Below are positions 1 through 64,000 of a stretch of DNA of 64,000 nt, piece after piece. Each line of letters opens with the position of its first letter. The first letter of the stretch is position 1. A program made the position numbers and the translations under genes. This DNA is from Ferrovibrio sp. (GTDB lineage Bacteria > Pseudomonadota > Alphaproteobacteria > Ferrovibrionales > Ferrovibrionaceae), in assembly GCF_019636075.1 (NCBI RefSeq), contig NZ_JAHBYG010000002.1, forward strand, positions 124,001 to 188,000. Reading direction: 5' to 3'. A model generated the notes under the pieces. It was given only the letters and a program-made list of their open reading frames with translations. It ran no database searches and had not been told where the DNA came from.

Positions 1-1
1 T

Positions 2-685
2 AAGGGCCTGTTCGCCATGCCCACGGTGATCAACAATCTGATCTCGCTGGCCAGCGTGCCGGTGATATTGAGCGAAGGCGCGGCCAATTATGCCGATCTG
101 GGCATGGGCCGTTCACGCGGCACCATGCCGATCCAGATTGCCGGCAATGTGCGCCATGGCGGTTTGTTCGAGGCCGCCTTCGGGCTCACCCTGGGCGAGA
201 TCGTGATGGATATCGGCGGCGGTGCGGCCAGCGGCAGGCATGTGCGCGCGGTGCAGGCCGGCGGTCCGTTGGGCGCCTACTTCCCGCCGTCGCTGTTCGA
301 CACGCCTTATGATTACGAGGCCTTTGCGGCACGCGACGGTCTGCTCGGCCATGGCGGGCTGGTGGTGTTCGACGACAGCGTGGACATGGCCCGCATGGCG
401 CGTTTCGCGCTGGAATTCTGCGCCATCGAATCCTGCGGTAAATGCACGCCCTGCCGCATCGGCTCCACACGCGGCACGGAAGTGATGGACCGCGTGATGG
501 CAGGCCATGATCGCGAGGCCAATCTCGCGCTGCTGGAAGATCTGTGTCAGACGCTCAAATTCGGTTCGCTCTGCGCCTTGGGCGGATTTACGCCCTATCC
601 GGTGATGAGCGCGCTGAAACATTTCCCTGAGGATTTCGGCCGTGCACCCAACCGTGATGTTCACGCGCACGCCGCAGCCGAATAA
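2..685 (+). CDS. fdsB: NAD-dependent formate dehydrogenase, beta (flavin) subunit, 3' part
   Basis: C-terminal 227 codons of a NuoF-like subunit; the 5' end lies outside the window and the frame is open from base 2. In the Fds enzyme this subunit carries FMN and a [4Fe-4S] cluster and passes electrons from formate to NAD+ in the cytoplasm. The visible part holds the NuoF cluster signature ESCGKCTPCRIGSTRG followed about 40 residues later by a fourth cysteine (GSLCALGG). The FMN- and NADH-binding part is upstream and not seen. The next gene, fdsA, begins 15 bp after the stop, so the two are one operon; fdsG would be expected just left of the window. The family (NuoF/HoxF/FdsB) is certain; the FdsB assignment comes from the fdsA, fdhD and fdsD neighbours. 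Confidence 0.93.
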   Translation, partial: KGLFAMPTVINNLISLASVPVILSEGAANYADLGMGRSRGTMPIQIAGNVRHGGLFEAAFGLTLGEIVMDIGGGAASGRHVRAVQAGGPLGAYFPPSLFDTPYDYEAFAARDGLLGHGGLVVFDDSVDMARMARFALEFCAIESCGKCTPCRIGSTRGTEVMDRVMAGHDREANLALLEDLCQTLKFGSLCALGGFTPYPVMSALKHFPEDFGRAPNRDVHAHAAAE

Positions 686-700
686 CAGAGGACAAGCCCC

Positions 701-3544
701 ATGTCTCTCATTCATGAAATCGACTTCGGTACGCCAGCCAGCAAGGCCGGCGAAACTGTCAATCTCATCATTGATGGCCGCAGCGTGAGCGTGCCGGCCG
801 GTACATCGGTGATGCGCGCGGCGATGGAAGCCGGCATTCAGGTGCCCAAGCTTTGCGCCACCGACATGCTGGATGCTTTCGGCTCTTGCCGGCTTTGCCT
901 GGTGGAGATCGAAGGCCGTGCCGGCACCCCGGCAAGCTGCACCACGCCGGTGGCGCCCGGCATGAAGGTGACCACCCAGAATGATCGCCTGGCCAAGCTG
1001 CGCCGGGGTGTGATGGAACTCTATATCTCCGATCATCCGCTGGATTGCCTGACTTGCGCCGCCAATGGCGATTGCGAATTGCAGGATATGGCAGGCGCTG
1101 TGGGCTTGCGCGAAGTGCGCTATGGCTATGAGGGCGAGAACCACCTCAAGCAGCAGAAGGATGAATCGAATCCGTATTTCACCTTCGATGCTTCCAAATG
1201 CATCGTCTGCTCGCGCTGTGTGCGCGCCTGCGAGGAAGTGCAGGGTACCTTCGCGCTGACCATCCAGGCACGCGGCTTTGAATCCAAGGTCTCGCCCGGC
1301 ATGGCGGAAAAATTCCTGGATTCGGAATGCGTGTCCTGTGGTGCCTGCGTGCAGGCCTGTCCCACGGCCACGCTGATGGAAAAATCCGTCATCGAGATCG
1401 GCCAGCCCGAACATTCGGTGGTGACCACGTGTGCTTATTGCGGCGTGGGGTGCAGCTTCAAGGCCGAGATGCGCGGCGAGCAATTGGTGCGCATGGTGCC
1501 CTACAAGGATGGCCAGGCCAATCGCGGCCATTCCTGCGTGAAGGGCCGCTTCGCCTGGGGCTATGCCCAGCACCGCGAGCGCATTCTCAATCCGATGATC
1601 CGCGAAAGCATCGACCAGCCCTGGCGCGAAGTGAGCTGGGAAGAGGCGATCAGCCATACGGCGGCCGAATTCAAGCGTATCCAGGCGAAATACGGGCGCG
1701 GCAGCGTGGGCGGCATCACTTCGTCGCGCTGCACCAATGAAGAAACCTACCTGGTGCAAAAGCTGGTGCGTGCCGGCTTCGGCAATAACAACGTGGATAC
1801 CTGCGCCCGGGTGTGCCATTCGCCCACTGGGTATGGCCTGAGCAAGACCTATGGCACCTCGGCCGGCACGCAGAATTTCGATTCCGTGGAGCAGACCGAT
1901 GTGGTGATCGTGATCGGCGCCAATCCGGTTGCCGCCCATCCGGTTTTCGCTTCGCGGCTGAAAAAGCGCCTGCGAAAGGGCGCCAAGCTGATCGTGATCG
2001 ACCCGCGCCGTACCGAGATGGTAAAGGCGCCGCATCTGGAAGCCGCCTTTCATCTGCCGCTGCGCCCGGGCACCAACGCGGCGATCCTCAATGCGCTGGC
2101 CCATGTGATCATCACCGAGGGCTTGCAGAACGAAACTTTCATCCGCGAACGCTGCGACCTGGACGCCTTCGAACATTGGGCGACTTTCATCGCCGACAAG
2201 CGCAACAGCCCCGAGGCGGTGGAGGCCATCACCGGCGTTTCGGCGGAAGCCGTGCGCGGCGCGGCGCGGCTATACGCCACCGGCGGCAATGGCGCGATCT
2301 ATTACGGCTTAGGCGTGACCGAGCACAGTCAGGGCACCACCACCGTGATGGCGATTGCCAATCTGGCGATGCTGACCGGCAATATCGGCCGGCCCGGTGT
2401 GGGCGTGAATCCGTTGCGCGGGCAGAATAACGTGCAGGGCTCTTGCGACATGGGCAGCTTCCCCCATGAATTGCCGGGCTATCGCCACATCTCCGACGAT
2501 GCCACCCGCGCGATGTTTGAAAGCCTGTGGGGTCGGCCGCTGGATAGCGAGCCCGGCCTGCGCATCCCCAATATGCTGGATGCCGCCGTGGATGGCAGCT
2601 TTAAGGGCATCTACATCCAGGGCGAGGATATCCTGCAATCGGATCCCGATACCGCCCATGTGGCGGCCGGCCTGGCGGCGATGGAATGCGTGGTAGTGCA
2701 GGATCTGTTTCTGAACGAGACGGCGAATTACGCCCATGTATTCCTGCCGGGCAGTACGTTTCTGGAGAAGGATGGCACCTTCACCAATGCCGAACGCCGC
2801 ATCAATCGCGTGCGCAAGGTGATGACCCCGAAAAACGGCTATGCCGATTGGGAAATCACCGTGATGTTGGCCAAGGCGCTGGGTCTGGAGATGGCCTACA
2901 GCCATCCCAGCGAGATCATGGATGAGATCGCGCATCTCACGCCCGGCTTTGCCGGCGTGTCGTATGATTTCCTGGAGAAAGTCGGCTCGGTGCAATGGCC
3001 TTGCAACGAGAAGGCGCCGATGGGCAGCCCGATCATGCACGTAGATGGCTTCGTGCGTGGCAAGGGCAATTTCATGATCACGGAATATGTGCCCACCGAC
3101 GAACGCACCGGACCGCGCTTTCCGCTGTTGCTCACCACCGGACGCATCCTGTCGCAATACAATGTGGGGGCGCAGACACGGCGCACCGCCAATGTTGTGT
3201 GGCATGATGAAGATGTGCTGGAAATCCATCCCCATGACGCCGAGCAGCGCGGCGTGCGCGAGGGCGACTGGGTGAAGCTGGAAAGCCGCGCCGGCGGCAC
3301 CACGCTGCGTGCGGTGATCACCGATCGCGTGGCACCCGGCGTGGTTTACACCACCTTCCATCATCCGCTAACCCAGGCCAATGTGGTGACCACCGATTAT
3401 TCCGATTGGGCCACCAATTGCCCGGAATACAAGGTGACTGCCGTGCAGGTGGCGCCATCCAACGGCCCCAGCGAATGGCAGGAGCAATATCGCGAACAGG
3501 CCGAGCGTAGCCGCCGTATCGTCAAGGCAGAGGCCGCCGAATGA
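701..3544 (+). CDS. fdsA: NAD-dependent formate dehydrogenase, alpha (molybdenum/tungsten catalytic) subunit
   Basis: 947 aa, close to the roughly 960 aa of FdsA proteins. Oxidises formate to CO2 at a bis-MGD metal centre. Domains in order: [2Fe-2S] ferredoxin domain with C52, C63, C66, C80; an N-type cluster site H112-C116-C119-C125; two [4Fe-4S] sites C167/170/173/177 and C210/213/216/220; the MGD-domain cluster C244/247/251/279; then the molybdopterin oxidoreductase domain and a C-terminal dinucleotide-binding domain. The metal ligand is cysteine (C372 in [11 protein letters not shown]) followed by H373, so this is a Cys and not a selenocysteine enzyme. GAGGACAAGCCCC precedes the ATG. It overlaps fdhD by ATGA. 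The soluble Fds type is supported by the NuoG-like N-terminus and by fdsB/fdsD. Confidence 0.96.
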
Positions 3545-4359
3545 TCCAGCCGGTGGTTCGCCAATCCCGTATCGCCTGGAATGGCGGTCGCGCGCTGAAC
3601 GGCGAGCGCGCGCTGCCGGTGGAGATGGCGGTGGCGCTGGTCTTCAATGGCAGCAGTCATGCCGTGATGATGGCAACGCCCGCCGATCTGGAGGATTTCG
3701 CCATCGGCTTCAGTCTGGCGGAAGGCATCATCGATGCGCGGGGCGATATTCAGGAATTGAGCATCCATACGGCGGAGCAAGGCGTGGAATTGCGGCTCTG
3801 GCTGGATGATGCCCATGCCGAGAGACTGGCGGCACGGCGGCGGCAGATGGCAGGCCCCACCGGATGCGGACTCTGCGGCATCGAAAGCCTGGAGCAGGCG
3901 ATGTTGCCGCCGGCGAGTGTGACGGCCATGCCGCGCTTCACGCCGCAGATGATTGCACAGGCATTGGCCAGCCTGCCGCTGGCGCAGAAGCTGAATGCCG
4001 AAACCCGCGCCGTGCATGCGGCGGCCTATTGGGAACCGGGCACAGGCCTTGTCGCGCTACGCGAGGATGTGGGCCGGCATAATGCGCTGGATAAACTGGC
4101 CGGCGCCCTGGCACGCAGGGACCAGGCGGCTTCGCGCGGTCTGCTGCTGCTGACCAGCCGCGTATCGGTGGAGATGGTGCAGAAGGCAGCCCGCCTGGGC
4201 GCGGCTGTCATCGTGGCGGTTTCGGCCCCCACCACGTTGGCGGTGCACATGGCGGAGGCCGCCGGCATCACGCTGATCGCGGTGGCGCGCGAACAGGATT
4301 TTGAGATTTTTACCCGCGCCGATCGCGTGCTGCTGGAGGCGACCGATCATGTCGCATGA
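3541..4359 (+). CDS. fdhD: Formate dehydrogenase accessory sulfurtransferase FdhD (FdsC)
   Basis: 272 aa, usual FdhD length. The family moves sulfur from a cysteine desulfurase to the bis-MGD cofactor before its insertion into formate dehydrogenase, and binds that cofactor. The conserved CxxC is present as C109-G-L-C112 in [11 protein letters not shown], and the C-terminal half has the family core ([13 protein letters not shown]). The start ATG overlaps the fdsA stop (ATGA) and the end overlaps the fdsD start, so it is translationally coupled inside the operon. In organisms with FdsGBACD this gene is called fdsC. Confidence 0.95.
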
Positions 4360-4588
4360 AAACAAACTGGTAATGATGGCCAACCAGATCGGCAAGTTCT
4401 TCGCGCCGCAGACCAATATGGATGCGCCCGAGATGATTGCCGATCACATCGGAAAATTCTGGGATCCGCGTATGCGCCGGCAGATTTACGCTCATCTGGA
4501 TGCCGGTGGGGACGGTATGGATGCGCCGGTGCGCGAAGCGATTAAACGTCTGCAGGAGAGGGACAAAGCAAAGCAGACGCGTGCGTGA
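4349..4588 (+). CDS. fdsD: NAD-dependent formate dehydrogenase, delta subunit
   Basis: 79 aa small soluble protein. Starts at the ATG that overlaps the fdhD end; the longer in-frame reading from 4301 lies wholly inside fdhD and is not believed. The pattern [23 protein letters not shown] is typical of FdsD: here [10 protein letters not shown], then [20 protein letters not shown]. The protein is a minor subunit or assembly factor of the Fds complex with no known catalytic residues. Its place at the end of fdsBA-fdhD supports the call. Confidence 0.92.
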
Positions 4589-4631
4589 AGTGTGAGAGGA
4601 AATGTCCAAATACTCTGGGAGGGAGAGGACA

Positions 4632-6296
4632 ATGTCGGTTATTCAAGGAACGACGGATGGCACGCCGGGGGGCGTTGGCCTGCTGGATAAGGAGCGTATC
4701 GTAGCGCAGGCAGGGTTCAATCGATGGCTGGTGCCGCCCGCGGCATTGGCGATCCATCTCTGCATCGGCATGGCCTATGGCTTCAGCGTGTTCTGGCTGC
4801 CGCTGTCGCGTGCCATCGGCATCAACCGTTCGGTGGCTTGCCCGCCCGACATGACCCTTATGGCAGCGCTTTTCACCACCAGCTGCGATTGGAAGATCAG
4901 CGATCTGGGCTGGATGTATACCTTGTTTTTCGTGTTGCTGGGTTCAGCGGCGGCGATTTGGGGCGGCTGGCTGGAACGGGCAGGCCCGCGCAAGGCCGGT
5001 GTTGCTTCGGCGCTATGCTGGTGCGGCGGCCTGCTGATTTCGGCGCTGGGGGTTTATACGCATCAGCTCTGGATGATGTGGCTGGGTTCGGGCGTGATCG
5101 GCGGTATCGGCCTGGGGCTGGGCTATATCTCGCCGGTTTCCACGCTGATCAAGTGGTTCCCCGATCGCCGCGGCATGGCGACCGGCATGGCCATCATGGG
5201 CTTTGGCGGCGGCGCCATGATCGGCGCGCCGCTGGCCGATATCCTGATGAACTATTTCCGCACGCCCACATCGGTCGGCGTTTGGGAAACCTTCGTAGTT
5301 ATGGCGGCCATCTACTTCGTGTTTATGATGGGCGGCGCCTTCGGCTATCGCATTCCGCCGGCGGGCTGGCGTCCGGAAGGCTGGACCCCGCCGCAAGATA
5401 ACGGCAAGTCGATGATCACCAAGCATCAGGTGCATCTGAAAGATGCGCATAAGACGCCGCAATTCTGGCTGGTCTGGGCCGTGCTCTGCCTCAATGTGAG
5501 CGCAGGTATCGGCGTGATCGGCATGGCTTCGCCGATGCTGCAGGAGATTTTCGCCGGTGCATTGATCGGTCAACCGGATGTTGCCTTCGGCCAGTTGAAC
5601 GACGATCAGCGCAAGATGGTGGCGGCGATTGCCGCCGGCTTCACCGGGCTGCTGTCGCTGTTCAATATCGGCGGGCGGTTCTTCTGGGCTTCGCTGTCCG
5701 ACAAGATCGGGCGGAAGATGACCTATTACACCTTCTTCGCCCTCGGTATCGCGCTTTATGCCGCCTCGCCCTGGGCGGCGCATATCGGCAGCAAGGCTTT
5801 GTTCGTGGCCTTCTTCTGCGTGATCCTGTCGATGTATGGCGGCGGCTTTGCCACCATACCGGCCTATCTGGCCGATCTGTTCGGCACGCAATTCGTGGGC
5901 GCTATCCATGGCCGGCTGCTTACCGCCTGGTCCACGGCCGGCATCCTCGGCCCGGTGGTGGTGAATTATATCCGCGAAGCGCAAATCGCCGCCGGCGTGC
6001 CGCGTGCGCAGGTTTACGATTTCACCATGTATATCCTGGCCGGCATGCTGGTGCTGGGTTTCGTAGCGAACTTCTTTATCAAGCCGGTGGCCGACAAGTG
6101 GTATATGAAGGAAGCTGATGTGGCTGCTTTGCAGGCCAAGAATGCCGCCAGCAGCCAGCTGGTACAGCATGGTTCCTTCGGTATCGGCAAGGGCGGGCTG
6201 GATGGTCCGGCGGTTGCAGCTTGGTTGGTGGTGGGCGTGCCGATCCTGTGGGGCGTGTGGATCACGCTGTCCAAGGCCTTCGTGCTGTTCCACTAA
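4632..6296 (+). CDS. MFS transporter, oxalate:formate antiporter (OFA) type
   Basis: 554 aa inner-membrane carrier. The start at 4632 has a strong GGGAGGGAGAGG ribosome site just upstream; an in-frame ATG at 4602 has an AGAGG placed too close to use. The N-terminal membrane segment LAIHLCIGMAYGFSVFWLPL, the motif GxGLGYISPVSTLIKWFPDRRG and a second half starting WLVWAVLCLNVSAGIG are those of the OFA group of the major facilitator superfamily (OxlT-like). Lying 44 bp after fdsD and before the operon terminator, it is probably co-transcribed with formate dehydrogenase and may import formate or exchange it with oxalate. Substrate is inferred from context only. The C-terminus, with an extra hydrophobic segment, is longer than in OxlT. 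Confidence 0.85.
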   Translation: MSVIQGTTDGTPGGVGLLDKERIVAQAGFNRWLVPPAALAIHLCIGMAYGFSVFWLPLSRAIGINRSVACPPDMTLMAALFTTSCDWKISDLGWMYTLFFVLLGSAAAIWGGWLERAGPRKAGVASALCWCGGLLISALGVYTHQLWMMWLGSGVIGGIGLGLGYISPVSTLIKWFPDRRGMATGMAIMGFGGGAMIGAPLADILMNYFRTPTSVGVWETFVVMAAIYFVFMMGGAFGYRIPPAGWRPEGWTPPQDNGKSMITKHQVHLKDAHKTPQFWLVWAVLCLNVSAGIGVIGMASPMLQEIFAGALIGQPDVAFGQLNDDQRKMVAAIAAGFTGLLSLFNIGGRFFWASLSDKIGRKMTYYTFFALGIALYAASPWAAHIGSKALFVAFFCVILSMYGGGFATIPAYLADLFGTQFVGAIHGRLLTAWSTAGILGPVVVNYIREAQIAAGVPRAQVYDFTMYILAGMLVLGFVANFFIKPVADKWYMKEADVAALQAKNAASSQLVQHGSFGIGKGGLDGPAVAAWLVVGVPILWGVWITLSKAFVLFH

Positions 6297-6315
6297 GCCT
6301 GCAGGCAAAAATAAG

Positions 6316-6348
6316 CCCGGCGACCGCGAGGCCGCCGGGTTTTTTTTT
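6316..6348. terminator. Bidirectional rho-independent terminator
   Basis: Stem CCCGGCG (6316-6322) with CGCCGGG (6333-6339), an inner CC/GG pair closing a GCGA loop, then nine T (6340-6348). On the other strand the stem is followed by TTATTTTT. It separates the convergent formate and SDR operons and should end both; the minus-strand gene stop codon sits in the T tract. Confidence 0.9.
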
Positions 6349-7117
6349 ATAGGGCGGGCCAGACGCCGCCGCTGACCGGCAGATTTTCGCCGGTGATATA
6401 GCCGGCTTCCTCGCTGGCCAGGAATAGCATGGCATTGGCGATATCCAGCGGCTCGCCGAAGCGCTTGAGTACGGTCTTGTCGCGGTAGAGGCGCTTTTCC
6501 TCTTCCGGCATGCGCTGCACCACCGATGTGTTGATCGTGGCCGGCGAAATGCAATTCACCGTCACTGCCGGCGCGAATTCTATAGCCAGGCTGCGGGTAA
6601 GAGAGGCCACGGCGGCTTTGGCGGCGCCGTAATCCGCCTGGCCCTCGGCACCGGCGAAGTTGATCGACGAGACATTGATGATGCGGCCATAGCCGGCCTT
6701 CAGCATGGCCGGCACGGTGAGCTTGATGAGATGGAAGTTGGCCATCAGATTCAGGTTGAAGGTGGCGTTCCAGCGTTCTTCGCTAATATTCAGGAAGGGC
6801 TCCGACATCACGCTGCTTTTGATACCGCCCACCACATTGATCAGCAGATCGATATGGCCGAACTTTTCCAGGCCGGTCTGCACCAAAGCTGCTGCCTCAC
6901 CGCCATTGGTGACATCGCCGCGTAGCGAGGCGATTTGCACGCCTGGCACTTCGGCAGTGATTTCCTCCACAGACTGGCCCAGGCGGTTGGCCGAGATTTC
7001 GCCTAACACCAACTTGGCGCCTTCCTGCGCGAAACGCTTCGCCACTGCACGGCCCATGGGGCCGCCCGCTCCGGTGATCAACGCGGTGCGGTTTGCCAAT
7101 CTCGTACCCGGTCCCAT
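6347..7117 (-). CDS. SDR-family oxidoreductase (3-oxoacyl-ACP reductase-like)
   Basis: 256 aa classical short-chain dehydrogenase. The cofactor motif TGAGGPMG (15-22) varies slightly from TGxxxGxG; catalytic S150/S151, Y163 and K167 (YGAAK) are in place. Substrate unknown. It is the last of a minus-strand run of SDR, TetR, SDR, SDR; the gap to the previous gene (7147) is 29 bp. The name FabG-like reflects sequence class only. The grouping with two other SDRs and a TetR regulator suggests oxidation or reduction of a hydroxy/oxo intermediate in a small-molecule catabolic route. Confidence 0.85.
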   Translation of the reverse strand: MGPGTRLANRTALITGAGGPMGRAVAKRFAQEGAKLVLGEISANRLGQSVEEITAEVPGVQIASLRGDVTNGGEAAALVQTGLEKFGHIDLLINVVGGIKSSVMSEPFLNISEERWNATFNLNLMANFHLIKLTVPAMLKAGYGRIINVSSINFAGAEGQADYGAAKAAVASLTRSLAIEFAPAVTVNCISPATINTSVVQRMPEEEKRLYRDKTVLKRFGEPLDIANAMLFLASEEAGYITGENLPVSGGVWPAL

Positions 7118-7146
7118 ACTCTATCCTTTCTTACGACTGCAATCGT

Positions 7147-7920
7147 TCAGCGTGCGGTAAGGCCGCCATCTACCGGCAGCATCACGCCAGTAAGATTGCG
7201 GGCCATGGCGGAGCATAGGAACAGCGCCGCATCGGCCACATCCTCGGGCGCGATCAAACGACCCAACGGAATGCCGGCGCGGAACTGCTCCACGGCCCGA
7301 TCGAAATCAGGCTGCACCTTGGCGGCGATGCTGCGGAAGAGCGGCGTATCGGTGGGGCCGGGGCAGACTGCATTGACGCGGATGCCCTGCGGCGCCAATT
7401 CCAGCGCCAGGCTGCCCACCATGCCGGAGATGGCGTGTTTCGATGTGCCATAAAGGCTGAAATTCGGACGCACCATCAACGACTGGATCGAACCGGTGAA
7501 CAGCATCGCAGGCTGATTGCCGCGCTTGGCGCTATCGCGCAGGGCGGGCAGGGCGGCCTTCGCCATCACCATGGGGCCTAACACATTGACTGCCAGAACC
7601 TGTTGGATCGCCTCGAGCGACATGCTGTCGAGGGCACCTTGCGAGGGCATGCCGGCATTGTTGACCAGCAGATCCAGGCCGCCAAAACGCTTCACCGCCT
7701 TTTGCGCGGCAGCCTGGCAATCGGCCTCGCTGGTATGGTCGATACGGATATGATCGGCATTCGCTCCAAGGGCTGTGGCGGTTTGCGCTGCGGCATCGTT
7801 GTTCAGATCGGCGATCAGCACGGCGGCACCGGCAGCATGGAAGCGTTCGGCGATGGCTTTGCCGATGCCGGAAGCGCCACCGGTGATCACTGCGGTTTTG
7901 CCAGTAAGCGAAAGAGTCAT
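7147..7920 (-). CDS. SDR-family NAD-dependent oxidoreductase
   Basis: 257 aa classical SDR. TGGASGIG at 13-20, acidic D38 after the second beta strand (favours NAD), NNAG at 87-90, S144, Y157 and K161 as catalytic residues. Its start overlaps the stop of the tetR gene upstream by 4 bp, so the pair is translationally coupled. The substrate cannot be read from sequence. Confidence 0.86.
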   Translation of the reverse strand: MTLSLTGKTAVITGGASGIGKAIAERFHAAGAAVLIADLNNDAAAQTATALGANADHIRIDHTSEADCQAAAQKAVKRFGGLDLLVNNAGMPSQGALDSMSLEAIQQVLAVNVLGPMVMAKAALPALRDSAKRGNQPAMLFTGSIQSLMVRPNFSLYGTSKHAISGMVGSLALELAPQGIRVNAVCPGPTDTPLFRSIAAKVQPDFDRAVEQFRAGIPLGRLIAPEDVADAALFLCSAMARNLTGVMLPVDGGLTAR

Positions 7921-8594
7921 TGCTCGTTCCAGTCTATTTGAGGGTAATTGCCGTCTACCAGAACCGGCTTCAGCAGGATGGAAAGGCCGCGATCGATATA
8001 GCGCCGGCAGGTCATGCGCGGCAGACGCCAGGCGGCCAGCGCCCAGCCATGTACCAGCAGCAGGCTCTGGTAGGTGAGCATCTGGGTGTCGATCGGATGG
8101 AACAATTCGGCCTTGATGCAGGCACGGATGCGATCCTCGATCAGCTTGGTGGTGGCCACGTCCTTCTGCAGGATTTCCCGCCGCGCCTCGGGCGAGAGCA
8201 TGTGCGATTCGCGATAGCCGATCAGCCAGGCCGGTCGGCGTTCATCCACCACGCGGCCGAACCCATGCACGGCGGCAATGAACTGGTCCAGCGGATTGGT
8301 CTTGCTGGCGATTGCAATCGGCACTTCACGCACATAGGCATCCAGCACATCATTCATGGCATAGATCAGCAGGTCTTCCTTGTCGCGGAAATAGCTGTAG
8401 ATCAGGCCTACGCTCATGCCGGCGTCATCGGCGATGCTTTGCATCGTGGTGGTGTGATAGCCATCGCGGCTGAAGCGCTCGATGGCTGCGGCGCAAATCT
8501 GGCTGCGCCGCGCCTCGATCAACTCGGCGGATCGTTTCGGTCGGCCACGCGGCGGAGAAGCCGATGCCTTGCGCGAGGAAGTCGGGCGTTTCAT
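7917..8594 (-). CDS. TetR/AcrR-family transcriptional regulator
   Basis: 225 aa. The N-terminal helix-turn-helix lies at about residues 30-75 (ICAAAIERFSRDGYHTTTMQ, then a recognition helix and IYSYFRDKEDLL), followed by an all-helical ligand domain with no recognisable ligand signature. The N-terminus is rich in R/K/S (SRKASASPPRGRPKR), common in this family. Located between two SDR genes and probably controlling this cluster; inverted repeats upstream of the first gene (9440-9466) are candidate operators. Confidence 0.88.
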   Translation of the reverse strand: MKRPTSSRKASASPPRGRPKRSAELIEARRSQICAAAIERFSRDGYHTTTMQSIADDAGMSVGLIYSYFRDKEDLLIYAMNDVLDAYVREVPIAIASKTNPLDQFIAAVHGFGRVVDERRPAWLIGYRESHMLSPEARREILQKDVATTKLIEDRIRACIKAELFHPIDTQMLTYQSLLLVHGWALAAWRLPRMTCRRYIDRGLSILLKPVLVDGNYPQIDWNEQ

Positions 8595-8608
8595 GCCGCA
8601 TCTTCTCC

Positions 8609-9394
8609 TTAGTCGAGAACCTGCATGTCGTCGGCAAAAGGCGGGAAACCGAAGCTCTGGCTGATCGGCATCACTTCCAGGGTGTTGATATTCACCCGGC
8701 GTGGCAACAGCACACAGAACGCTATGATCTCGGCAACATCCTCGGCTTTCAGCAGATTGGGGTGATTATAGAAATTCTGCGCGCCCTGCTGCGAGCCGAT
8801 GCGCACGGCGGCGAATTCGGTTTCGGTGGTGCCCGGCTCGATGCAGGTGGCGCGAATATTGCTGCCTTGCAGATCGGCACGCAGGTTGAGCGTGAACTGC
8901 TTCACGAAGGATTTACTCGCGCCATACACATTGCCCGATGGATAAGGCCAGTTGGCTGCAATCGAGCCGATATTGATAATATCGCCAAAGTCGCGCTCTA
9001 TCATGCCGGGCAACACGGTATGCGTGATATTCAGCATGCCGTTGATATTGGTTTCAACAATGGTGCGCCAATCCTGCAGGCGTGCTTTCGGCACTGCAGC
9101 AGAGCCCACCGCGAGACCGGCACTATTCACCACCAAATCAATGGCGTGCCACTCTTTCGGCAATGCAGCAATCGCATTTTGCACTGCATCTGCATCGCGC
9201 ACATCCAGTGGCAATATATACGCAGCATCGCCAATGCGGCTGCGCAATGCTTCAAGACGATCCTGTCTGCGGCCTGCAAGAATCACGCGGCATCCTGATT
9301 CCACAAGCTTTTGAGCTGTTGCCGCGCCAATACCAGAGGTGGCGCCAGTAACAAGAGCAATGCGGTGTCTCGCAGTTGCGCTGGCTTTGGTCAT
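8609..9394 (-). CDS. SDR-family oxidoreductase (YdfG-like, NADP-type)
   Basis: 261 aa from the ATG at 9394, which has CGGGAG about 9 nt upstream; the longer reading from 9433 has no ribosome site. TGATSGIG at 16-23, basic GRR at 41-43 (NADP preference), S144, Y157, K161. It resembles the YdfG/serine 3-dehydrogenase group (ITHTVLPGMIERDFGDIINI). First gene of the minus-strand cluster, with the tetR gene 14 bp after it. Substrate unknown. Confidence 0.85.
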   Translation of the reverse strand: MTKASATARHRIALVTGATSGIGAATAQKLVESGCRVILAGRRQDRLEALRSRIGDAAYILPLDVRDADAVQNAIAALPKEWHAIDLVVNSAGLAVGSAAVPKARLQDWRTIVETNINGMLNITHTVLPGMIERDFGDIINIGSIAANWPYPSGNVYGASKSFVKQFTLNLRADLQGSNIRATCIEPGTTETEFAAVRIGSQQGAQNFYNHPNLLKAEDVAEIIAFCVLLPRRVNINTLEVMPISQSFGFPPFADDMQVLD

Positions 9395-9439
9395 GGCGTT
9401 TGTCTCCCGCTGAAGTCTTTTCTTGACAGCCATATTATA

Positions 9440-9466
9440 TTGAATATACGCTCATTCAAATAATGA
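9440..9466. promoter_or_regulatory. Overlapping inverted repeats, candidate TetR operator
   Basis: TTGAAT-N8-ATTCAA (9440-9459) overlaps TCATT-N5-AATGA (9452-9466). Read on the minus strand the first repeat is TGAATGAGCGTATATTCA, close to the known FadR (TetR-type) consensus of Bacillus, TGAATGAnTAnTCATTCA. It sits 46 bp before the SDR start at 9394 and in the divergent gap to the ligase at 9616, so it could serve both. It may belong to the nearby TetR (7917-8594) or to the regulator at 47 kb. Confidence 0.5.
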
Positions 9467-9615
9467 ATTGATGGCCGGCACGAAAAAACATCGGCCATCG
9501 GAGGAAATGTCTTGAATGGGCCGATCATGATCCGCTCGCATGCTCATTGTTGCCGATCCTCTGGTGCGGCCAGCGCAGTACGCTGCTGCATCCCGACTGA
9601 ATCCGGCGCGTAGCC

Positions 9616-11262
9616 ATGCTTAATAAGCCGGCCTTTCCGCAATCCGTGATCGATGCTTATGCCAAGGCGGGATCCTGGCCGCAGCGCGATATCTATGCCT
9701 TTTTGTCGGATGCGGCGGAAAATCAGCCGAACAAGACTTTGATCGTCGATCGCTTCGGTCGCCTCAGCTATGCCGAGGCGTTGGCGCAGACCGATGCGCT
9801 TGCCGGTAATCTGCAAAGCCTGGGGGTTGGACGCGGCGACCGCGTGGCGGTGCAGTTGCCGAACTGGCGCTATTTTCCCTTGATGGAATATGCCTTGGCG
9901 CGGCTTGGCGTGGTGATCGTGCCGCTGCCGCCGATCTATCGGCAGCGCGAATTGCGCCTGATGCTGGGTCTGGCCGAGCCGGTGATGGCGATCTGCCCGG
10001 ATAGCTTTCGGGGCTTCGATCATGCCGGCATGTTCCATGATTTGCAGAAAGAAATCCCTAGTCTGCGCCATTTGGCGGTGATCGGCGAAACGCGCCCAGA
10101 TGGTGCGTTGGATTTCTTCGATCTGTTGCGGCCCAACAAGGCGGACCTGCCGCCGCCGCTGGATCCCAATATCGTTACCGAAATCGCCTTCACTTCAGGC
10201 ACCACTGGCGAGCCGAAAGGCGTGATGCATACCGCCAACACCAATTTCTGTCCGCTGATCAATCTGATCGAGGATCAGAAACTGGGCGCCGATACCGTGG
10301 TGCTGATGGCTTCCACCTTTGGACATCAGACCGGTTTTGCCTATGGCGGACAATTGCCGGTGATTGTCGGCGGCACCGTCGTATTGATGGAGCGCTGGGA
10401 TGCCAAACAGGGTGCGGCGCTGATCGACCAGGAGAATGTTACCTGGATGATGGGCGCCACGCCTTTTCTGCAGGATCTGACCGATGCTGTGGAATCCGGC
10501 GCCGGACATTGTCGGTCTCTCCGCATCTTCCTCTGCTCCGGCGCGCCGATACCGCGTTCACTGCTGATCCGCGCGCAGAAGGTGCTGGGCGCGCATGTGG
10601 TGTCTGGTTGGGGAATGACCGAGGTGGGGCTCACCACGCTCAGCCGGCTGGATGATCCGGCGGAAAAGATTTTCGGTTCCGATGGCCGGCCTTTGCGCGG
10701 CATGCAGATTCGGGTGGTGGATGCCGATGACAAGCCCTTGCCCGATGGCGAAGAGGGCGAATTGCAATGCCGTGGGCCTACGTTGTTCGCCGGATATTGG
10801 TTGCGGCCCGATGTGACGGCAGCAAGCTTTGCCGATGGCCGCAATGCCGGCGATGGCGGATGGTTGCGCACCGGAGATCGCGCACGCCGCGATGTCGATG
10901 GCTATATCCGCATCACAGGCCGCAGCAAGGACATCATCGTGCGCGGCGGCGAGAATATTCCGGTGGTGGAAGTGGAAGACCTGCTGCACAAGCATCCGCG
11001 TGTGCAGGTGGCCGCTATCGTGGCAATTCCCGATCCACGCCTGCAGGAACGCGCCTGTGCCGTGATCGTGACGCGCGATGGCGGTAGTTTCGACATGGCC
11101 CAGATGTTGGCATTCCTGGAGCGGGAGCATCTGGCAAAGCAGTATTTCCCAGAGCATTTGGTGGTGATGGATGCCATGCCGATGACGCCGAGCGGAAAGG
11201 TGCAGAAATACATTCTGCGCAAGAAGGTTCTCGAAATCATAGGAGTGAGCGATGTCGCTTGA
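9616..11262 (+). CDS. AMP-dependent acyl-CoA ligase (AliA-like)
   Basis: 548 aa adenylate-forming enzyme that activates a carboxylate to its CoA thioester through an acyl-AMP. ATP-binding P-loop TSGTTGEPKGVMHT, the adenine/acid motif GWGMTEVGLT, hinge TGRSKDIIVRGGENI, and C-terminal lysine in PSGKVQKYILRKK are intact. The sequence class is that of cyclohexanecarboxylate and medium-chain acyl-CoA ligases; the acid is not known. No clear ribosome site precedes the ATG. It overlaps the TRAP small-permease gene by 11 bp, which suggests that the TRAP transporter imports the acid this enzyme activates. Confidence 0.87.
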   Translation: MLNKPAFPQSVIDAYAKAGSWPQRDIYAFLSDAAENQPNKTLIVDRFGRLSYAEALAQTDALAGNLQSLGVGRGDRVAVQLPNWRYFPLMEYALARLGVVIVPLPPIYRQRELRLMLGLAEPVMAICPDSFRGFDHAGMFHDLQKEIPSLRHLAVIGETRPDGALDFFDLLRPNKADLPPPLDPNIVTEIAFTSGTTGEPKGVMHTANTNFCPLINLIEDQKLGADTVVLMASTFGHQTGFAYGGQLPVIVGGTVVLMERWDAKQGAALIDQENVTWMMGATPFLQDLTDAVESGAGHCRSLRIFLCSGAPIPRSLLIRAQKVLGAHVVSGWGMTEVGLTTLSRLDDPAEKIFGSDGRPLRGMQIRVVDADDKPLPDGEEGELQCRGPTLFAGYWLRPDVTAASFADGRNAGDGGWLRTGDRARRDVDGYIRITGRSKDIIVRGGENIPVVEVEDLLHKHPRVQVAAIVAIPDPRLQERACAVIVTRDGGSFDMAQMLAFLEREHLAKQYFPEHLVVMDAMPMTPSGKVQKYILRKKVLEIIGVSDVA

Positions 11263-11755
11263 AGCGGGTTTCACGCCTTTGGAACGCCGGGTAATCCTGC
11301 CATCCAGTGTGGCAGGCGGCATCGCGCTGATTCTGCTTTCTGCCGTTGTTACCGGCGAGGTGATCCTGCGCGCCATGGGCATCGCCGTGGTGGGCGCGAA
11401 TGAAATCGGCGGCGTGCTGCTGGCGCTGCTGATCTTCCTGGCGGTGGGTTACACGCAATCCATCGGCGGCCATGTCTCGATTGAAGCCGTGGTCAACCTG
11501 TTTCCGCCGAAAGGCCGGCTGGTTTGCGAAACCCTGTCCAATCTCATTTGCGGCGCTTTCAGCCTGGTACTGACCTGGACATCGGCACAGGAAGCATTTG
11601 TCAGCTATCAGCGCATGGAATACCAGTTCGGCACCATGGAATTCCCGCTCTGGCCGGTGAAGGCAGTGATCGCTTTCGGCATGGCGTTGTTGGCTCTGGC
11701 CTATGCCTGTTCGCTGTATCGCAATGCAGTGAATTTCAGGAAGGGTACGCCATGA
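11252..11755 (+). CDS. TRAP transporter small permease (DctQ type)
   Basis: 167 aa with four hydrophobic segments, as in DctQ. The ATG has AGGAG 7 nt upstream. The family helps the large permease in sodium-driven uptake of organic acids presented by a periplasmic binding protein. It overlaps the preceding ligase by 11 bp and the following dctM by ATGA. Confidence 0.88.
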   Translation: MSLEAGFTPLERRVILPSSVAGGIALILLSAVVTGEVILRAMGIAVVGANEIGGVLLALLIFLAVGYTQSIGGHVSIEAVVNLFPPKGRLVCETLSNLICGAFSLVLTWTSAQEAFVSYQRMEYQFGTMEFPLWPVKAVIAFGMALLALAYACSLYRNAVNFRKGTP

Positions 11756-13050
11756 CCGCAGGCCTGGTCGTTACGCTGATTTTTGCAATCGGCATCATCA
11801 CTGGCATGCCGATTGCTTTCGTGCTGATCATCTCGTCGTTCAGCGGCTTGGTGATGCTGCGCGGTTTCGATGTGGCGCTGAGTGCGCTCAGCACCATGCC
11901 CTACGGAAAATCCACCGATATCGCGCTATCGGTGATTCCGCTCTTCATCCTGATGGGCTACCTCGCTTCGCAGGCGGGAATTAGCGAAAAAGCCTATCAG
12001 ATTGCCTATCGCTTCGTTGGCCATCTGCGTGCGGGCCTGGCGATTGCTACGGTTTTTGCCTGTGCGGGATTTGCCGCCACGTCGGGTTCCTCGGTGGCTA
12101 CTTCCGCAGCAGTAGGTAAAATCGCCTTCACCGAGATGAAGCGCTTTCGCTACAATGATGCAATCAGCGCAGGTACTATCGCGTCGGCCGGTTTGCTCGG
12201 CATCATGATTCCGCCCAGCATCATGCTGGTGGTGTATGGCATCGTCACGCAAACCGATATCGGCCGGCTCCTGCTGGCCGGCATCCTGCCGGGGATTCTC
12301 ACGGCGTTGGTTTTTTGCATCGGCCTTTATGTGCTGGCGCTGATTCGGCCCGATTTGATGCCGGTGGCCAATGAACGCTTTTCCTGGCGTGATCGTATGG
12401 TGGGCCTGAAGGATGGCAGCGGCATACTGATCCTGTTCACTGTCATCATCGGCGGCCTTTATTCGGGTCTGTTCACCGTGAACGAGGCGGCTGGCGTGGG
12501 CGCGGCCGCGGCTTTTGCGCTGCTCTTGCTCAAGCGCGGCTTCGATTGGAAAGCCTTGCTGATCGGCGGCAAGGAAGCCGTTGCCAGCACCGCGATGATA
12601 TTCCTGATCCTGATCGGGGCCGGTTTGTTCGGCCAATATGTTGCGCTATCAGGCTTGGCCGGCACGGTTACCAAGCTGATCACGGGCTCGGATTTGCCGC
12701 GCTATCTGATTCTGGTGCTGATCCTGCTGGCCTATATTCCGCTCGGCATGTTCCTCGAGCCGATCTCGATGTGTTTGATCACGCTGCCGATCGTTTTTCC
12801 CGCCATCAAGGCGCTGGGTTTCGATCCGGTCTGGTTTGGCGTGATCATCGTAAAGATGAGCGAGTTGGCGAATATCACGCCGCCATTGGGTGTGAATGTA
12901 TTCGTCATCAAATCGATACGGCCGGAAATCCAGCTATCCACGGTGTTCCGTGGCGCCAGCCTGTTCATGCTTTTGGAAATCATCACCTTGGTGATCCTGG
13001 TGATCTTTCCGGAAATCACCTTGTTCATCCCGAACTTGATGGCCAAGTGA
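11752..13050 (+). CDS. TRAP transporter large permease (DctM type)
   Basis: 432 aa, about twelve membrane segments, the transport subunit of the TRAP system. Start taken at the ATG that overlaps the dctQ stop; the open frame from 11524 runs through dctQ and is ignored. Family landmarks: SGSSVATSAAVGKIA, AGTIASAGLLGIMIPPSI, and ANITPPLGVNVFVIK near the C-terminus. Confidence 0.92.
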   Translation: MTAGLVVTLIFAIGIITGMPIAFVLIISSFSGLVMLRGFDVALSALSTMPYGKSTDIALSVIPLFILMGYLASQAGISEKAYQIAYRFVGHLRAGLAIATVFACAGFAATSGSSVATSAAVGKIAFTEMKRFRYNDAISAGTIASAGLLGIMIPPSIMLVVYGIVTQTDIGRLLLAGILPGILTALVFCIGLYVLALIRPDLMPVANERFSWRDRMVGLKDGSGILILFTVIIGGLYSGLFTVNEAAGVGAAAAFALLLLKRGFDWKALLIGGKEAVASTAMIFLILIGAGLFGQYVALSGLAGTVTKLITGSDLPRYLILVLILLAYIPLGMFLEPISMCLITLPIVFPAIKALGFDPVWFGVIIVKMSELANITPPLGVNVFVIKSIRPEIQLSTVFRGASLFMLLEIITLVILVIFPEITLFIPNLMAK

Positions 13051-13084
13051 AGAGAAGAAGCAAAACCATGGGAGGAGTATGGAA

Positions 13085-14158
13085 ATGACTATCTCTAAAC
13101 TGCTGAAGACGGGTGCTTTGTTGCTCCCGTTTGCATTCGCCGGTGCGGCCGAAACCGCACAGGCTCAGGTCAATCTCGTGTATTCCACATATGTGGCGCA
13201 GGGTTCCACCTCCAATCGCCAGTATGAAGTGTTTCTCGACGAGCTCAGCGCCCGCACCAACGGCTTTGTGAAGGTGAAGGACAAGCTCTATCTCTCGGCT
13301 CTGATGAAGGCCGGAGATCATCTTACCGGCGTTGGCAAGCGGGTTGCCGATGTGGGCTATTTCTGCACCGGCTACACGCCGGCTCTGTTGCCGCTTACCT
13401 CGATGGCGGAACTGCCCTATGTGAGCGACAAGGGCGATGCGGTTTCTGCGGCACTGCATGAAATGTATGAAACCAACGATGCGCTGCGCCGCGAATACCA
13501 TAAGCAGAATGTTGAGCTTGTGGCCTTCGATGCGCCTTCGGCCACCATCATCGGCGTCAACAAGGAGATCAAGTCGGCTGCCGATCTGAAGGGCCTCAAA
13601 GTGCGCGCCTATGGCGATCTGGGCAAGATTGCCGGCAAGGCCGGCGGCATGATCCCGGTGCCGATGTCGACCGCCGAAATCTACACCAGCATGCAGACCG
13701 GCGCGATCGATGGCTATATCGGCATTCCGCTCTGGATGCCGGGGCCGGAAAACTGGCTGCCGCTGACCAAGACGCTGATCGCCCCGGCCATGGGCACCTA
13801 CTATACCTGCGGCTTGGTGATGAACCTCGATCTCTACAAAGGCCTGCCTGACAATGTGAAGCAGGAAATGGCCAAGATGCGGCGCGAATTCCCCAAGAAG
13901 TCCATCGCGCTGGTGGAAGAGGGCGATGCTGCGACCGTGAAGGATGCCCAGGCCAAGGGCGTGAAGTTCTATCGCTTCACCCCGGCGGAAGTGGACGCCT
14001 GGAAGAAGACCACGGATTACGATGCGTTGAAGGCGGAATGGATCAAGACCCGCCAGGCCCGTACCGATGCCAATGTGGAAGAATACCTGAAGCAGTATCA
14101 GGCGATTCTGGCCAAGTATGTGCCGCAATCCAACTACGAGCAGCGGTTCCCGAAGTAA
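13085..14158 (+). CDS. TRAP transporter substrate-binding protein (DctP type)
   Basis: 357 aa periplasmic protein with a Sec signal peptide (SKLLKTGALLLPFAFAGAA, cleavage probably after AQA). Start placed at 13085 because GGAGGAG ends 7 nt upstream; the ATG at 13079 lies only 1 nt from it. The ligand-binding arginine region (KGLKVRAYGDLGK) and the following segment MSTAEIYTSMQTGAIDGYIG match the family. Ligand unknown, presumably a carboxylate given the flanking CoA ligases. A long hairpin follows the stop. Confidence 0.9.
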   Translation: MTISKLLKTGALLLPFAFAGAAETAQAQVNLVYSTYVAQGSTSNRQYEVFLDELSARTNGFVKVKDKLYLSALMKAGDHLTGVGKRVADVGYFCTGYTPALLPLTSMAELPYVSDKGDAVSAALHEMYETNDALRREYHKQNVELVAFDAPSATIIGVNKEIKSAADLKGLKVRAYGDLGKIAGKAGGMIPVPMSTAEIYTSMQTGAIDGYIGIPLWMPGPENWLPLTKTLIAPAMGTYYTCGLVMNLDLYKGLPDNVKQEMAKMRREFPKKSIALVEEGDAATVKDAQAKGVKFYRFTPAEVDAWKKTTDYDALKAEWIKTRQARTDANVEEYLKQYQAILAKYVPQSNYEQRFPK

Positions 14159-14165
14159 ACCTTGG

Positions 14166-14200
14166 TCGGCGCGCCGGTGTATCCGGCGCGCCGATTGTTT
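14166..14200 (+). terminator. Stem-loop after dctP (terminator or attenuator)
   Basis: Perfect 12-bp stem, TCGGCGCGCCGG (14166-14177) with CCGGCGCGCCGA (14183-14194), loop TGTAT, then TTGTTT. It lies 8 bp after the dctP stop and 34 bp before the next gene of the same direction, so it probably attenuates read-through and protects the transporter mRNA end. Confidence 0.75.
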
Positions 14201-14227
14201 CTGGCGTAAAGCATGAAGGGGTTAGGC

Positions 14228-15379
14228 ATGGCGGATGATGATATTGCGATCGTCGGGATTGGGCAGACCAAGCCGACACGGCGCGCCGACCGCGACATTC
14301 GCGCGCTCTCCATCGAGGCCGTGCAGATGGCGCTGGATGATGCAGGCATTGCGCCCAGCGAAGTGGATGGCATTATCAGCGACGGCGTGATCATGCCGGG
14401 CAGCGTGCCGCGCGAATACATGGCGGCGCAATTCGGCATCACCCGGCGTTTTGATGGTGGCATGTCTTATGGCGGCACAGGCATTGCCTGCGCCCCCATG
14501 CTGGCCCGCATGGCGCTGCGCGCCGGCCTGGCCGATGTAGTCGTATTCTATTTCGGCGTGGATTGGGGCAGCCGGGCCGAGGGCCCATATGGTTTCCACA
14601 ACATGTATCCCGCCAAGATGGCTTTCGAGAAGCCCCAGGGTTTCAATGGCCAGCCATCTTATTTCGCGCTCTGGGCGCGGCGCTACATGCATGAATATGG
14701 CCTTACCGAGGCCGATTTGGCAGCCATTGCCACCACGCAGCGCGCCAGTGCGTTGCGCAATGGCCGCGGCCAGGTGCAGAAGGCACTCAGCATGGATGAT
14801 TATTATGCCTCTCGCATGATTTCCGATCCGCTGCGTGCAGCCGATTGCTGCCTGATCACCGATGGCGCCGTCGCTTTCGTGATGACGCGGATGGATCGCG
14901 CGCGGGATTGCCGCAAGAAACCGATCAAGGTGATGGGCTGCGGCTATGCCAGCGAGCCCTTGAGCGGCGACGACATCTTCACCCAGAAGCCGGCGCAATT
15001 GACCATGCCTGGCGCCAAGGAAGCCTGCGGGCGCGCCTTGCGCGAGGCCGGTATCGGGTTGGGTGCGGTGAATTTCGCCGAGATCTACGATTGCTTTACC
15101 ATATCCTGCCTGATGCAGATCGAGGACCTGGGCTTCTGCAAAAAAGGCGAAGCGGGCGCTTTCGTGCGTGAGCAGGGCACGGGTATCGAGGGCAAGTTGC
15201 CGGTGAACACCCATGGCGGGCTATTGTCGCATTCCTACCTGCTCGGCGCCGAGCATGTGGTGGAGGCCGTGCGGCAATTGCGCGGCGAGGCCGGCAATGC
15301 CCAGGTGAAGAATGCGGAAATCGGCATGGTAACCGGGCTATCCGTGCCCGATTACGGCGTATTGCTGTTGGGTCGGTGA
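14228..15379 (+). CDS. Thiolase-fold (SCP2-thiolase/Ltp-like) protein, possible retro-aldolase
   Basis: 383 aa from the ATG at 14228 (AAGGGG before it; none before the in-frame ATG at 14213). Thiolase fold: N-terminal DIAIVGIGQT and C-terminal NTHGGLLSHSYLLGAEH. The segment that normally carries the nucleophilic cysteine (CASG) reads YGGTG at 81-85, so the cysteine is replaced and ordinary thiolysis is unlikely. The segment IYDCFTISCLMQIEDLGFC is typical of the steroid-degradation Ltp2-like branch, whose members are retro-aldolases that work with a DUF35 partner; here Y288 and Y337 are candidate catalytic tyrosines. The next gene is a DUF35 protein. Alternatively it is a non-catalytic thiolase-like subunit. 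Confidence 0.75.
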   Translation: MADDDIAIVGIGQTKPTRRADRDIRALSIEAVQMALDDAGIAPSEVDGIISDGVIMPGSVPREYMAAQFGITRRFDGGMSYGGTGIACAPMLARMALRAGLADVVVFYFGVDWGSRAEGPYGFHNMYPAKMAFEKPQGFNGQPSYFALWARRYMHEYGLTEADLAAIATTQRASALRNGRGQVQKALSMDDYYASRMISDPLRAADCCLITDGAVAFVMTRMDRARDCRKKPIKVMGCGYASEPLSGDDIFTQKPAQLTMPGAKEACGRALREAGIGLGAVNFAEIYDCFTISCLMQIEDLGFCKKGEAGAFVREQGTGIEGKLPVNTHGGLLSHSYLLGAEHVVEAVRQLRGEAGNAQVKNAEIGMVTGLSVPDYGVLLLGR

Positions 15380-15804
15380 GCGATATGGCTGAATTGAACG
15401 AGATCAATCCCGAATTCCATGGTTTCTTCGCGCATCTGCGTGAGGGGCGTGTTGCTTTTCCGCATTGTAATGCCTGTGGCAAGCTGCATTGGTATCCGAT
15501 GAAGATTTGCCCGCATTGCCAAAGCAGCGATATCGATTGGAAACCGATGCGCGGCGCTGGCGAATTGTGGAGCTGGACCGTGGTGCGGCATCCGTTTTCG
15601 CCGGCTTATAACGACAAGGTGCCTTATGTGGTGGCGATGGTCACCTTTGCCGAGGCGCCGGGCATTCGCTTGATCGCCAATATAGAAGACGTGCCGCTGG
15701 ATAGCCTGAAAATCGGCATGTCGCTGGAACTGGCCCAGCCGAACAGCAACGAAGCGATGCCGCAGGTGCTGTTCCGGCCCAGCAAGGCGCTTAAGGCGGC
15801 ATGA
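15376..15804 (+). CDS. DUF35 OB-fold/zinc-ribbon protein, partner of the thiolase-like protein
   Basis: 142 aa. N-terminal rubredoxin-like zinc ribbon with two CxxC pairs (HCNACGKLH and ICPHCQSSD) and a C-terminal OB-fold that in related proteins binds the CoA part of the substrate. Such proteins form complexes with thiolase-like enzymes (ChsH2-Ltp2 type aldolases, acetoacetyl-CoA/HMG-CoA synthase complexes). Starts at GTG overlapping the previous stop (GTGA); an ATG at 15385 is also possible. Tight coupling on both sides supports a complex with the 14228 product. Confidence 0.85.
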   Translation: MSDMAELNEINPEFHGFFAHLREGRVAFPHCNACGKLHWYPMKICPHCQSSDIDWKPMRGAGELWSWTVVRHPFSPAYNDKVPYVVAMVTFAEAPGIRLIANIEDVPLDSLKIGMSLELAQPNSNEAMPQVLFRPSKALKAA

Positions 15805-17435
15805 TCGACGATACGGCCTTTCGCACGCTGGATGATGCCTTCCAGGCTGTGGTTCGGCGCAAGCCTGGCCTGGCTTGTATCGCTGTGCCGCCGGCACGGG
15901 GCCGCGATTACGCGCCGGATGGCCTGGAATGGAGCTATGGCGAAACCGCCGAACGGGTGGAGGCGGCAGCCCAGGCCTATGGCCGTGCTGGTTATGGCCA
16001 TGGCCATCGGGTGGCGCTGTTGCTGGAAAACCGGCCGGATTTTCTGGTGCATTTCCTGGCGCTGAACCGCCTTGGGTGTTGTGCCATCCCGATCAATCCG
16101 GATTACCGCGCGCATGACATGGCCTATCTGCTGGAGCATTCCGGCAGCGACCTGGCGGTGGTGCTGGATCATCGTGTGGCTGATGTGCTGGCCGTGGCGC
16201 GAGGCATTGCCGGCAAGCCGCCGGTTTGCGGATTGTCGCATATGGCAGAGCTGCCGCGTGCACGCCGCGCCGCGTCTTCGACGCCGCCGGATCGAGGCAG
16301 CGAAACCGTGCTGCTCTATACCTCGGGTACCACCGGCCTGCCCAAAGGCTGCATGATCGACAACGAATATCTGTTCTTTGCCGCCGCACGATATAATCGT
16401 GCCGGCGGGGCCATGGCCGTGCGGCCGGAAGCCGAGCGGCTGTATAATCCGCTGCCGCTTTTTTATGCCAACAGCGTGTCGATCTCCAACCCGGCGATGA
16501 TCCTCACCGGCAATTGCATGATCTTTCCGGATCGTTTCCATCCGAAAAGCTTCTGGGCAGACCTGGCCGCCACACGCGCCACCATGATCCATTATCTCGG
16601 CATCATTCCGCCGGTAATGATGAACATGCCGGCAAGCCCCGAGGAGCGGGCCCATGGTGTGCGTTTCGGTGTGGGGGCCGGCATCGATCCGGCCTTGCAT
16701 GGCGCTTTCGAGAAGCGGTTCGGCTTTCCGCTGATCGAGGTCTGGGGCATGTCGGAACTTGGCATCGTCACGGCAGCCAATCACGAGCCGCGGCATATCG
16801 AAACCCGCAGCATCGGCCAGCCGCTCTGGGATGTGGAAATCGGCTTGCAGGATGATGCCGATGCGCTGGTGCAGGGGCCGGGGCTAGGCGAATTGGTGAT
16901 CCGGCGTAAAGGCAACGATCCGCGCAAGGGTTTCTTCCGCGAATATTTCCGCGACCCGGAAACAACAGCCACCACCTGGCGCGGAGGCTGGTTCCATACC
17001 GGCGATATCGTGCGGCGTGACGAACAGGGCGTGGTGCATTTCGTCGACCGCAAGAAACATATGATCCGCCGTTCGGGCCAGAATATCGCGGCGGCCGAGA
17101 TCGAGGCCTGCCTGCGCGAATTGCCCGGCATAACCGAAGTTGCCGTGCTGGCGGTGCCTGATGAATTGCGTGAAGAAGAAGTGATGGCGTGCATCATTCC
17201 GCGCGACGGCGCAGGCAAGGATCGTGCTGCTGCCCAGGCCATTGTGGAAGCCAGTTTGCAGCGCTTGGCGTATTTCAAGGTGCCGGGCTGGATTTTGTTC
17301 GTTGATCGGTTGCCCACCACTGCCACGCAGAAGCTGCAAAAAACGCAAATATTCAAGGCGGGCGAGGATCCGCGCCAGCGTGAGGGCGTATTCGATTTCC
17401 GGCCTCTGAAGCAGCGCGCGCCGAAAGGGAGCTGA
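15801..17435 (+). CDS. AMP-dependent acyl-CoA ligase (CaiC-like class)
   Basis: 544 aa adenylate-forming ligase. P-loop YTSGTTGLPKGCMID, motif EVWGMSELGIV, hinge DRKKHMIRRSGQNI and C-terminal TATQKLQKTQIFK are intact. The class resembles crotonobetaine/carnitine-CoA ligases, but the acid is unknown. It overlaps the DUF35 gene by ATGA and ends one base before the next gene. With the ligase at 9616 it gives this cluster two activating enzymes, perhaps for the parent acid and for a cleavage product. Confidence 0.85.
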   Translation: MIDDTAFRTLDDAFQAVVRRKPGLACIAVPPARGRDYAPDGLEWSYGETAERVEAAAQAYGRAGYGHGHRVALLLENRPDFLVHFLALNRLGCCAIPINPDYRAHDMAYLLEHSGSDLAVVLDHRVADVLAVARGIAGKPPVCGLSHMAELPRARRAASSTPPDRGSETVLLYTSGTTGLPKGCMIDNEYLFFAAARYNRAGGAMAVRPEAERLYNPLPLFYANSVSISNPAMILTGNCMIFPDRFHPKSFWADLAATRATMIHYLGIIPPVMMNMPASPEERAHGVRFGVGAGIDPALHGAFEKRFGFPLIEVWGMSELGIVTAANHEPRHIETRSIGQPLWDVEIGLQDDADALVQGPGLGELVIRRKGNDPRKGFFREYFRDPETTATTWRGGWFHTGDIVRRDEQGVVHFVDRKKHMIRRSGQNIAAAEIEACLRELPGITEVAVLAVPDELREEEVMACIIPRDGAGKDRAAAQAIVEASLQRLAYFKVPGWILFVDRLPTTATQKLQKTQIFKAGEDPRQREGVFDFRPLKQRAPKGS

Positions 17436-17436
17436 T

Positions 17437-18477
17437 ATGCCGCAAGCTTTGATCGTTGGCGATGTAGGTATCGTCGGCGCCAATATGCGCAAGCTGCTGG
17501 CCGCTACCCCAGGCTGGCACAGTATCGGCGTATCGCGGCGCGCATTGCCCGAAGATCCCGATCATATCGCTGCCGATCTCACCGACCGCTCGGCCGCGCT
17601 TGCCATGGCGCCCAAGCTGGGCGGCATAACGCATCTTTTTGTTTGCGCGCGCGTGCCGGGCAAGAATCCTTCCGATGAAGCACGGGTGAATCGCCTGCTG
17701 ATGGAGCATAGCCTCGATGCTCTGGCGGCGGCGAAGGCACCATTGCAGCGCGTGGTGCTGGTGCATGGCACCAAATGGTACGGTTCGCATCTCGGTCCTT
17801 ACCGCGTGCCGGCCAAAGAAGATCATCCGCGCCACATGCCGCCGAATTTCTATCACGACCAGCAGGATGTGGCGGAAGCCCGCTGCCGGCAGGGCGGCTG
17901 GACCTGGTGTGCGTTGCGGCCCCATACTGTGTGGGGCTTTTCCACCGGCACTGGCAACAACCTGATCATGCTGCTGGCGGTTTATGCCGCGTTGTCGAAA
18001 CAGCTTGGTTTGCCGCTGTGCTTTCCCGGGCCTGCCGCCACCTGGAGCAAGTTCTCGCAATCCACCCATGTGGACCTGCTCAACCGTGCCATGCTATGGG
18101 CGGCAATCGCACCGGAAGCGGCCAATGCGGCTTTCAATGTCACCAACGGGGATGTTTTCCGCTGGTGCGACCTTTGGCCACGTGTTGCGGCGTTTTTCGA
18201 CATGTCGACCGGTCCGGTGCAAACCTTGTCGCTTGCCACCATGATGGCCGATAAGGCGCCGGTCTGGGATGCCGTTGTGGCCAAGCATGGTTTGCAGCCC
18301 TACAGCATGGCGGACCTTGCCGGCTGGGCCTATGGCGATGGCTTGATGGCCAATACCTGGGACGATGTTTCGTCCACGGTGAAAATCAGGCAGGCCGGTT
18401 TCGCCGAGGCCATCGACAGCGAGGAAATCTTCCTGCAATCGATGGCCGAATTACGGCGAAACCGTATTATCCCCTAA
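17437..18477 (+). CDS. PRISE-family reductase (progesterone 5-beta-reductase/iridoid synthase-like)
   Basis: 346 aa SDR-related protein with a Rossmann N-terminus (ALIVGDVGIVGANM). It has the two PRISE signatures: HGTKWYGSHLG with K113, and NFYHDQQD with Y139, matching the Lys and Tyr that position the enone substrate in plant 5-beta-reductases. The family reduces activated C=C bonds, such as steroid or monoterpene enones, with NADPH. Last gene of the ligase/TRAP/thiolase/DUF35 operon, 1 bp after the ligase. The substrate is not known; the context suggests an alpha,beta-unsaturated intermediate. Confidence 0.78.
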   Translation: MPQALIVGDVGIVGANMRKLLAATPGWHSIGVSRRALPEDPDHIAADLTDRSAALAMAPKLGGITHLFVCARVPGKNPSDEARVNRLLMEHSLDALAAAKAPLQRVVLVHGTKWYGSHLGPYRVPAKEDHPRHMPPNFYHDQQDVAEARCRQGGWTWCALRPHTVWGFSTGTGNNLIMLLAVYAALSKQLGLPLCFPGPAATWSKFSQSTHVDLLNRAMLWAAIAPEAANAAFNVTNGDVFRWCDLWPRVAAFFDMSTGPVQTLSLATMMADKAPVWDAVVAKHGLQPYSMADLAGWAYGDGLMANTWDDVSSTVKIRQAGFAEAIDSEEIFLQSMAELRRNRIIP

Positions 18478-18478
18478 A

Positions 18479-19765
18479 TCAGAGGCTGGAAAGCGCAGCA
18501 GTGAGATCGGCGAGGATATCGTCGATATGCTCGATGCCGATGGATAGCCGCACATAGCCGGGCGTGACACCGCTTTGTGCCTGTTCTTCAACGGTCAGCT
18601 GGCTATGGGTGGTGGAGGCCGGATGGATGGCCAGGCTGCGGGCATCGCCGATATTCGCCACGTGATAGAACAGTTTCAGGGCGTCGATGAATGTGCGGCC
18701 GGCTTGCAGGCCACCCTTGAGTTCGAAGCCCAGCAGACCGCCATAACCGCCCTTGAGATACGTATCGGCACGTTTGCGACTTTCGCCGCTTTGCAGGCCG
18801 GGATAGATCACCTTGGCGACGGCAGGATGCTTGCTCAGGAATTCGGCAACGGCAGCGGCATTGCGGCTATGCTCGCGGATGCGCAGCGGCAGGGTTTCCA
18901 GGCCCTGGATGATCTGGAAGCCATTGAACGGGCTGAGCGCCGCACCAAGATCGCGCAGCAGGGTTACGCGCGCCTTGATGATATAGGCCACCGGGCCGAT
19001 CGGCTTCACGGCTTCGGTCCATACTGCGCCATGATAGCTGGGATCGGGCTGATTCAGCAAAGGCTGACGTGCGGGATGCGCCGCCCAGTCGAAATTTCCG
19101 CCATCCACGATGATCCCGCCGATCGAGGTGCCATGGCCGCCGATATATTTGGTGGTGGAATACACCACCACGGCAGCGCCATGGGCGAGGGGCTTCGCCA
19201 GGATCGGTGCAGCCGTGTTATCCACGATCAGCGGAATGCCCAAGGGACGGCCGATGGCAGCCACTTCGGCGATGGGGAAAACCGATAGCTTGGGGTTGGG
19301 CAGGGTTTCGGCGTAATAGGCCCGCGTGCGCGCATCGGTGGCGCGGCGGAAATTTTCCGGGTCTGCGGGATCGACGAAGCGCACTTCGATGCCCTGCTGC
19401 TTCAGCGTATTGGCAAACAGATTCCAGGTGCCGCCATAGAGATCGGTGGAACTCACCACGTTGTCGCCGGCCACAGCCAGGTTCTGCAACGCAAGTGCCG
19501 AGGCTGCCTGGCCGGATGCAACGGCAAGCGCGGCGGCACCGCCCTCCAGAGCCGTGATGCGCTGTTCCAGCACGTCCAGCGTGGGATTCATGATGCGGGT
19601 GTAGATATTGCCGAATTCCTTCAGCGCAAACAGATTGGCAGCGTGGTCGGCATCGCGGAATTGATACGATGTGGTTTGATAGATCGGCACCGCTACGGCG
19701 CCGGTGGTTGGGTCGGCGCGATAGCCGGCATGCAATGCAATGGTTTCCGGATGACTGAAGGTCAT
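18479..19765 (-). CDS. metY: O-acetylhomoserine sulfhydrylase (PLP enzyme)
   Basis: 428 aa, usual length for MetY. Converts O-acetyl-homoserine and sulfide (or methanethiol) to homocysteine (or methionine). The PLP lysine is K206 in YSTTKYIGGHG and the ring-facing Asp is D182 in VDNTAAPIL. Start at 19765 follows GGGAGGAG; the longer frame from 19828 has none. It could also be O-succinylhomoserine-specific, but the length and the GNIYTRIMNPT segment fit MetY. Convergent with the PRISE gene (1 bp between stops). The 146-bp leader holds a possible RNA fold. Confidence 0.9.
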   Translation of the reverse strand: MTFSHPETIALHAGYRADPTTGAVAVPIYQTTSYQFRDADHAANLFALKEFGNIYTRIMNPTLDVLEQRITALEGGAAALAVASGQAASALALQNLAVAGDNVVSSTDLYGGTWNLFANTLKQQGIEVRFVDPADPENFRRATDARTRAYYAETLPNPKLSVFPIAEVAAIGRPLGIPLIVDNTAAPILAKPLAHGAAVVVYSTTKYIGGHGTSIGGIIVDGGNFDWAAHPARQPLLNQPDPSYHGAVWTEAVKPIGPVAYIIKARVTLLRDLGAALSPFNGFQIIQGLETLPLRIREHSRNAAAVAEFLSKHPAVAKVIYPGLQSGESRKRADTYLKGGYGGLLGFELKGGLQAGRTFIDALKLFYHVANIGDARSLAIHPASTTHSQLTVEEQAQSGVTPGYVRLSIGIEHIDDILADLTAALSSL

Positions 19766-19804
19766 TTCGAGACTCCTCCCTTGAACAGGTATTTCGCCTG
19801 CATA

Positions 19805-19860
19805 TTTGCTCTGGCCGGCAGGTCGCACAAGTTTGGGCGGAGCAAAATTTATTCGTGCGA
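19805..19860 (-). promoter_or_regulatory. Possible pseudoknot in the metY leader
   Basis: On the minus strand, TCGCAC (19860-19855) pairs with GTGCGA (19828-19823), extendable by two pairs. The loop contains TTTGCTC (19846-19840), complementary to GAGCAAA (19811-19805) downstream, giving an H-type pseudoknot about 25 nt before the ribosome site. The architecture recalls SAM-II riboswitches, but the conserved SAM-II core bases are not recognisable, and a 7-base match is not rare by chance in 145 bp. Confidence 0.25.
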
Positions 19861-19911
19861 AACTTTATCGGTTTTATAGCTTGGCAAGTCTGGGCGAAAA
19901 TACAGGGGCAA

Positions 19912-20904
19912 TCATGCGCCTGTAGCGCGAATATGGTTGTCCCAAGCAATTGGCAGATTGCGGCGCCGACCATCGGGCAGGATCATATCGCCGCGCCCGC
20001 CGCTGAACAGAAATCCGCCTTGCAGCGGCGCGGCGCCGCAGATATCGGGCATATACAGGCTGCTGCCATCGGGGTGATGCACAGCCAGCCCGCCATGGGG
20101 CGAGGTGATATAAAGGCCATCGCTCCCAGTCGCCAACGATCCGCAATAGCCGCGCAGATCGCCCTGCGCCTTGCCAAGCGGCTGCCATTCGAGATCGTCG
20201 CCGCGCCAGAAAACCAACAGCGGAATCCCCGGATCGGCATTGCCGCGATCCTGCGCGCCGACGGCCACGCGACCATCACTCAACACTGCCATATGGCGCA
20301 GGCTCAGCCGCCTCAATTCGTCGGGTACTGCGCGCAGGCTGAGAATTTCGCCATTGGCAATACCCATCAGAATGAGACTGGATTTATCCAGTGCATCGCC
20401 GCCATTGGCCACCGCCAGCTGGCCATCCAGCAGCAGCAATTCGTGGGGATCGACCCCTTCGGTAGGCCATAATGCGATCCGCTTGCCGGTTTGCGCTTCC
20501 AGCACGGCGATACAGCCCAGGCCATCGGCATCGCTGGCCGTGGCGGCAATGCGATGCTCATCCAGAAAGATGGCGTGGCCGCCAAAGGCCAGATCCTGGC
20601 TGGGCCAGAGTGCGGTTGCGCCGGTTTGCAGATCAAGCCGCAGCAGCCAGTGATCGGGCCGCCGCGCAGCCAGCACGGCGCTTTTACCATCGGGCGCGAT
20701 GCCCATGCCATGGCCGCGACCGGGAAGTGCATGGCGCCAGAGCGGCGTGCCAGCGGCATCCAGGCCGAACAGCGCATCGCCCGTTACATCGGCGCCGCAG
20801 GTAAGCAGAGCGGCTTTGGCTTGCTGGGCCGCAAAAGCCATGCGCGATGCAAATGGCAGGGCAATAGCTGCCCCCAGCAGGCCGCGCCGACTGATCCGCG
20901 TCAT
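19912..20904 (-). CDS. DUF1513 periplasmic beta-propeller protein (Tat-exported)
   Basis: 330 aa from the ATG at 20904, 1 nt after the upstream imelysin stop; in-frame ATGs at 20916 and 20925 are alternatives. The N-terminus MTRISRRGLLGAAIALPFAS is a twin-arginine signal. The rest has repeated short strands of propeller type and the DUF1513 landmarks HPDGSSLYMPDICGAAP and DVTGDALFGLD. Function unknown; the family is regularly the last gene of imelysin/di-haem oxidoreductase iron clusters, as here. Confidence 0.82.
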   Translation of the reverse strand: MTRISRRGLLGAAIALPFASRMAFAAQQAKAALLTCGADVTGDALFGLDAAGTPLWRHALPGRGHGMGIAPDGKSAVLAARRPDHWLLRLDLQTGATALWPSQDLAFGGHAIFLDEHRIAATASDADGLGCIAVLEAQTGKRIALWPTEGVDPHELLLLDGQLAVANGGDALDKSSLILMGIANGEILSLRAVPDELRRLSLRHMAVLSDGRVAVGAQDRGNADPGIPLLVFWRGDDLEWQPLGKAQGDLRGYCGSLATGSDGLYITSPHGGLAVHHPDGSSLYMPDICGAAPLQGGFLFSGGRGDMILPDGRRRNLPIAWDNHIRATGA

Positions 20905-20905
20905 G

Positions 20906-21928
20906 TCAGTCGCCATCCAGCGCATTGAAGCCCACTGGAATTTCCAATGTAGGCGCCAGCTTTTCAGCCAGCATGGATTTCACCGCAAGTAGATCGGCGC
21001 GGAGCTTTTCAAGGCCAGGCCGGGCAGAGGGGTCGGCTAGCGCATCTTCAAGATGCAATGCGGCGGTGCGGCTTGCCAGATCATCGAACCGCTTGCTCAG
21101 ATCGGCTGCCAGAGCGCGATCCGGCACTTTGGCGGCCATGGCGGCAAACAATTCGCGCGCTGCGGCGATATTGGCGGCGATGGCGGCGCCAGACATGCCG
21201 CTGCGCCAATATTCGGCAGCCATCGGCTTCTGTTCGCGCAGGGATTTTCCCATCGGTCGATTGAGCTTGTGATCGGCTACAAGCTCCACTGCCGCGTGCA
21301 GTGCCTTGAACAGATCAAGCGTGGCCTCTTCAGGCCCGGCATAAACCACCAGATCACCCTTGGCTGCCACGAATTGTTGGGCGTAATTGCGGCCCTTGCC
21401 CCAATCGTCGTTGATATCCTTGGCCATGCCGGCAAGGTTTTCGGTTGCCGCCTGCAGCCATTGGCAACGGAAGGCATCGTCTTCCAGTTTAGCGGTTTCC
21501 TTGCCATCGAACAGCACGCGTTCCAGCGCGCCCATGCCCTGCACGGCGATGCTGCCGGCATGGAAATCGGGCAGCTTGCCGGAGGCGAATAATTCGTTCA
21601 TCTGGCGCGGAATGCTGTTGCGCGGATCGGGCCAATAGGCGAAGCGCTGATAGCGATTGAACAGCAGCACCGGGCCAAAGCGCAGATGTTGCACGCCCTG
21701 CCAGGCCAGCATTGCCTGCTGCCAGCCCCTGCGCAAAGCCTCGCGCTCGCCGCAGCCGGGCTTGGCGGCATCGGCGAAGGCACGCGTGGTGCTTTGCAAC
21801 TTGGCCAGGCGCGGCAGGATATGCGCCTGCACGGCCTCGCTATTGATGGCGCGATAATCCGGCGCGGCGTGCACAGCCTGGGTATAACAAAGGCTGGCCA
21901 GCAGCAGGGCGAACAGCATCTTGCGCAT
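20906..21928 (-). CDS. Imelysin-family periplasmic protein, second copy
   Basis: 340 aa with a Sec signal peptide (MRKMLFALLLASLCYTQAVHA). Helical imelysin (peptidase M75-like) fold, thought to bind iron or haem in the periplasm and lacking proven protease activity. The family motif GxHxxE appears as GMGALE at 131-136, so the histidine is replaced by glycine while the glutamate stays; the first paralogue (23310-24578) keeps it. One-base overlap with the di-haem protein gene upstream. Confidence 0.85.
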   Translation of the reverse strand: MRKMLFALLLASLCYTQAVHAAPDYRAINSEAVQAHILPRLAKLQSTTRAFADAAKPGCGEREALRRGWQQAMLAWQGVQHLRFGPVLLFNRYQRFAYWPDPRNSIPRQMNELFASGKLPDFHAGSIAVQGMGALERVLFDGKETAKLEDDAFRCQWLQAATENLAGMAKDINDDWGKGRNYAQQFVAAKGDLVVYAGPEEATLDLFKALHAAVELVADHKLNRPMGKSLREQKPMAAEYWRSGMSGAAIAANIAAARELFAAMAAKVPDRALAADLSKRFDDLASRTAALHLEDALADPSARPGLEKLRADLLAVKSMLAEKLAPTLEIPVGFNALDGD

Positions 21929-23313
21929 TACAGCGACTCCAGAAATGCCAGTAGGGCTTCGCGGTCTGATCCGGATAGCGCGATTACACGGTCGCGTGCC
22001 TTGGCTGCCTCGCCGCCATGCCAGAGAACGGCCTCCAGAATGCCATCGGCGCGGCCATCATGCAGCAGGTAGAAATGGTCATTCACCCGCCGTGTCAGGC
22101 CTAGGCCCCAAAGCGGCTGGGTGCGCCACACTCTTCCCAGCGGCGAGGATCCGTCCAAGCCGTTGGGGTCTGCCAGATCGTCGCCCATATCGTGCAGCAG
22201 CATGTCGGTATAGGGCCAGATGGTCTGGCCCGAAAGCTCGGGGAAGCTGTCGCTCCGGCCGGTGACGTGTTTGGGCGTGTGGCAAGCGGCGCAACCGATA
22301 TCGTTGAACAGCTTCTGGCCTTGGCGCACTGCCGGTGCGGCAATGCCCTCGCGCGCCGGCACCGCCAGATGATGGGCATAGAATACCGTGAGATCGAACA
22401 GCTTCTGCGGCACTTCCGGTTCATTGCCTTCCGAACCATGCGGGGCCTCGCGGCAGGTTTTCTGTGCCGGCGTGCAATCGCCATAATCCTCCGGGAAGAT
22501 CGGCGTGGAAAGCCCCATATCGTTCTTGAATGCGGTGGCGGTCTGGTCCGCCACAGAGGCTGTACCGGTCTTCCAGCCGAAACGGCCAAGCTTCATGGCG
22601 CCGCCTTCCGATGGGCTGGGCACGCGGCGGAAGCGGCCGCGTATGCCATCGCCGTTCAGATCCTCGGGATCGGCGCGCGCCATGATATCGGCTTCAGGAA
22701 TCAACTCCAGCAAGCCCATGCCGATCATCGGCGGTGCGATACGCGGCGCTATGGTTGTGGTGCGATCAAACGGGCCATAACCGGGATCGACCAGCTTGTA
22801 ATGCGGTTTGCGCAGCGTCACCACCATGCCATCGGTCAGGGTTATCGGGCGCAACTCATGGGTGGTTTCCACATTGGCTTCGGCGGCATGGCCCTGGGTG
22901 CCGAAGGTTTGCAGCTGATGGCCATAAACCGGATCGGCCGAGCCATCGGCGCGCGCCAGGGCGAAGAGCAACGAGGATGGGGTTTCACCGGCAGCAGGCG
23001 GCCGACCGCGTCCATCCTTCAAATGGCAGGCCTGGCAAGCGCGTGCGTTGAACAGCGGGCCCAATCCATCGGAACTCTTGGTGGAGGAGGGCGCTGCCAC
23101 CCAGAGCTTGCGGAACACGCCATCGCCGACCTTGAAATCGAGTTGCTTGTCGAATGGCAGATTGCCGGAAGGATTGGAAAAGGCGCTGCGGTTGCGTGGG
23201 CCTTTGCTGGTGGCGGCACCGCCGGGCTTGTCCTCGCCGGTATCGGAGAGGCTGTTGCCCGCAAGCGCGACGCCAAGGGCCAGAAGCGTACTGAACAGAA
23301 AAAAGCGGTTCAC
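21928..23313 (-). CDS. Di-haem oxidoreductase (DUF1111, DHOR family) c-type cytochrome
   Basis: 461 aa exported protein (signal MNRFFLFSTLLALGVALAG). Two haem c sites: C93-QA-C96-H97 and C341-AA-C344-H345. The family (often labelled thiol oxidoreductase) is related to MauG/cytochrome c peroxidases; its role is unsettled, and oxidation of Fe(II) or re-oxidation of imelysin-bound iron is a proposal only. Starts at GTG overlapping the upstream stop (GTGA), so it is coupled to the first imelysin. Confidence 0.87.
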   Translation of the reverse strand: MNRFFLFSTLLALGVALAGNSLSDTGEDKPGGAATSKGPRNRSAFSNPSGNLPFDKQLDFKVGDGVFRKLWVAAPSSTKSSDGLGPLFNARACQACHLKDGRGRPPAAGETPSSLLFALARADGSADPVYGHQLQTFGTQGHAAEANVETTHELRPITLTDGMVVTLRKPHYKLVDPGYGPFDRTTTIAPRIAPPMIGMGLLELIPEADIMARADPEDLNGDGIRGRFRRVPSPSEGGAMKLGRFGWKTGTASVADQTATAFKNDMGLSTPIFPEDYGDCTPAQKTCREAPHGSEGNEPEVPQKLFDLTVFYAHHLAVPAREGIAAPAVRQGQKLFNDIGCAACHTPKHVTGRSDSFPELSGQTIWPYTDMLLHDMGDDLADPNGLDGSSPLGRVWRTQPLWGLGLTRRVNDHFYLLHDGRADGILEAVLWHGGEAAKARDRVIALSGSDREALLAFLESL

Positions 23314-24578
23314 TTTTTACCAACCTTGTCAGGTGAATCCAGGCTGTCGGACCCCTCGAAGGCGACCTTGCCGAGTTGCAGCGCCGCGCTGATACGCTCC
23401 AGCGTGCGGGTTTGATCGATCAGGGCTGCGATGGCGCCCTCCAGTACGGCAGCGCCTTCGGCATTGCCCTCGGCCAGCATCTGATCGTAACGCTCCACGG
23501 TTTCGGCACGCTGCTTCACCTTGCCCATGGCAGCCAACGAGGCATCAAGCTTGCCGCGCATTTCGCTATCCAGTGCCGACGCCTTTTCGGCCACCAACGC
23601 CGTCAGCCCCGGGCCGCTGATCTTGCCATACCGCCCGAGATAGATCGCCTGCATGCCCACTACATTGTAGTAATGCGAATTGTGAGTGTTGTCTGAGAAG
23701 CAATCATGCTCTTCCTCGGGATCATGCAGCAGCAGGCCCAGCTTCATGCGTTCGCCTGCCAATTCGCCATAGGCCAGGCTGCCCAGGCCGGTAACCATGG
23801 TGGCAATGCCGGCATTGGGATCGGCCAGCAGATGCTTGCGCGCTTCGCCTTGCGGGCCCCATTGCCCAGCCATCCAGGCCAGATCGTCCACCAGCAATTG
23901 CGTGGCCACCAGCAGATAGGCGGCGCGGCGGTCGCAATTGCCATTGGTGCAGGCGGCGCCCTTGGCATAATCGGTCCAGGGCCGGTTGCCGGCGCCGGGG
24001 CCGGTGCCGTTCAGATCCTGGCCCCAGAGCAGAAACTCCACGGCGTGATAGCCGGTGGCCACATTGGCTTCCACGCCGCCCACTTCCTGCAGGCCACGCA
24101 GCGTGCGCCAGGTGATGCGGCTGGTATCCACCTTGCGGCCGCCGATTTCCAGTTTGGTATTGGCGATGATGTTGGCGCCGTACCACGGATTGGCATCCGA
24201 GCTTTCGCCGTATTTTTCGCTGTCGACGTAATCGATCAGGCCTTCATCCAGTGGCCAGGCATTCACCCGGCCTTCCCATTCATCCACGATCGGATTGCCG
24301 AAGCGATACACCTCGGTTTGCTGATAGGGCACGCGGGCTGCAATCCAGGCGTCGCGCGCGGCGATCAGGTTCTGCTCGGATGGCTTGGCGGTCAGGGTTT
24401 CCACCTTGCGCAGCAGATGCCGTGCACTGCGCAGCGCATCGCCATACATTGCCTGGGCGATGTCGCTATAGGTATTCAGCACGGCTTCAGGGGTGGCGGC
24501 GCGGGCTGGGAGGCTGGCCAGAGCCAGGCTGGCGGAAACGAACAGGGCGGCGATCAGCGGCTTGAACACGGCTGGCAT
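23310..24578 (-). CDS. Imelysin-family periplasmic iron-uptake protein (IrpA-like)
   Basis: About 422 aa. Signal peptide VFKPLIAALFVSASLALASL with AXA before ATPEA. The iron-binding GxHxxE motif is intact: G176-Y-H178-A-V-E181 in a context typical of IrpA-like imelysins (YHAVEFLLWGQDLNGTG). Start placed at 24578; a GTG at 24569 is equally possible because CCGAGG touches the ATG but is 9 nt from the GTG. First gene of the four-gene cluster and behind a Fur-like palindrome, so iron-repressed uptake is inferred. Confidence 0.88.
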   Translation of the reverse strand: MPAVFKPLIAALFVSASLALASLPARAATPEAVLNTYSDIAQAMYGDALRSARHLLRKVETLTAKPSEQNLIAARDAWIAARVPYQQTEVYRFGNPIVDEWEGRVNAWPLDEGLIDYVDSEKYGESSDANPWYGANIIANTKLEIGGRKVDTSRITWRTLRGLQEVGGVEANVATGYHAVEFLLWGQDLNGTGPGAGNRPWTDYAKGAACTNGNCDRRAAYLLVATQLLVDDLAWMAGQWGPQGEARKHLLADPNAGIATMVTGLGSLAYGELAGERMKLGLLLHDPEEEHDCFSDNTHNSHYYNVVGMQAIYLGRYGKISGPGLTALVAEKASALDSEMRGKLDASLAAMGKVKQRAETVERYDQMLAEGNAEGAAVLEGAIAALIDQTRTLERISAALQLGKVAFEGSDSLDSPDKVGKK

Positions 24579-24618
24579 CCTCGGCAAGGCGGTGGATGGG
24601 GCAATTTTTTGCGACTGC

Positions 24619-24637
24619 CTATCAATATTAATGATAG
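24619..24637. promoter_or_regulatory. Fur-like operator upstream of the imelysin operon
   Basis: 19-bp palindrome CTATCAATATTAATGATAG with eight of nine base pairs matched, 41 bp before the imelysin start. Size and AT-rich ATGATA/TATCA halves recall the 19-bp Fur box, although it is not the canonical GATAATGATAATCATTATC. An iron regulator fits the genes it precedes. Confidence 0.55.
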
Positions 24638-24721
24638 CAGGGCAGGGCAAGCCCCCGCCTATTGGGTAAGACGTTTTGCCGCGCCGGATTTACCGGGTTT
24701 CGGGAAAATATTTTTTGGCGG

Positions 24722-25486
24722 TTAATCGGTATGTTCGATGCTGAGCACCACATGATCGGCGGCAAAGGCGGCGCGCACGAACTCGATCGGCCGGCCTTGG
24801 GGGTCGATATTCACCGTCTCGCTTTGCAGGGTGGCGCGGCTGCGCGGCAATTGCAGCAGGCGTGCCTCCGCGGCATTGAGCAGGCGCGCGCTCACGCGGG
24901 TGGAGCGGCGGCGATAATCGGCTACGCCGCCGGCCGCCAGCGCGGCCGTGATGGTGCCATGGCGGCGAAACAATTCCGGCATATTGGGAAAGCGCTCGGC
25001 GGGAAAGTAACGCTGGCTTACGCTGATGCGCTTGCCATCGGCGCGGTTCAGGGTTTCCAGCTGCCAAAGCTCGGCGCCGAGCGGCAGACCCAGGGCGCGG
25101 GCAATCTCGGCCGGTGCCTTCACGCGCTCGGCTGAGATCAGTTCGCGCAAGGCGGTTTTCTGCTTGGTTTGCAGGTTTTCGGTGAAGCGCGTGCGCGGGC
25201 CCAGGGCATAATCCAGCATGTTGTCGGCCACGAACATGCCGCGGCCCTGCTCGATACGGATCAGGCCCAGCTGACCCAGCCGCGCCATTGCCTGGCGCAC
25301 CGTGTGGCGGTTCACGCCGAAGCGTTCGGAAAGCAGTTTTTCGGTGGGCAAACGTTCGCCCGGACCGATTTCGCCGGCACGGATTTCACGCTCCAGCCTG
25401 CTGGCCACCTGGCGCCAGATCGCCATGCCATTACCGCGTTCGATCCCAGGCCCGCGTTCGATAATTCCGCCAGAGTCCGTGCCCAT
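24722..25486 (-). CDS. phnF: GntR-family (HutC/UTRA) phosphonate regulator PhnF
   Basis: 254 aa. N-terminal winged helix-turn-helix (about 20-90; GERLPTEKLLSERFGVNRHT) and C-terminal UTRA ligand domain (about 110-250). Divergent from phnG with the 122-bp gap holding a HutC-type operator. The length, UTRA domain and position match PhnF regulators of C-P lyase operons, which repress until phosphonate or phosphate starvation signals arrive. The effector is not known. Confidence 0.88.
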   Translation of the reverse strand: MGTDSGGIIERGPGIERGNGMAIWRQVASRLEREIRAGEIGPGERLPTEKLLSERFGVNRHTVRQAMARLGQLGLIRIEQGRGMFVADNMLDYALGPRTRFTENLQTKQKTALRELISAERVKAPAEIARALGLPLGAELWQLETLNRADGKRISVSQRYFPAERFPNMPELFRRHGTITAALAAGGVADYRRRSTRVSARLLNAAEARLLQLPRSRATLQSETVNIDPQGRPIEFVRAAFAADHVVLSIEHTD

Positions 25487-25506
25487 GTCTCAGATCCGCA
25501 ATGCCG

Positions 25507-25524
25507 CTGTCATAAAAACTTCGC
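25507..25524 (+). promoter_or_regulatory. Candidate Pho box before phnG
   Basis: CTGTCATAAAA (25507-25517) is a perfect first half and linker of the PhoB consensus CTGTCATA(A/T)A(A/T)CTGTCA(C/T); the second half ACTTCGC is poor. PhoB control of phosphonate genes is well established in other proteobacteria, so the site is plausible though half-degenerate. Confidence 0.45.
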
Positions 25525-25570
25525 GCTGACATGGCTTGATAACGCAGCCACACATCGCTAACGATATAGA

Positions 25571-25593
25571 TGTCTAGACAAATTTAGACAAAT
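25571..25593. promoter_or_regulatory. PhnF operator: palindrome plus 10-bp-spaced direct repeat
   Basis: TGTCTAGACA (25571-25580) is a perfect palindrome whose core GTCTAGAC fits the HutC-subfamily GntR consensus GTnTAnAC. TAGACAAAT occurs at 25575-25583 and again at 25585-25593, exactly one helical turn apart, giving a second half-site. It lies 16 bp before the phnG start codon, so bound PhnF would block initiation of the phn operon. Confidence 0.65.
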
Positions 25594-25608
25594 GCGCAAG
25601 AGGTCTGT

Positions 25609-26115
25609 GTGTCGCCCATCGCTCAAACGGAAACACTGTCTGCTGGCCAGGCTGCGGGCCAGGCTGCTGGCCAGGCCGCGCGCAAGCGGCGTCTGGCTCT
25701 GTTGGCACGCGCTGAGCGCGCCCGGCTGGAAACGGCATGGGCCGAACTGCCGCAGCGCCCTGGCTATCGCATGCTCAAACCAGCCGAAACCGGCCTGGTG
25801 ATGCTGCGGGGGCGGGCCGGCGGCGTGGGGCAGCGCTTCAATCTGGGCGAAATGACGGTGAGCCGCTGCGTGGTGGTGCTGGACGATGAAGGCGCCAGTA
25901 TGGGCGTTGGCTATGTGCAGGGGCGCGACCGGCGCAAGGCGGAACTGGTGGCCTTGTTCGATGCCTTGGCGCAACAGGACCATCATGCAGCGCAGATTGA
26001 ACGCGATCTGTTGGCCCCTTTGGAACAGCACTTGAATCGGCAGCGCGCGGTTCGTGCCGCCAAGGTTGCGGCCACCAAGGTGGATTTTTTCACCATGGTG
26101 CGTGGCGAGGATTGA
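25609..26115 (+). CDS. phnG: C-P lyase core subunit PhnG
   Basis: 168 aa, slightly longer than the roughly 150 aa of E. coli PhnG because of a 12-residue N-terminal GQAAGQAAGQAA stretch. PhnG is part of the PhnGHIJ core that forms ribose 1-methylphosphonate triphosphate and cleaves the C-P bond. Typical segments: MLKPAETGLVMLRGRAGGVG, RFNLGEMTVSRCVV, GYVQGRDRRKAEL. GTG start with AGAGG 5 nt upstream. First gene of the phnGHIJKLM operon. Confidence 0.95.
   Translation: MSPIAQTETLSAGQAAGQAAGQAARKRRLALLARAERARLETAWAELPQRPGYRMLKPAETGLVMLRGRAGGVGQRFNLGEMTVSRCVVVLDDEGASMGVGYVQGRDRRKAELVALFDALAQQDHHAAQIERDLLAPLEQHLNRQRAVRAAKVAATKVDFFTMVRGED
25645..25680 (+). repeat. Three 12-bp tandem repeats inside phnG
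   Basis: GGCCAGGCTGCG, GGCCAGGCTGCT, GGCCAGGCCGCG at 25645-25680, in frame and coding GQAA three times. Low-complexity N-terminal extension; copy number could vary by slippage without a frameshift. Confidence 0.8.
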
Positions 26116-26123
26116 GAGGCCGT

Positions 26124-26753
26124 ATGAACCAGCTTTCATCCCGATCTCAGGATTTACCTATATCTCAGGCGCCGGCCCCTGGCTTCGCCGATCCGGTGAG
26201 CGACAGCCAGCAGGGGTTTCGCGCCTTGCTGGATGCCTTGGCGCATCCTGGCTGCATCGTCACTTTAGCTGCTGCATGCGGCCGGCCGGAGGCTCTGGAT
26301 GCGGCACCGGCTGCCGCTTTGCTTACCCTGGCGGATTACGATACGCCGGTCTGGCTCGGGCCTGGGCTGGATGACGCGGCAATAGCTACCTGGCTGCGTT
26401 TTCATACCGGCGCCCCGCTGGTTGCCGATTCCGCGCGTGCTGCCATCGTGTTGCTCAAAGCCGATGCGCTGCCCGATCTGCAGGCTTTTTCGCTTGGCAG
26501 CGATATCGCGCCCGAACAAGGCGCAACCTTGCTGATCCAGGTGCCCGATCTGACCGACGAAACTGCAATCGTGGCGCGCGGGCCGGGGATATTGGGCGAG
26601 ATCGGTTTGCCCAGCTGCGGCCTGACGGATGCCTTCTGGCAGCAGCGCGCAGCGCTGAACGATGCCTTTCCACGCGGGCTGGATATCTATTTCTGCGCAG
26701 GCGATGCGATGCTCGGTCTGCCGCGCAGCAGCCATATCGGCATGAGGGCATAA
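26124..26753 (+). CDS. phnH: C-P lyase core subunit PhnH
   Basis: 209 aa from the ATG at 26124 with GAGAGG just upstream (the frame also opens at a TTG at 26112). PhnH is a PLP-transferase-fold subunit of the core complex without its own catalytic site. Family segments: GFADPVSDSQQGFRALLDAL near the start, and GPGI-G-C-GLT-FW and FPRGLDIYFCAGDAMLGLPR at the end. Confidence 0.94.
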   Translation: MNQLSSRSQDLPISQAPAPGFADPVSDSQQGFRALLDALAHPGCIVTLAAACGRPEALDAAPAAALLTLADYDTPVWLGPGLDDAAIATWLRFHTGAPLVADSARAAIVLLKADALPDLQAFSLGSDIAPEQGATLLIQVPDLTDETAIVARGPGILGEIGLPSCGLTDAFWQQRAALNDAFPRGLDIYFCAGDAMLGLPRSSHIGMRA

Positions 26754-26754
26754 C

Positions 26755-27858
26755 ATGTATGTGGCGGTGAAAGGCGGCGAGGCCGCAATCGAAAATGCCC
26801 ATAAGCTGCTGGCGGAAGATCGGCGTGGCGACATGGCGTTGCCAGAAATCGATGTGGCGCAGATTCGCGAGCAGATGAGTCTGGCCGTGGATCGTGTGAT
26901 GACGGAAGGATCGATCTACGACCGCGATTTAGCGGCACTGGCGCTGAAGCAGGCGCGTGGCGATCAGGTGGAAGCGATTTTCCTACTAAGGGCCTATCGC
27001 ACAACTCTGCCCCGGCTTGGTATGGCCGAGCCATTGGATACCCAGGGCATGCAGGTGTCGCGCCGCATATCGGCCACCTTCAAGGATTTGCCGGGTGGGC
27101 AATTGCTGGGGCCGACCTTCGATTACACCCATCGCCTGCTGGATTTTGCGCTGCAGGCGGAGCGGCAGCCATCGGAAGCAAAGCAGGGTGGCACCCTGCC
27201 GCAAGCCATGCCGCAAGTGGTGGACCTGCTGAATGCCGAGGGTTTGATAGAGCAGGAATGTCCGGATGACGATGATGAGGTGGTGGGCGACCTCACCCGC
27301 GAACCGCTGATGTTTCCCGCCAGCCGCGCGGTTCGGCTGCAATCGCTGGCGCGCGCAGATGAGGGCTATCTGCTGGCGCTGGGTTATTCCACGCAGCGCG
27401 GTTATGCAAAATCGCATCCCTTCGTGGGCGAAATCCGCAGTGGCATGGTGCGTGTGGAACTGGATATCCCTGAACTCGGCTTCGCAGTCGATATCGGCGA
27501 AATAGGCGTGACCGAATGCCAGATGATCAACCAGTTTCGCGGCTCGAAATCCGAACCGCCGAAATTCACCAGGGGGTATGGGCTCAGTTTCGGTTATGCC
27601 GAACGCAAAGCCATGGCCATGGCCTTGGTGGATCGAGCCTTGCGTGCCGAGGAATTGGGCGAGGATATAACCGCGCCGGCGCAGGATCAGGAATTCGTGC
27701 TCTACCATGGCGATAATGTGGAGGCATCCGGCTTCGTGCAGCATCTGAAACTGCCGCATCATGTGGATTTCCAGGCCGAACTGGCGCTGGTGCGCAAGAT
27801 GCGCGCGGAAATCGCGGCGGGCGATACGGCCCCTGCCTTCGAGGAGGCCGCACAATGA
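26755..27858 (+). CDS. phnI: C-P lyase core subunit PhnI
   Basis: 367 aa, family length. PhnI is the nucleosidase-like component that, with PhnGHL, links a phosphonate to the ribose of ATP and releases adenine. Begins MYVAVKGGEAAIENAHKLL as in other PhnI proteins; conserved TFDYTHRLLDFAL, SRAVRLQSLARADEGYLLAL, RGYGLSFGYAERKAMAMALV and NVEASGFVQHLKLPHHVDFQ. 1 bp after phnH, ATGA overlap with phnJ. Confidence 0.96.
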   Translation: MYVAVKGGEAAIENAHKLLAEDRRGDMALPEIDVAQIREQMSLAVDRVMTEGSIYDRDLAALALKQARGDQVEAIFLLRAYRTTLPRLGMAEPLDTQGMQVSRRISATFKDLPGGQLLGPTFDYTHRLLDFALQAERQPSEAKQGGTLPQAMPQVVDLLNAEGLIEQECPDDDDEVVGDLTREPLMFPASRAVRLQSLARADEGYLLALGYSTQRGYAKSHPFVGEIRSGMVRVELDIPELGFAVDIGEIGVTECQMINQFRGSKSEPPKFTRGYGLSFGYAERKAMAMALVDRALRAEELGEDITAPAQDQEFVLYHGDNVEASGFVQHLKLPHHVDFQAELALVRKMRAEIAAGDTAPAFEEAAQ

Positions 27859-28739
27859 CCGCAGATGACAATTACAATTTCGGCTTTCTGGATGAGCAGA
27901 CCAAGCGCATGCTGCGGCGTGCCATCTTGAAGGCGGTGGCGATACCGGGCTATCAGGTGCCGTTCGGCAGCCGCGAAATGCCTTTACCTTATGGTTGGGG
28001 CACGGGCGGTATGCAGGTGACGGCGGCGGTGATCGGCGCCGACGATGTGCTTAAGGTGATAGATCAAGGCGCCGACGACACCACCAATGCCGTATCGATC
28101 CGCCGATTCTTCACCCGCATGACCGGCGTTGCCACCACCGAGAAGACCCGCCAGGCCACGCTGATCCAGACGCGCCACCGCGTGCCGGAAACGCCTTTGC
28201 AGGCCGGGCAGATTCTGGTTTATCAGGTGCCGATCCCGGAGCCGTTGCGCTGGCTGGAGCCGCGCGAGACGGAAACCCGTATCATGCATGCGTTGTCTGA
28301 ATACGGCGTAATGCATGTTAAGCTGTATGAGGATATCGCCCGGCATGGCCATATCTCCACGGCTTATGATTATCCGGTGCTGGTGAATGGCCGGTATTTG
28401 ATGCGGTGTTCGCCGATCCCGAAATTCGATACACCGAAGCTGCACATGAATCCCGCTTTGCAGCTTTTCGGCGCGGGCCGGGAAAAGCGCATCTATGCCT
28501 TGCCGCCGCATACCGATGTGAAGCCGCTGGACTTTGCCGATCATCCTTTCGAGATCGAACATTGGCCGGAACCTTGCGCGCTATGCGGCGCCACCGACAG
28601 TTTCCTGGATGAAGTGATCCTGGACGACAAAGGCGACCGGATGTTCGTCTGTTCGGATACCGATTATTGCGGAGAGCGGCGCGAAGCCGGCCATCGCGGC
28701 CGGATGTCGCCGCCGGAAAATCTGGAGGCAGCGGAATGA
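27855..28739 (+). CDS. phnJ: C-P lyase, radical-SAM catalytic subunit PhnJ
   Basis: 294 aa. Cleaves the C-P bond of ribose 1-methylphosphonate 5-phosphate to yield methane (or another alkane) and cyclic phosphate. The four cysteines C241, C244, C266, C272 fall at exactly the positions numbered in E. coli PhnJ: three for the [4Fe-4S] cluster and C272 as thiyl radical; the radical glycine G32 is also present. All key residues are intact, so a working C-P lyase is expected. Confidence 0.97.
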   Translation: MTADDNYNFGFLDEQTKRMLRRAILKAVAIPGYQVPFGSREMPLPYGWGTGGMQVTAAVIGADDVLKVIDQGADDTTNAVSIRRFFTRMTGVATTEKTRQATLIQTRHRVPETPLQAGQILVYQVPIPEPLRWLEPRETETRIMHALSEYGVMHVKLYEDIARHGHISTAYDYPVLVNGRYLMRCSPIPKFDTPKLHMNPALQLFGAGREKRIYALPPHTDVKPLDFADHPFEIEHWPEPCALCGATDSFLDEVILDDKGDRMFVCSDTDYCGERREAGHRGRMSPPENLEAAE

Positions 28740-29518
28740 GCGCGTTGGAAATGCCGCTGCTGAATGTGGAAGGCATCAACAAGAGTTTCGGCCGTCAGCA
28801 GGCTTGCCGTGAGGTATCGCTGGAGCTTTGGCCCGGCGAGGTGTTGGGTATTGTGGGCGAGTCCGGATCGGGCAAATCCACCTTGCTGAAAATCTTGGCC
28901 GGCCGCCTGCCTGCCGATAGCGGCTTTATCCATTATCGCTCGACCGAAGAAGGCATCGTGGAATTGCTGGGCGCCAACGAGGCGCAGCGCCGCCGCTTGA
29001 TGCGCCGCGAATGGGGCTTCGTGCAGCAGCATGCCCGCGATGGCCTGCGTATGGGTTTTTCGGCCGGTGCCAATATCGGCGAACCGATGATGGCGCTGGG
29101 CCAGCGCGATTACGGGCACTTACGCAATATCGCCAAGGATTGGCTGCGTGCGGTGGAAATCCCGGAAGAGCGGCTGGATGATGCGCCGCGCACATTCTCG
29201 GGCGGCATGCAGCAGCGCTTGCAGATTGCCCGCAATCTGGTGACCCACCCGCGCATTGTTCTGATGGATGAGCCCACCGGCGGCTTGGATGTTTCCGTGC
29301 AGGCGCGTTTGCTCGACCTGCTGCGCCGCCTGGTGCATGAGCATAATGTTGCTGTGATATTGGTGACTCATGATCTGGGCGTAGCGCGCCTGCTGGCCGA
29401 CCGATTGATGGTGATGCGACGCGGCCAGGTGGTGGAGGCTGGTTTGACCGATCAATTGCTGGACGATCCGCAGCATGCCTATACGCAGTTGCTGGTTTCC
29501 TCGGTTTTGGGAGTGTGA
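28736..29518 (+). CDS. phnK: C-P lyase ABC-type ATPase PhnK
   Basis: 260 aa, start at the ATG overlapping the phnJ stop (ATGA). Walker A GESGSGKST, signature FSGGMQQRLQIARNL, Walker B IVLMDEPTGG, switch histidine in VTHD. PhnK docks on the PhnGHIJ core and its ATPase is needed for C-P bond cleavage in vivo; it is not a transporter subunit. Confidence 0.95.
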   Translation: MSALEMPLLNVEGINKSFGRQQACREVSLELWPGEVLGIVGESGSGKSTLLKILAGRLPADSGFIHYRSTEEGIVELLGANEAQRRRLMRREWGFVQQHARDGLRMGFSAGANIGEPMMALGQRDYGHLRNIAKDWLRAVEIPEERLDDAPRTFSGGMQQRLQIARNLVTHPRIVLMDEPTGGLDVSVQARLLDLLRRLVHEHNVAVILVTHDLGVARLLADRLMVMRRGQVVEAGLTDQLLDDPQHAYTQLLVSSVLGV

Positions 29519-29522
29519 TGCC

Positions 29523-30218
29523 ATGCGCATGATCGATGTGCAGGCTTTGCACAAAACCTTCACCCTGCACCTGCGCGGCGGTGCCGTGCTGCCGGTGCTG
29601 CGCAACATGGATCTGGCTGTGCAGGCCGGAGAATGCGTGGTGCTGCAAGGCCCATCAGGCGCCGGCAAATCCACTTTGCTGCGTGCAGTCTATGGTAATT
29701 ACCGGCCGCAATCAGGCCGCGTGTTGTTGCGTCACGATGGCGGGATGGTGGATATCGTTACGGCTAATCCGCGTCAGGTGATTGATATCCGCCGCCGCAG
29801 TTTGGGCTATGTGACGCAGTTCCTGCGGGTGATTCCGCGCGTGCCTACTCTGGATATCGTGGCGGAGCCATTGCTGGCGCGCGGTGCGGCATTGCCCCGG
29901 GCGCGGGAGCGGGCGGCAGAGTTGCTGGAGCGGTTGCGCATTCCGCGCAAGTTGTGGGATTTGCCGCCGGCCACATTCTCGGGCGGCGAGCAGCAGCGCA
30001 TCAATATCGCGCGCGGCTTCTGTGCTGAATTTCCGATCCTGCTGCTCGACGAGCCCACTGCGTCTCTGGATCAGGATAATCGCCGCATCGTGATCGGCTT
30101 GATCGACGAGGCACGGAAACGCGGCTCTGCCATCGTTGCCATAGTGCACGATGCCGAAACCCGCACTGCCATCGCAACGCGTCTGGCGCCTATGCCAGCT
30201 CTGGAGGCCGCAGCATGA
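29523..30218 (+). CDS. phnL: C-P lyase ABC-type ATPase PhnL
   Basis: 231 aa from the ATG at 29523 (4 bp after phnK; earlier frame lies inside phnK). Walker A GPSGAGKST, signature FSGGEQQRINIARGF, Walker B LLLDEPTAS. PhnL acts with PhnI to attach phosphonate to ATP. The 3' end overlaps phnM by ATGA. Confidence 0.95.
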   Translation: MRMIDVQALHKTFTLHLRGGAVLPVLRNMDLAVQAGECVVLQGPSGAGKSTLLRAVYGNYRPQSGRVLLRHDGGMVDIVTANPRQVIDIRRRSLGYVTQFLRVIPRVPTLDIVAEPLLARGAALPRARERAAELLERLRIPRKLWDLPPATFSGGEQQRINIARGFCAEFPILLLDEPTASLDQDNRRIVIGLIDEARKRGSAIVAIVHDAETRTAIATRLAPMPALEAAA

Positions 30219-31363
30219 CTGCCGAACTGATCATCACCAATGCGCGCATCATCGGGCGGAACGACGAAGTAGCGTCTGGCAATCTGGTTGTGCGCGACGG
30301 CGTAATCGCGGCTCTGGATGAGGGGGCGAGCAACCTACCGAATGCGGTGGATTTCGGCGGCGATTATCTGATGCCTGGCCTGGTGGAATTGCATACCGAT
30401 AATCTGGAAAAGCATTTTGCTCCGCGTCCCGGCGTGCGCTGGCCCAGCCGGCTGGCGGTGCAGGCCCATGATGCGCAGATTGCCGCAGCCGGCATCACCA
30501 CGGTGCTGGATGCGGTGGCGGTGGGCGATGTGCGCGACGGAGCGGTGCGGATGGAAATCCTGCGCGAGATGGTGGAGGCTATAGACATGTCGCAATCCGC
30601 CGGCATGTTGCGCGCCAACCATCTACTGCATCTGCGCTGCGAAATTTCCTTTGCCAGCCTGCTCGATCTGGTTCAGCCGATGGCGGGCCTTGGCTGGCTG
30701 AAGCTGGTATCGATCATGGACCATACGCCGGGCCAGCGGCAATTCGTCAGCCAGCAGAAATACCGCCAGTATTATCAAGGCAAGTTCGGCCTCAGCGATG
30801 CTGAAATGGACAAGTTCATGGCCGATCAGATTGCCGCTGCGGCTGCCAATGGTGCGCGTAACCGCCGTGCGGTGGTGGAGCTTTGCCGCGCCAATGGCCT
30901 GGCCTTGGCCAGCCATGACGATGCAACGGCGGAGCATGTGGCGGAAGCGGCATCGGACGGCATGGTGGTGGCGGAATTCCCCACCACCTTCGAGGCAGCG
31001 GAAATGTCGCGCAACAGCGGCATGAAGGTGATGATGGGCGGGCCGAATGTGGTGCGCGGCGGATCCCATTCCGGCAATATCTCGGCACGTGCATTGGCCG
31101 AGAAGGGCCATCTCGATATCATCTCATCGGATTACGTGCCGGGCAGCCTGCTCACCTCGGCTTTTCTGTTGCCGGGACAAGTGCCGGGTATTTCCTTGAG
31201 CGATGCAGTGGCAATGGTATCGGCTAATCCGGCCGAAGCCATCGGGCTGCATGATCGCGGAGCTTTGGAGCTTGGCCGCCGCGCCGACATGATCCGTGTC
31301 AGCCTGGTGCAGGATACCCCGGTGGTGCGCGCGGTGTGGCGCGAAGGCGAGCGGGTGATGTAG
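30215..31363 (+). CDS. phnM: Ribose 1-methylphosphonate 5-triphosphate diphosphatase PhnM
   Basis: 382 aa amidohydrolase-fold enzyme; releases pyrophosphate from the triphosphate made by PhnGHIL, giving the substrate of PhnJ. Family segments: DYLMPGLVELHTDNLEKHF (metal site), MDHTPGQRQF, ALASHDDATAEHV, FPTTFEAAEMSRNSGMKVMM, ISSDYVPGSLL. Overlaps phnL by ATGA; the HD gene follows 11 bp after the stop. Confidence 0.96.
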   Translation: MTAELIITNARIIGRNDEVASGNLVVRDGVIAALDEGASNLPNAVDFGGDYLMPGLVELHTDNLEKHFAPRPGVRWPSRLAVQAHDAQIAAAGITTVLDAVAVGDVRDGAVRMEILREMVEAIDMSQSAGMLRANHLLHLRCEISFASLLDLVQPMAGLGWLKLVSIMDHTPGQRQFVSQQKYRQYYQGKFGLSDAEMDKFMADQIAAAAANGARNRRAVVELCRANGLALASHDDATAEHVAEAASDGMVVAEFPTTFEAAEMSRNSGMKVMMGGPNVVRGGSHSGNISARALAEKGHLDIISSDYVPGSLLTSAFLLPGQVPGISLSDAVAMVSANPAEAIGLHDRGALELGRRADMIRVSLVQDTPVVRAVWREGERVM

Positions 31364-31374
31364 GGGAGGCAACG

Positions 31375-31923
31375 ATGGCTGCGGTCGTGGATGAAATTGT
31401 CGGTCTGCTGGAAAAAGCCGGCGCGGAGCGTTATGGCATGGAGGCGGTGAGCCAATTGGAGCATGCTTTGCAATGCGCCATGCATGCCGAACGGGCCGGC
31501 GGCAGCGATGCTTTGGTTGTAGCTTGCCTGTTACACGATATCGGCCATCTGGTGGGCGAAGGCGATGAAGGCTTGGCCGAGCGTGGCGAGGATGCGGCGC
31601 ATGAGCATCTGGCAGCCGATTGGCTGAGCCGGTATTTCGGTTCGGATGTGGTGCAGCCAGTGCGATTGCATGTGGATGCCAAACGGTATCTCTGCCATGC
31701 CGAGCCGCATTATTGGGCGGGCCTGTCGCAGGCTTCCAAAACCAGCCTGGAAGTGCAGGGTGGCACCTACAGCGCGGATGAAGCAGCGGCCTTCATGGCG
31801 CAGCCTCATGCCGCCGAAGCGGTTTTGCTACGACGCTGGGATGACGCAGCCAAGACGCCGAAGCTGAAAACGCCGGATATTGCCTATTATCGCCGCTTCC
31901 TGGAAGCGACGCTTAAAGCGTGA
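31375..31923 (+). CDS. PhnZ-like HD-domain mixed-valence diiron oxygenase
   Basis: 182 aa; start at 31375 behind GGGGAGG (longer frame from 31336 lies in phnM). Belongs to the phosphonate-operon HD group that includes PhnZ and TmpB, which cleave alpha-hydroxylated aminoalkylphosphonates with O2. Compared with PhnZ numbering from memory: Y20, E23 and H30 match Y24, E27, H34 with identical spacing; H54-D55 match H58-D59; H76 matches H80; H99 and K103 match H104 and K108; D156/D157 match D161. All metal ligands appear intact. No PhnY/TmpA-type 2OG hydroxylase partner is adjacent, so the natural substrate is open. Confidence 0.82.
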   Translation: MAAVVDEIVGLLEKAGAERYGMEAVSQLEHALQCAMHAERAGGSDALVVACLLHDIGHLVGEGDEGLAERGEDAAHEHLAADWLSRYFGSDVVQPVRLHVDAKRYLCHAEPHYWAGLSQASKTSLEVQGGTYSADEAAAFMAQPHAAEAVLLRRWDDAAKTPKLKTPDIAYYRRFLEATLKA

Positions 31924-32626
31924 GCGGGTAGCGTGCCAGAATGCGGAATTGTGCATTCCCGCTTTGTCTGTAGAGGCACAGTTCGGTTAGTGGCATCGGT
32001 TGGGCGAGCAAGGGCAGCAGCCGGTTTGTGAGATACGCGAGCACGGCCGCCCGCTCTGCTTCATCCGTTATGCGCCCGGTTAGCGTGAAATGCGGCCGGA
32101 ATTCCTCCAGAACATAGGGATAGCCCCAGCGCAGCAGATAGTCATCCTGCCGCGCTGAAAGCCCGGCGGCGCGCCGCTTGGCGATTTCTGCATCGCTTGC
32201 CTGCGCTCGAAATTCATCGAAGGCTATCACGCAGGCATCGGCCAGGGCGTGTAATTCGCCATCGCCACCGCCCGCTTCATGGGCGGGCCGCAAAGCCAGA
32301 AAGTTGCCGAGAGAAGCCAGTTGCAATGCCAGATGCGGCGGCGCGCTGCGGTGGGCCGCAAAATCTGCCAGCGCCTGCTGCAAGGCGGTTTCATCCTTGC
32401 CATCGGCCAGGCGGAAAGGTGGCTTCAGCGTGGCATGAAAGCCGTAACGGCGCGGCTCGGCGGTTAATGCGGCAACGCGTTCGGCCGACAGGCCCGGCAC
32501 GGAGGGAGGCGGGTAGTCTTGGCCCGATTGCGGATCCCAGCCCAACCAGCGCGCGGCAAAATCATGCAGCGGATGCGCCAGTGGCGGTGCGGCATAGACA
32601 GCGTAACGGTGCGAAGAGCTAGACAA
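31913..32626 (-). CDS. DUF1045 2H-phosphoesterase-like phosphonate-operon protein
   Basis: 237 aa on the strand opposite to the phn genes, overlapping the HD gene end by 11 bp. Two H-x-T motifs (FHATLKPPF and PHFTLTGRI) make it a 2H phosphoesterase-fold protein of the DUF1045 group, known only as a regular neighbour of C-P lyase genes. A role in processing cyclic ribose phosphates is plausible because phnP and phnN are both absent here, but is inference. Confidence 0.85.
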   Translation of the reverse strand: MSSSSHRYAVYAAPPLAHPLHDFAARWLGWDPQSGQDYPPPSVPGLSAERVAALTAEPRRYGFHATLKPPFRLADGKDETALQQALADFAAHRSAPPHLALQLASLGNFLALRPAHEAGGGDGELHALADACVIAFDEFRAQASDAEIAKRRAAGLSARQDDYLLRWGYPYVLEEFRPHFTLTGRITDEAERAAVLAYLTNRLLPLLAQPMPLTELCLYRQSGNAQFRILARYPLTL

Positions 32627-32780
32627 GTGCGCCAGTCATCCTGTGGGTAACCTTTCTGCTGCGAGTCCCGGCTGGGATTTCACCATCCCGTCGCCGAAGC
32701 GAAACAGAAGTGTCACATGCGATTGCTATCAGCGGCGCAAGGCATAACCGCAAAGCCTGCAGCAGGCTTCGAGGAGCAGC

Positions 32781-33626
32781 ATGAGCACCGCCATCGAGAT
32801 CACTCATCTATCGAAAACTTTCGGCACCGGCAAGCGCGCATTGGATGATGTAACGCTGCGTATCCGTCCAGGTGAGATGGTGGCGCTTATCGGTGCTTCG
32901 GGTTCAGGCAAATCCACTTTGCTGCGCCATATCGCGGGCCTGATTCCGAGCGACCGAGATCAACGGGCCCAGGTGGCTGTGAATGGTCGGATGGTGCAGC
33001 AGCAGGGCCGTATCGGCCGTGGTATCCGCGAAACGCGCGCCGGTATCGGCTTCGTGTTTCAGCAGTTCAACCTGGTCGGTCGTATGCGTGTGCTTACCAA
33101 TGTGATGGCGGGCGACCTCGGGCGTATGCCGCTGTGGCGCAGCTTGCTGGGGCTGTTTACCGACGAACAGCGCCGTGCCGGCGTGCGTGCGTTGGCCCGC
33201 GTAGGCATCGCGCAATGCGCTTTTCAGCGCGCGTCCACATTATCTGGCGGCCAGCAGCAGCGTGCCGCCATCGCCCGAGCCTTGGTGCAAGGCGCCCAGG
33301 TGATCCTGGCGGACGAGCCGATTGCATCGTTGGATCCGGAATCCTCACGCCGCGTGATGGCCACGCTGGCCGATATCAACCGCAGCGACAATGTGACCGT
33401 GGTGGTTTCGCTGCATCAAGTGGATTTCGCGTTGAAATATTGCCGGCGCGTCGTAGCCCTGCGCGATGGCCGGGTGATGTTTGATGGCGCCGCCGAGCAG
33501 GTGAGCGCCGATATGCTGCGCGGCATATACGGCAATAACAGCGATCTGGATTTGGGCAGTCTGCTCGGCCCTCAGGCCGATGAGGATCTGCGCCCGGTCG
33601 CCGCGGCGCGTTTTGCTCTGGCTTGA
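32781..33626 (+). CDS. phnC: Phosphonate ABC transporter ATP-binding protein PhnC
   Basis: 281 aa. Walker [10 protein letters not shown], signature [15 protein letters not shown], Walker [13 protein letters not shown], and the PhnC-typical [25 protein letters not shown] lies before the ATG. Begins the phnCDE uptake operon, read in the same direction as phnGHIJKLM but separated from it by the opposite-strand DUF1045 gene. Confidence 0.95.
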
Positions 33627-33664
33627 TCGCTACACCTTTAACACCACCCTCTGGAGAGAGAACC

Positions 33665-34642
33665 ATGAATCGTCGTCATCTGCTTGCCGCCACCGCTTCG
33701 CTGGCGCTGTTCGGCCTTGCCTCGGGCGCCTCTGCCCAGGCGCTGAAGGAAATCAACTTCGGCATCATCTCGACTGAGTCGAGTTCCAACCTGAAGACCA
33801 TCTGGGAACCCTTTCTGGCCGATATGCAGAAGCAGACCGGCATGAAGATCAATGCCTTTTTTGCGCCTGATTATGCCGGCGTGATCGAGGGTATGCGCTT
33901 CAACAAGGTGCAGATCGCCTGGTATGGCAATGCTTCGGCCATGCAGGCCGTGGATCGGGCCGATGGCGAAATCTTCGTGCAGACCACTTCCAAGGACGGT
34001 TCGCCGGGCTATTGGTCTCTTCTGCTGGCTCATAAGGACAGCCCGATCAACTCGCTGGAAGATCTGATCAAATCGCCTGGCAAGTATACCCTGGGTAATG
34101 GCGATCCGAATTCCACCTCGGGTTTCCTGGTGCCCAGCTATTACGCCTGGGGCCAGAACAATATCGATATCCGCAAGCATTTCACCCGCGTGGTGAATGC
34201 CAACCACGAAACCAACGCGCTGGCCGTGGCCAACAAGCAGGTGGATATCGCTACCAACAACACCGAAAACCTGGAGCGTCTGGAAAAGACCCAGCCCGCC
34301 AAGGCCAAGGACGTGAAGGTGATCTGGAAGTCGCCGCTGATTCCTTCCGATCCCATCGTGTGGCGCAAGGATCTGCCGGCCGAGACGAAGCAGAAGCTGA
34401 AGACCTTCTTCATGACCTACGGCACCAAGGATGCTGCCGAGCAGAAGGTGCTGGCCGATCTGCAGTGGGGCCCGTTCAAGGAATCCTCCAACAAGCAATT
34501 GCTGCCGATCCGCCAGTTGGCGCTGTTCCGCGACAAGATCAAGCTGGAAGGCGATACCGCCATGGCTGCAGACGAGAAGGCCAAGAAGCTGGCTGAGATC
34601 GAAGCCAAGTTGGCCGAACTGAACAAGCAGCTCGGCTCGTAA
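33665..34642 (+). CDS. phnD: Phosphonate ABC transporter periplasmic binding protein PhnD
   Basis: 325 aa from the ATG at 33665 with GGAGAGAG upstream; the earlier frame (33623) overlaps phnC only by chance of reading. Signal peptide MNRRHLLAATASLALFGLAS ending SAQA. Family segments: NFGIISTESSSNLKTIWEPF, FNKVQIAWYGNASAMQAVDR, GNGDPNSTSGFLVPSYY. Captures phosphonates in the periplasm. The C-terminal 40 residues are lysine/glutamate-rich and helical. Confidence 0.95.
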   Translation: MNRRHLLAATASLALFGLASGASAQALKEINFGIISTESSSNLKTIWEPFLADMQKQTGMKINAFFAPDYAGVIEGMRFNKVQIAWYGNASAMQAVDRADGEIFVQTTSKDGSPGYWSLLLAHKDSPINSLEDLIKSPGKYTLGNGDPNSTSGFLVPSYYAWGQNNIDIRKHFTRVVNANHETNALAVANKQVDIATNNTENLERLEKTQPAKAKDVKVIWKSPLIPSDPIVWRKDLPAETKQKLKTFFMTYGTKDAAEQKVLADLQWGPFKESSNKQLLPIRQLALFRDKIKLEGDTAMAADEKAKKLAEIEAKLAELNKQLGS

Positions 34643-34649
34643 CAACGCA

Positions 34650-34688
34650 GTGGCGGGGGTGTACACGCATCCCCGCCACGGCCTTTTT
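34650..34688 (+). terminator. Stem-loop between phnD and phnE
   Basis: GTGGCGGGG (34650-34658) pairs with CCCCGCCAC (34671-34679), 9 bp, loop of 12, followed by GGCCTTTTT. Inside the phnCDE operon, so it probably lets only part of the transcription continue to phnE. Confidence 0.75.
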
Positions 34689-34699
34689 AAGGCGTGACC

Positions 34700-35515
34700 A
34701 TGACCAGCATGTCCGGCAATCTTCTGAACGAGCATCCGATCCATCCGCCCAAACCGGGTCTGAAGTCCTCGCTTCTGCGGTATCTGGCTTATGGCCTGGG
34801 TGCTGCCTTGCTGGTTTGGTCGTATAACGGTGCGGAGATTGCGCCGGCCACGTTGATCCGCGACGCCGGCAATATGGCAACCTTTGCCGCGGATTTCTTT
34901 CCGCCGGATTTCACCGACTGGAAATTCTATTTCACCGAATTGATGGTAACCCTGCATATCGCCATTTGGGGCACTGTGCTGGCTATCGTCTGCGCCGTGC
35001 CGCTCAGCTTGTTGGCGGCCTCCAATATCGCGCCGGTTTGGTTGTATCAACCGGTGCGGCGTGTGCTGGATGCATTGCGTTCGATCAACGAAATGGTTTT
35101 TGCCATGCTGTTCGTGGTGGCGGTGGGTCTGGGGCCATTTGCCGGCGCGCTTGCGCTCTGGCTGCATACCACAGGCACTTTGGCCAAGCTGTTTTCCGAA
35201 GCGGTGGAAGCCATCGATCCGCAGCCGGTTGATGGCATCCGTGCCACGGGCGCCAATGCGGTCGAGGAAATTCTATACGGCGTGATCCCGCAGGTGATGC
35301 CGCTTTGGGTTTCCTACTCGCTGTATCGTTTTGAAGCCAATGTGCGCTCGGCTTCGGTGGTGGGCATGGTTGGCGCCGGCGGTATCGGCGTTGTGTTGTG
35401 GGAAGTGATCCGCGGGTTCCGTTTCGATCAAACCTGTGCGGTGATGATCATGATCATCCTGTTGGTCAGCGTGGTGGATATCATTTCCGCGCGTATTCGC
35501 GCCGCTTTGATCTGA
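34700..35515 (+). CDS. phnE: Phosphonate ABC transporter permease PhnE
   Basis: 271 aa, about six membrane segments. ATG at 34700 is favoured (AAGG 7 nt before); a GTG at 34694 is also in frame. BPD-type permease motif in [23 protein letters not shown] (EAA loop) and typical C-terminal [20 protein letters not shown]. Only one phnE is present, so the permease would be a homodimer. Confidence 0.94.
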
Positions 35516-35550
35516 GCGTGCCGAGACTATCCTAGCGGAATCAATTCATA

Positions 35551-35577
35551 AGGCCGGGGCTGCAGGGGCTCCGGCCT
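35551..35577 (+). terminator. Probable terminator after phnE
   Basis: AGGCCGG (35551-35557) pairs with CCGGCCT (35571-35577), extendable inward by four pairs including two G-U. Only CTCTTCGCATTT follows, so the T tract is weak. It separates phnCDE from the liv/ligase operon. Confidence 0.5.
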
Positions 35578-35604
35578 CTTCGCATTTGCACCCAAAAAGA
35601 GTCG

Positions 35605-35633
35605 TTGACTCTCGCTAATGAACGTCATTCAAT
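35605..35633 (+). promoter_or_regulatory. Promoter with operator in the spacer, liv/acyl-CoA synthetase operon
   Basis: TTGACT (35605-35610), 17-bp spacer, TTCAAT (35628-35633) is a sigma-70-like promoter. The inverted repeat AATGA-ACG-TCATT (35617-35629) fills the spacer and shares 14 of 18 bases with the repeat at 42659. A repressor bound here would block polymerase. Transcription would start about 55 bp before the leader ORF. Confidence 0.55.
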
Positions 35634-35693
35634 AAGAGCCGTAAACACAAAGGCCGACTCAGATCGGCTGGGTAATTTAGGGAGGAGTACAGG

Positions 35694-35738
35694 GTGTCTG
35701 CGCCAAGCCGCCGGCTTGCGCATGAGACGCGGCGGTGA
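35694..35738 (+). CDS. Short leader ORF coupled to the liv ATPase gene
   Basis: 14-codon frame MSAPSRRLAHETRR, GTG start, with the best ribosome site of the region (GGGAGGAG, 6 nt before). Its TGA overlaps the GTG start of the next gene (GTGA), while that gene has no ribosome site of its own. It may be a leader peptide that couples translation, or the true downstream start may be the ATG at 35747. No match to a known leader is claimed. Confidence 0.4.
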   Translation: MSAPSRRLAHETRR

Positions 35739-36598
35739 ATCACGCCATGTCTATGCGCGATCAGAATGCCAAGCAAAATGATGCCATGCGGAGCGATGGC
35801 CGTATCCTGGAATGCCGTGGCATCGAACGCTCTTTCGGCGGTCTCAAAGCTTTGAAATCCGTTGATATTCATGTTGATCGCGGCGAGATATTCGGTCTGG
35901 TCGGTCCGAATGGATCGGGCAAGACCACGATGGTGAATGTGGTGACCGGCTTTTACCCACCCAATGCCGGCAGCGTGCAGCTATTCGGCCAGGATATCAC
36001 CGGGATGAAGCCGAACCGCGTGGCGCGAATGGGCGTGGCGCGCACTTTCCAGAATCTGGCGCTGTTTCGCGGCATGAGCGTGCTGGATAATATCTTGCTC
36101 GGGCGCCATGTGCATATGAAGCCGGGCGCTTTGCCCTCGCTATTCTACTGGCTGTGGGGTGCGCGCGAAGAGATCGCCCATCGCCGCGCGGCGGAAGACA
36201 TCATCGATTTCATGCAATTGCAGGATATCCGCGACGAGCCGGTGGAAGTGATTCCCATGGGTTTGCAGAAGCGCGTTGAGCTTGCTCGCGCCCTGGTGGC
36301 CGAACCGCGTTTTCTGATTCTGGACGAGCCGATGGCCGGTATGAATCAGGAAGAGAAGGAATACATCGCCCGCTTCATCCTGGATGCGCGCGACGAACGC
36401 AATGTCAGCATCCTGTTGATCGAGCATCATATGGATGTCGTGACCGCGATCTGCGACCGCATCGTGGTGCTCAGCTATGGCGAAATTATCGCCCAGGGCG
36501 AACCGAAGGCTGCCATCGCCGATCCGCAGGTTATCACTGCCTATCTGGGCGAACGGGCGGCAGCCCGCGTGCTGCAGGCGAATGGAGGGGCGCCATGA
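35735..36598 (+). CDS. Branched-chain-amino-acid-type ABC transporter ATP-binding protein (LivG-like)
   Basis: 287 aa; GTG start overlapping the leader ORF stop, alternative ATG at 35747. Walker A GPNGSGKTT, Walker B FLILDEPMAGM, long LivG insert. The signature loop is atypical: PMGLQKRVELARAL in place of LSYGQ, a form seen in Liv-type transporters linked to CoA ligases. Overlaps the acyl-CoA synthetase gene by ATGA. Ligand probably a hydrophobic acid and not an amino acid, judged from the operon. Confidence 0.88.
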   Translation: MNHAMSMRDQNAKQNDAMRSDGRILECRGIERSFGGLKALKSVDIHVDRGEIFGLVGPNGSGKTTMVNVVTGFYPPNAGSVQLFGQDITGMKPNRVARMGVARTFQNLALFRGMSVLDNILLGRHVHMKPGALPSLFYWLWGAREEIAHRRAAEDIIDFMQLQDIRDEPVEVIPMGLQKRVELARALVAEPRFLILDEPMAGMNQEEKEYIARFILDARDERNVSILLIEHHMDVVTAICDRIVVLSYGEIIAQGEPKAAIADPQVITAYLGERAAARVLQANGGAP

Positions 36599-38499
36599 AT
36601 GGCGCGCGTCCCGGCAGCCTGATTGCGGCATTGGCGCGCAATGCCGAGCAATATGGCGACCGCATCGCTTTCCGCGAGCGCGATTTCGGCATCTGGCAGC
36701 AAGCCACCTGGAAGGATGTGCGCGACACCGTTCTGGCCCTGGCGGCGGGCTTCGAGGAGTTGGGCGTTGTGCCGGGCAACGCGGTGATCGTTGTGGGCGA
36801 TAATCGCGCCAATCTGTACTATTCCATGCTGGCAGCGAATGTGCTGCGGGCTTTTCCTTCGCCGATTTTCCCCGATGTGCCGGTGGATGAATTGGAAACC
36901 TATACGCGCTTCGGCAATCCCGCGCTGGCTGTGGCCGAGGATCAGGAGCAGGTGGATAAGCTGGTTGGCCTGCGCGAGCGCTCGGGCCGGCCGAAGGTTA
37001 TCCTGTTCGATGATCCGCGTGGCCTGCTGCGCGACCGGCCGGAAGGCGTGTTGTCGCTGGACGAGGTTGCGGCACGTGGCAAGGCACGCTTGGCGGCCAA
37101 TCCAGGCCTTGCCGCCGATCTGCTGAGCCGATGCCAGCCCGATGATATCGCCGTGTTGCTGTATTCCTCGGGTACCACGGGTTTGCCCAAGGGTATTCCA
37201 CTGCGTCATCGCAACGTGAGCGGTGGCATCGAAAATGCCGAGAAAGGCGGCTATTTCCGCCCGCATGAGGAGTTGTTCGCCTATCTGCCTACAGCCTGGG
37301 TGGGTGACTTCGTATTCACCCTGGGTGCCGGCCTGATGCTGGTGGCCACCATCAACATCCCCGAGCGGCAGGAAACCGTGCTGCAGGATTTGCGGGCGGT
37401 GGCGCCGACCTTCTATCTCGCCGCGCCGCGTGCCTGGGACAACATGCTTACCCGTGTGCAGGTGGGCATGGCGGATTCCACCCCGCTCAAGCGTCGGCTG
37501 TTCGATTATTTCATGCCGCTTGCCGTGGAGCAGGAACGCCAGCGCCTGGCCGGGCGCGAACCTGGTCTGGGTGGTAAACTTCTGCATGCGCTGGGTGAGA
37601 TTCTGGTCTATGGCCCATTGAAGGATCAGCTTGGCCTGTCGCGCGCCGAGCGGGCTTTCACTGGCGGCGAGGCGATGGGGGAGGATACGTTCCTGTTTTT
37701 CCGCGCGCTTGGCGTGAAGTTAAAGCAGTTCTACGGCCAGACCGAAACTTCGGCGCTTTCTGCGGCACAAAGCGAAGGTCATGTGAAACTGCATACCGTG
37801 GGCCCACCGATGCCTGGGGTAGATATAAAAATTGATGATAGCGGCGAGATATTGATCCGGTCGGCTTCGGTTATCGACGGCTATTTCGATGATGCGGAAG
37901 CCACCCGTAAGGCTTTGGTGGATGGCTGGCTGCATACCGGCGATGCCGGCTATCTGGATGAAGATGGCCACCTGGCCGTGCTTGGCCGTGTGAGCGAAGT
38001 GGTGCGCACCGGGGCCGGCGAGCGCTATATCCCGAATTATATCGAGAATCGCATCAAGTTCAGCCAATTCGTGCGCAACGTGGCGGTGATCGGCGCCGGC
38101 AAGCCATTCCTATCTGCCATCGTGTGTATCGATCTTGAAGCCACCGGCCATTGGGCCGAGAAACGCGCCATCACTTACACCTCCTATGCCGAACTGTCGC
38201 AGCAGCCGGAGGTGTATGAACTAATCGCCGGTGTGTTGCAGCATATGAATGCCAGCCAGCCGGAGGGATTGAAAATCCATCGCTTCGTGAATCTGCATAA
38301 GGATTTCGATGCCGATGACGGCGAGATTACCCGCACGCGCAAACTGCGCCGCAATATCATCGAGGAGCGCTATGCGACGTTGATTGCCGCGCTGGAAGGC
38401 ACTGCCGATAGCGCCTCCTTCGATGCCGAAATTACCTATGAGGATGGCTCGCGCGGCAAGCTGAGCCGGGTTCTCGCAATCAGGGAGGTGCCGGCCTGA
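36595..38499 (+). CDS. Long-chain acyl-CoA synthetase-type AMP ligase inside the liv operon
   Basis: 634 aa, the long (FAA1/FadD15-like) class of adenylate-forming enzymes. P-loop YSSGTTGLPKGIPL, motif FYGQTETSA, hinge LGRVSEVVRTGAGERYIPN and DDGEITRTRKLRRN near the C-terminus. Activates an acid to acyl-CoA at the membrane; being coupled by overlaps to LivG (ATGA) and LivH, it probably traps the substrate brought in by this transporter. The natural acid is unknown. Confidence 0.88.
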   Translation: MNGARPGSLIAALARNAEQYGDRIAFRERDFGIWQQATWKDVRDTVLALAAGFEELGVVPGNAVIVVGDNRANLYYSMLAANVLRAFPSPIFPDVPVDELETYTRFGNPALAVAEDQEQVDKLVGLRERSGRPKVILFDDPRGLLRDRPEGVLSLDEVAARGKARLAANPGLAADLLSRCQPDDIAVLLYSSGTTGLPKGIPLRHRNVSGGIENAEKGGYFRPHEELFAYLPTAWVGDFVFTLGAGLMLVATINIPERQETVLQDLRAVAPTFYLAAPRAWDNMLTRVQVGMADSTPLKRRLFDYFMPLAVEQERQRLAGREPGLGGKLLHALGEILVYGPLKDQLGLSRAERAFTGGEAMGEDTFLFFRALGVKLKQFYGQTETSALSAAQSEGHVKLHTVGPPMPGVDIKIDDSGEILIRSASVIDGYFDDAEATRKALVDGWLHTGDAGYLDEDGHLAVLGRVSEVVRTGAGERYIPNYIENRIKFSQFVRNVAVIGAGKPFLSAIVCIDLEATGHWAEKRAITYTSYAELSQQPEVYELIAGVLQHMNASQPEGLKIHRFVNLHKDFDADDGEITRTRKLRRNIIEERYATLIAALEGTADSASFDAEITYEDGSRGKLSRVLAIREVPA

Positions 38500-39386
38500 T
38501 GGATTGGCTGCTGCTCGCCGAACTCGGCATCAATGGAATATTCGTCGGCCTGATGTATGGTCTGGTCGCTCTTGGCATTGTGCTGATCTACAAAACCTCC
38601 GGCCTGGCCAATCTGGCGCAGGGCGCATTGGCGATGACCGGTGCCTATGCGGCCTGGGCGATATCCGTGCCGCTGGGATTGCCGATCTGGCTGGCGATTC
38701 CGCTGGCTCTGGTGGCGATGTTCTGCTTCGGGGCCATTACCGAACGGTTGGCGCTGCGGCGTATGATCGGCCAACCGGTGATCATGGCGATCATGCTTAC
38801 ACTGGGTATCGAGATCATGCTGCGCGGTCTGTTGCCGGGTTTTGCCGGAGCCGCCGTGAAGCGGCTGGATATCGGCATTCCGGTCACGCCGCTATTCGTG
38901 GGCGATCTGCTGCTCAACCGCGCCACGCTGATTGGCGGCACGGTGTCGTTTGCCATGATCCTGCTATCTCTGCTGCTGTTCAACTCGCGGCTCGGCGTGG
39001 TGATGCGCGCGGTGTCGGATGACCAGACTGCTTCTTGGGCGGTGGGTATTCGAGTGGAACGCGCGATTGCGATTTCCTGGGGGCTGGCTGCTGCCAGCGC
39101 CACTGTGGCCGGTGTGATCTGGGGGGCAACGCAGGGCGTGGATTGGTCGCTCTCTCTGCTGCTGATCAAGGCTTTGGCGATTGCCATCCTGGGCGGACTG
39201 GATTCCATTCCCGGCGTGCTGATTGCCGGTGTGATCGTGGGCGTGGCCGAAAGCGTGGCCACCGGCATACTCGATCCGCTGGTGGGCGGGGGCACCCGGG
39301 ATATCGTTGCATCCGTGATCATTCTGCTCACCCTGCTGCTGAAGCCGCATGGCCTGTTCGGCCGCGAACATATCGAGCGAATCTGA
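38499..39386 (+). CDS. Liv-type ABC transporter permease (LivH-like)
   Basis: 295 aa, eight or so membrane segments. LivH landmarks: NGIFVGLMYGLVALGIVLIY, KTSGLANLAQGALAMTGAY, SWGLAAASATVAGVIWG, KALAIAILGGLDSIPGVLIA. One-base overlap with the synthetase stop; ends one base into livM. Confidence 0.92.
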   Translation: MDWLLLAELGINGIFVGLMYGLVALGIVLIYKTSGLANLAQGALAMTGAYAAWAISVPLGLPIWLAIPLALVAMFCFGAITERLALRRMIGQPVIMAIMLTLGIEIMLRGLLPGFAGAAVKRLDIGIPVTPLFVGDLLLNRATLIGGTVSFAMILLSLLLFNSRLGVVMRAVSDDQTASWAVGIRVERAIAISWGLAAASATVAGVIWGATQGVDWSLSLLLIKALAIAILGGLDSIPGVLIAGVIVGVAESVATGILDPLVGGGTRDIVASVIILLTLLLKPHGLFGREHIERI

Positions 39387-40459
39387 TGTTCTATCGACGC
39401 GCCGGCATACGTTTCACCCGCTACCGCGACGAGCGCCAGATTTGGCCGTTGCCGCTGGATCGCCGCCTCATGCTGCTGGTTCTGCTGCTGGCTCTGGCGG
39501 CGCCCTATCTGCTGGATCGGCTGTATCTGGTGGGGTATCTGCTGCCCTGGCTGATCTGGGCCACGGCGGCGCTTGGCCTCAACCTGCTGATGGGCACGGC
39601 CGGTCAGGTGCATCTGGGCTATGGCGCGGTGATCGGCATGGGGGCTTATGGCTCGGTGCATCTGGTGCGTGCCGGCGCGCCGCTGGAACTGGCCATGCTG
39701 GCCGGTGGCCTGATCAGTGCCGCCGTAGGTATCGTGTTCGGTGCCGCGGCTTTACGCGTAAAGGGGCTGTATCTGGCGATGGCCACATTGGCCATGCAAT
39801 ACATCGTCGATTTCGTTATCAGCCATGTGCCCTTCATTAGCGGCGGCAGCCAGGCCACCATCACCGTGCCGCCGGTGCGGTTTTTGGGGATTCCCATCGT
39901 GGGCGATGCCGCCGTGTATTACATGGCACTCGGCGTCTGCATCGTGGTGACGCTGTTCATGCTGAATGTACGGCGCACTGCATTTGGCCGGGCCCTGGCG
40001 GCGGTACGCGAGAAGGATTATGCCGCAGAGGTTATCGGCGTGGATACCTTCCGCTTCAAGCTGCTGGCCTTTTGGGTTTCCTCCTTCATCGGCGGCGTTG
40101 TGGGCTCGGTACTGGCGGTTTGCTATCTGCGCTCGATCTCGCCGGATCAATTCCATATCGAATTGTCGATCCAATTGGTCGCCATGGTGATCGTGGGCGG
40201 CATGGGTAGCGTGCTGGGCAGCTTCTTCGGCGCGGCACTCATCCTGTTCGCCCCCATCGTGCTCAACAACCTGATCGGCTTCATGGCCGATAGCATGGAC
40301 ATGCAGATCAGCACGGATCTGCGTGCTCATGTGCCGTTGATGCTATATGGCGGCCTGATCGTCGGCTTCTTGCTCTGGGAGCCGCTCGGCTTGGCCAAGA
40401 TCTATAACAATATGAGGAACTATTTTCTGGTATGGCCGTTCCGCCATGCCCAACGCTGA
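39386..40459 (+). CDS. Liv-type ABC transporter permease (LivM-like)
   Basis: 357 aa. The start ATG overlaps the livH stop; the open frame upstream to 39035 runs inside livH. Landmarks: LGLNLLMGTAGQVHLGYGAV, RVKGLYLAMATLAMQYIVDF, GRALAAVREKDYAAEVIGVD, VIVGGMGSVLGSFFGAA. Confidence 0.92.
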   Translation: MFYRRAGIRFTRYRDERQIWPLPLDRRLMLLVLLLALAAPYLLDRLYLVGYLLPWLIWATAALGLNLLMGTAGQVHLGYGAVIGMGAYGSVHLVRAGAPLELAMLAGGLISAAVGIVFGAAALRVKGLYLAMATLAMQYIVDFVISHVPFISGGSQATITVPPVRFLGIPIVGDAAVYYMALGVCIVVTLFMLNVRRTAFGRALAAVREKDYAAEVIGVDTFRFKLLAFWVSSFIGGVVGSVLAVCYLRSISPDQFHIELSIQLVAMVIVGGMGSVLGSFFGAALILFAPIVLNNLIGFMADSMDMQISTDLRAHVPLMLYGGLIVGFLLWEPLGLAKIYNNMRNYFLVWPFRHAQR

Positions 40460-40497
40460 AGACAGAACCGCGTATAACGATAAACCAGGAGGAAACA

Positions 40498-41760
40498 ATG
40501 CAGATCGATCGTCGCAATATGCTTGCCGGTATGGGCGCCGCTGCCTTGGCGTCGCAGGTTCCGGTCCGTGTGGCCTTCGGCCAGGACAAGACCATCCGCT
40601 TCCTGCTGACGCAGGATTTCACCCGCGTCTATACTTTCGTTACGGCTGAATACAGTCAGGGTCAGCGCGACTATATCTCGCTGATCAACGAACGCGGTGG
40701 TATCGGCGGCCACAAGATCGTGGCGGAAGTATCGGATCACGGCAACGACCTGCCGCGCGCCATCGAGAGCTACGAACGCGCCAAGGCCCAGGGCATGGTG
40801 CTGGTGGATCCGCTGTCCACGCCGGTGGCGCGTGCACTGGTCACCCGCGTGCTGGCCGACAAGGTGAACATGATCACCGCCTTCTCAGGCCGCTCGGATG
40901 CCGCCGATGGTTCGGTGTTTCCCTATATCTTCCCGCTCTCGCCCAATTATTGGACGCAGATGGGCCTGCTGATCGATTATTTCCGCCAGACCGACGGCAA
41001 TCTGAAGGGCAAGAAGATTTGCTTCGTGCATATCGACACGCCGTTCGGCAAGGAGCCGCTGCCGATCCTGGAGGCCCTGCGCGATAAACTGGGCTATGAG
41101 TTGCAGACCTTCCCCTATACGCCGCCGGGCAATGACCAGTCTGCGATCTGGCCGCAGGTGCGGCGTGCCCGCCCGGATTGGGTGGTGTTCTGGGGCGCCG
41201 GCGTGGGCCAGACCGTGGCGCTCACCGAGGCGATCCGCAACGGCATCCGCATGGATCGCATGTCTTCCAGCGTCTGGCTGTCGGAATCCGATATGGATGT
41301 GGTGGGGCGCGAACAGGCCAAAGGTGTGCTCAAGATCGATCCCTGCGTGCTGGGCCGCGAAGCCAAGCCGATCCAGGCCATCCTCGATACCGTGGTGAAG
41401 CCCGGCAAGGGCGCAGGGCCGGAAAACAAGGTGGGCACCGTCTATTACAGCTACGGCGTGATGATTACCGCGCTGATCCTGGAGGGCGTGCGCAAGGCTT
41501 TCGAGATTGCGCCGAATGGCCCGATCAGCGGCCCCTGGCTGAATGCCGGCTTGCATGCCATCAAGGATTTCACCGCTGATGGCATGATCCCGGCAACCAC
41601 CATCACTACCGCCGATCATCAGGGCGGCGGCAAGGGCCGCATCTCGCGTTGGGATGGCGGCAAGTTCACGCCGATCACCGATTGGTATTCGGCCAACCAG
41701 GATGTGGTCTGGGCAGAGGTGAAGAAATACTCCTCTGAATTCGCCAAGACCGGCAAGTAA
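40498..41760 (+). CDS. Liv-type periplasmic substrate-binding protein (LivK-like)
   Basis: 420 aa from the ATG at 40498 (CCAGGAGG upstream); the frame from 40432 overlaps livM. Exported protein with a signal peptide (NMLAGMGAAALASQVPVRVA) of Peripla_BP_6 type. Ligand unknown; several members of this subgroup bind aromatic or fatty acids and not amino acids. A hairpin follows the stop. Confidence 0.9.
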   Translation: MQIDRRNMLAGMGAAALASQVPVRVAFGQDKTIRFLLTQDFTRVYTFVTAEYSQGQRDYISLINERGGIGGHKIVAEVSDHGNDLPRAIESYERAKAQGMVLVDPLSTPVARALVTRVLADKVNMITAFSGRSDAADGSVFPYIFPLSPNYWTQMGLLIDYFRQTDGNLKGKKICFVHIDTPFGKEPLPILEALRDKLGYELQTFPYTPPGNDQSAIWPQVRRARPDWVVFWGAGVGQTVALTEAIRNGIRMDRMSSSVWLSESDMDVVGREQAKGVLKIDPCVLGREAKPIQAILDTVVKPGKGAGPENKVGTVYYSYGVMITALILEGVRKAFEIAPNGPISGPWLNAGLHAIKDFTADGMIPATTITTADHQGGGKGRISRWDGGKFTPITDWYSANQDVVWAEVKKYSSEFAKTGK

Positions 41761-41767
41761 ACGTTAT

Positions 41768-41800
41768 CCGGCGCGGCACGCTAATACGCTGCCGCGCCGG
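41768..41800 (+). terminator. Stem-loop between livK and livF
   Basis: CCGGCGCGGCA (41768-41778) pairs perfectly with TGCCGCGCCGG (41790-41800), followed by TTCCCTCTC. Located 7 bp after the livK stop and 26 bp before livF in the same direction; likely 3'-end protection or partial termination. Confidence 0.7.
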
Positions 41801-41826
41801 TTCCCTCTCAATCTTTGTAGGCGAGC

Positions 41827-42618
41827 ATGGCGCTGCTTGAGCTGAACAATATCGAGGTGGTTTACGACCAGGTGTTTCTGGCCGTGAAGGGCGTGTCAAT
41901 CGCCGTGCCGGACGGCGGGCTGGTGGCGTTGCTCGGCGCCAATGGCGCGGGCAAGAGCACGGTGCTGAAAACCGTGAGCGGCCTGCTCAAGCCCGAACGC
42001 GGTTCGGTCACGCGCGGCGACGTGACATTCGAGGGGCGCGATATCCTCAAGCTCGACCCGCCCGAGCGGGTGCGCGCGGGCATCGTGCATTGCCTGGAGG
42101 GAAGGCGGGTTTTCGGCCATCTCACGCCGGCGGAGAATCTGATCGCAGCCACTTCGATGCATAACGACCGCAGCCATGTGAACGATCTGATGGAACAGAT
42201 GTTCGCGCTGTTCCCTCGCTTGGCCCAGCGCGCCAAGGCCAAGGCCGGATACCTTTCTGGCGGCGAGCAGCAGATGCTGGCCATCGCGCGCGCGCTGATG
42301 ACGGAGCCTAAGCTTATCATGCTCGACGAGCCCAGCCTGGGGCTGGCACCGTATCTGGTGGACGAAATCTTCGACATCGTGCGCCGCATAAACGAAGAGA
42401 AGAAAGTGGCGGTGCTGTTGGTCGAGCAGAATGCCGCTGCCGCATTGGATGTGGCGCAATCCGCCTATCTGATCGAAAACGGCCGCGTGGTGATGAATGG
42501 CCCGGTGGATGTGCTGAAGGCCAACCCCGATGTGCAGGCGGCCTATCTCGGCGGCGCGCATAAGGTGGATTACCACGCCGTGAAGCATTATCGCCGCCGC
42601 AAGCGCTGGCTGGCCTGA
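41827..42618 (+). CDS. Liv-type ABC transporter ATP-binding protein (LivF-like)
   Basis: 263 aa. Walker A GANGAGKST, signature LSGGEQQMLAIARAL, Walker B IMLDEPSLGLAPYLV, and the LivF segment EGRRVFGHLTPAENL. A C-terminal KVDYHAVKHYRRRKRW tail is longer than usual. Completes the five-component transporter (ATPase, two permeases, binding protein, second ATPase). Confidence 0.92.
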   Translation: MALLELNNIEVVYDQVFLAVKGVSIAVPDGGLVALLGANGAGKSTVLKTVSGLLKPERGSVTRGDVTFEGRDILKLDPPERVRAGIVHCLEGRRVFGHLTPAENLIAATSMHNDRSHVNDLMEQMFALFPRLAQRAKAKAGYLSGGEQQMLAIARALMTEPKLIMLDEPSLGLAPYLVDEIFDIVRRINEEKKVAVLLVEQNAAAALDVAQSAYLIENGRVVMNGPVDVLKANPDVQAAYLGGAHKVDYHAVKHYRRRKRWLA

Positions 42619-42658
42619 GCGGGAGGAAGCGCATGTCTGGAGATCAGCACCGCATGTT

Positions 42659-42675
42659 AATGAACAAAATTCATT
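42659..42675. promoter_or_regulatory. Operator before the carboxylase operon
   Basis: AATGAA-CAAAA-TTCATT, perfect 6-bp arms, 20 bp before the biotin carboxylase ATG. With its flanks (TT...TG) it is identical at 17 of 21 positions to the repeat at the tetR start (47687-47703). A GATAAT at 42684-42689 could be the -10 element; then the mRNA would be nearly leaderless, which fits the lack of a ribosome site. Confidence 0.65.
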
Positions 42676-42694
42676 TGCACGCGGATAATCCGTC

Positions 42695-44173
<1,479 letters not shown>

Positions 44174-44176
44174 GCC

Positions 44177-44662
44177 ATGCGTTTCGATCTGGATGGCACA
44201 GCTTGCGATATTGCGGTGATGGCCCGGCGACCAGAGCTTGCCTTAGTGGTGAATGGCCATGGCGTCAGGTTGAGCGAATTGCCAGCCGAACAGGGCGCCT
44301 TTCGCTTGAATGTGGGCGGCCAGGAGATCCGTGGCTGGCGTTGGGTGCAAGGCGATGAGGTGCATCTGCGGTTGAACGGTCGCAGCCTGGTGCTGCGCCG
44401 CCATGATATCCGCAACGAGCAGGCGGACGGCAATGCAGCCAGCGGCAATCTGCATGCCGAGATGCCGGGTACTGTGGTGGCGCTGCATGCATTGCCGGGC
44501 AGGGAAGTGGAGGCCGGCGACAAGCTGCTGACCATCGAAAGCATGAAATTGCAGACGACATTGACAGCATCGCGGCCAGGCCGCATCGCCGCTTTGCATG
44601 TGGCGGAGAATGCCAGTTTCGAGCGCGGCGCCTTGCTGGTCAGTTTCGCGGAGCCTGAGTGA
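44177..44662 (+). CDS. Acyl-CoA carboxylase, separate biotin carrier protein
   Basis: 161 aa. C-terminal biotinyl domain (about 90-160) with the biotin lysine K124 in TIESMKLQTTL, a variant of the common AMKM. The N-terminal about 85 residues match the beta-barrel (BT-like) region that in fused carboxylases joins carrier and carboxyltransferase. Lies between the biotin carboxylase and carboxyltransferase genes, overlapping the latter by GTGA. Confidence 0.87.
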   Translation: MRFDLDGTACDIAVMARRPELALVVNGHGVRLSELPAEQGAFRLNVGGQEIRGWRWVQGDEVHLRLNGRSLVLRRHDIRNEQADGNAASGNLHAEMPGTVVALHALPGREVEAGDKLLTIESMKLQTTLTASRPGRIAALHVAENASFERGALLVSFAEPE

Positions 44663-46275
44663 AAGCCATGAGCATCATCCGATCCGCCATTCGCACGAAT
44701 GATGAGGAATTCCGTCAGCGCTATGCCGCCAATCGCGCGCTGGCTGCCGAACTGCATCGCCGCCAGCAGGCAGCGCGCCATGAGCGGCCGGCGCGCGATA
44801 TCGAGCGTTTGTCCGGCCATGGCAAGCTGCTGCCGCGCCAGCGGCTGGACTTGCTGCTCGATCCCGGCACGCCCTTCCTGGAGCTTTCCACCCTGGCCGC
44901 CAACATGGCCTATGATGGCGGTTCGCCGGGCGCCAGTTGCCTCACCGGTATCGGTATCGTGGCCGGGCGCGAAGTGATGATCCACGCCGACGATCCCACG
45001 GTGAAGGGCGGGGCCTGGTATCCGCTCACCGTGAAAAAGATCGTGCGCTGCCTGGAAATCGCCTTGGAGAATCGGTTGCCGGTGATCCATCTCTGCGATT
45101 CCGCCGGTGGCTTTCTGCAAATGCAGTCGGATGTGTTCCCAGACAAGCATATGGCCGGTCGCATCTTCCGTAATCAATCCTTGCTCAGCAAGGCTGGTAT
45201 CCAGCAGTTGGCCCTTGTTTTCGGCCATTGCACGGCGGGCGGTGCGTATATTCCCGCACTCAGCGATTACAATGTGATCGTGCGCGGCACCGGCGCGGTG
45301 TTTTTGGCCGGCCCGCCTTTGGTGAAGGCCGCCACCGGTGCTATCGTTTCCGCTGACGATCTGGGCGGCGCCACGTTGCATACCACGGTTTCCGGCACGT
45401 GCGATTATCCGGCAAACAGTGAACAGGAAGCCATCGCCATCGGCCGCGAGATCGTGGCGCAATGGACGCCGCAGACCAAGACCCTCATTGCCTGCGATCC
45501 CGCCGATCCGCCGCTTTACGATCCGGACGAGCTTTACGGCATCATCCCCGATGCCATCAAGAAAAGCTTCGATATGCGCGAGGTGATTGCGCGCCTGGTG
45601 GATGGCAGCCGCTTCCATGAATACCAGCCGGCCTATGGGCCTACGCTGGTTTGCGGCTATGCCAGCATCTGGGGCCAGCGGATCGGTATCCTGGCCAATA
45701 ACGGCGTGCTTTTCAACGACAGCACGCTCAAGGGCGCGCATTTCATAGAGCTCTGCAATCAAAACAACACGCCGATGCTGTTCCTGCAGAATATCACCGG
45801 CTACATGGTGGGCCAGGATTACGAGGCCGCCGGCATCACCAAGGATGGAGCCAAGATGATCATGGCGCAGGCTTGCAGCCATGTGCCGAAGTTTACCGTG
45901 ATGTGCCATGCTTCGTTCGGCGCCGGCAATTACGGCATGTGCGGCAGGGCTTTCGATTCACGTTTCCTGTTTTCCTGGCCCAATCATCAGATCGGCGTGA
46001 TGGGCGGCGAGCAGGCGGCCAATACGCTGGTGGATGTGAAGCTGCAGCAATTGCGCCGCACCGGTGCGGCGGTGGATGCAGCAGAGATCGAAAAGCTGCG
46101 AGCCGATACGCTGGAGGCCTATCAGTCGCAGCTATCGGCTTATCATTCCACATCCGAGCTTTGGGATGATGGCCTGCTTGATCCGGTGGATACCCGCAAT
46201 GCTTTGGGCATCGCCATATCGGCGGCGCTGAACGCCCCGTTCGGCCAGCCGGGTTATGGCGTGTTGCGACTTTAA
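44659..46275 (+). CDS. Acyl-CoA carboxylase, carboxyltransferase (beta) subunit
   Basis: 538 aa, the size of MccB/LiuB/AtuC. Starts at GTG overlapping the carrier stop, or ATG at 44668. Carries both crotonase-type lobes: HCTAGGAYIPALSDYNVIVR, FLAGPPLVKAATGAIVSADD and, in the C-terminal lobe, GILANNGVLFNDSTLKGAHF and NITGYMVGQDYEAAGI. Transfers CO2 to an acyl-CoA. It is of the methylcrotonyl/geranyl-CoA class; the exact substrate cannot be fixed. Confidence 0.9.
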   Translation: MKAMSIIRSAIRTNDEEFRQRYAANRALAAELHRRQQAARHERPARDIERLSGHGKLLPRQRLDLLLDPGTPFLELSTLAANMAYDGGSPGASCLTGIGIVAGREVMIHADDPTVKGGAWYPLTVKKIVRCLEIALENRLPVIHLCDSAGGFLQMQSDVFPDKHMAGRIFRNQSLLSKAGIQQLALVFGHCTAGGAYIPALSDYNVIVRGTGAVFLAGPPLVKAATGAIVSADDLGGATLHTTVSGTCDYPANSEQEAIAIGREIVAQWTPQTKTLIACDPADPPLYDPDELYGIIPDAIKKSFDMREVIARLVDGSRFHEYQPAYGPTLVCGYASIWGQRIGILANNGVLFNDSTLKGAHFIELCNQNNTPMLFLQNITGYMVGQDYEAAGITKDGAKMIMAQACSHVPKFTVMCHASFGAGNYGMCGRAFDSRFLFSWPNHQIGVMGGEQAANTLVDVKLQQLRRTGAAVDAAEIEKLRADTLEAYQSQLSAYHSTSELWDDGLLDPVDTRNALGIAISAALNAPFGQPGYGVLRL

Positions 46276-46286
46276 GGAGACGTGTG

Positions 46287-47051
46287 ATGAGCCGTATCCG
46301 TTTCACACCGAAGGATGGCGTTGGCCGCATCGCGCTGGCGGCGCCGGCCGCGCGCAACGCGGTTGATATAGGCTGGTGCGAGGATTTTTCTGCTGCCGCA
46401 AAGGCATGTGGGGCGGATGCGAGTCTGCGTGTGGTGTTGATCGAGGCCGATGGCGATTTCTTCAGCGTTGGCGGTGATATTGATCATTTCATCGCGCATA
46501 GAAACGATCTCACCCCTCATGTACGCCGCATGGCCGGATTGTTTCATGAAGGCCTGCTTGCTCTGCACCATGGTGGATTGCCGGTTGTGGCGGCTGTGCA
46601 GGGGCTGGCGGCGGGCGGTGGATTCAGCTTGGCTTTGCAGGCCGATCTGATCCTGGCAGCCAAATCCGCGCGGTTTGTCAGCGCGTATTCTTCATCCGGC
46701 CTTTCTCCCGATGGCGGCCTGACCTACACGCTGCCGCGCATGGTGGGCACGCGTCGGGCATTTGAAATCATGGCGCTCAATCCGGTGATGGATGCGGAAA
46801 CCGCGCAACGGCTTGGCATCGTTGCGCGCATATTTGCCGACGATGTTTTCAAGACCGAGGTCGAGGCCTGCGTCAGGCGCCTGGCCGGTATGTCGGCGGG
46901 AGCATTGGCGGCACTCAAACGCCTGCTGGCGAGCAGCCTGAACAATAGCCTGGAACAACAATTTTCCGCTGAAGCGGAAGCCGTGGCGCAGCTTGCCGGC
47001 TCGGCGGAGACACTGAAGATATTAGAGGCGTTTCTTGCGCGGCGCGGGTGA
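46287..47051 (+). CDS. Enoyl-CoA hydratase/isomerase family protein
   Basis: 254 aa crotonase-fold enzyme. ATG at 46287 has AGGAG 7 nt upstream; a GTG at 46284 is adjacent. Oxyanion-hole segments FFSVGGDIDHF and QGLAAGGGFSLALQADLI; then SSGLSPDGGLTYTLPRMVG, where hydratases carry a Glu but this has Asp (D in SPDGG), which is common in isomerase and hydrolase members. It probably hydrates the product of the carboxylase. Its 3' end overlaps the tetR 3' end by 30 bp. Confidence 0.85.
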   Translation: MSRIRFTPKDGVGRIALAAPAARNAVDIGWCEDFSAAAKACGADASLRVVLIEADGDFFSVGGDIDHFIAHRNDLTPHVRRMAGLFHEGLLALHHGGLPVVAAVQGLAAGGGFSLALQADLILAAKSARFVSAYSSSGLSPDGGLTYTLPRMVGTRRAFEIMALNPVMDAETAQRLGIVARIFADDVFKTEVEACVRRLAGMSAGALAALKRLLASSLNNSLEQQFSAEAEAVAQLAGSAETLKILEAFLARRG

Positions 47052-47684
47052 GGCAACGGGATTCGGCCTCTGGTCCAGTCCTTGGCAAAGCAGGTTGGTG
47101 ATGGCATCTGCCGTGCGTTCCACGTCGAAATCGCCTTCGCCACGCAGAAAGGCCCAGGTGTGATGCTCGATGCAGCCATAGATCAGGTTGCGTACCAGCG
47201 AAGGGGAAACGTCGGCGCGGAACTCTCCTGCCTGCATGCCCTCGCGTACGATATCGGTGACCCGCGAGGTATAGCGCCGGTTCAATGCGAAGATAGTGGT
47301 TTGTCGATATTCCGGATCGGGGCGGAACTCGGAGAAGACCAGGCGGCTCAAGCCAGGTTCCTGACGGATGGCGTTGAGGTGATGCCAGATCGCATGCCGC
47401 AGTTTGTTGCGCGCTCCCTCAATGCCCGGCAGCCAGGCTTCATCCTCGCTGATCATGCCGAGATACCATTGCTCGATTACCTTGATCACAAGGTCGCGTT
47501 TGTTCTGGAAGTAACGATAGATCGAGCCTTCAACCAGCCCGGCCCGCTCCGCGATTTCCGAAATCGAGGCATTTTCGTAACCGCGCAGACGGAAAACGTG
47601 CAGTGCCGCCTCGAGGATATCGGCCTCTCGCCGTTCGCGCGGCAGGCGGTTGACGATGCGCTTCTTGGTTCTCGGTCTGGCCAT
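47022..47684 (-). CDS. TetR-family regulator, FadR/LiuR-like
   Basis: 220 aa. HTH at about residues 22-68 (ADILEAALHVFRLRGYENAS, ISEIAERAGLVEGSIYRYFQ) with basic N- and C-termini (MARPRTKKRIV; APRKKRL). The ligand domain is like acyl-CoA-responsive TetR proteins. The start codon has no ribosome site and abuts the operator at 47687-47703, suggesting autorepression and perhaps a leaderless mRNA. Identical-type operators precede the carboxylase and liv operons, so it is the likely local repressor. Confidence 0.88.
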   Translation of the reverse strand: MARPRTKKRIVNRLPRERREADILEAALHVFRLRGYENASISEIAERAGLVEGSIYRYFQNKRDLVIKVIEQWYLGMISEDEAWLPGIEGARNKLRHAIWHHLNAIRQEPGLSRLVFSEFRPDPEYRQTTIFALNRRYTSRVTDIVREGMQAGEFRADVSPSLVRNLIYGCIEHHTWAFLRGEGDFDVERTADAITNLLCQGLDQRPNPVASPAPRKKRL

Positions 47685-47686
47685 TT

Positions 47687-47703
47687 AATGAATGTAATTT
47701 ATT
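47687..47703. promoter_or_regulatory. Operator in the tetR / enoyl-CoA hydratase divergent region
   Basis: AATGAATGTAATTTATT, inverted repeat with six of eight pairs matched, 2 bp before the tetR ATG. Shares 17 of 21 bases (with flanks) with 42659-42675. Being in the divergent gap it could control both tetR and the hydratase/acyl-CoA dehydrogenase genes. Confidence 0.65.
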
Positions 47704-47781
47704 TGGCTGCCGGGCGGAAGCCGGGAATGATGTCAGGCCACGGAAATTCCGCAACGGAAAAGCTTTTTTAGGGAGGACAGC

Positions 47782-48558
47782 ATGTCGGTTCTGGTAAGTA
47801 AATCGGGAGCTGTGCAACGCATAGAAATCAACCGCCCTGAACGCCGCAATGCGTTGAATGCCGCAGTGGTGCAGGGCATTGGCGATGGCATTCGCAAGGC
47901 ACAAGCCGATGCGGAAATCCGGGTGATCGTGCTGACCGGCAGCGGCGATAAGGCCTTCTGCGCTGGCGGAGACCTGGCGCCGGCAGCCGATGGCGCGCCC
48001 TTCACAGTCGACCCGGCGCATCCGCGCAATCCGGTGGTGGATTTGTTCAAGCTGATGGAGCAATGCGATCTGCCGATCATCGCGCGGGTGAATGGCCATG
48101 CATTGGCCGGTGGATTCGGCCTGGTTTGTGCCTGCGATATGGCGATTGCCTCCGATGCGGCCACGTTCGGCGTGCCGGAAAGCAAGATCGGCCTGTTTCC
48201 CATGATGATCATGCCCTACATGCTGCGTGTGACGCCGTTGCGCCGTTTCATGGAGCTTTGCATGACCGGTGAACCGATCTCCGCGGCCCGCGCGATGGAT
48301 TGGGGTATTGTCAACGAAACTGTGCCGGCCGATCAACTGGATGCGCGGGTGGATGCCTTCACCGCGCTGCTGGCCCAACGCTCGCCCAGCGCGATACGCC
48401 TCGGGAAGCAGGGTTTCCACGCCATGCGCGACATGGCCGTGTTACAGGCATTGGAATATGCCCAATTGATGCTGCCGATGATGGCGCGCACCGAGGATGC
48501 AAAAGAAGGCATGCGGGCCTTCCAGGAAAAGCGTGCGCCGGATTTCAAAGGCAATTGA
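47782..48558 (+). CDS. Enoyl-CoA hydratase family protein
   Basis: 258 aa. AGGGAGGAC lies 4-10 nt before the ATG. CoA/oxyanion segments AFCAGGDLAPA and NGHALAGGFGLVCACDMAIA; catalytic-region GVPESKIGLFPMMIMPYMLR has the first hydratase-type Glu (PES), resembling isohexenylglutaconyl-CoA or methylglutaconyl-CoA hydratases in length and layout. Divergent from tetR and 27 bp before the acyl-CoA dehydrogenase. Confidence 0.86.
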   Translation: MSVLVSKSGAVQRIEINRPERRNALNAAVVQGIGDGIRKAQADAEIRVIVLTGSGDKAFCAGGDLAPAADGAPFTVDPAHPRNPVVDLFKLMEQCDLPIIARVNGHALAGGFGLVCACDMAIASDAATFGVPESKIGLFPMMIMPYMLRVTPLRRFMELCMTGEPISAARAMDWGIVNETVPADQLDARVDAFTALLAQRSPSAIRLGKQGFHAMRDMAVLQALEYAQLMLPMMARTEDAKEGMRAFQEKRAPDFKGN

Positions 48559-48585
48559 ACATATAAAAATCAGGAAGGAAACGTC

Positions 48586-49752
48586 ATGCAATTCAGCCTC
48601 ACCGATGAACAGCAAAGCGTGCTTGATACCGCGGATCGCTTTGCCCGCAACGAGCTTTATCCGTTGGCTCAGCGCATGGATAACGAAGAATGGTGGCCGC
48701 AGGATATCTTCCCCAAGCTGGGTAAGGCCGGCTATTTCGGCATCACGGTGGATCCGAAATACGGTGGCGTGGGCTCCGACCTGTTCACCAGCGGCTTGAT
48801 CCTGCAAGCTTTTTCGCGTTGGAACCATGCCCTGGCGCTGAGCTGGGTGGCGCATGAGAATCTCTGCCTGAACAACATCTACCGTAATGCCGATGATGAA
48901 TTGCGGGCGAAATACTTGCCGGGCCTGTGCGATGGCAGCAAGACCGGCGCTTTGGGCTTAACCGAGCCGGGTGCCGGTTCGGATGCGCTGGGTTCTATGC
49001 GCACGACGGCGCGCCGCGATGGCGATCATTATCTGCTGAATGGCGGCAAGATCTATATCACCAACGGGCCTGTTGCCGATGTGCTGCTGGTCTATGCCAA
49101 AACCTCGCCGGAGCTATCGGCCAAGGGAATCTCGGCTTTCATCGTTGAGAAGGATTTCCCCGGTTTTCGCGTAGCGCAGAAATTGGTGAAGATGGGATTC
49201 CGCGGCAGCCAGACCGCCGAACTGGTGTTCGATGATTGCCGGGTGCCGGCGGCCAATCTGGTGGGCGGCGAAAATCGCGGCGTATCGGTGGTGATGAGCG
49301 GGCTGGATCTGGAGCGCGCCATGATCTCGCCGATCTGCCTTGGCATTTGCGAGCGGGCGCTTGAACTCAGCATTGATTATGCCCGCACCCGCAAGCAATT
49401 CGGCCGACCCATTGCCGATTTCCAGATGATCCAGTCTCGCGTGGCCGAGATGTATGTGATGATCGAAACCATGCGCAGCTTCACCTACAAGGTGCTAATG
49501 GATGCCAATGCATTGGAAGTGGGCGGCGGCGGACGCGGCAATGTTCATGCACTGACCGCAGCATCCGTGATGTATGCCGCCGATACCATGAACCGCGTGC
49601 TGGATCATGCCGTGCAGATCCATGGCGGCAGCGGCTATATCTGGGAGGCGGAGATCAACCGGCTGTTCCGCGCCACCAAGCTTTTGGAAATCGGCGCCGG
49701 CACCACCGAGGTGCGCAAGATGATTATCAGCGGTGAAATCCTCAAAAGTTGA
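48586..49752 (+). CDS. Acyl-CoA dehydrogenase, isovaleryl-CoA-dehydrogenase type
   Basis: 388 aa FAD enzyme. The catalytic base is in the isovaleryl-CoA dehydrogenase position, E243 in SGLDLERAM; the usual C-terminal glutamate site reads EIGAGTTEVRK, with Gly-Ala in place of Tyr-Glu. This swap is diagnostic of dehydrogenases for 3-methyl-branched acyl-CoAs (isovaleryl-CoA, citronellyl-CoA). FAD segments LGLTEPGAGSDALGSM and QIHGGSGYIWE are intact. Probably supplies the 3-methyl-enoyl-CoA for the carboxylase. AGGAAGG precedes the ATG. Confidence 0.9.
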   Translation: MQFSLTDEQQSVLDTADRFARNELYPLAQRMDNEEWWPQDIFPKLGKAGYFGITVDPKYGGVGSDLFTSGLILQAFSRWNHALALSWVAHENLCLNNIYRNADDELRAKYLPGLCDGSKTGALGLTEPGAGSDALGSMRTTARRDGDHYLLNGGKIYITNGPVADVLLVYAKTSPELSAKGISAFIVEKDFPGFRVAQKLVKMGFRGSQTAELVFDDCRVPAANLVGGENRGVSVVMSGLDLERAMISPICLGICERALELSIDYARTRKQFGRPIADFQMIQSRVAEMYVMIETMRSFTYKVLMDANALEVGGGGRGNVHALTAASVMYAADTMNRVLDHAVQIHGGSGYIWEAEINRLFRATKLLEIGAGTTEVRKMIISGEILKS

Positions 49753-49844
49753 AAAATGCCCTTATCGCGCTTCCTGACAATTGATTCGTATACCTACGAT
49801 GGGCTAGCCTGCCGGCCCTTAGAAATATAAATGCCGGGAAGCCA

Positions 49845-50879
49845 GTGAGCCAATCCAACATACCTCTGTCGCATCTGCGGGCGCTCTACGCCATGATGTG
49901 CCGCATCCGCGCCTTCGAGGACGCAGCCGAAATCGCCAGCAAGGGCGGTGTGGCCGCGTTTGGCCAGGCTGCCGGCAGCACGGCGCATGTACGCGGCCCG
50001 TTGCACCTCTCCACCGGCCAGGAGGCTGTGCCGGCCGGCGTTTGCGCCCATCTGCGCCCGGCGGATTATATGACCTCGACCCATCGCGGCCATGGCCATA
50101 CCTTGGCCAAGGGCGCCGATCTTGCCGGCATGATGCATGAGCTGTTCGGCAAGGCCACCGGCTTTTGCGGCGGACGCGGCGGCTCGATGCATATCGCGGA
50201 TTTTTCGGTGGGGATGCTGGGGGCCAATGGCGTGGTAGCGGCGGGGATTCCGATTGCCGTTGGGGCTGCGCAATCCATCAAGATACGCGCCAGCCACGGC
50301 AATCCGGATGCCATCGCGGTCACGTTCTTTGGCGATGGCGCGATCAATCGCGGCCCATTTGCCGAAAGTCTGAACTGGGCCGCGGCCTTCAAGCTGCCGC
50401 TGCTATTCGTGTGTGAAGACAATCAATGGTCGGCCACCACCAAGACCGGTGCGATGTCTGCCGGCGAGGGGGCTGCGGCGCGCGCGCGCGCGCATGGCCT
50501 CGTAGCGGAAACCGTTGATGGCAACGATGTGGGGGCGGTGAGCGAGACCGCTCGCGCGCTGATTGCCGATATCCGCCAGGGTAAAGGCCCGGCTTTGCTG
50601 CATGCGCGCACCTATCGCTTCAAGGGCCATGTTTCGGTGGATCCGGCAGCCTATCGCGATCCGAAGGAGCTGGAAGCCGCCCTGGAGCATGATCCGCTGG
50701 TGCTGGCAGCGCGCAAGCTTATACAGCTTGGCATCAATGTGGCCGATGTAGACTCCATCATGCAGGCGGCGCGCGAGGAAGTGGCTGCTGCGGTGGCCAG
50801 TGCCGATGGAGCTGCTTGGCCCGATGACGCCGCGGCCTTCACTGAAATCCAGAGCATGGGAGCCGGGCAATGGCTGTGA
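49845..50879 (+). CDS. 2-oxoacid (pyruvate/acetoin) dehydrogenase E1 component, alpha subunit
   Basis: 344 aa. Thiamine-diphosphate motif GDGAINRGPFAESLNWAAAF ending in N (CEDN); HLSTGQEAVPAGVCAHLRP and FCGGRGGSMHIADFS are shared by AcoA and PdhA. GTG start at 49845 without a clear ribosome site. The beta subunit overlaps by 10 bp, but no E2 or E3 gene follows, so partners must be elsewhere. Sequence alone does not separate acetoin, pyruvate or branched-chain use. Confidence 0.85.
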   Translation: MSQSNIPLSHLRALYAMMCRIRAFEDAAEIASKGGVAAFGQAAGSTAHVRGPLHLSTGQEAVPAGVCAHLRPADYMTSTHRGHGHTLAKGADLAGMMHELFGKATGFCGGRGGSMHIADFSVGMLGANGVVAAGIPIAVGAAQSIKIRASHGNPDAIAVTFFGDGAINRGPFAESLNWAAAFKLPLLFVCEDNQWSATTKTGAMSAGEGAAARARAHGLVAETVDGNDVGAVSETARALIADIRQGKGPALLHARTYRFKGHVSVDPAAYRDPKELEAALEHDPLVLAARKLIQLGINVADVDSIMQAAREEVAAAVASADGAAWPDDAAAFTEIQSMGAGQWL

Positions 50880-51829
50880 TGACCTATGCCGCTGCCGCGG
50901 CTTCGGCCTTGAACGACGCCATGCGTGCCGATCCCGCCATTGTGGCATTGGGCGAGGATTTGGGCCGAGGCGGCATCTTCGGTCAATATGCAGGGCTGCT
51001 GGCGGCATTCGGCCCCGAACGGGTGATCGATACGCCGATTTCGGAAGCCACAATCGTCGGCGCCGCCGTAGGCATGGCGCTGACCGGCCTCAAGCCGGTG
51101 GTGGAGATGCGGGTGATCGACTTCGCACTTTGCGCCATGGACGAGATCGTGAATCAAGCGGCGAAGAACCGCTTCATGTTTGGCGGGCAGGGCCGCGTGC
51201 CTGCTGTGATCCGCATGCCGATCGGCGTGTGGACTTCATCGGCGGCCCAGCATTCGCAATCGCTTGAAAGCTGGTTCGCCCATGTACCGGGCCTGGTTGT
51301 GCTGGCTCCGGCAACGCCGCAGGATAATCATGCACTGTTGAAAGCCGCCATCGCCTGTGGCGATCCGGTGGCCTATTTCGAGCATAAGGAACTCTGGCCG
51401 CTGCAAGGCGAGGTGGACGCCGATCAACGGACCGAGATCGGCAAGGCGGCGATCCGCCGCGTGGGCAGCGACATCACCATCGTCAGTTGGAGCAAGGCGG
51501 TGCATTGGTCGCTGGAAGCGGCCGAGGCGCTGGCGGCTGAGGGTATTCAGGCCGAGATGATCGACTTGCGCACCATCTGGCCCTGGGATCGCGATGCAGT
51601 CTTCGCATCTGCGGCAAAAACCGGACATGTGCTGATTGCCCATGAGGCGGTGCAGGCGGCAGGTTTCGGTGCTGAAATTGCCGCCACTCTGGCAGAGGCT
51701 GGCAATGCAAAGCTGGCACGGTTGGGGGCAAAGCGGGCACCGGTTGGTTACGCGCCCAATCTTGAGGCAGCGGTGCGGGTAACACCGGCAGTCATTGCTG
51801 CCAAGGCGCGTGCCCTGCTGGGTCGTTAA
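50870..51829 (+). CDS. 2-oxoacid (pyruvate/acetoin) dehydrogenase E1 component, beta subunit
   Basis: 319 aa, AcoB/PdhB-like. Landmarks: VALGEDLGRGGIFGQYAGLL, DTPISEATIVGAAVGMALTG, GHVLIAHEAVQAAGFGAEIA. Pairs with the alpha subunit (overlap 10 bp) to decarboxylate a 2-oxoacid on TPP. Confidence 0.86.
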   Translation: MAVMTYAAAAASALNDAMRADPAIVALGEDLGRGGIFGQYAGLLAAFGPERVIDTPISEATIVGAAVGMALTGLKPVVEMRVIDFALCAMDEIVNQAAKNRFMFGGQGRVPAVIRMPIGVWTSSAAQHSQSLESWFAHVPGLVVLAPATPQDNHALLKAAIACGDPVAYFEHKELWPLQGEVDADQRTEIGKAAIRRVGSDITIVSWSKAVHWSLEAAEALAAEGIQAEMIDLRTIWPWDRDAVFASAAKTGHVLIAHEAVQAAGFGAEIAATLAEAGNAKLARLGAKRAPVGYAPNLEAAVRVTPAVIAAKARALLGR

Positions 51830-51856
51830 GCGGGTATTGGCAGGGGCAGTCATAAG

Positions 51857-51870
51857 TTGTAAGAGTACAA
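51857..51870. promoter_or_regulatory. Inverted repeat before the second TRAP operon
   Basis: TTGTA-AGAG-TACAA, perfect 5-bp arms, 78 bp before the dctP start. Could be an operator for a regulator not in the window; nothing else recognised in this 118-bp gap except the ribosome site TTGGAGGAAA. Confidence 0.3.
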
Positions 51871-51947
51871 ATCAGGGGATGCCGCTTATCGATGGTATTC
51901 CAGCCGGGAAAACAGTTTCATAAAACAGGCAATTGGAGGAAATAAAA

Positions 51948-53000
51948 ATGATCAATCGTCGTTCGTTGTTGAAGGTCGGTGTGGCCGGTGGCGCGCTGGC
52001 TGCTGCGCCCTACGTGTTCAGCCGCTCGGCCGTGGCGCAGAGCAAGTATAAGGACGAATACAAGCTTTCCACCGTGGTGGGCCTGCCTTTCCCTTGGGGC
52101 CAGGGCGGCGAGATTTTCGGCAATCTGGTGCGTGAGCGCACTGCTGGCCGCATCAACATCAAGATGTATCCGGGCGTGTCGCTGGTGAGCGGCGATCAGA
52201 CCCGCGAATTCACTGCGATCCGCCAGGGCGTGATCGATCTGGCGCTGGGCTCGACCATCAACTGGTCGCCGCAGGTGCGCGAGTTGAACCTGTTCTCGCT
52301 GCCCTTCCTGGCGCAAGATCATGCCGGCCTGGATGCGCTGGTGCAGGGTGATGTGGGCAAGCAGATTGTCGGCATCGTGGAAAAGGCGGGCGTGCAGGTT
52401 CTAGGCTGGGGCGAGAATGGCTTCCGCGAAGTGACCAATTCCAAGCGCGAAATCCGCACGCCGGCCGATATGAAGGGCCTGAAGTTCCGCGTTGTGGGTT
52501 CGCCGATCTTCAACGACACCTTCACCGCCCTGGGCGCCAATCCCACCCAGATGAGTTGGGCCGATGCGCAGCCGGCTTTGGCTTCCGGTGCTGTGGAAGG
52601 CCAGGAAAATCCCATGCATATCTTCACGGCGGCGAAGCTGCATACCCTGTCGCAGAAATTCGTCACGCGCTGGGGCTACGTGGCCGATCCGCTGATCTTC
52701 GTGGCCAACAAGGATATTTGGGCTTCTTGGGATGCCAAGGATCGGGATATCGTCAAGCAGGCGGCCGTTGATGCCGGCAAGCAGGAAATCGCCATTGCAC
52801 GCAAGGGCCTTTCCGGCGCCGACCAGTCTATGGTGAAGGAAGTGGAAGCGCTGGGCGTGAAGGTCACTGAGCTGACCGACGCCGAGAAGAACGCTTTCAA
52901 GGCTGCCGTAAAGCCCTCCTACGATAAGTGGGTGCAGCAGATCGGTGCCGATCTGGTGAAGAAGGCGGAAGCGGCAGTGGCCGCCCGCAAAAAGGCTTAA
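51948..53000 (+). CDS. TRAP transporter substrate-binding protein (DctP type), second system
   Basis: 350 aa from the ATG at 51948 behind GGAGGAAA (the frame opens earlier at a TTG inside the ribosome site). Exported, twin-arginine-like NRRSLLKVGVAGG signal ending AVAQS. Ligand-site segment MKGLKFRVVGSPIFNDTFTA and following LGANPTQMSWADAQPALASG belong to the DctP family. Ligand unknown. Confidence 0.9.
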   Translation: MINRRSLLKVGVAGGALAAAPYVFSRSAVAQSKYKDEYKLSTVVGLPFPWGQGGEIFGNLVRERTAGRINIKMYPGVSLVSGDQTREFTAIRQGVIDLALGSTINWSPQVRELNLFSLPFLAQDHAGLDALVQGDVGKQIVGIVEKAGVQVLGWGENGFREVTNSKREIRTPADMKGLKFRVVGSPIFNDTFTALGANPTQMSWADAQPALASGAVEGQENPMHIFTAAKLHTLSQKFVTRWGYVADPLIFVANKDIWASWDAKDRDIVKQAAVDAGKQEIAIARKGLSGADQSMVKEVEALGVKVTELTDAEKNAFKAAVKPSYDKWVQQIGADLVKKAEAAVAARKKA

Positions 53001-53034
53001 TGCGCGCCGCTTAGGTCTGATTCAGCATAATAGG

Positions 53035-53065
53035 GCAAAGGCCGGGTATCCCGGCCTTTGCTTTT
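53035..53065 (+). terminator. Stem-loop between dctP and dctQ (second TRAP)
   Basis: Perfect 12-bp stem GCAAAGGCCGGG (53035-53046) and CCCGGCCTTTGC (53050-53061), loop TAT, then TTTT. 34 bp after the dctP stop and before dctQ; expected to cut expression of the permease genes relative to the binding protein. Confidence 0.85.
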
Positions 53066-53097
53066 AAGGGCGACGATAGATTTGGGAGAGTGTCAGC

Positions 53098-53586
53098 ATG
53101 GCGGAGAACAGTCCATCGCAACCGAATCCTTTCCATCCGCTGCGATGGGAAGATTGGCTGGCGGCCATCGCCATGGGGCTTTTGGCGGTTATCACCTTTG
53201 CCAATGTGCTGGTGCGCTATCTCACCGATCAGTCTTTTGCCTGGACCGAGGAATATTCCACCGCGTTGATGCTGATCCTCACCTTGGCTGCCGCAGGTGC
53301 CGCAGTGTCGCGCGACCGGCATATCCGGATCGAGTTGTTTTTTTCCACGGGCAGTGCCAATCGTCAGCGTGTGCTCGCACTGGTTTCGGCGGCGGCGAGC
53401 CTGGGCGCTTTCGGTATTCTTACCGGCCTGGGCGTGAAATTCGCTTATGACGACTTTCAGTATGATGTGACATCGCCAGGCATCGGCCTGCCGCAATGGT
53501 GGTATAGCAGCTGGCTGCCGGCGCTTGGTCTGGCGATATGTCTGCGCGCCCTGATCCATCTCATTCGCGTATGGCGGTCGGCATGA
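53098..53586 (+). CDS. TRAP transporter small permease (DctQ type), second system
   Basis: 162 aa with four membrane segments; GGGAGAG 7 nt before the ATG. The family segment FAWTEEYSTALMLILTLAAA and the conserved RDRHIRIE are clear. Overlaps dctM by ATGA. Confidence 0.88.
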   Translation: MAENSPSQPNPFHPLRWEDWLAAIAMGLLAVITFANVLVRYLTDQSFAWTEEYSTALMLILTLAAAGAAVSRDRHIRIELFFSTGSANRQRVLALVSAAASLGAFGILTGLGVKFAYDDFQYDVTSPGIGLPQWWYSSWLPALGLAICLRALIHLIRVWRSA

Positions 53587-54866
53587 CAGCGTTAGCGATC
53601 TTCGCAGTCTTCGTCTTGCTGATGTTGTCCGGCACGCCGATTGGCGTGGTGATGCTGCTGGCCGGCAGCCTCGGTATCGGCATGGCCCAATTGGGCTGGT
53701 TGGCGGTACCCAACAATTTTTACGCCAGCATCGCCAAATATCCTCTGCTGGCATTGCCGATGTTCATTCTGGTGGGGGTTATCTTCGATCGCTCCGGTGT
53801 GGCGACAAGGCTGGTGAAATTTGCCACCGCGTTGATCGGTCGAGGCCCCGGCATGCTGCCGGTGGTGGCTATTTCGGTGGCGATGGTGTTCGGCGGTATT
53901 TCCGGTTCCGGCCCTGCTACGGCGGCTGCCGTGGGCAGCGTGGTGCTGGTGGCCATGGCGCGCGCCGGCTACAATCCCGGTTTTTCCGCCACCGTGGTGG
54001 GCGCGGCGGCCTCGCTGGATATCCTGATTCCACCGTCCATCGCCTTCATCGTCTATTCGGTGATGGTGCCGGGCGCCTCGGTGCCGGCGCTGTTTGCTGC
54101 TGGTATGGTGCCGGGCCTGCTGGCTGGCCTAGCCTTGATGCTGCCGGCGATCTGGCTGTCGCGCCGCCATGGCTTTGGCGTATCGGAACGTAATCTGCCG
54201 CGCCCGTCTTTCTGGCTTTCCTTGCGGGAAGCCAGTTGGGGTCTGGCCGCACCGGTGCTGATCCTGGGCGGCATGCGGGCCGGCTGGTTCACACCCACCG
54301 AGGCGGCTGTGGTGGCGGTGTTCTATGGCCTGTTCGTCGGCATGGTGATCTACCGTACCATTCGTTGGCGCGATATCCTGTCGATCCTGGTGGAAGCGGC
54401 CGAAACATCCGGCATCATCCTGGCCATCATGGGTATGGCCAGCGTGTTTGCCTATGTGGTTTCCACGCTTGGCGTCATCGACCCGATTGCTCGCGCCATC
54501 ACCAATAGTGGCTTGGGTTCCTACGGCACGCTTGCTGTGCTGGTGGTGCTGCTGTTGTTCATCGGCATGGTGCTGGATGGCGTGTCGATCTTCCTGATCT
54601 TCATTCCGCTGCTGTTGCCGCTGATGCGGGCCTTCCAATGGGATCCGGTCTGGTTCGGCGTTCTGCTCACCTTCATGGTGGCGATCGGCCAATTCACCCC
54701 GCCAATGGCGGTAAACCTGATGGTATCCTCCAAATTGGCGGGCATATCCATCGAGCAGACAACCCGCTGGGCCTTCTGGTTCGTGGCGGCCATGCTGCTT
54801 ATGGTGGCGCTGATGGTGATGCTCCCCGGCATCGTGCTGTGGCTGCCGCATGCCTTGGGATATTAA
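53583..54866 (+). CDS. TRAP transporter large permease (DctM type), second system
   Basis: 427 aa; start at the ATG overlapping the dctQ stop (frame from 53538 lies in dctQ). Landmarks: FGGISGSGPATAAAVGSVVL, VVGAAASLDILIPPSIAFIV, GQFTPPMAVNLMVSSKLAGI. Ends 5 bp before the convergent IMPase gene stop. Confidence 0.92.
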   Translation: MTALAIFAVFVLLMLSGTPIGVVMLLAGSLGIGMAQLGWLAVPNNFYASIAKYPLLALPMFILVGVIFDRSGVATRLVKFATALIGRGPGMLPVVAISVAMVFGGISGSGPATAAAVGSVVLVAMARAGYNPGFSATVVGAAASLDILIPPSIAFIVYSVMVPGASVPALFAAGMVPGLLAGLALMLPAIWLSRRHGFGVSERNLPRPSFWLSLREASWGLAAPVLILGGMRAGWFTPTEAAVVAVFYGLFVGMVIYRTIRWRDILSILVEAAETSGIILAIMGMASVFAYVVSTLGVIDPIARAITNSGLGSYGTLAVLVVLLLFIGMVLDGVSIFLIFIPLLLPLMRAFQWDPVWFGVLLTFMVAIGQFTPPMAVNLMVSSKLAGISIEQTTRWAFWFVAAMLLMVALMVMLPGIVLWLPHALGY

Positions 54867-54871
54867 GAGGA

Positions 54872-55666
54872 TCAGTCGCCCAGATTGTCGCGCCGGGTTT
54901 TGAGCAGGTCGATCAACTCGTCATGCAGCCAGGGCCCGGCCACCACCACCGATGGGTGGCGATGGTTCTGTCCGGCATAAACCAGCGGCCGGCCATCGGC
55001 GTCGGTCACCCGGCCGCCGGCTTCGCGCACCAGCAGGTCGGCGGCGGCCACATCCCAATCGCTTTTTTCAGCCAACGAGATGGCGGCATCGAACCTGCCG
55101 GCAGCCACCAGGGCCATGCGATAGGCAATCGAATTGCGATAAGCGAAATCCGCCTTGCCCATACGTGCCAGCCAGCCATGATGATCGAAGGTACGCTTGC
55201 TGGCCAGCAGCCTGGCCTCTGCCAGCGCGGCATGGCCCGAGGCGCGGATCGGAGCGCCATTGAGCAATGCGCCTTGGCCGGCGATGGCTGAGAAGAATTC
55301 ATCGGTTGCGGGATTGAACACGGCAGCCAATTGCGGTGTGCCGCCGCGCAGCAATGCCACGCAGATGGTGAATTCCGGCTTGCCGGCAATGAAGGCGCGG
55401 GTGCCGTCTATGGGGTCGATCACCCATAGCGGCGCCGCCGTATCGGCGTGCAGGAAGCCGCTTTCCTCGCTGAGCCAGCCATAACCTGGGCGGGCGCCGA
55501 TCAATTTCTCCCGCAACAATGTGTCCACTGCAAGATCGGCTTCCGATACCGGATCATTGGGTTTTTTGTGCCAAGATTTCACGCCGTCGCGGAAATATTT
55601 CAACGCAAGCGCGCCGGCTTCGCGCACGGCGGAAAATAATAGCTCGGCATCCTGCTGCATGATCAA
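54872..55666 (-). CDS. Inositol-monophosphatase-family phosphatase (CysQ/HisN-like)
   Basis: 264 aa lithium-sensitive-phosphatase fold. Metal ligands: E67/E68 in GWLSEESG, D84-P-I-D87-G-T in WVIDPIDGTRAF, and the C-terminal WDVAAADLLVREAGG. Members hydrolyse inositol phosphate, 3'-phosphoadenosine 5'-phosphate or histidinol phosphate; the substrate cannot be set from this. The ATG overlaps the pmbA stop. Confidence 0.87.
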   Translation of the reverse strand: MIMQQDAELLFSAVREAGALALKYFRDGVKSWHKKPNDPVSEADLAVDTLLREKLIGARPGYGWLSEESGFLHADTAAPLWVIDPIDGTRAFIAGKPEFTICVALLRGGTPQLAAVFNPATDEFFSAIAGQGALLNGAPIRASGHAALAEARLLASKRTFDHHGWLARMGKADFAYRNSIAYRMALVAAGRFDAAISLAEKSDWDVAAADLLVREAGGRVTDADGRPLVYAGQNHRHPSVVVAGPWLHDELIDLLKTRRDNLGD

Positions 55667-57021
55667 CGGCCAGCAATGGTCATGCCATCCACCCTTAGGG
55701 TGGGGGCATCGGTGCCGTATTTGAATATCAGATCGTTGGCCGGAGTTATGGCGCGGAACATCTGCTTCAGGTTGCCGGCGATGGTGATTTCCGAAACCGG
55801 TTCAGCCAGCTTGCCATCGCGGATCAGATAACCGGCGGCGCCACGGCTGTAATCGCCGGTCAGGCCGTTCACCGAGCTGCCCATCATTTCGGTGACGAAC
55901 AGTCCCAGCTTGATATCGGCGATCAACTCTGCGGGCGAAAGCTTGCCGGCGGCCAGGTAAAGATTGGTGGGGCCGGGCGAGGGCGGCGAAGCGATACCGC
56001 GCGAGGCATGGCCGGTGCTCTGCATGCCAAGCTGGCGGGCAGTGCCGCAATCCAGCAGCCAGGTGGTGAGGCGGCCATTGTCGATCAGTTTGCGGGTCTG
56101 GCGAGCCACACCTTCCATGTCGAACCAGCGCGAGCGGAAACCGCGCTTGCGCAAGGGATCGTCGATCACATCCAGCCCTGCGGCGAAAATCTCTTCGCCC
56201 AGTTTGTCTTTCAGGAAAGACGTGCCGCGCGCCACGGCGGCGCCGTTGATGGCGCCGGCCAGATGGCCCAGCAGGCTGTTGGCCACGCGGTTTTCATACA
56301 CCACCGGCATAGCCTGGCTTTCGATCTTGCGGGGATTAAGGCGCTTCACCGCGCGCTCGCCGGCATTGCGGCCGATGGCCTCGGGCGAAGGCAGATCGGA
56401 AAAATACGGCGCGGCGGCATAATCCCAATCGCGCTCCATACCGGTATCGCGGCCGGCTATCGCCACGGCCGAAATGCTGTGCGAGCCGCCGAAGCCATAG
56501 CCGCTGAAGCCGTTGGAGGCAGCGAATGCGATCAGGCCGGCGCTGCGTGAGGCGCTGCCGCCTTCCGAATTGGTGATGCCGGCCACATCGAGGGCGGCGG
56601 CCTCGCAGGCTCTGGCGCGCTCCAGCAATTCCGCCATCGGCAGATCAACATCGTCCAGCAGGTCGAGATCCTGTTCGTCGCGGGCCAACTGTGCCGGGTC
56701 GGCTAAGCCGCAGAATTTGTCTTCCGGCGCCAGTCGGGCCATGCCGATGGCGCGCTCCACGGTCTGTGCCATGGCATCCGGGGTGAAAACGGTGGTGGAA
56801 ACGCACGCCTGGCGTTGCCCGATCAGCACGCGCAGGCCGATCTCGCGGTTTTCGCTGCTTTCCACATCCTCGGGCTTGCCTAGCCGGACGCCGGCAGAGA
56901 GCGAGCGGCTTTCGCTGTAGAGCGCATCGGCGTTGTCGGCCCCGGCCTTGCGGGCGGCGGCGATGATATCTGCAAGCAGGTTCTGCGCCTCAGCGGCGCG
57001 GGCTTTACGGTCAAACATCAT
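55663..57021 (-). CDS. pmbA: TldD/PmbA-family metalloprotease
   Basis: 452 aa from the ATG at 57021 (or 57018), 1 bp after the small membrane-protein gene; the open frame upstream to 57195 overlaps that gene. PmbA (TldE) partners TldD in trimming peptides such as microcins and in degrading CcdA. Typical segments: YSESRSLSAGVRLGKPEDVE, GLRVLIGQRQACVST, RNAGERAVKRLNPRKIESQA, LFVTEMMGSSVNGLTGDYSR. TldD itself is not in the window. Confidence 0.92.
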   Translation of the reverse strand: MMFDRKARAAEAQNLLADIIAAARKAGADNADALYSESRSLSAGVRLGKPEDVESSENREIGLRVLIGQRQACVSTTVFTPDAMAQTVERAIGMARLAPEDKFCGLADPAQLARDEQDLDLLDDVDLPMAELLERARACEAAALDVAGITNSEGGSASRSAGLIAFAASNGFSGYGFGGSHSISAVAIAGRDTGMERDWDYAAAPYFSDLPSPEAIGRNAGERAVKRLNPRKIESQAMPVVYENRVANSLLGHLAGAINGAAVARGTSFLKDKLGEEIFAAGLDVIDDPLRKRGFRSRWFDMEGVARQTRKLIDNGRLTTWLLDCGTARQLGMQSTGHASRGIASPPSPGPTNLYLAAGKLSPAELIADIKLGLFVTEMMGSSVNGLTGDYSRGAAGYLIRDGKLAEPVSEITIAGNLKQMFRAITPANDLIFKYGTDAPTLRVDGMTIAGR

Positions 57022-57022
57022 A

Positions 57023-57316
57023 TCATTCCACACGATCATCCATACGATAGGCCATAAAGCAGACAAAGGCGATGACGGTGCCCAAAGCCCAGCCTGCCCA
57101 GGCAAAGCTTTCGCCCCAATCCTGCCAGGCGCCGCCCAGCAGCCGGGCGGCGATCTGGGCGGCAAGATCAACCAGTATGCCGCCGATGGCTGCACCCAGG
57201 GCTATCGAGAAGCCGAGATTCCACGCGCCACGCAGCAGCAGCCAGGGATGCCACCAGGGCAGGATATCTGCGGGCGCGGCATCGGACGGCGCTGATTTGC
57301 GCGACGGAAATAGCAT
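57023..57316 (-). CDS. Small membrane protein of unknown function
   Basis: 97 aa with two probable membrane helices (about 27-57 and 69-90) and a basic/proline-rich N-terminus. Between the cyclase and pmbA genes, 1 bp from pmbA and 8 bp from the cyclase end, so probably co-transcribed. No family recognised. Confidence 0.7.
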   Translation of the reverse strand: MLFPSRKSAPSDAAPADILPWWHPWLLLRGAWNLGFSIALGAAIGGILVDLAAQIAARLLGGAWQDWGESFAWAGWALGTVIAFVCFMAYRMDDRVE

Positions 57317-57324
57317 CGCGCGGC

Positions 57325-58806
57325 TCAGTGGATGGTAGGCGAAGGCAACGCGCCAGCCGCATCATGCGCTTCGCTGCTGCCGAGATTATGGGCCTCCGAC
57401 GGAGCATCGCCGCGGTGTCGCGGTTGAATCCAGATCGGCATCATCTCGCGCAGGCCGCGGATCGGTTGCGGTCGTAACTCGGTCATGTCGCCCAGCGGGC
57501 CAGGATCGTTACGCACTTCCTGCATCAGACGATCCACGAAGGCCTGGCTCAGGCAGATCGAGGCATTCAGGTTGCGCGTCATCTGCTCCAGGCGGTGGGC
57601 CACATTCACGGTTTCGCCTACCAGGGCATATTCCACACGATTCTCATCGCCGATATTACCCAGGGTGACCGGGCCATAATGAATGCCGATGGCCAGTTGC
57701 AGCGGCGGCATGCGCATCAGCGCACGCTGGGCGTTCAGTTGCTCGATGCCGGCCTGCATGGCGCGGGCGGCCAGCAGGGCGGCGGAGGCATCGCGCGGGC
57801 CAGGACTGGGTGTGCCGAACGAGGCCATGATGCCGTCGCCTAGATATTTATCCAGGGTGCCCTGCTGCTCGAATACCGCTTGCGCCAGGCGCCGATGCAC
57901 TTCGCGCAGCAGCGCAATGGTCTGTTGCGGCGTCATCTCATCGGTCAGGCGGGTGAAGCCCACCAGATCGGCAAACAGCACGGCGGCTTCCTGCTGTTTC
58001 ACCGCGCCTAGCGGATCATCCATCCGCGCCAGCTCCTCGGCCATGTGCGGCGAGAAATGCCGAGCCAGGTTGCGCCTTGCCCGTTCGGTTTCGATCTGGC
58101 GCGCCACCAGATGTCGGCCACGGATCACCGCGATGGTGAGCACGCCGCCGATCATGCCTAGCAACACCAGTCGCCGGGCCATTTCTCCATACGACATGCG
58201 CCAGGGATCGGTCAGCCAGCTCAAGCGTTCCAGCAGCGGCATTTGCGCAACGCTGGCATTCAGCGGTGCAATATCCACGCCCGGCTGCAGCGCCACATAA
58301 AAAGTCGCTGCCATCCAAACCGCGATGGCAGCGATGGTGGAGATGAACACCATGCGCGCCGATTGTCCCAGCACGGAAAGCGAGAGGAACAGCGTGAGAT
58401 ACAGGATGGTATCGAAGCCCAGTCGCATCGGCGGTGGCAGCGGGGTCACATCGAATGGATTGGGCATGGCGATGGCCGCGCCGACCATCGCCATGTCGAA
58501 TAGCGGAAAAACCCAATGCATCCAGGGGCGGTCTGTGCCGGGGCGGCGCAACAGCAATTGCAGATAACCGGAAAGCCCGAGCGCAATGATGTATGGATAG
58601 AAATTCAGCGACATCGGCCAGCGCATTTCTAGCGAAACCATCAGGGCCACGATAGCCAGAACCACGAAGCGCAAGCCGATAGCCAGCCGCAAGCCCTCGT
58701 ATTCTTCGCTGGCATAGGCTGCCGTCAGCCGGGCACGCTCATTGTCGGGCAGGGATCTGCAATCCTCGCCGCAGATCATGTCGTGCATTTTTTGCCAAAG
58801 AGCCAT
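57325..58806 (-). CDS. Membrane-bound class III adenylate/guanylate cyclase
   Basis: 493 aa from the ATG at 58806 (GGAG upstream; the longer frame would need a TTG). Residues about 40-230 hold six predicted membrane helices; 270-450 is the class III cyclase domain. Metal aspartates D280 (LFADLVGF) and D324 (LDKYLGDGIMASFG), adenine-selective K320, and ALVGETVNVAHRLE, where the commoner VGDTVN has Glu. HFSPHMAEELA before the catalytic domain is the usual linker. Makes cAMP (or cGMP) in response to an unknown membrane signal. Confidence 0.88.
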   Translation of the reverse strand: MALWQKMHDMICGEDCRSLPDNERARLTAAYASEEYEGLRLAIGLRFVVLAIVALMVSLEMRWPMSLNFYPYIIALGLSGYLQLLLRRPGTDRPWMHWVFPLFDMAMVGAAIAMPNPFDVTPLPPPMRLGFDTILYLTLFLSLSVLGQSARMVFISTIAAIAVWMAATFYVALQPGVDIAPLNASVAQMPLLERLSWLTDPWRMSYGEMARRLVLLGMIGGVLTIAVIRGRHLVARQIETERARRNLARHFSPHMAEELARMDDPLGAVKQQEAAVLFADLVGFTRLTDEMTPQQTIALLREVHRRLAQAVFEQQGTLDKYLGDGIMASFGTPSPGPRDASAALLAARAMQAGIEQLNAQRALMRMPPLQLAIGIHYGPVTLGNIGDENRVEYALVGETVNVAHRLEQMTRNLNASICLSQAFVDRLMQEVRNDPGPLGDMTELRPQPIRGLREMMPIWIQPRHRGDAPSEAHNLGSSEAHDAAGALPSPTIH

Positions 58807-58898
58807 AAGGCCGCGTCTCCAAAGGTCGGGCAACAGGATAGCGCGGCCACCCCTAAAGGGCGAGGGGCCGAATTTCCATTAGATAGGAGGGTTTGCGG

Positions 58899-60410
58899 TT
58901 ATTTCCAGATCGGTTTGCCGCTGCCAGGCAGGCCCAGGCGGGACCATTTTTCGGTCACGGTCCGCACCACATCTTCGGCCATATAGAGCTTTTCGCCCCA
59001 TTCCCGCTTGGTTTCGGGCGGCCATTTATTGGTGGCATCCAGGCCAATCTTGCTGCCCAGACCGGATTCCGGCGAGGCGAAATCCAGGTAGTCGATCGGG
59101 GTATGCTCGATCAGGGTGATGTCGCGCGCGGGGTCCATACGGGTGGAGATCGCCCAGACCACATCCTTCCAGTCACGGGTGTTGATGTCGTCGTCCACCA
59201 CGATCACCCATTTGGTGTACATGAACTGGCGCAGGAACGACCACACGCCCATCATCACCCGCTTGGCATGGCCGGGATAGGCTTTCTTGATGCTGACCAC
59301 GGCCACGCGGTAAGAGCAGCCTTCCGGCGGTAGCCAGAAATCCACGATCTCGGGAAATTGCTGGCGCAGCAGCGGCACGAACACATCGTTCAACGCTTCG
59401 CCCAGCACGCTGGGTTCATCCGGCGGGCGGCCGGTGAAGGTGCTCAGGTAAATCGGTTTGCGCCGACGGGTGATGGCACTCACGGTGAAAACCGGGAATT
59501 GCTCCACCGAATTGTAATAGCCGGTATGGTCGCCATAGGGGCCTTCATCGCGGTAATCGGCGAGGCTGACATGGCCTTCCAGCACGATCTCGGCCTCGGC
59601 AGGCACTTTCAGCGGCACGGTGCGGCAATCCACCAGATCCACTTTCTTGCCGCGCAGCAGGCCGGCGAACTGGTATTCCGACAGCGTGTCCGGCACCGGC
59701 GTCACGGCGGCCAATATGGTGCCGGGATCGGCGCCGATCACCACGGCCGCCGGGAAAGGTTCCATCTTTCCCGCCTGTTTCCAGCGCGCATGCTGCTGGG
59801 CGCCGCCGCGATGCTTGAGCCAGCGCATGAGCGTCTGCTTGCGGTTCAGCACCTGCATGCGGTAGATGCCGAGATTGAAGCTATCCTGCTTCGTGTTGCT
59901 CGGTCCTTTGGTGACGACCAGCGGCCAGGTGATCAGCGGGGCCGGCTCGCCGGGCCAGCAGGTCTGGATCGGCAGGGCATTCAGGTCGATATCGTCGCCT
60001 TGCAGCACGATCTCGTGCACCGGGCCGTCGCTCAATGTGCGCGGCTGCATCGCCATCACGGTTTTCACCAGCGGCAACATGCCCAAAGCCTCGCGGAATC
60101 CGCCGGGCGGTTCGGGCTGGCGTAGGAAGGCCAGAGTCTCGCCCACCTCGCGCAATTGATGCGGCTCGCGGTTCATGCCCCAGGCAACGCGCTCGACGGT
60201 ACCGAACAGGTTCACCAGCACCGGAATGTCACTGGGTGTGCCGTCGGCGCGGATGGGATTCTCGAACAATACCGCCGGACCTTGCTCGGCCAGCAGGCGG
60301 GTTTGGATTTCCGTCATTTCCAATACGGTGGAAACCGGCTCGCGTACCCGCACCAGCCGGCCGCGGCTTTCCAGCTGGTCGATAAAGTCGCGTAACGAGG
60401 CAAAGGCCAT
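58899..60410 (-). CDS. ubiD: UbiD-family prenylated-FMN decarboxylase (3-octaprenyl-4-hydroxybenzoate decarboxylase)
   Basis: 503 aa, start ATG at 60410 with GGGAG 8 nt upstream; the open frame beyond it crosses the EamA gene and is not coding. prFMN-binding segment NLGIYRMQV...[12 protein letters not shown] and the catalytic [16 protein letters not shown] are intact. Length and segments fit ubiquinone-pathway UbiD. ubiA lies 2.5 kb away on the same strand, which supports ubiquinone synthesis. Confidence 0.93.
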
Positions 60411-60436
60411 CAGGGCATCTCCCGTGCGGGCGGCAT

Positions 60437-61354
60437 TTATTTTGCTGGCTTGTGGGTGGCCAGGAACAGGCCGCACAGCACCAGCGTCGCGCCGGCCCAA
60501 TGGTAGAACAGGAAGGCCTCGCCGAGAAGCAGCCAGGCCATCACGGATGTGTAGATCGGCGCCGCGTAAAGCATCAACCCGGTGCGGCTGGGGCCCAGAT
60601 GCTGGTTGATGAAGCCGAAGGTGCCGTAGGCGCCCAGGCCAGGCACCAGCACCAGGGTGGCCAGGGCCGCCGATACACGCCAATCGCCGAAATTCGCCGG
60701 GCCGATGGCAATGGTTTCCCAGCCCAGGAAGGGCAGCATTACCAGCACGCCGCAGGCGGCGATGGCGGCCAGCCGGGCGGTCAGCCGCAGGGCGCTTTTC
60801 CAGCGCAGCAGCAGCACGGAATATAGCGCCCAGGCAATCGAGGAGATCAGGATAAGTCCATCGCCCGGGGTGAAGCTCAGGTGCCGCAGCGCATCGGGGG
60901 CGCCCTTCAGGATGATGAACAAAACCCCGGCCAGGGCCAGCGTCACGCCCAGCACCTGGCGCTGGCTCATCCGCTCGCCGAACCAGAAGCGGCTGAGCAG
61001 GATCACCATCACCGGCGATGTGGAATAGATCAGCCCTATATTGGTGGCCGTGGTGGTGGCGCCCCCCATATAGACCAGGGCGCCGCATATCCCCATGCCC
61101 AGTGCGCCGAGCACCAGCAATTGCGGCAATTCGCGCTTCAGTGCGGCGCGGTGGTGCCAGAGCTCGCGGTAGCAGAAGGGCAACAGCAGCAAGCATACGC
61201 CCAGCCAACGCCAGAAGGCCTGCGCCACCGGCGGAATCAGATCGGTTGTCGCACGCGCCATCAGCATGTTGGTGGCAAACATGGCCGGGGTGACAAACAG
61301 CAGGATATGGGCCAGGAGTTGATCCCGGTCCCTGGTTTTCTGGGAGGCTTGCAT
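60437..61354 (-). CDS. EamA/DMT-family membrane transporter
   Basis: 305 aa with ten membrane segments in two EamA repeats. Start at the ATG at 61354 (no good ribosome site). Family segments: [60 protein letters not shown]. Substrate unknown; members export metabolites or amino acids. 26 bp before ubiD. Confidence 0.87.
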
Positions 61355-61434
61355 GGGCGGGGACAATAATGCGCCGGCCCCGAGGATGCCAGACTTGGCC
61401 TTTCCAGGTTCCAGAAATCGCGCTATCAACCGCC

Positions 61435-62181
61435 ATGCGCCATTTCCCCGCCGAATTTTCCGATCTGCTGAGCCGCCAGGGGCTGCGCCTGCTCAATGGC
61501 ACACACCCATTGGCAGGCAAGCTGGCCGAGCCTCGCACGCGTTTTCTGGCCTTGGACGACCTGCTGGCACCCGCCCGTATCAAGGGGGCCGCGGCCTTGC
61601 TGGAGCATAGCATCGGCCCGCATCTGCGACTGATGGAACAGCCGATTCCACCGGAAAGCATTTGGGAGATGCAGGAGGATTATGCCGAGCTGCTGCCAAA
61701 GACCATGCGCCAGCGCACCCTGTATCTGGATGCAGGCCGCAGCCGGGGCCGGCAGGCGGCGGAAGAGATCGGCCTGCTGGCGATGTTGCGGTCGGAAAGC
61801 TACCAGGCTTTTGCCGCCGCCTTGGCAGGGCGGCCGCTTCGGCGCAAATACGGCCTGCAGGCGATTGCTTATGGCCCTGGCGATTATGCCGGCCCGCATA
61901 ACGATCACCATCCCGAAGAACCGCTGGCGCGGCATGGCTATCTGGATATGCATATCGGCTTCGTGACGCCGAATGCCCAAAGCCAGTTATTGGTTTATGC
62001 CAAGGCCGGGCATTTCACCGAATGGGTAGAAACCGCGCGTAACGGTCTGCTCACGGCCTACCGGTTGCCATTCTGGCATTATACGACGCCGCTGATCGCC
62101 AAGCCGAAAAAGCCCGATGGCGCGCGGCGCTGGATTTTGCTGGGCACTTTCCTGTTTAAGGATCAGTCGACGAAAGCTTAA
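61435..62181 (+). CDS. Uncharacterised protein with 2OG-Fe(II)-oxygenase-like motifs
   Basis: 248 aa from the ATG at 61435 (no clear ribosome site). Contains HND in [10 protein letters not shown], a later His in [10 protein letters not shown] and an Arg in RRWILLGTF, an H-x-D...H...R layout like Fe(II)/2-oxoglutarate oxygenases. The fold is not proven, and I recognise no named family. Divergent from the EamA gene; ends convergently with the cysteine-cluster gene (4-bp overlap). Confidence 0.6.
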
Positions 62182-62927
62182 GGCGCGAGATAGCCGCCTT
62201 TGGGCTCCGGCCCCAAAGTGCCGCCGGCTTCCTTCACTGCGCGCTTATAGGCGGCTTCGGACTTGTAGGCGCCCTGCGGTTTGAAATCGCCCGGCTTGGC
62301 CGGCAGCATTTCGTGGGTATAGGGCATAACCTTGAACAGCCCGCCATCGCGGCCCAGCAGAGGCAGCGGTCGCTTGGCGCGGGAATAAACCCGCCGGGCG
62401 GTGGCGCTGTAATCCTTCATGTTGTCGTATTCTTCCGGATCGAAGGCAAAGATGCGTTCGAAGGCGGCTACCATCTCGCGGATGAAGGGCAGCTCGGTCA
62501 GATCCATGCGATGGATCATCCAGCAGCGGTCCTCGAAGGTCCAGTAAACCGTAAGGCCGATGAACTCTCCCTTGCGGTTGAGATAGGGAAAGAACGGAAA
62601 GGCGCGGCAGGCGATGGTGCGGTTGTCGCGCTCGCAGAATTTTACGCCCTTGCATTCTACCGCACAGGTGGATCGCGGCAATTCCGATACCACCTTGCGC
62701 GACACGGCATCATGGGCCTTGAAGCGGGTCCACAGCTCGGTGCGCGATTGCAGTAGGGCGAATTCCGCCTTGTGCACAACCGGTATGGCATGCCCTGTGG
62801 TGCAACAGACCGGTTCGCCGCCATTCAATGGGGCGCATTTGCGGCCGCAGTCGAATTTGCTGATCGGGGCTTGGAAGCGGTCGTAGACCGCACCGAAATG
62901 GCTGGGTTCGATTCGAGGCTTTGTCAT
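62178..62927 (-). CDS. Cysteine-cluster (YkgJ-like) protein of unknown function
   Basis: 249 aa with ten cysteines, nine of them in the N-terminal half in the order FDCGRKC, VCCTTG, STCAVECKGVKFCERD, IACRAFPFFPYL, plus DRCWMIH. The C-x7-10-C clusters and ACRAFPFFP recall the YkgJ zinc/iron-binding group. Function unknown; the C-terminal 80 residues are basic. 22 bp after the ubiA end, same strand. Confidence 0.7.
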   Translation of the reverse strand: MTKPRIEPSHFGAVYDRFQAPISKFDCGRKCAPLNGGEPVCCTTGHAIPVVHKAEFALLQSRTELWTRFKAHDAVSRKVVSELPRSTCAVECKGVKFCERDNRTIACRAFPFFPYLNRKGEFIGLTVYWTFEDRCWMIHRMDLTELPFIREMVAAFERIFAFDPEEYDNMKDYSATARRVYSRAKRPLPLLGRDGGLFKVMPYTHEMLPAKPGDFKPQGAYKSEAAYKRAVKEAGGTLGPEPKGGYLAP

Positions 62928-62949
62928 GGGGCGAGACTATAGGCAGATT

Positions 62950-63996
62950 TCAGCCCAGCAGGAAGCCGATCAATATGATCAGTCCGGCATCGCGGTTGGC
63001 GCGGAATTTGGCAAGGCAGGCGGCGCTGTCGTCTGGCTTCAGGGTTGCCGCCTGCCAGAGGAAATGCAGGGCCATCGCCGCCAGCGCCAGCCAATAGGGC
63101 CAGTGCAGGCCAGCCAGCCAGCCCACGCCTGCCAGGCCCAGGATGGTGATGGCGTAAAAAGCGGCAATCCAGGCCCGCGCATTGCGGCCAAACAGCCGGG
63201 CGGTGGATTTCACGCCGATCAAAGCATCGTCTTCTTTGTCCTGCAGGGCGTAGATCGTGTCATAGCCCAGGGTCCAGATGATGCCGCTGGCGTAAAGCAG
63301 CCCGGCAATCCAATCCAGCCGACCGGCCACGGCGGCATAGCCCAGTACAGCGCCCCAGTTGAAGGCCAGGCCCAGGAAGAATTGCGGCCACCAAGTGACG
63401 CGTTTCATGAAGGGGTAGATCGCCACCAGGCCCAGCGAGGCAATGCCCAGCAGGATGGCTGGAATATTCATGGTGATCAGAATGGCAAAGCCGATCAGCG
63501 ATTGCAGCACCAGCCAGGCCCAGGCCTGTTTCAGGCTTACCAGACCCGCCGGGATCGGGCGCAGCCGGGTGCGTGCCACGCTGCCATCGAAATCGCGGTC
63601 CACGATATCGTTGAAGGTGCAGCCGGCGCCGCGCATCACCAACGCGCCGATGCCAAAAGCGATAAACAGCCAGGCATCCGGCCAGTTGCCCAGTGAGTTG
63701 ACGCCCAGTGAGTTGCCACGCGGCTGGGTCAGTTGCGTGGCCAATGCCAGTGCCCACCAGCCCGGCAGCAGCAGCAGCCAGGTGCCGATCGGGCGATCCA
63801 GTCGCGACAGCCGGGCATAGGGCCGCCATGCCGGCGGCAGCCAGCGCTCTACCCAATGATCGGGCAGGGCATCGGCCGTGGCCTGGGCTGTGGCCTGGGC
63901 CGTAGCCTGGGGCGCGGCTTGCTGCGTGACTTCCGGTTCGGGCTTTGCCATAACCCAATCCGAATAGTGCTTTGCCGGAGGCGAGACAAGCATCAT
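62950..63996 (-). CDS. ubiA: 4-hydroxybenzoate polyprenyltransferase UbiA
   Basis: Up to 348 aa from the ATG at 63996; MAKPEPEV at 63951 is an alternative start. Membrane prenyltransferase of ubiquinone synthesis with about nine helices. Both Asp-rich Mg-prenyl-diphosphate motifs present: NDIVDRDFD (in GAGCTFNDIVDRDFDGSVAR) and DTIYALQDKEDD. The N-terminus has a QATAQATAQATA repeat before DHWVERWLPPAWRPYARLSR. The upstream control region is outside the window. Confidence 0.93.
   Translation of the reverse strand: MMLVSPPAKHYSDWVMAKPEPEVTQQAAPQATAQATAQATADALPDHWVERWLPPAWRPYARLSRLDRPIGTWLLLLPGWWALALATQLTQPRGNSLGVNSLGNWPDAWLFIAFGIGALVMRGAGCTFNDIVDRDFDGSVARTRLRPIPAGLVSLKQAWAWLVLQSLIGFAILITMNIPAILLGIASLGLVAIYPFMKRVTWWPQFFLGLAFNWGAVLGYAAVAGRLDWIAGLLYASGIIWTLGYDTIYALQDKEDDALIGVKSTARLFGRNARAWIAAFYAITILGLAGVGWLAGLHWPYWLALAAMALHFLWQAATLKPDDSAACLAKFRANRDAGLIILIGFLLG
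63875..63910 (-). repeat. Three 12-bp tandem repeats near the ubiA 5' end
   Basis: On the plus strand GCCGTGGCCTGG, GCTGTGGCCTGG, GCCGTAGCCTGG (63875-63910); in frame in ubiA they code the ATAQ repeat of the N-terminal extension. Confidence 0.8.
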
Positions 63997-64000
63997 GGCT

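Follow-up and report, generated by a model that had tools for sequence, protein, structure and literature searches.

Evidence from residues, fold and phylogeny for a predicted DUF35-dependent retro-aldolase of the thiolase fold in Ferrovibrio sp.

Organization of the locus

The window, a stretch of 64,000 nucleotides from Ferrovibrio sp. (assembly GCF_019636075.1, contig NZ_JAHBYG010000002.1, positions 124,001 to 188,000), contains an acyl-CoA ligase gene followed by DctQ/DctM/DctP, an aldolase-like gene, a DUF35 gene, a second ligase gene and a PRISE reductase gene. An operon is likely because all of these genes lie on the plus strand and are separated by gaps of -11 to +69 bases. Orthologues of both ligases are present in L024, a locus from a Hyphomicrobiales metagenome-assembled genome (MAG).

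9616–11262, plus strand: acyl-CoA ligase; closest model, below the cut-off, cyclohexanecarboxylate-CoA ligase; 71% orthologue in L024
11252–14158, plus strand: TRAP transporter (DctQ 11252–11755, DctM 11752–13050, DctP 13079–14158)
14164–14197, plus strand: near-perfect GC-rich hairpin of 14 pairs between DctP and the aldolase-like gene, then TTGTTT
14228–15379, plus strand: predicted CoA-ester aldolase of 383 aa, thiolase fold without the nucleophilic cysteine (sequence matches, predicted fold)
15385–15804, plus strand: stand-alone DUF35 partner of 139 aa, zf-ChsH2 and OB_ChsH2_C (domain matches)
15801–17435, plus strand: acyl-CoA ligase (AMP-binding), overlapping the DUF35 gene by 4 bases; 72% orthologue at the same place in L024
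17437–18477, plus strand: PRISE-type reductase (progesterone 5-beta-reductase/iridoid synthase-like)

The sequence AAGGGG is located 6 bases before 14228, and the upstream ATG at 14213 is therefore less likely to be the start of the aldolase-like gene. The sequence-only reading had described the DUF35 gene as overlapping this gene; a 4-base overlap exists only if the GTG at 15376 is used, and initiation at the ATG at 15385, which has GGTGAG upstream, leaves a 5-base gap. The DUF35 protein contains a C4 zinc motif (C-x2-C-x10-C-x2-C; C28, C31, C42 and C45). The DctP family was confirmed by HMM, and DctQ and DctM are named from their position and similarity to genes in L024 and in a second related locus, L053; matches of the TRAP binding protein, searched for a clue to its ligand, were numerous and weak, and none was telling. 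The hairpin preceding the aldolase-like gene (-31 kcal/mol, z -4.95) may be an attenuator that causes partial transcription termination.

Elsewhere in the window are a molybdopterin oxidoreductase of the formate dehydrogenase type with an MFS transporter and a gene whose sequence suggests the name FdhD-like (701–6296), an imelysin/di-haem oxidoreductase/DUF1513 cluster of the iron-uptake type with two imelysins (19912–24578), and a GntR/UTRA regulator with the first part of a phosphonate C-P lyase operon (24722–28739; PhnG and PhnI confirmed).

Fold and active-site residues

The best PDB match of the aldolase-like protein by phmmer is Ltp2 (6OK1_A, E 4e-53), followed by 4U4E and Sal (9MYR_A), with real thiolases ranking lower; the best match of the DUF35 protein is 6OK1_B. 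The aldolase-like protein shares only about 32% identity with any enzyme that has been assayed. An AlphaFold2 model of the aldolase-like protein (mean pLDDT 76.9, pTM 0.85) matches 6OK1_C with Z 46.5 and an rmsd of 2.2 over 359 residues. The model is unreliable at loop 115–140, which overlaps a loop disordered in crystals of CtSal and TcLtp2, and Y337 lies in a stretch of only moderate confidence; a single-sequence fold of the DUF35 protein (pLDDT 41) was left unused. 4U4E and the thiolases 7YVY and 6ESQ trail 6OK1 by less than 2 Z units, and because thiolases come this close the fold alone cannot decide function; the residues do.

14474–14476, plus strand: codon of G83, position of the thiolase nucleophilic cysteine (alignment with 7YVY and CtSal Gly89)
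15086–15088, plus strand: codon of Y287, proposed base, equivalent to TcLtp2 Tyr294 and CtSal Tyr302 (alignment; PMC12329534)
15092–15094, plus strand: codon of C289, equivalent to CtSal catalytic Cys304 and TcLtp2 His296 (alignment; PMC12329534)
15236–15238, plus strand: codon of Y337, equivalent to the TcLtp2 acid Tyr344 and to CtSal Gln352 (alignment)

In two MAFFT runs the CASGG cysteine of 7YVY aligned with G83 of YGGTG (residues 81–85), exactly where the sequence-only reading had placed the lost nucleophile. The two tyrosines it had singled out also align with those of TcLtp2, Y337 at the end of SHSY as numbered and the other being Y287 rather than 288 (IYDCF spans residues 286–290). The SCP2-type thiolase signature of a nucleophilic cysteine and the HDCF and GHP histidines is thus absent, its positions being occupied by G83, Y287 and Y337, with both histidines (HDxF, GHP) replaced by tyrosine. 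Glycine likewise replaces the thiolase cysteine in Sal (PMC12329534), and Q142 corresponds to Gln161 in Sal's proposed oxyanion hole. Because G83 leaves room for a beta-hydroxyl where thiolases hold their nucleophile, thiolysis should be impossible by the usual route.

The earlier description of an Ltp2-like enzyme without the cysteine was incomplete, as it overlooked C289 within YDCF. In Sal, Y302F nearly abolished activity, and C304A, C304S and C304H abolished it (PMC12329534); in Ltp2 the acid is Tyr344. Because the cysteine matching C289 is catalytic in Sal, the query protein combines Sal's Tyr-Cys with the second tyrosine of Ltp2 (Tyr/Cys/Tyr) and, as aligned, holds both candidate acids, C289 and Y337. 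Another conserved active-site cysteine had been named beforehand as a finding that would count against the aldolase assignment; C289, which matches the catalytic Cys304 of Sal, is literally such a residue, yet it leaves the aldolase assignment unrefuted. Aldol rather than thiolytic chemistry, the supported part of the earlier proposal, is the reading with the best support, given the glycine at the nucleophile position, both Ltp2 tyrosines, the adjacent DUF35 gene and the best matches to Ltp2 and Sal.

Condensing enzymes without the cysteine sometimes decarboxylate malonyl- or beta-keto-CoA esters, and the pair could act as such a decarboxylase, an unlikely reading. TbSLP, which also carries YDCF, decarboxylates malonyl-CoA very slowly (PMC12329534), but CtSal, which shares this Tyr-Cys, lacks that activity; moreover, both histidine positions are tyrosines in the query protein, and no carboxylase gene is adjacent.

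Phylogeny and gene neighbourhoods

A quick tree of 61 rows, several of which have long branches (CtSal, IpfD, Rhodococcus ruber), separated 54 Gly-type rows from seven Cys-bearing thiolase rows with SH-aLRT 100. The query belongs to a clade of seven rows (SH-aLRT 99), all Tyr/Cys/Tyr, that further contains L024 (82%), L053 (63%), L054 (61%), L055, L056 and an R. ruber plasmid gene; the alignment retains C289 of YDCF in every member. With good support, the tree sets this clade apart from Ltp2, Sal and the Cys-bearing thiolases. Grouping it with Ltp2 proper was rejected (p-AU 0.024, for a group picked after the tree was seen). Holding all second-Tyr rows together, without IpfD, was not rejected (p-AU 0.40), so that the second tyrosine may be a single old invention and the histidine of Ltp2 a later change.

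Comparison of the aldolase-like gene with its 82% orthologue gave dN 0.12 and dS 1.02, which places the gene under purifying selection. This selection and the clade-wide conservation of Y287, C289 and Y337 argue against a thiolase that has lost catalysis and serves only as a scaffold, a reading which the loss of the nucleophile might otherwise suggest and which we regard as very improbable.

The aldolase-like gene had no match at E below 1e-85 in 17 further genomes from the order, of which nine belong to the same genus; the gene is therefore patchily distributed and may have moved horizontally. The source genome contains only two DUF35 genes, each beside one of its two YDCF/Tyr-type homologues and neither beside its two Cys-bearing homologues. 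The only other aldolase/DUF35 pair in this genome (L058 1–1227, cut by the contig end) combines YDCF with SEGY and resembles the other Tyr/Cys/Tyr clade. Two PRISE copies with strong matches are present in the genome (window 17437–18477 and L058 1242–2297), each beside an aldolase/DUF35 pair. As a conserved partner in general PRISE was rejected, the pair being present in only 1 of 40 PRISE-homologue neighbourhoods elsewhere. AtuA family genes, of interest for a terpene link, occur near L053 and L064 and are absent from the window; two AtuA genes are located elsewhere in the source genome.

At nearly every locus examined, a DUF35 gene adjoins the aldolase-like one. By tblastn with a limited reference set, a match to acyl-CoA dehydrogenase, enoyl-CoA hydratase, MaoC or hydroxyacyl-CoA dehydrogenase was found within ~3 kb at none of eight query-clade loci (two of them near-duplicates), whereas six of the eight loci from the other Tyr/Cys/Tyr clade and all four YDHF loci had one. 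Hydratase and acyl-CoA dehydrogenase neighbours are characteristic of steroid-type aldolases. The query-clade loci carry acyl-CoA ligases (the window, L024, L053 and L054) or amidohydrolases (L055–L057), a layout reminiscent of ipfDE-ipfF in ibuprofen degradation. A single cluster in L024 (1674–13223) contains two aldolase/DUF35 pairs of different clades together with a TRAP transporter, a cyclase, an FAA hydrolase and acyl-CoA ligases. Because this cluster and the source genome each hold one member per Tyr/Cys/Tyr clade, one might speculate that two successive cleavages occur in one pathway, in the way that Sal and Ltp2 act during the breakdown of bile acids.

KshA_C (PF19298) had no match in the source genome, which is evidence against aerobic 9,10-seco steroid breakdown and leaves room for partial or anaerobic routes. 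The top PDB match and the retention of both tyrosines would suit an ordinary Ltp2 acting on a C3 steroid side chain. We nevertheless consider this highly unlikely given YDCF in place of YDHF, the rejected grouping with Ltp2 proper, the lack of hydratase and acyl-CoA dehydrogenase neighbours and the missing KshA family.

Proposed reaction and comparison with known systems

We favor the reading, at a probability of roughly 70%, that the two genes encode a thiolase-fold retro-aldolase that depends on DUF35 and takes a beta-hydroxyacyl-CoA as substrate. In the proposed scheme, the TRAP system would import a carboxylate and one of the two ligases would form its CoA ester. Within the putative complex, Y287 would deprotonate the beta-hydroxyl, the bond between C-alpha and C-beta would break, and C289 and/or Y337 would protonate the CoA enolate, so that acetyl-CoA or propionyl-CoA is released together with an aldehyde or a ketone. 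That no hydratase or dehydrogenase gene is adjacent to make the beta-hydroxyl weighs against the retro-aldolase reading; the hydroxyl is probably already present or made elsewhere, and the substrate is probably not a steroid. Aldol reactions are reversible and residues cannot tell their direction, and the adjacent PRISE reductase could follow a condensation. A synthetic role, in which an acyl-CoA enolate would attack an aldehyde or ketone, is nonetheless improbable, as the TRAP importer and two CoA ligases look catabolic and the related systems are catabolic. More tentatively, at somewhat less than even odds, the whole clade may consist of hydratase-independent, non-steroid Tyr/Cys/Tyr retro-aldolases that convert imported, CoA-activated hydroxy-acids straight to an acyl-CoA and a carbonyl compound.

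Genes of this sort are usually annotated as thiolase or acetyl-CoA acetyltransferase, and if the clade is aldolase, many of these labels in Alphaproteobacteria refer to the wrong reaction. The chemistry would, if the reading is true, extend beyond steroids and ibuprofen. A Tyr/Cys/Tyr site would also offer a way to examine what serves as the general acid, which is tyrosine in Ltp2 and cysteine in Sal.

Among known systems, the steroid aldolase Ltp2-ChsH2(DUF35) of Thermomonospora curvata (6OK1) shares the thiolase fold, the missing nucleophilic cysteine, both catalytic tyrosines and the C4 DUF35. Apart from its YDHF motif, sequence divergence and separate clade, it differs from the query system in that the query DUF35 is stand-alone, with no steroid cluster or hydratase. 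The bile acid aldolase Sal-Shy(DUF35) of Comamonas testosteroni (9MYR) shares the Tyr-Asp-Cys motif and the oxyanion-hole glutamine; it has Gln352 where the query protein has Tyr337, a C3H1 rather than C4 zinc site, and a fused MaoC hydratase that the query system lacks. IpfD-IpfE, from ibuprofen degradation in Rhizorhabdus wittichii (pIBU218), resembles the query system in combining a ligase, a Cys-less thiolase fold with Gly and both tyrosines, and DUF35, without beta-oxidation genes. It differs in having YDAF (FYDAF) instead of YDCF and a DUF35 protein without zinc cysteines, and in that Rieske dioxygenase genes, which would make the hydroxyl, adjoin ipfDE. IpfD is genetically required for ibuprofen use and is credited with propionyl-CoA release, ipfDE being called a thiolase in that work. 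In the pIBU218 sequence IpfD (L065 23229–24827) has no thiolase cysteine and two tyrosines, and IpfE no zinc cysteines; judged by its residues, the enzyme called a thiolase in the ibuprofen pathway probably works as a retro-aldolase. In Mycolicibacterium neoaurum, the Atf1-ChsH4 operon (PMC10398937) resembles the query system in joining an aldolase gene to those of a stand-alone DUF35 protein (138 aa) and a reductase, but its substrate is a sterol side chain. The Ferrovibrio pair is predicted to be mechanistically like Ltp2 and Sal while belonging to neither by the tests made. Most likely, the kind of enzyme is a known one, and what is new is a branch that mixes Tyr/Cys/Tyr and has no steroid link.
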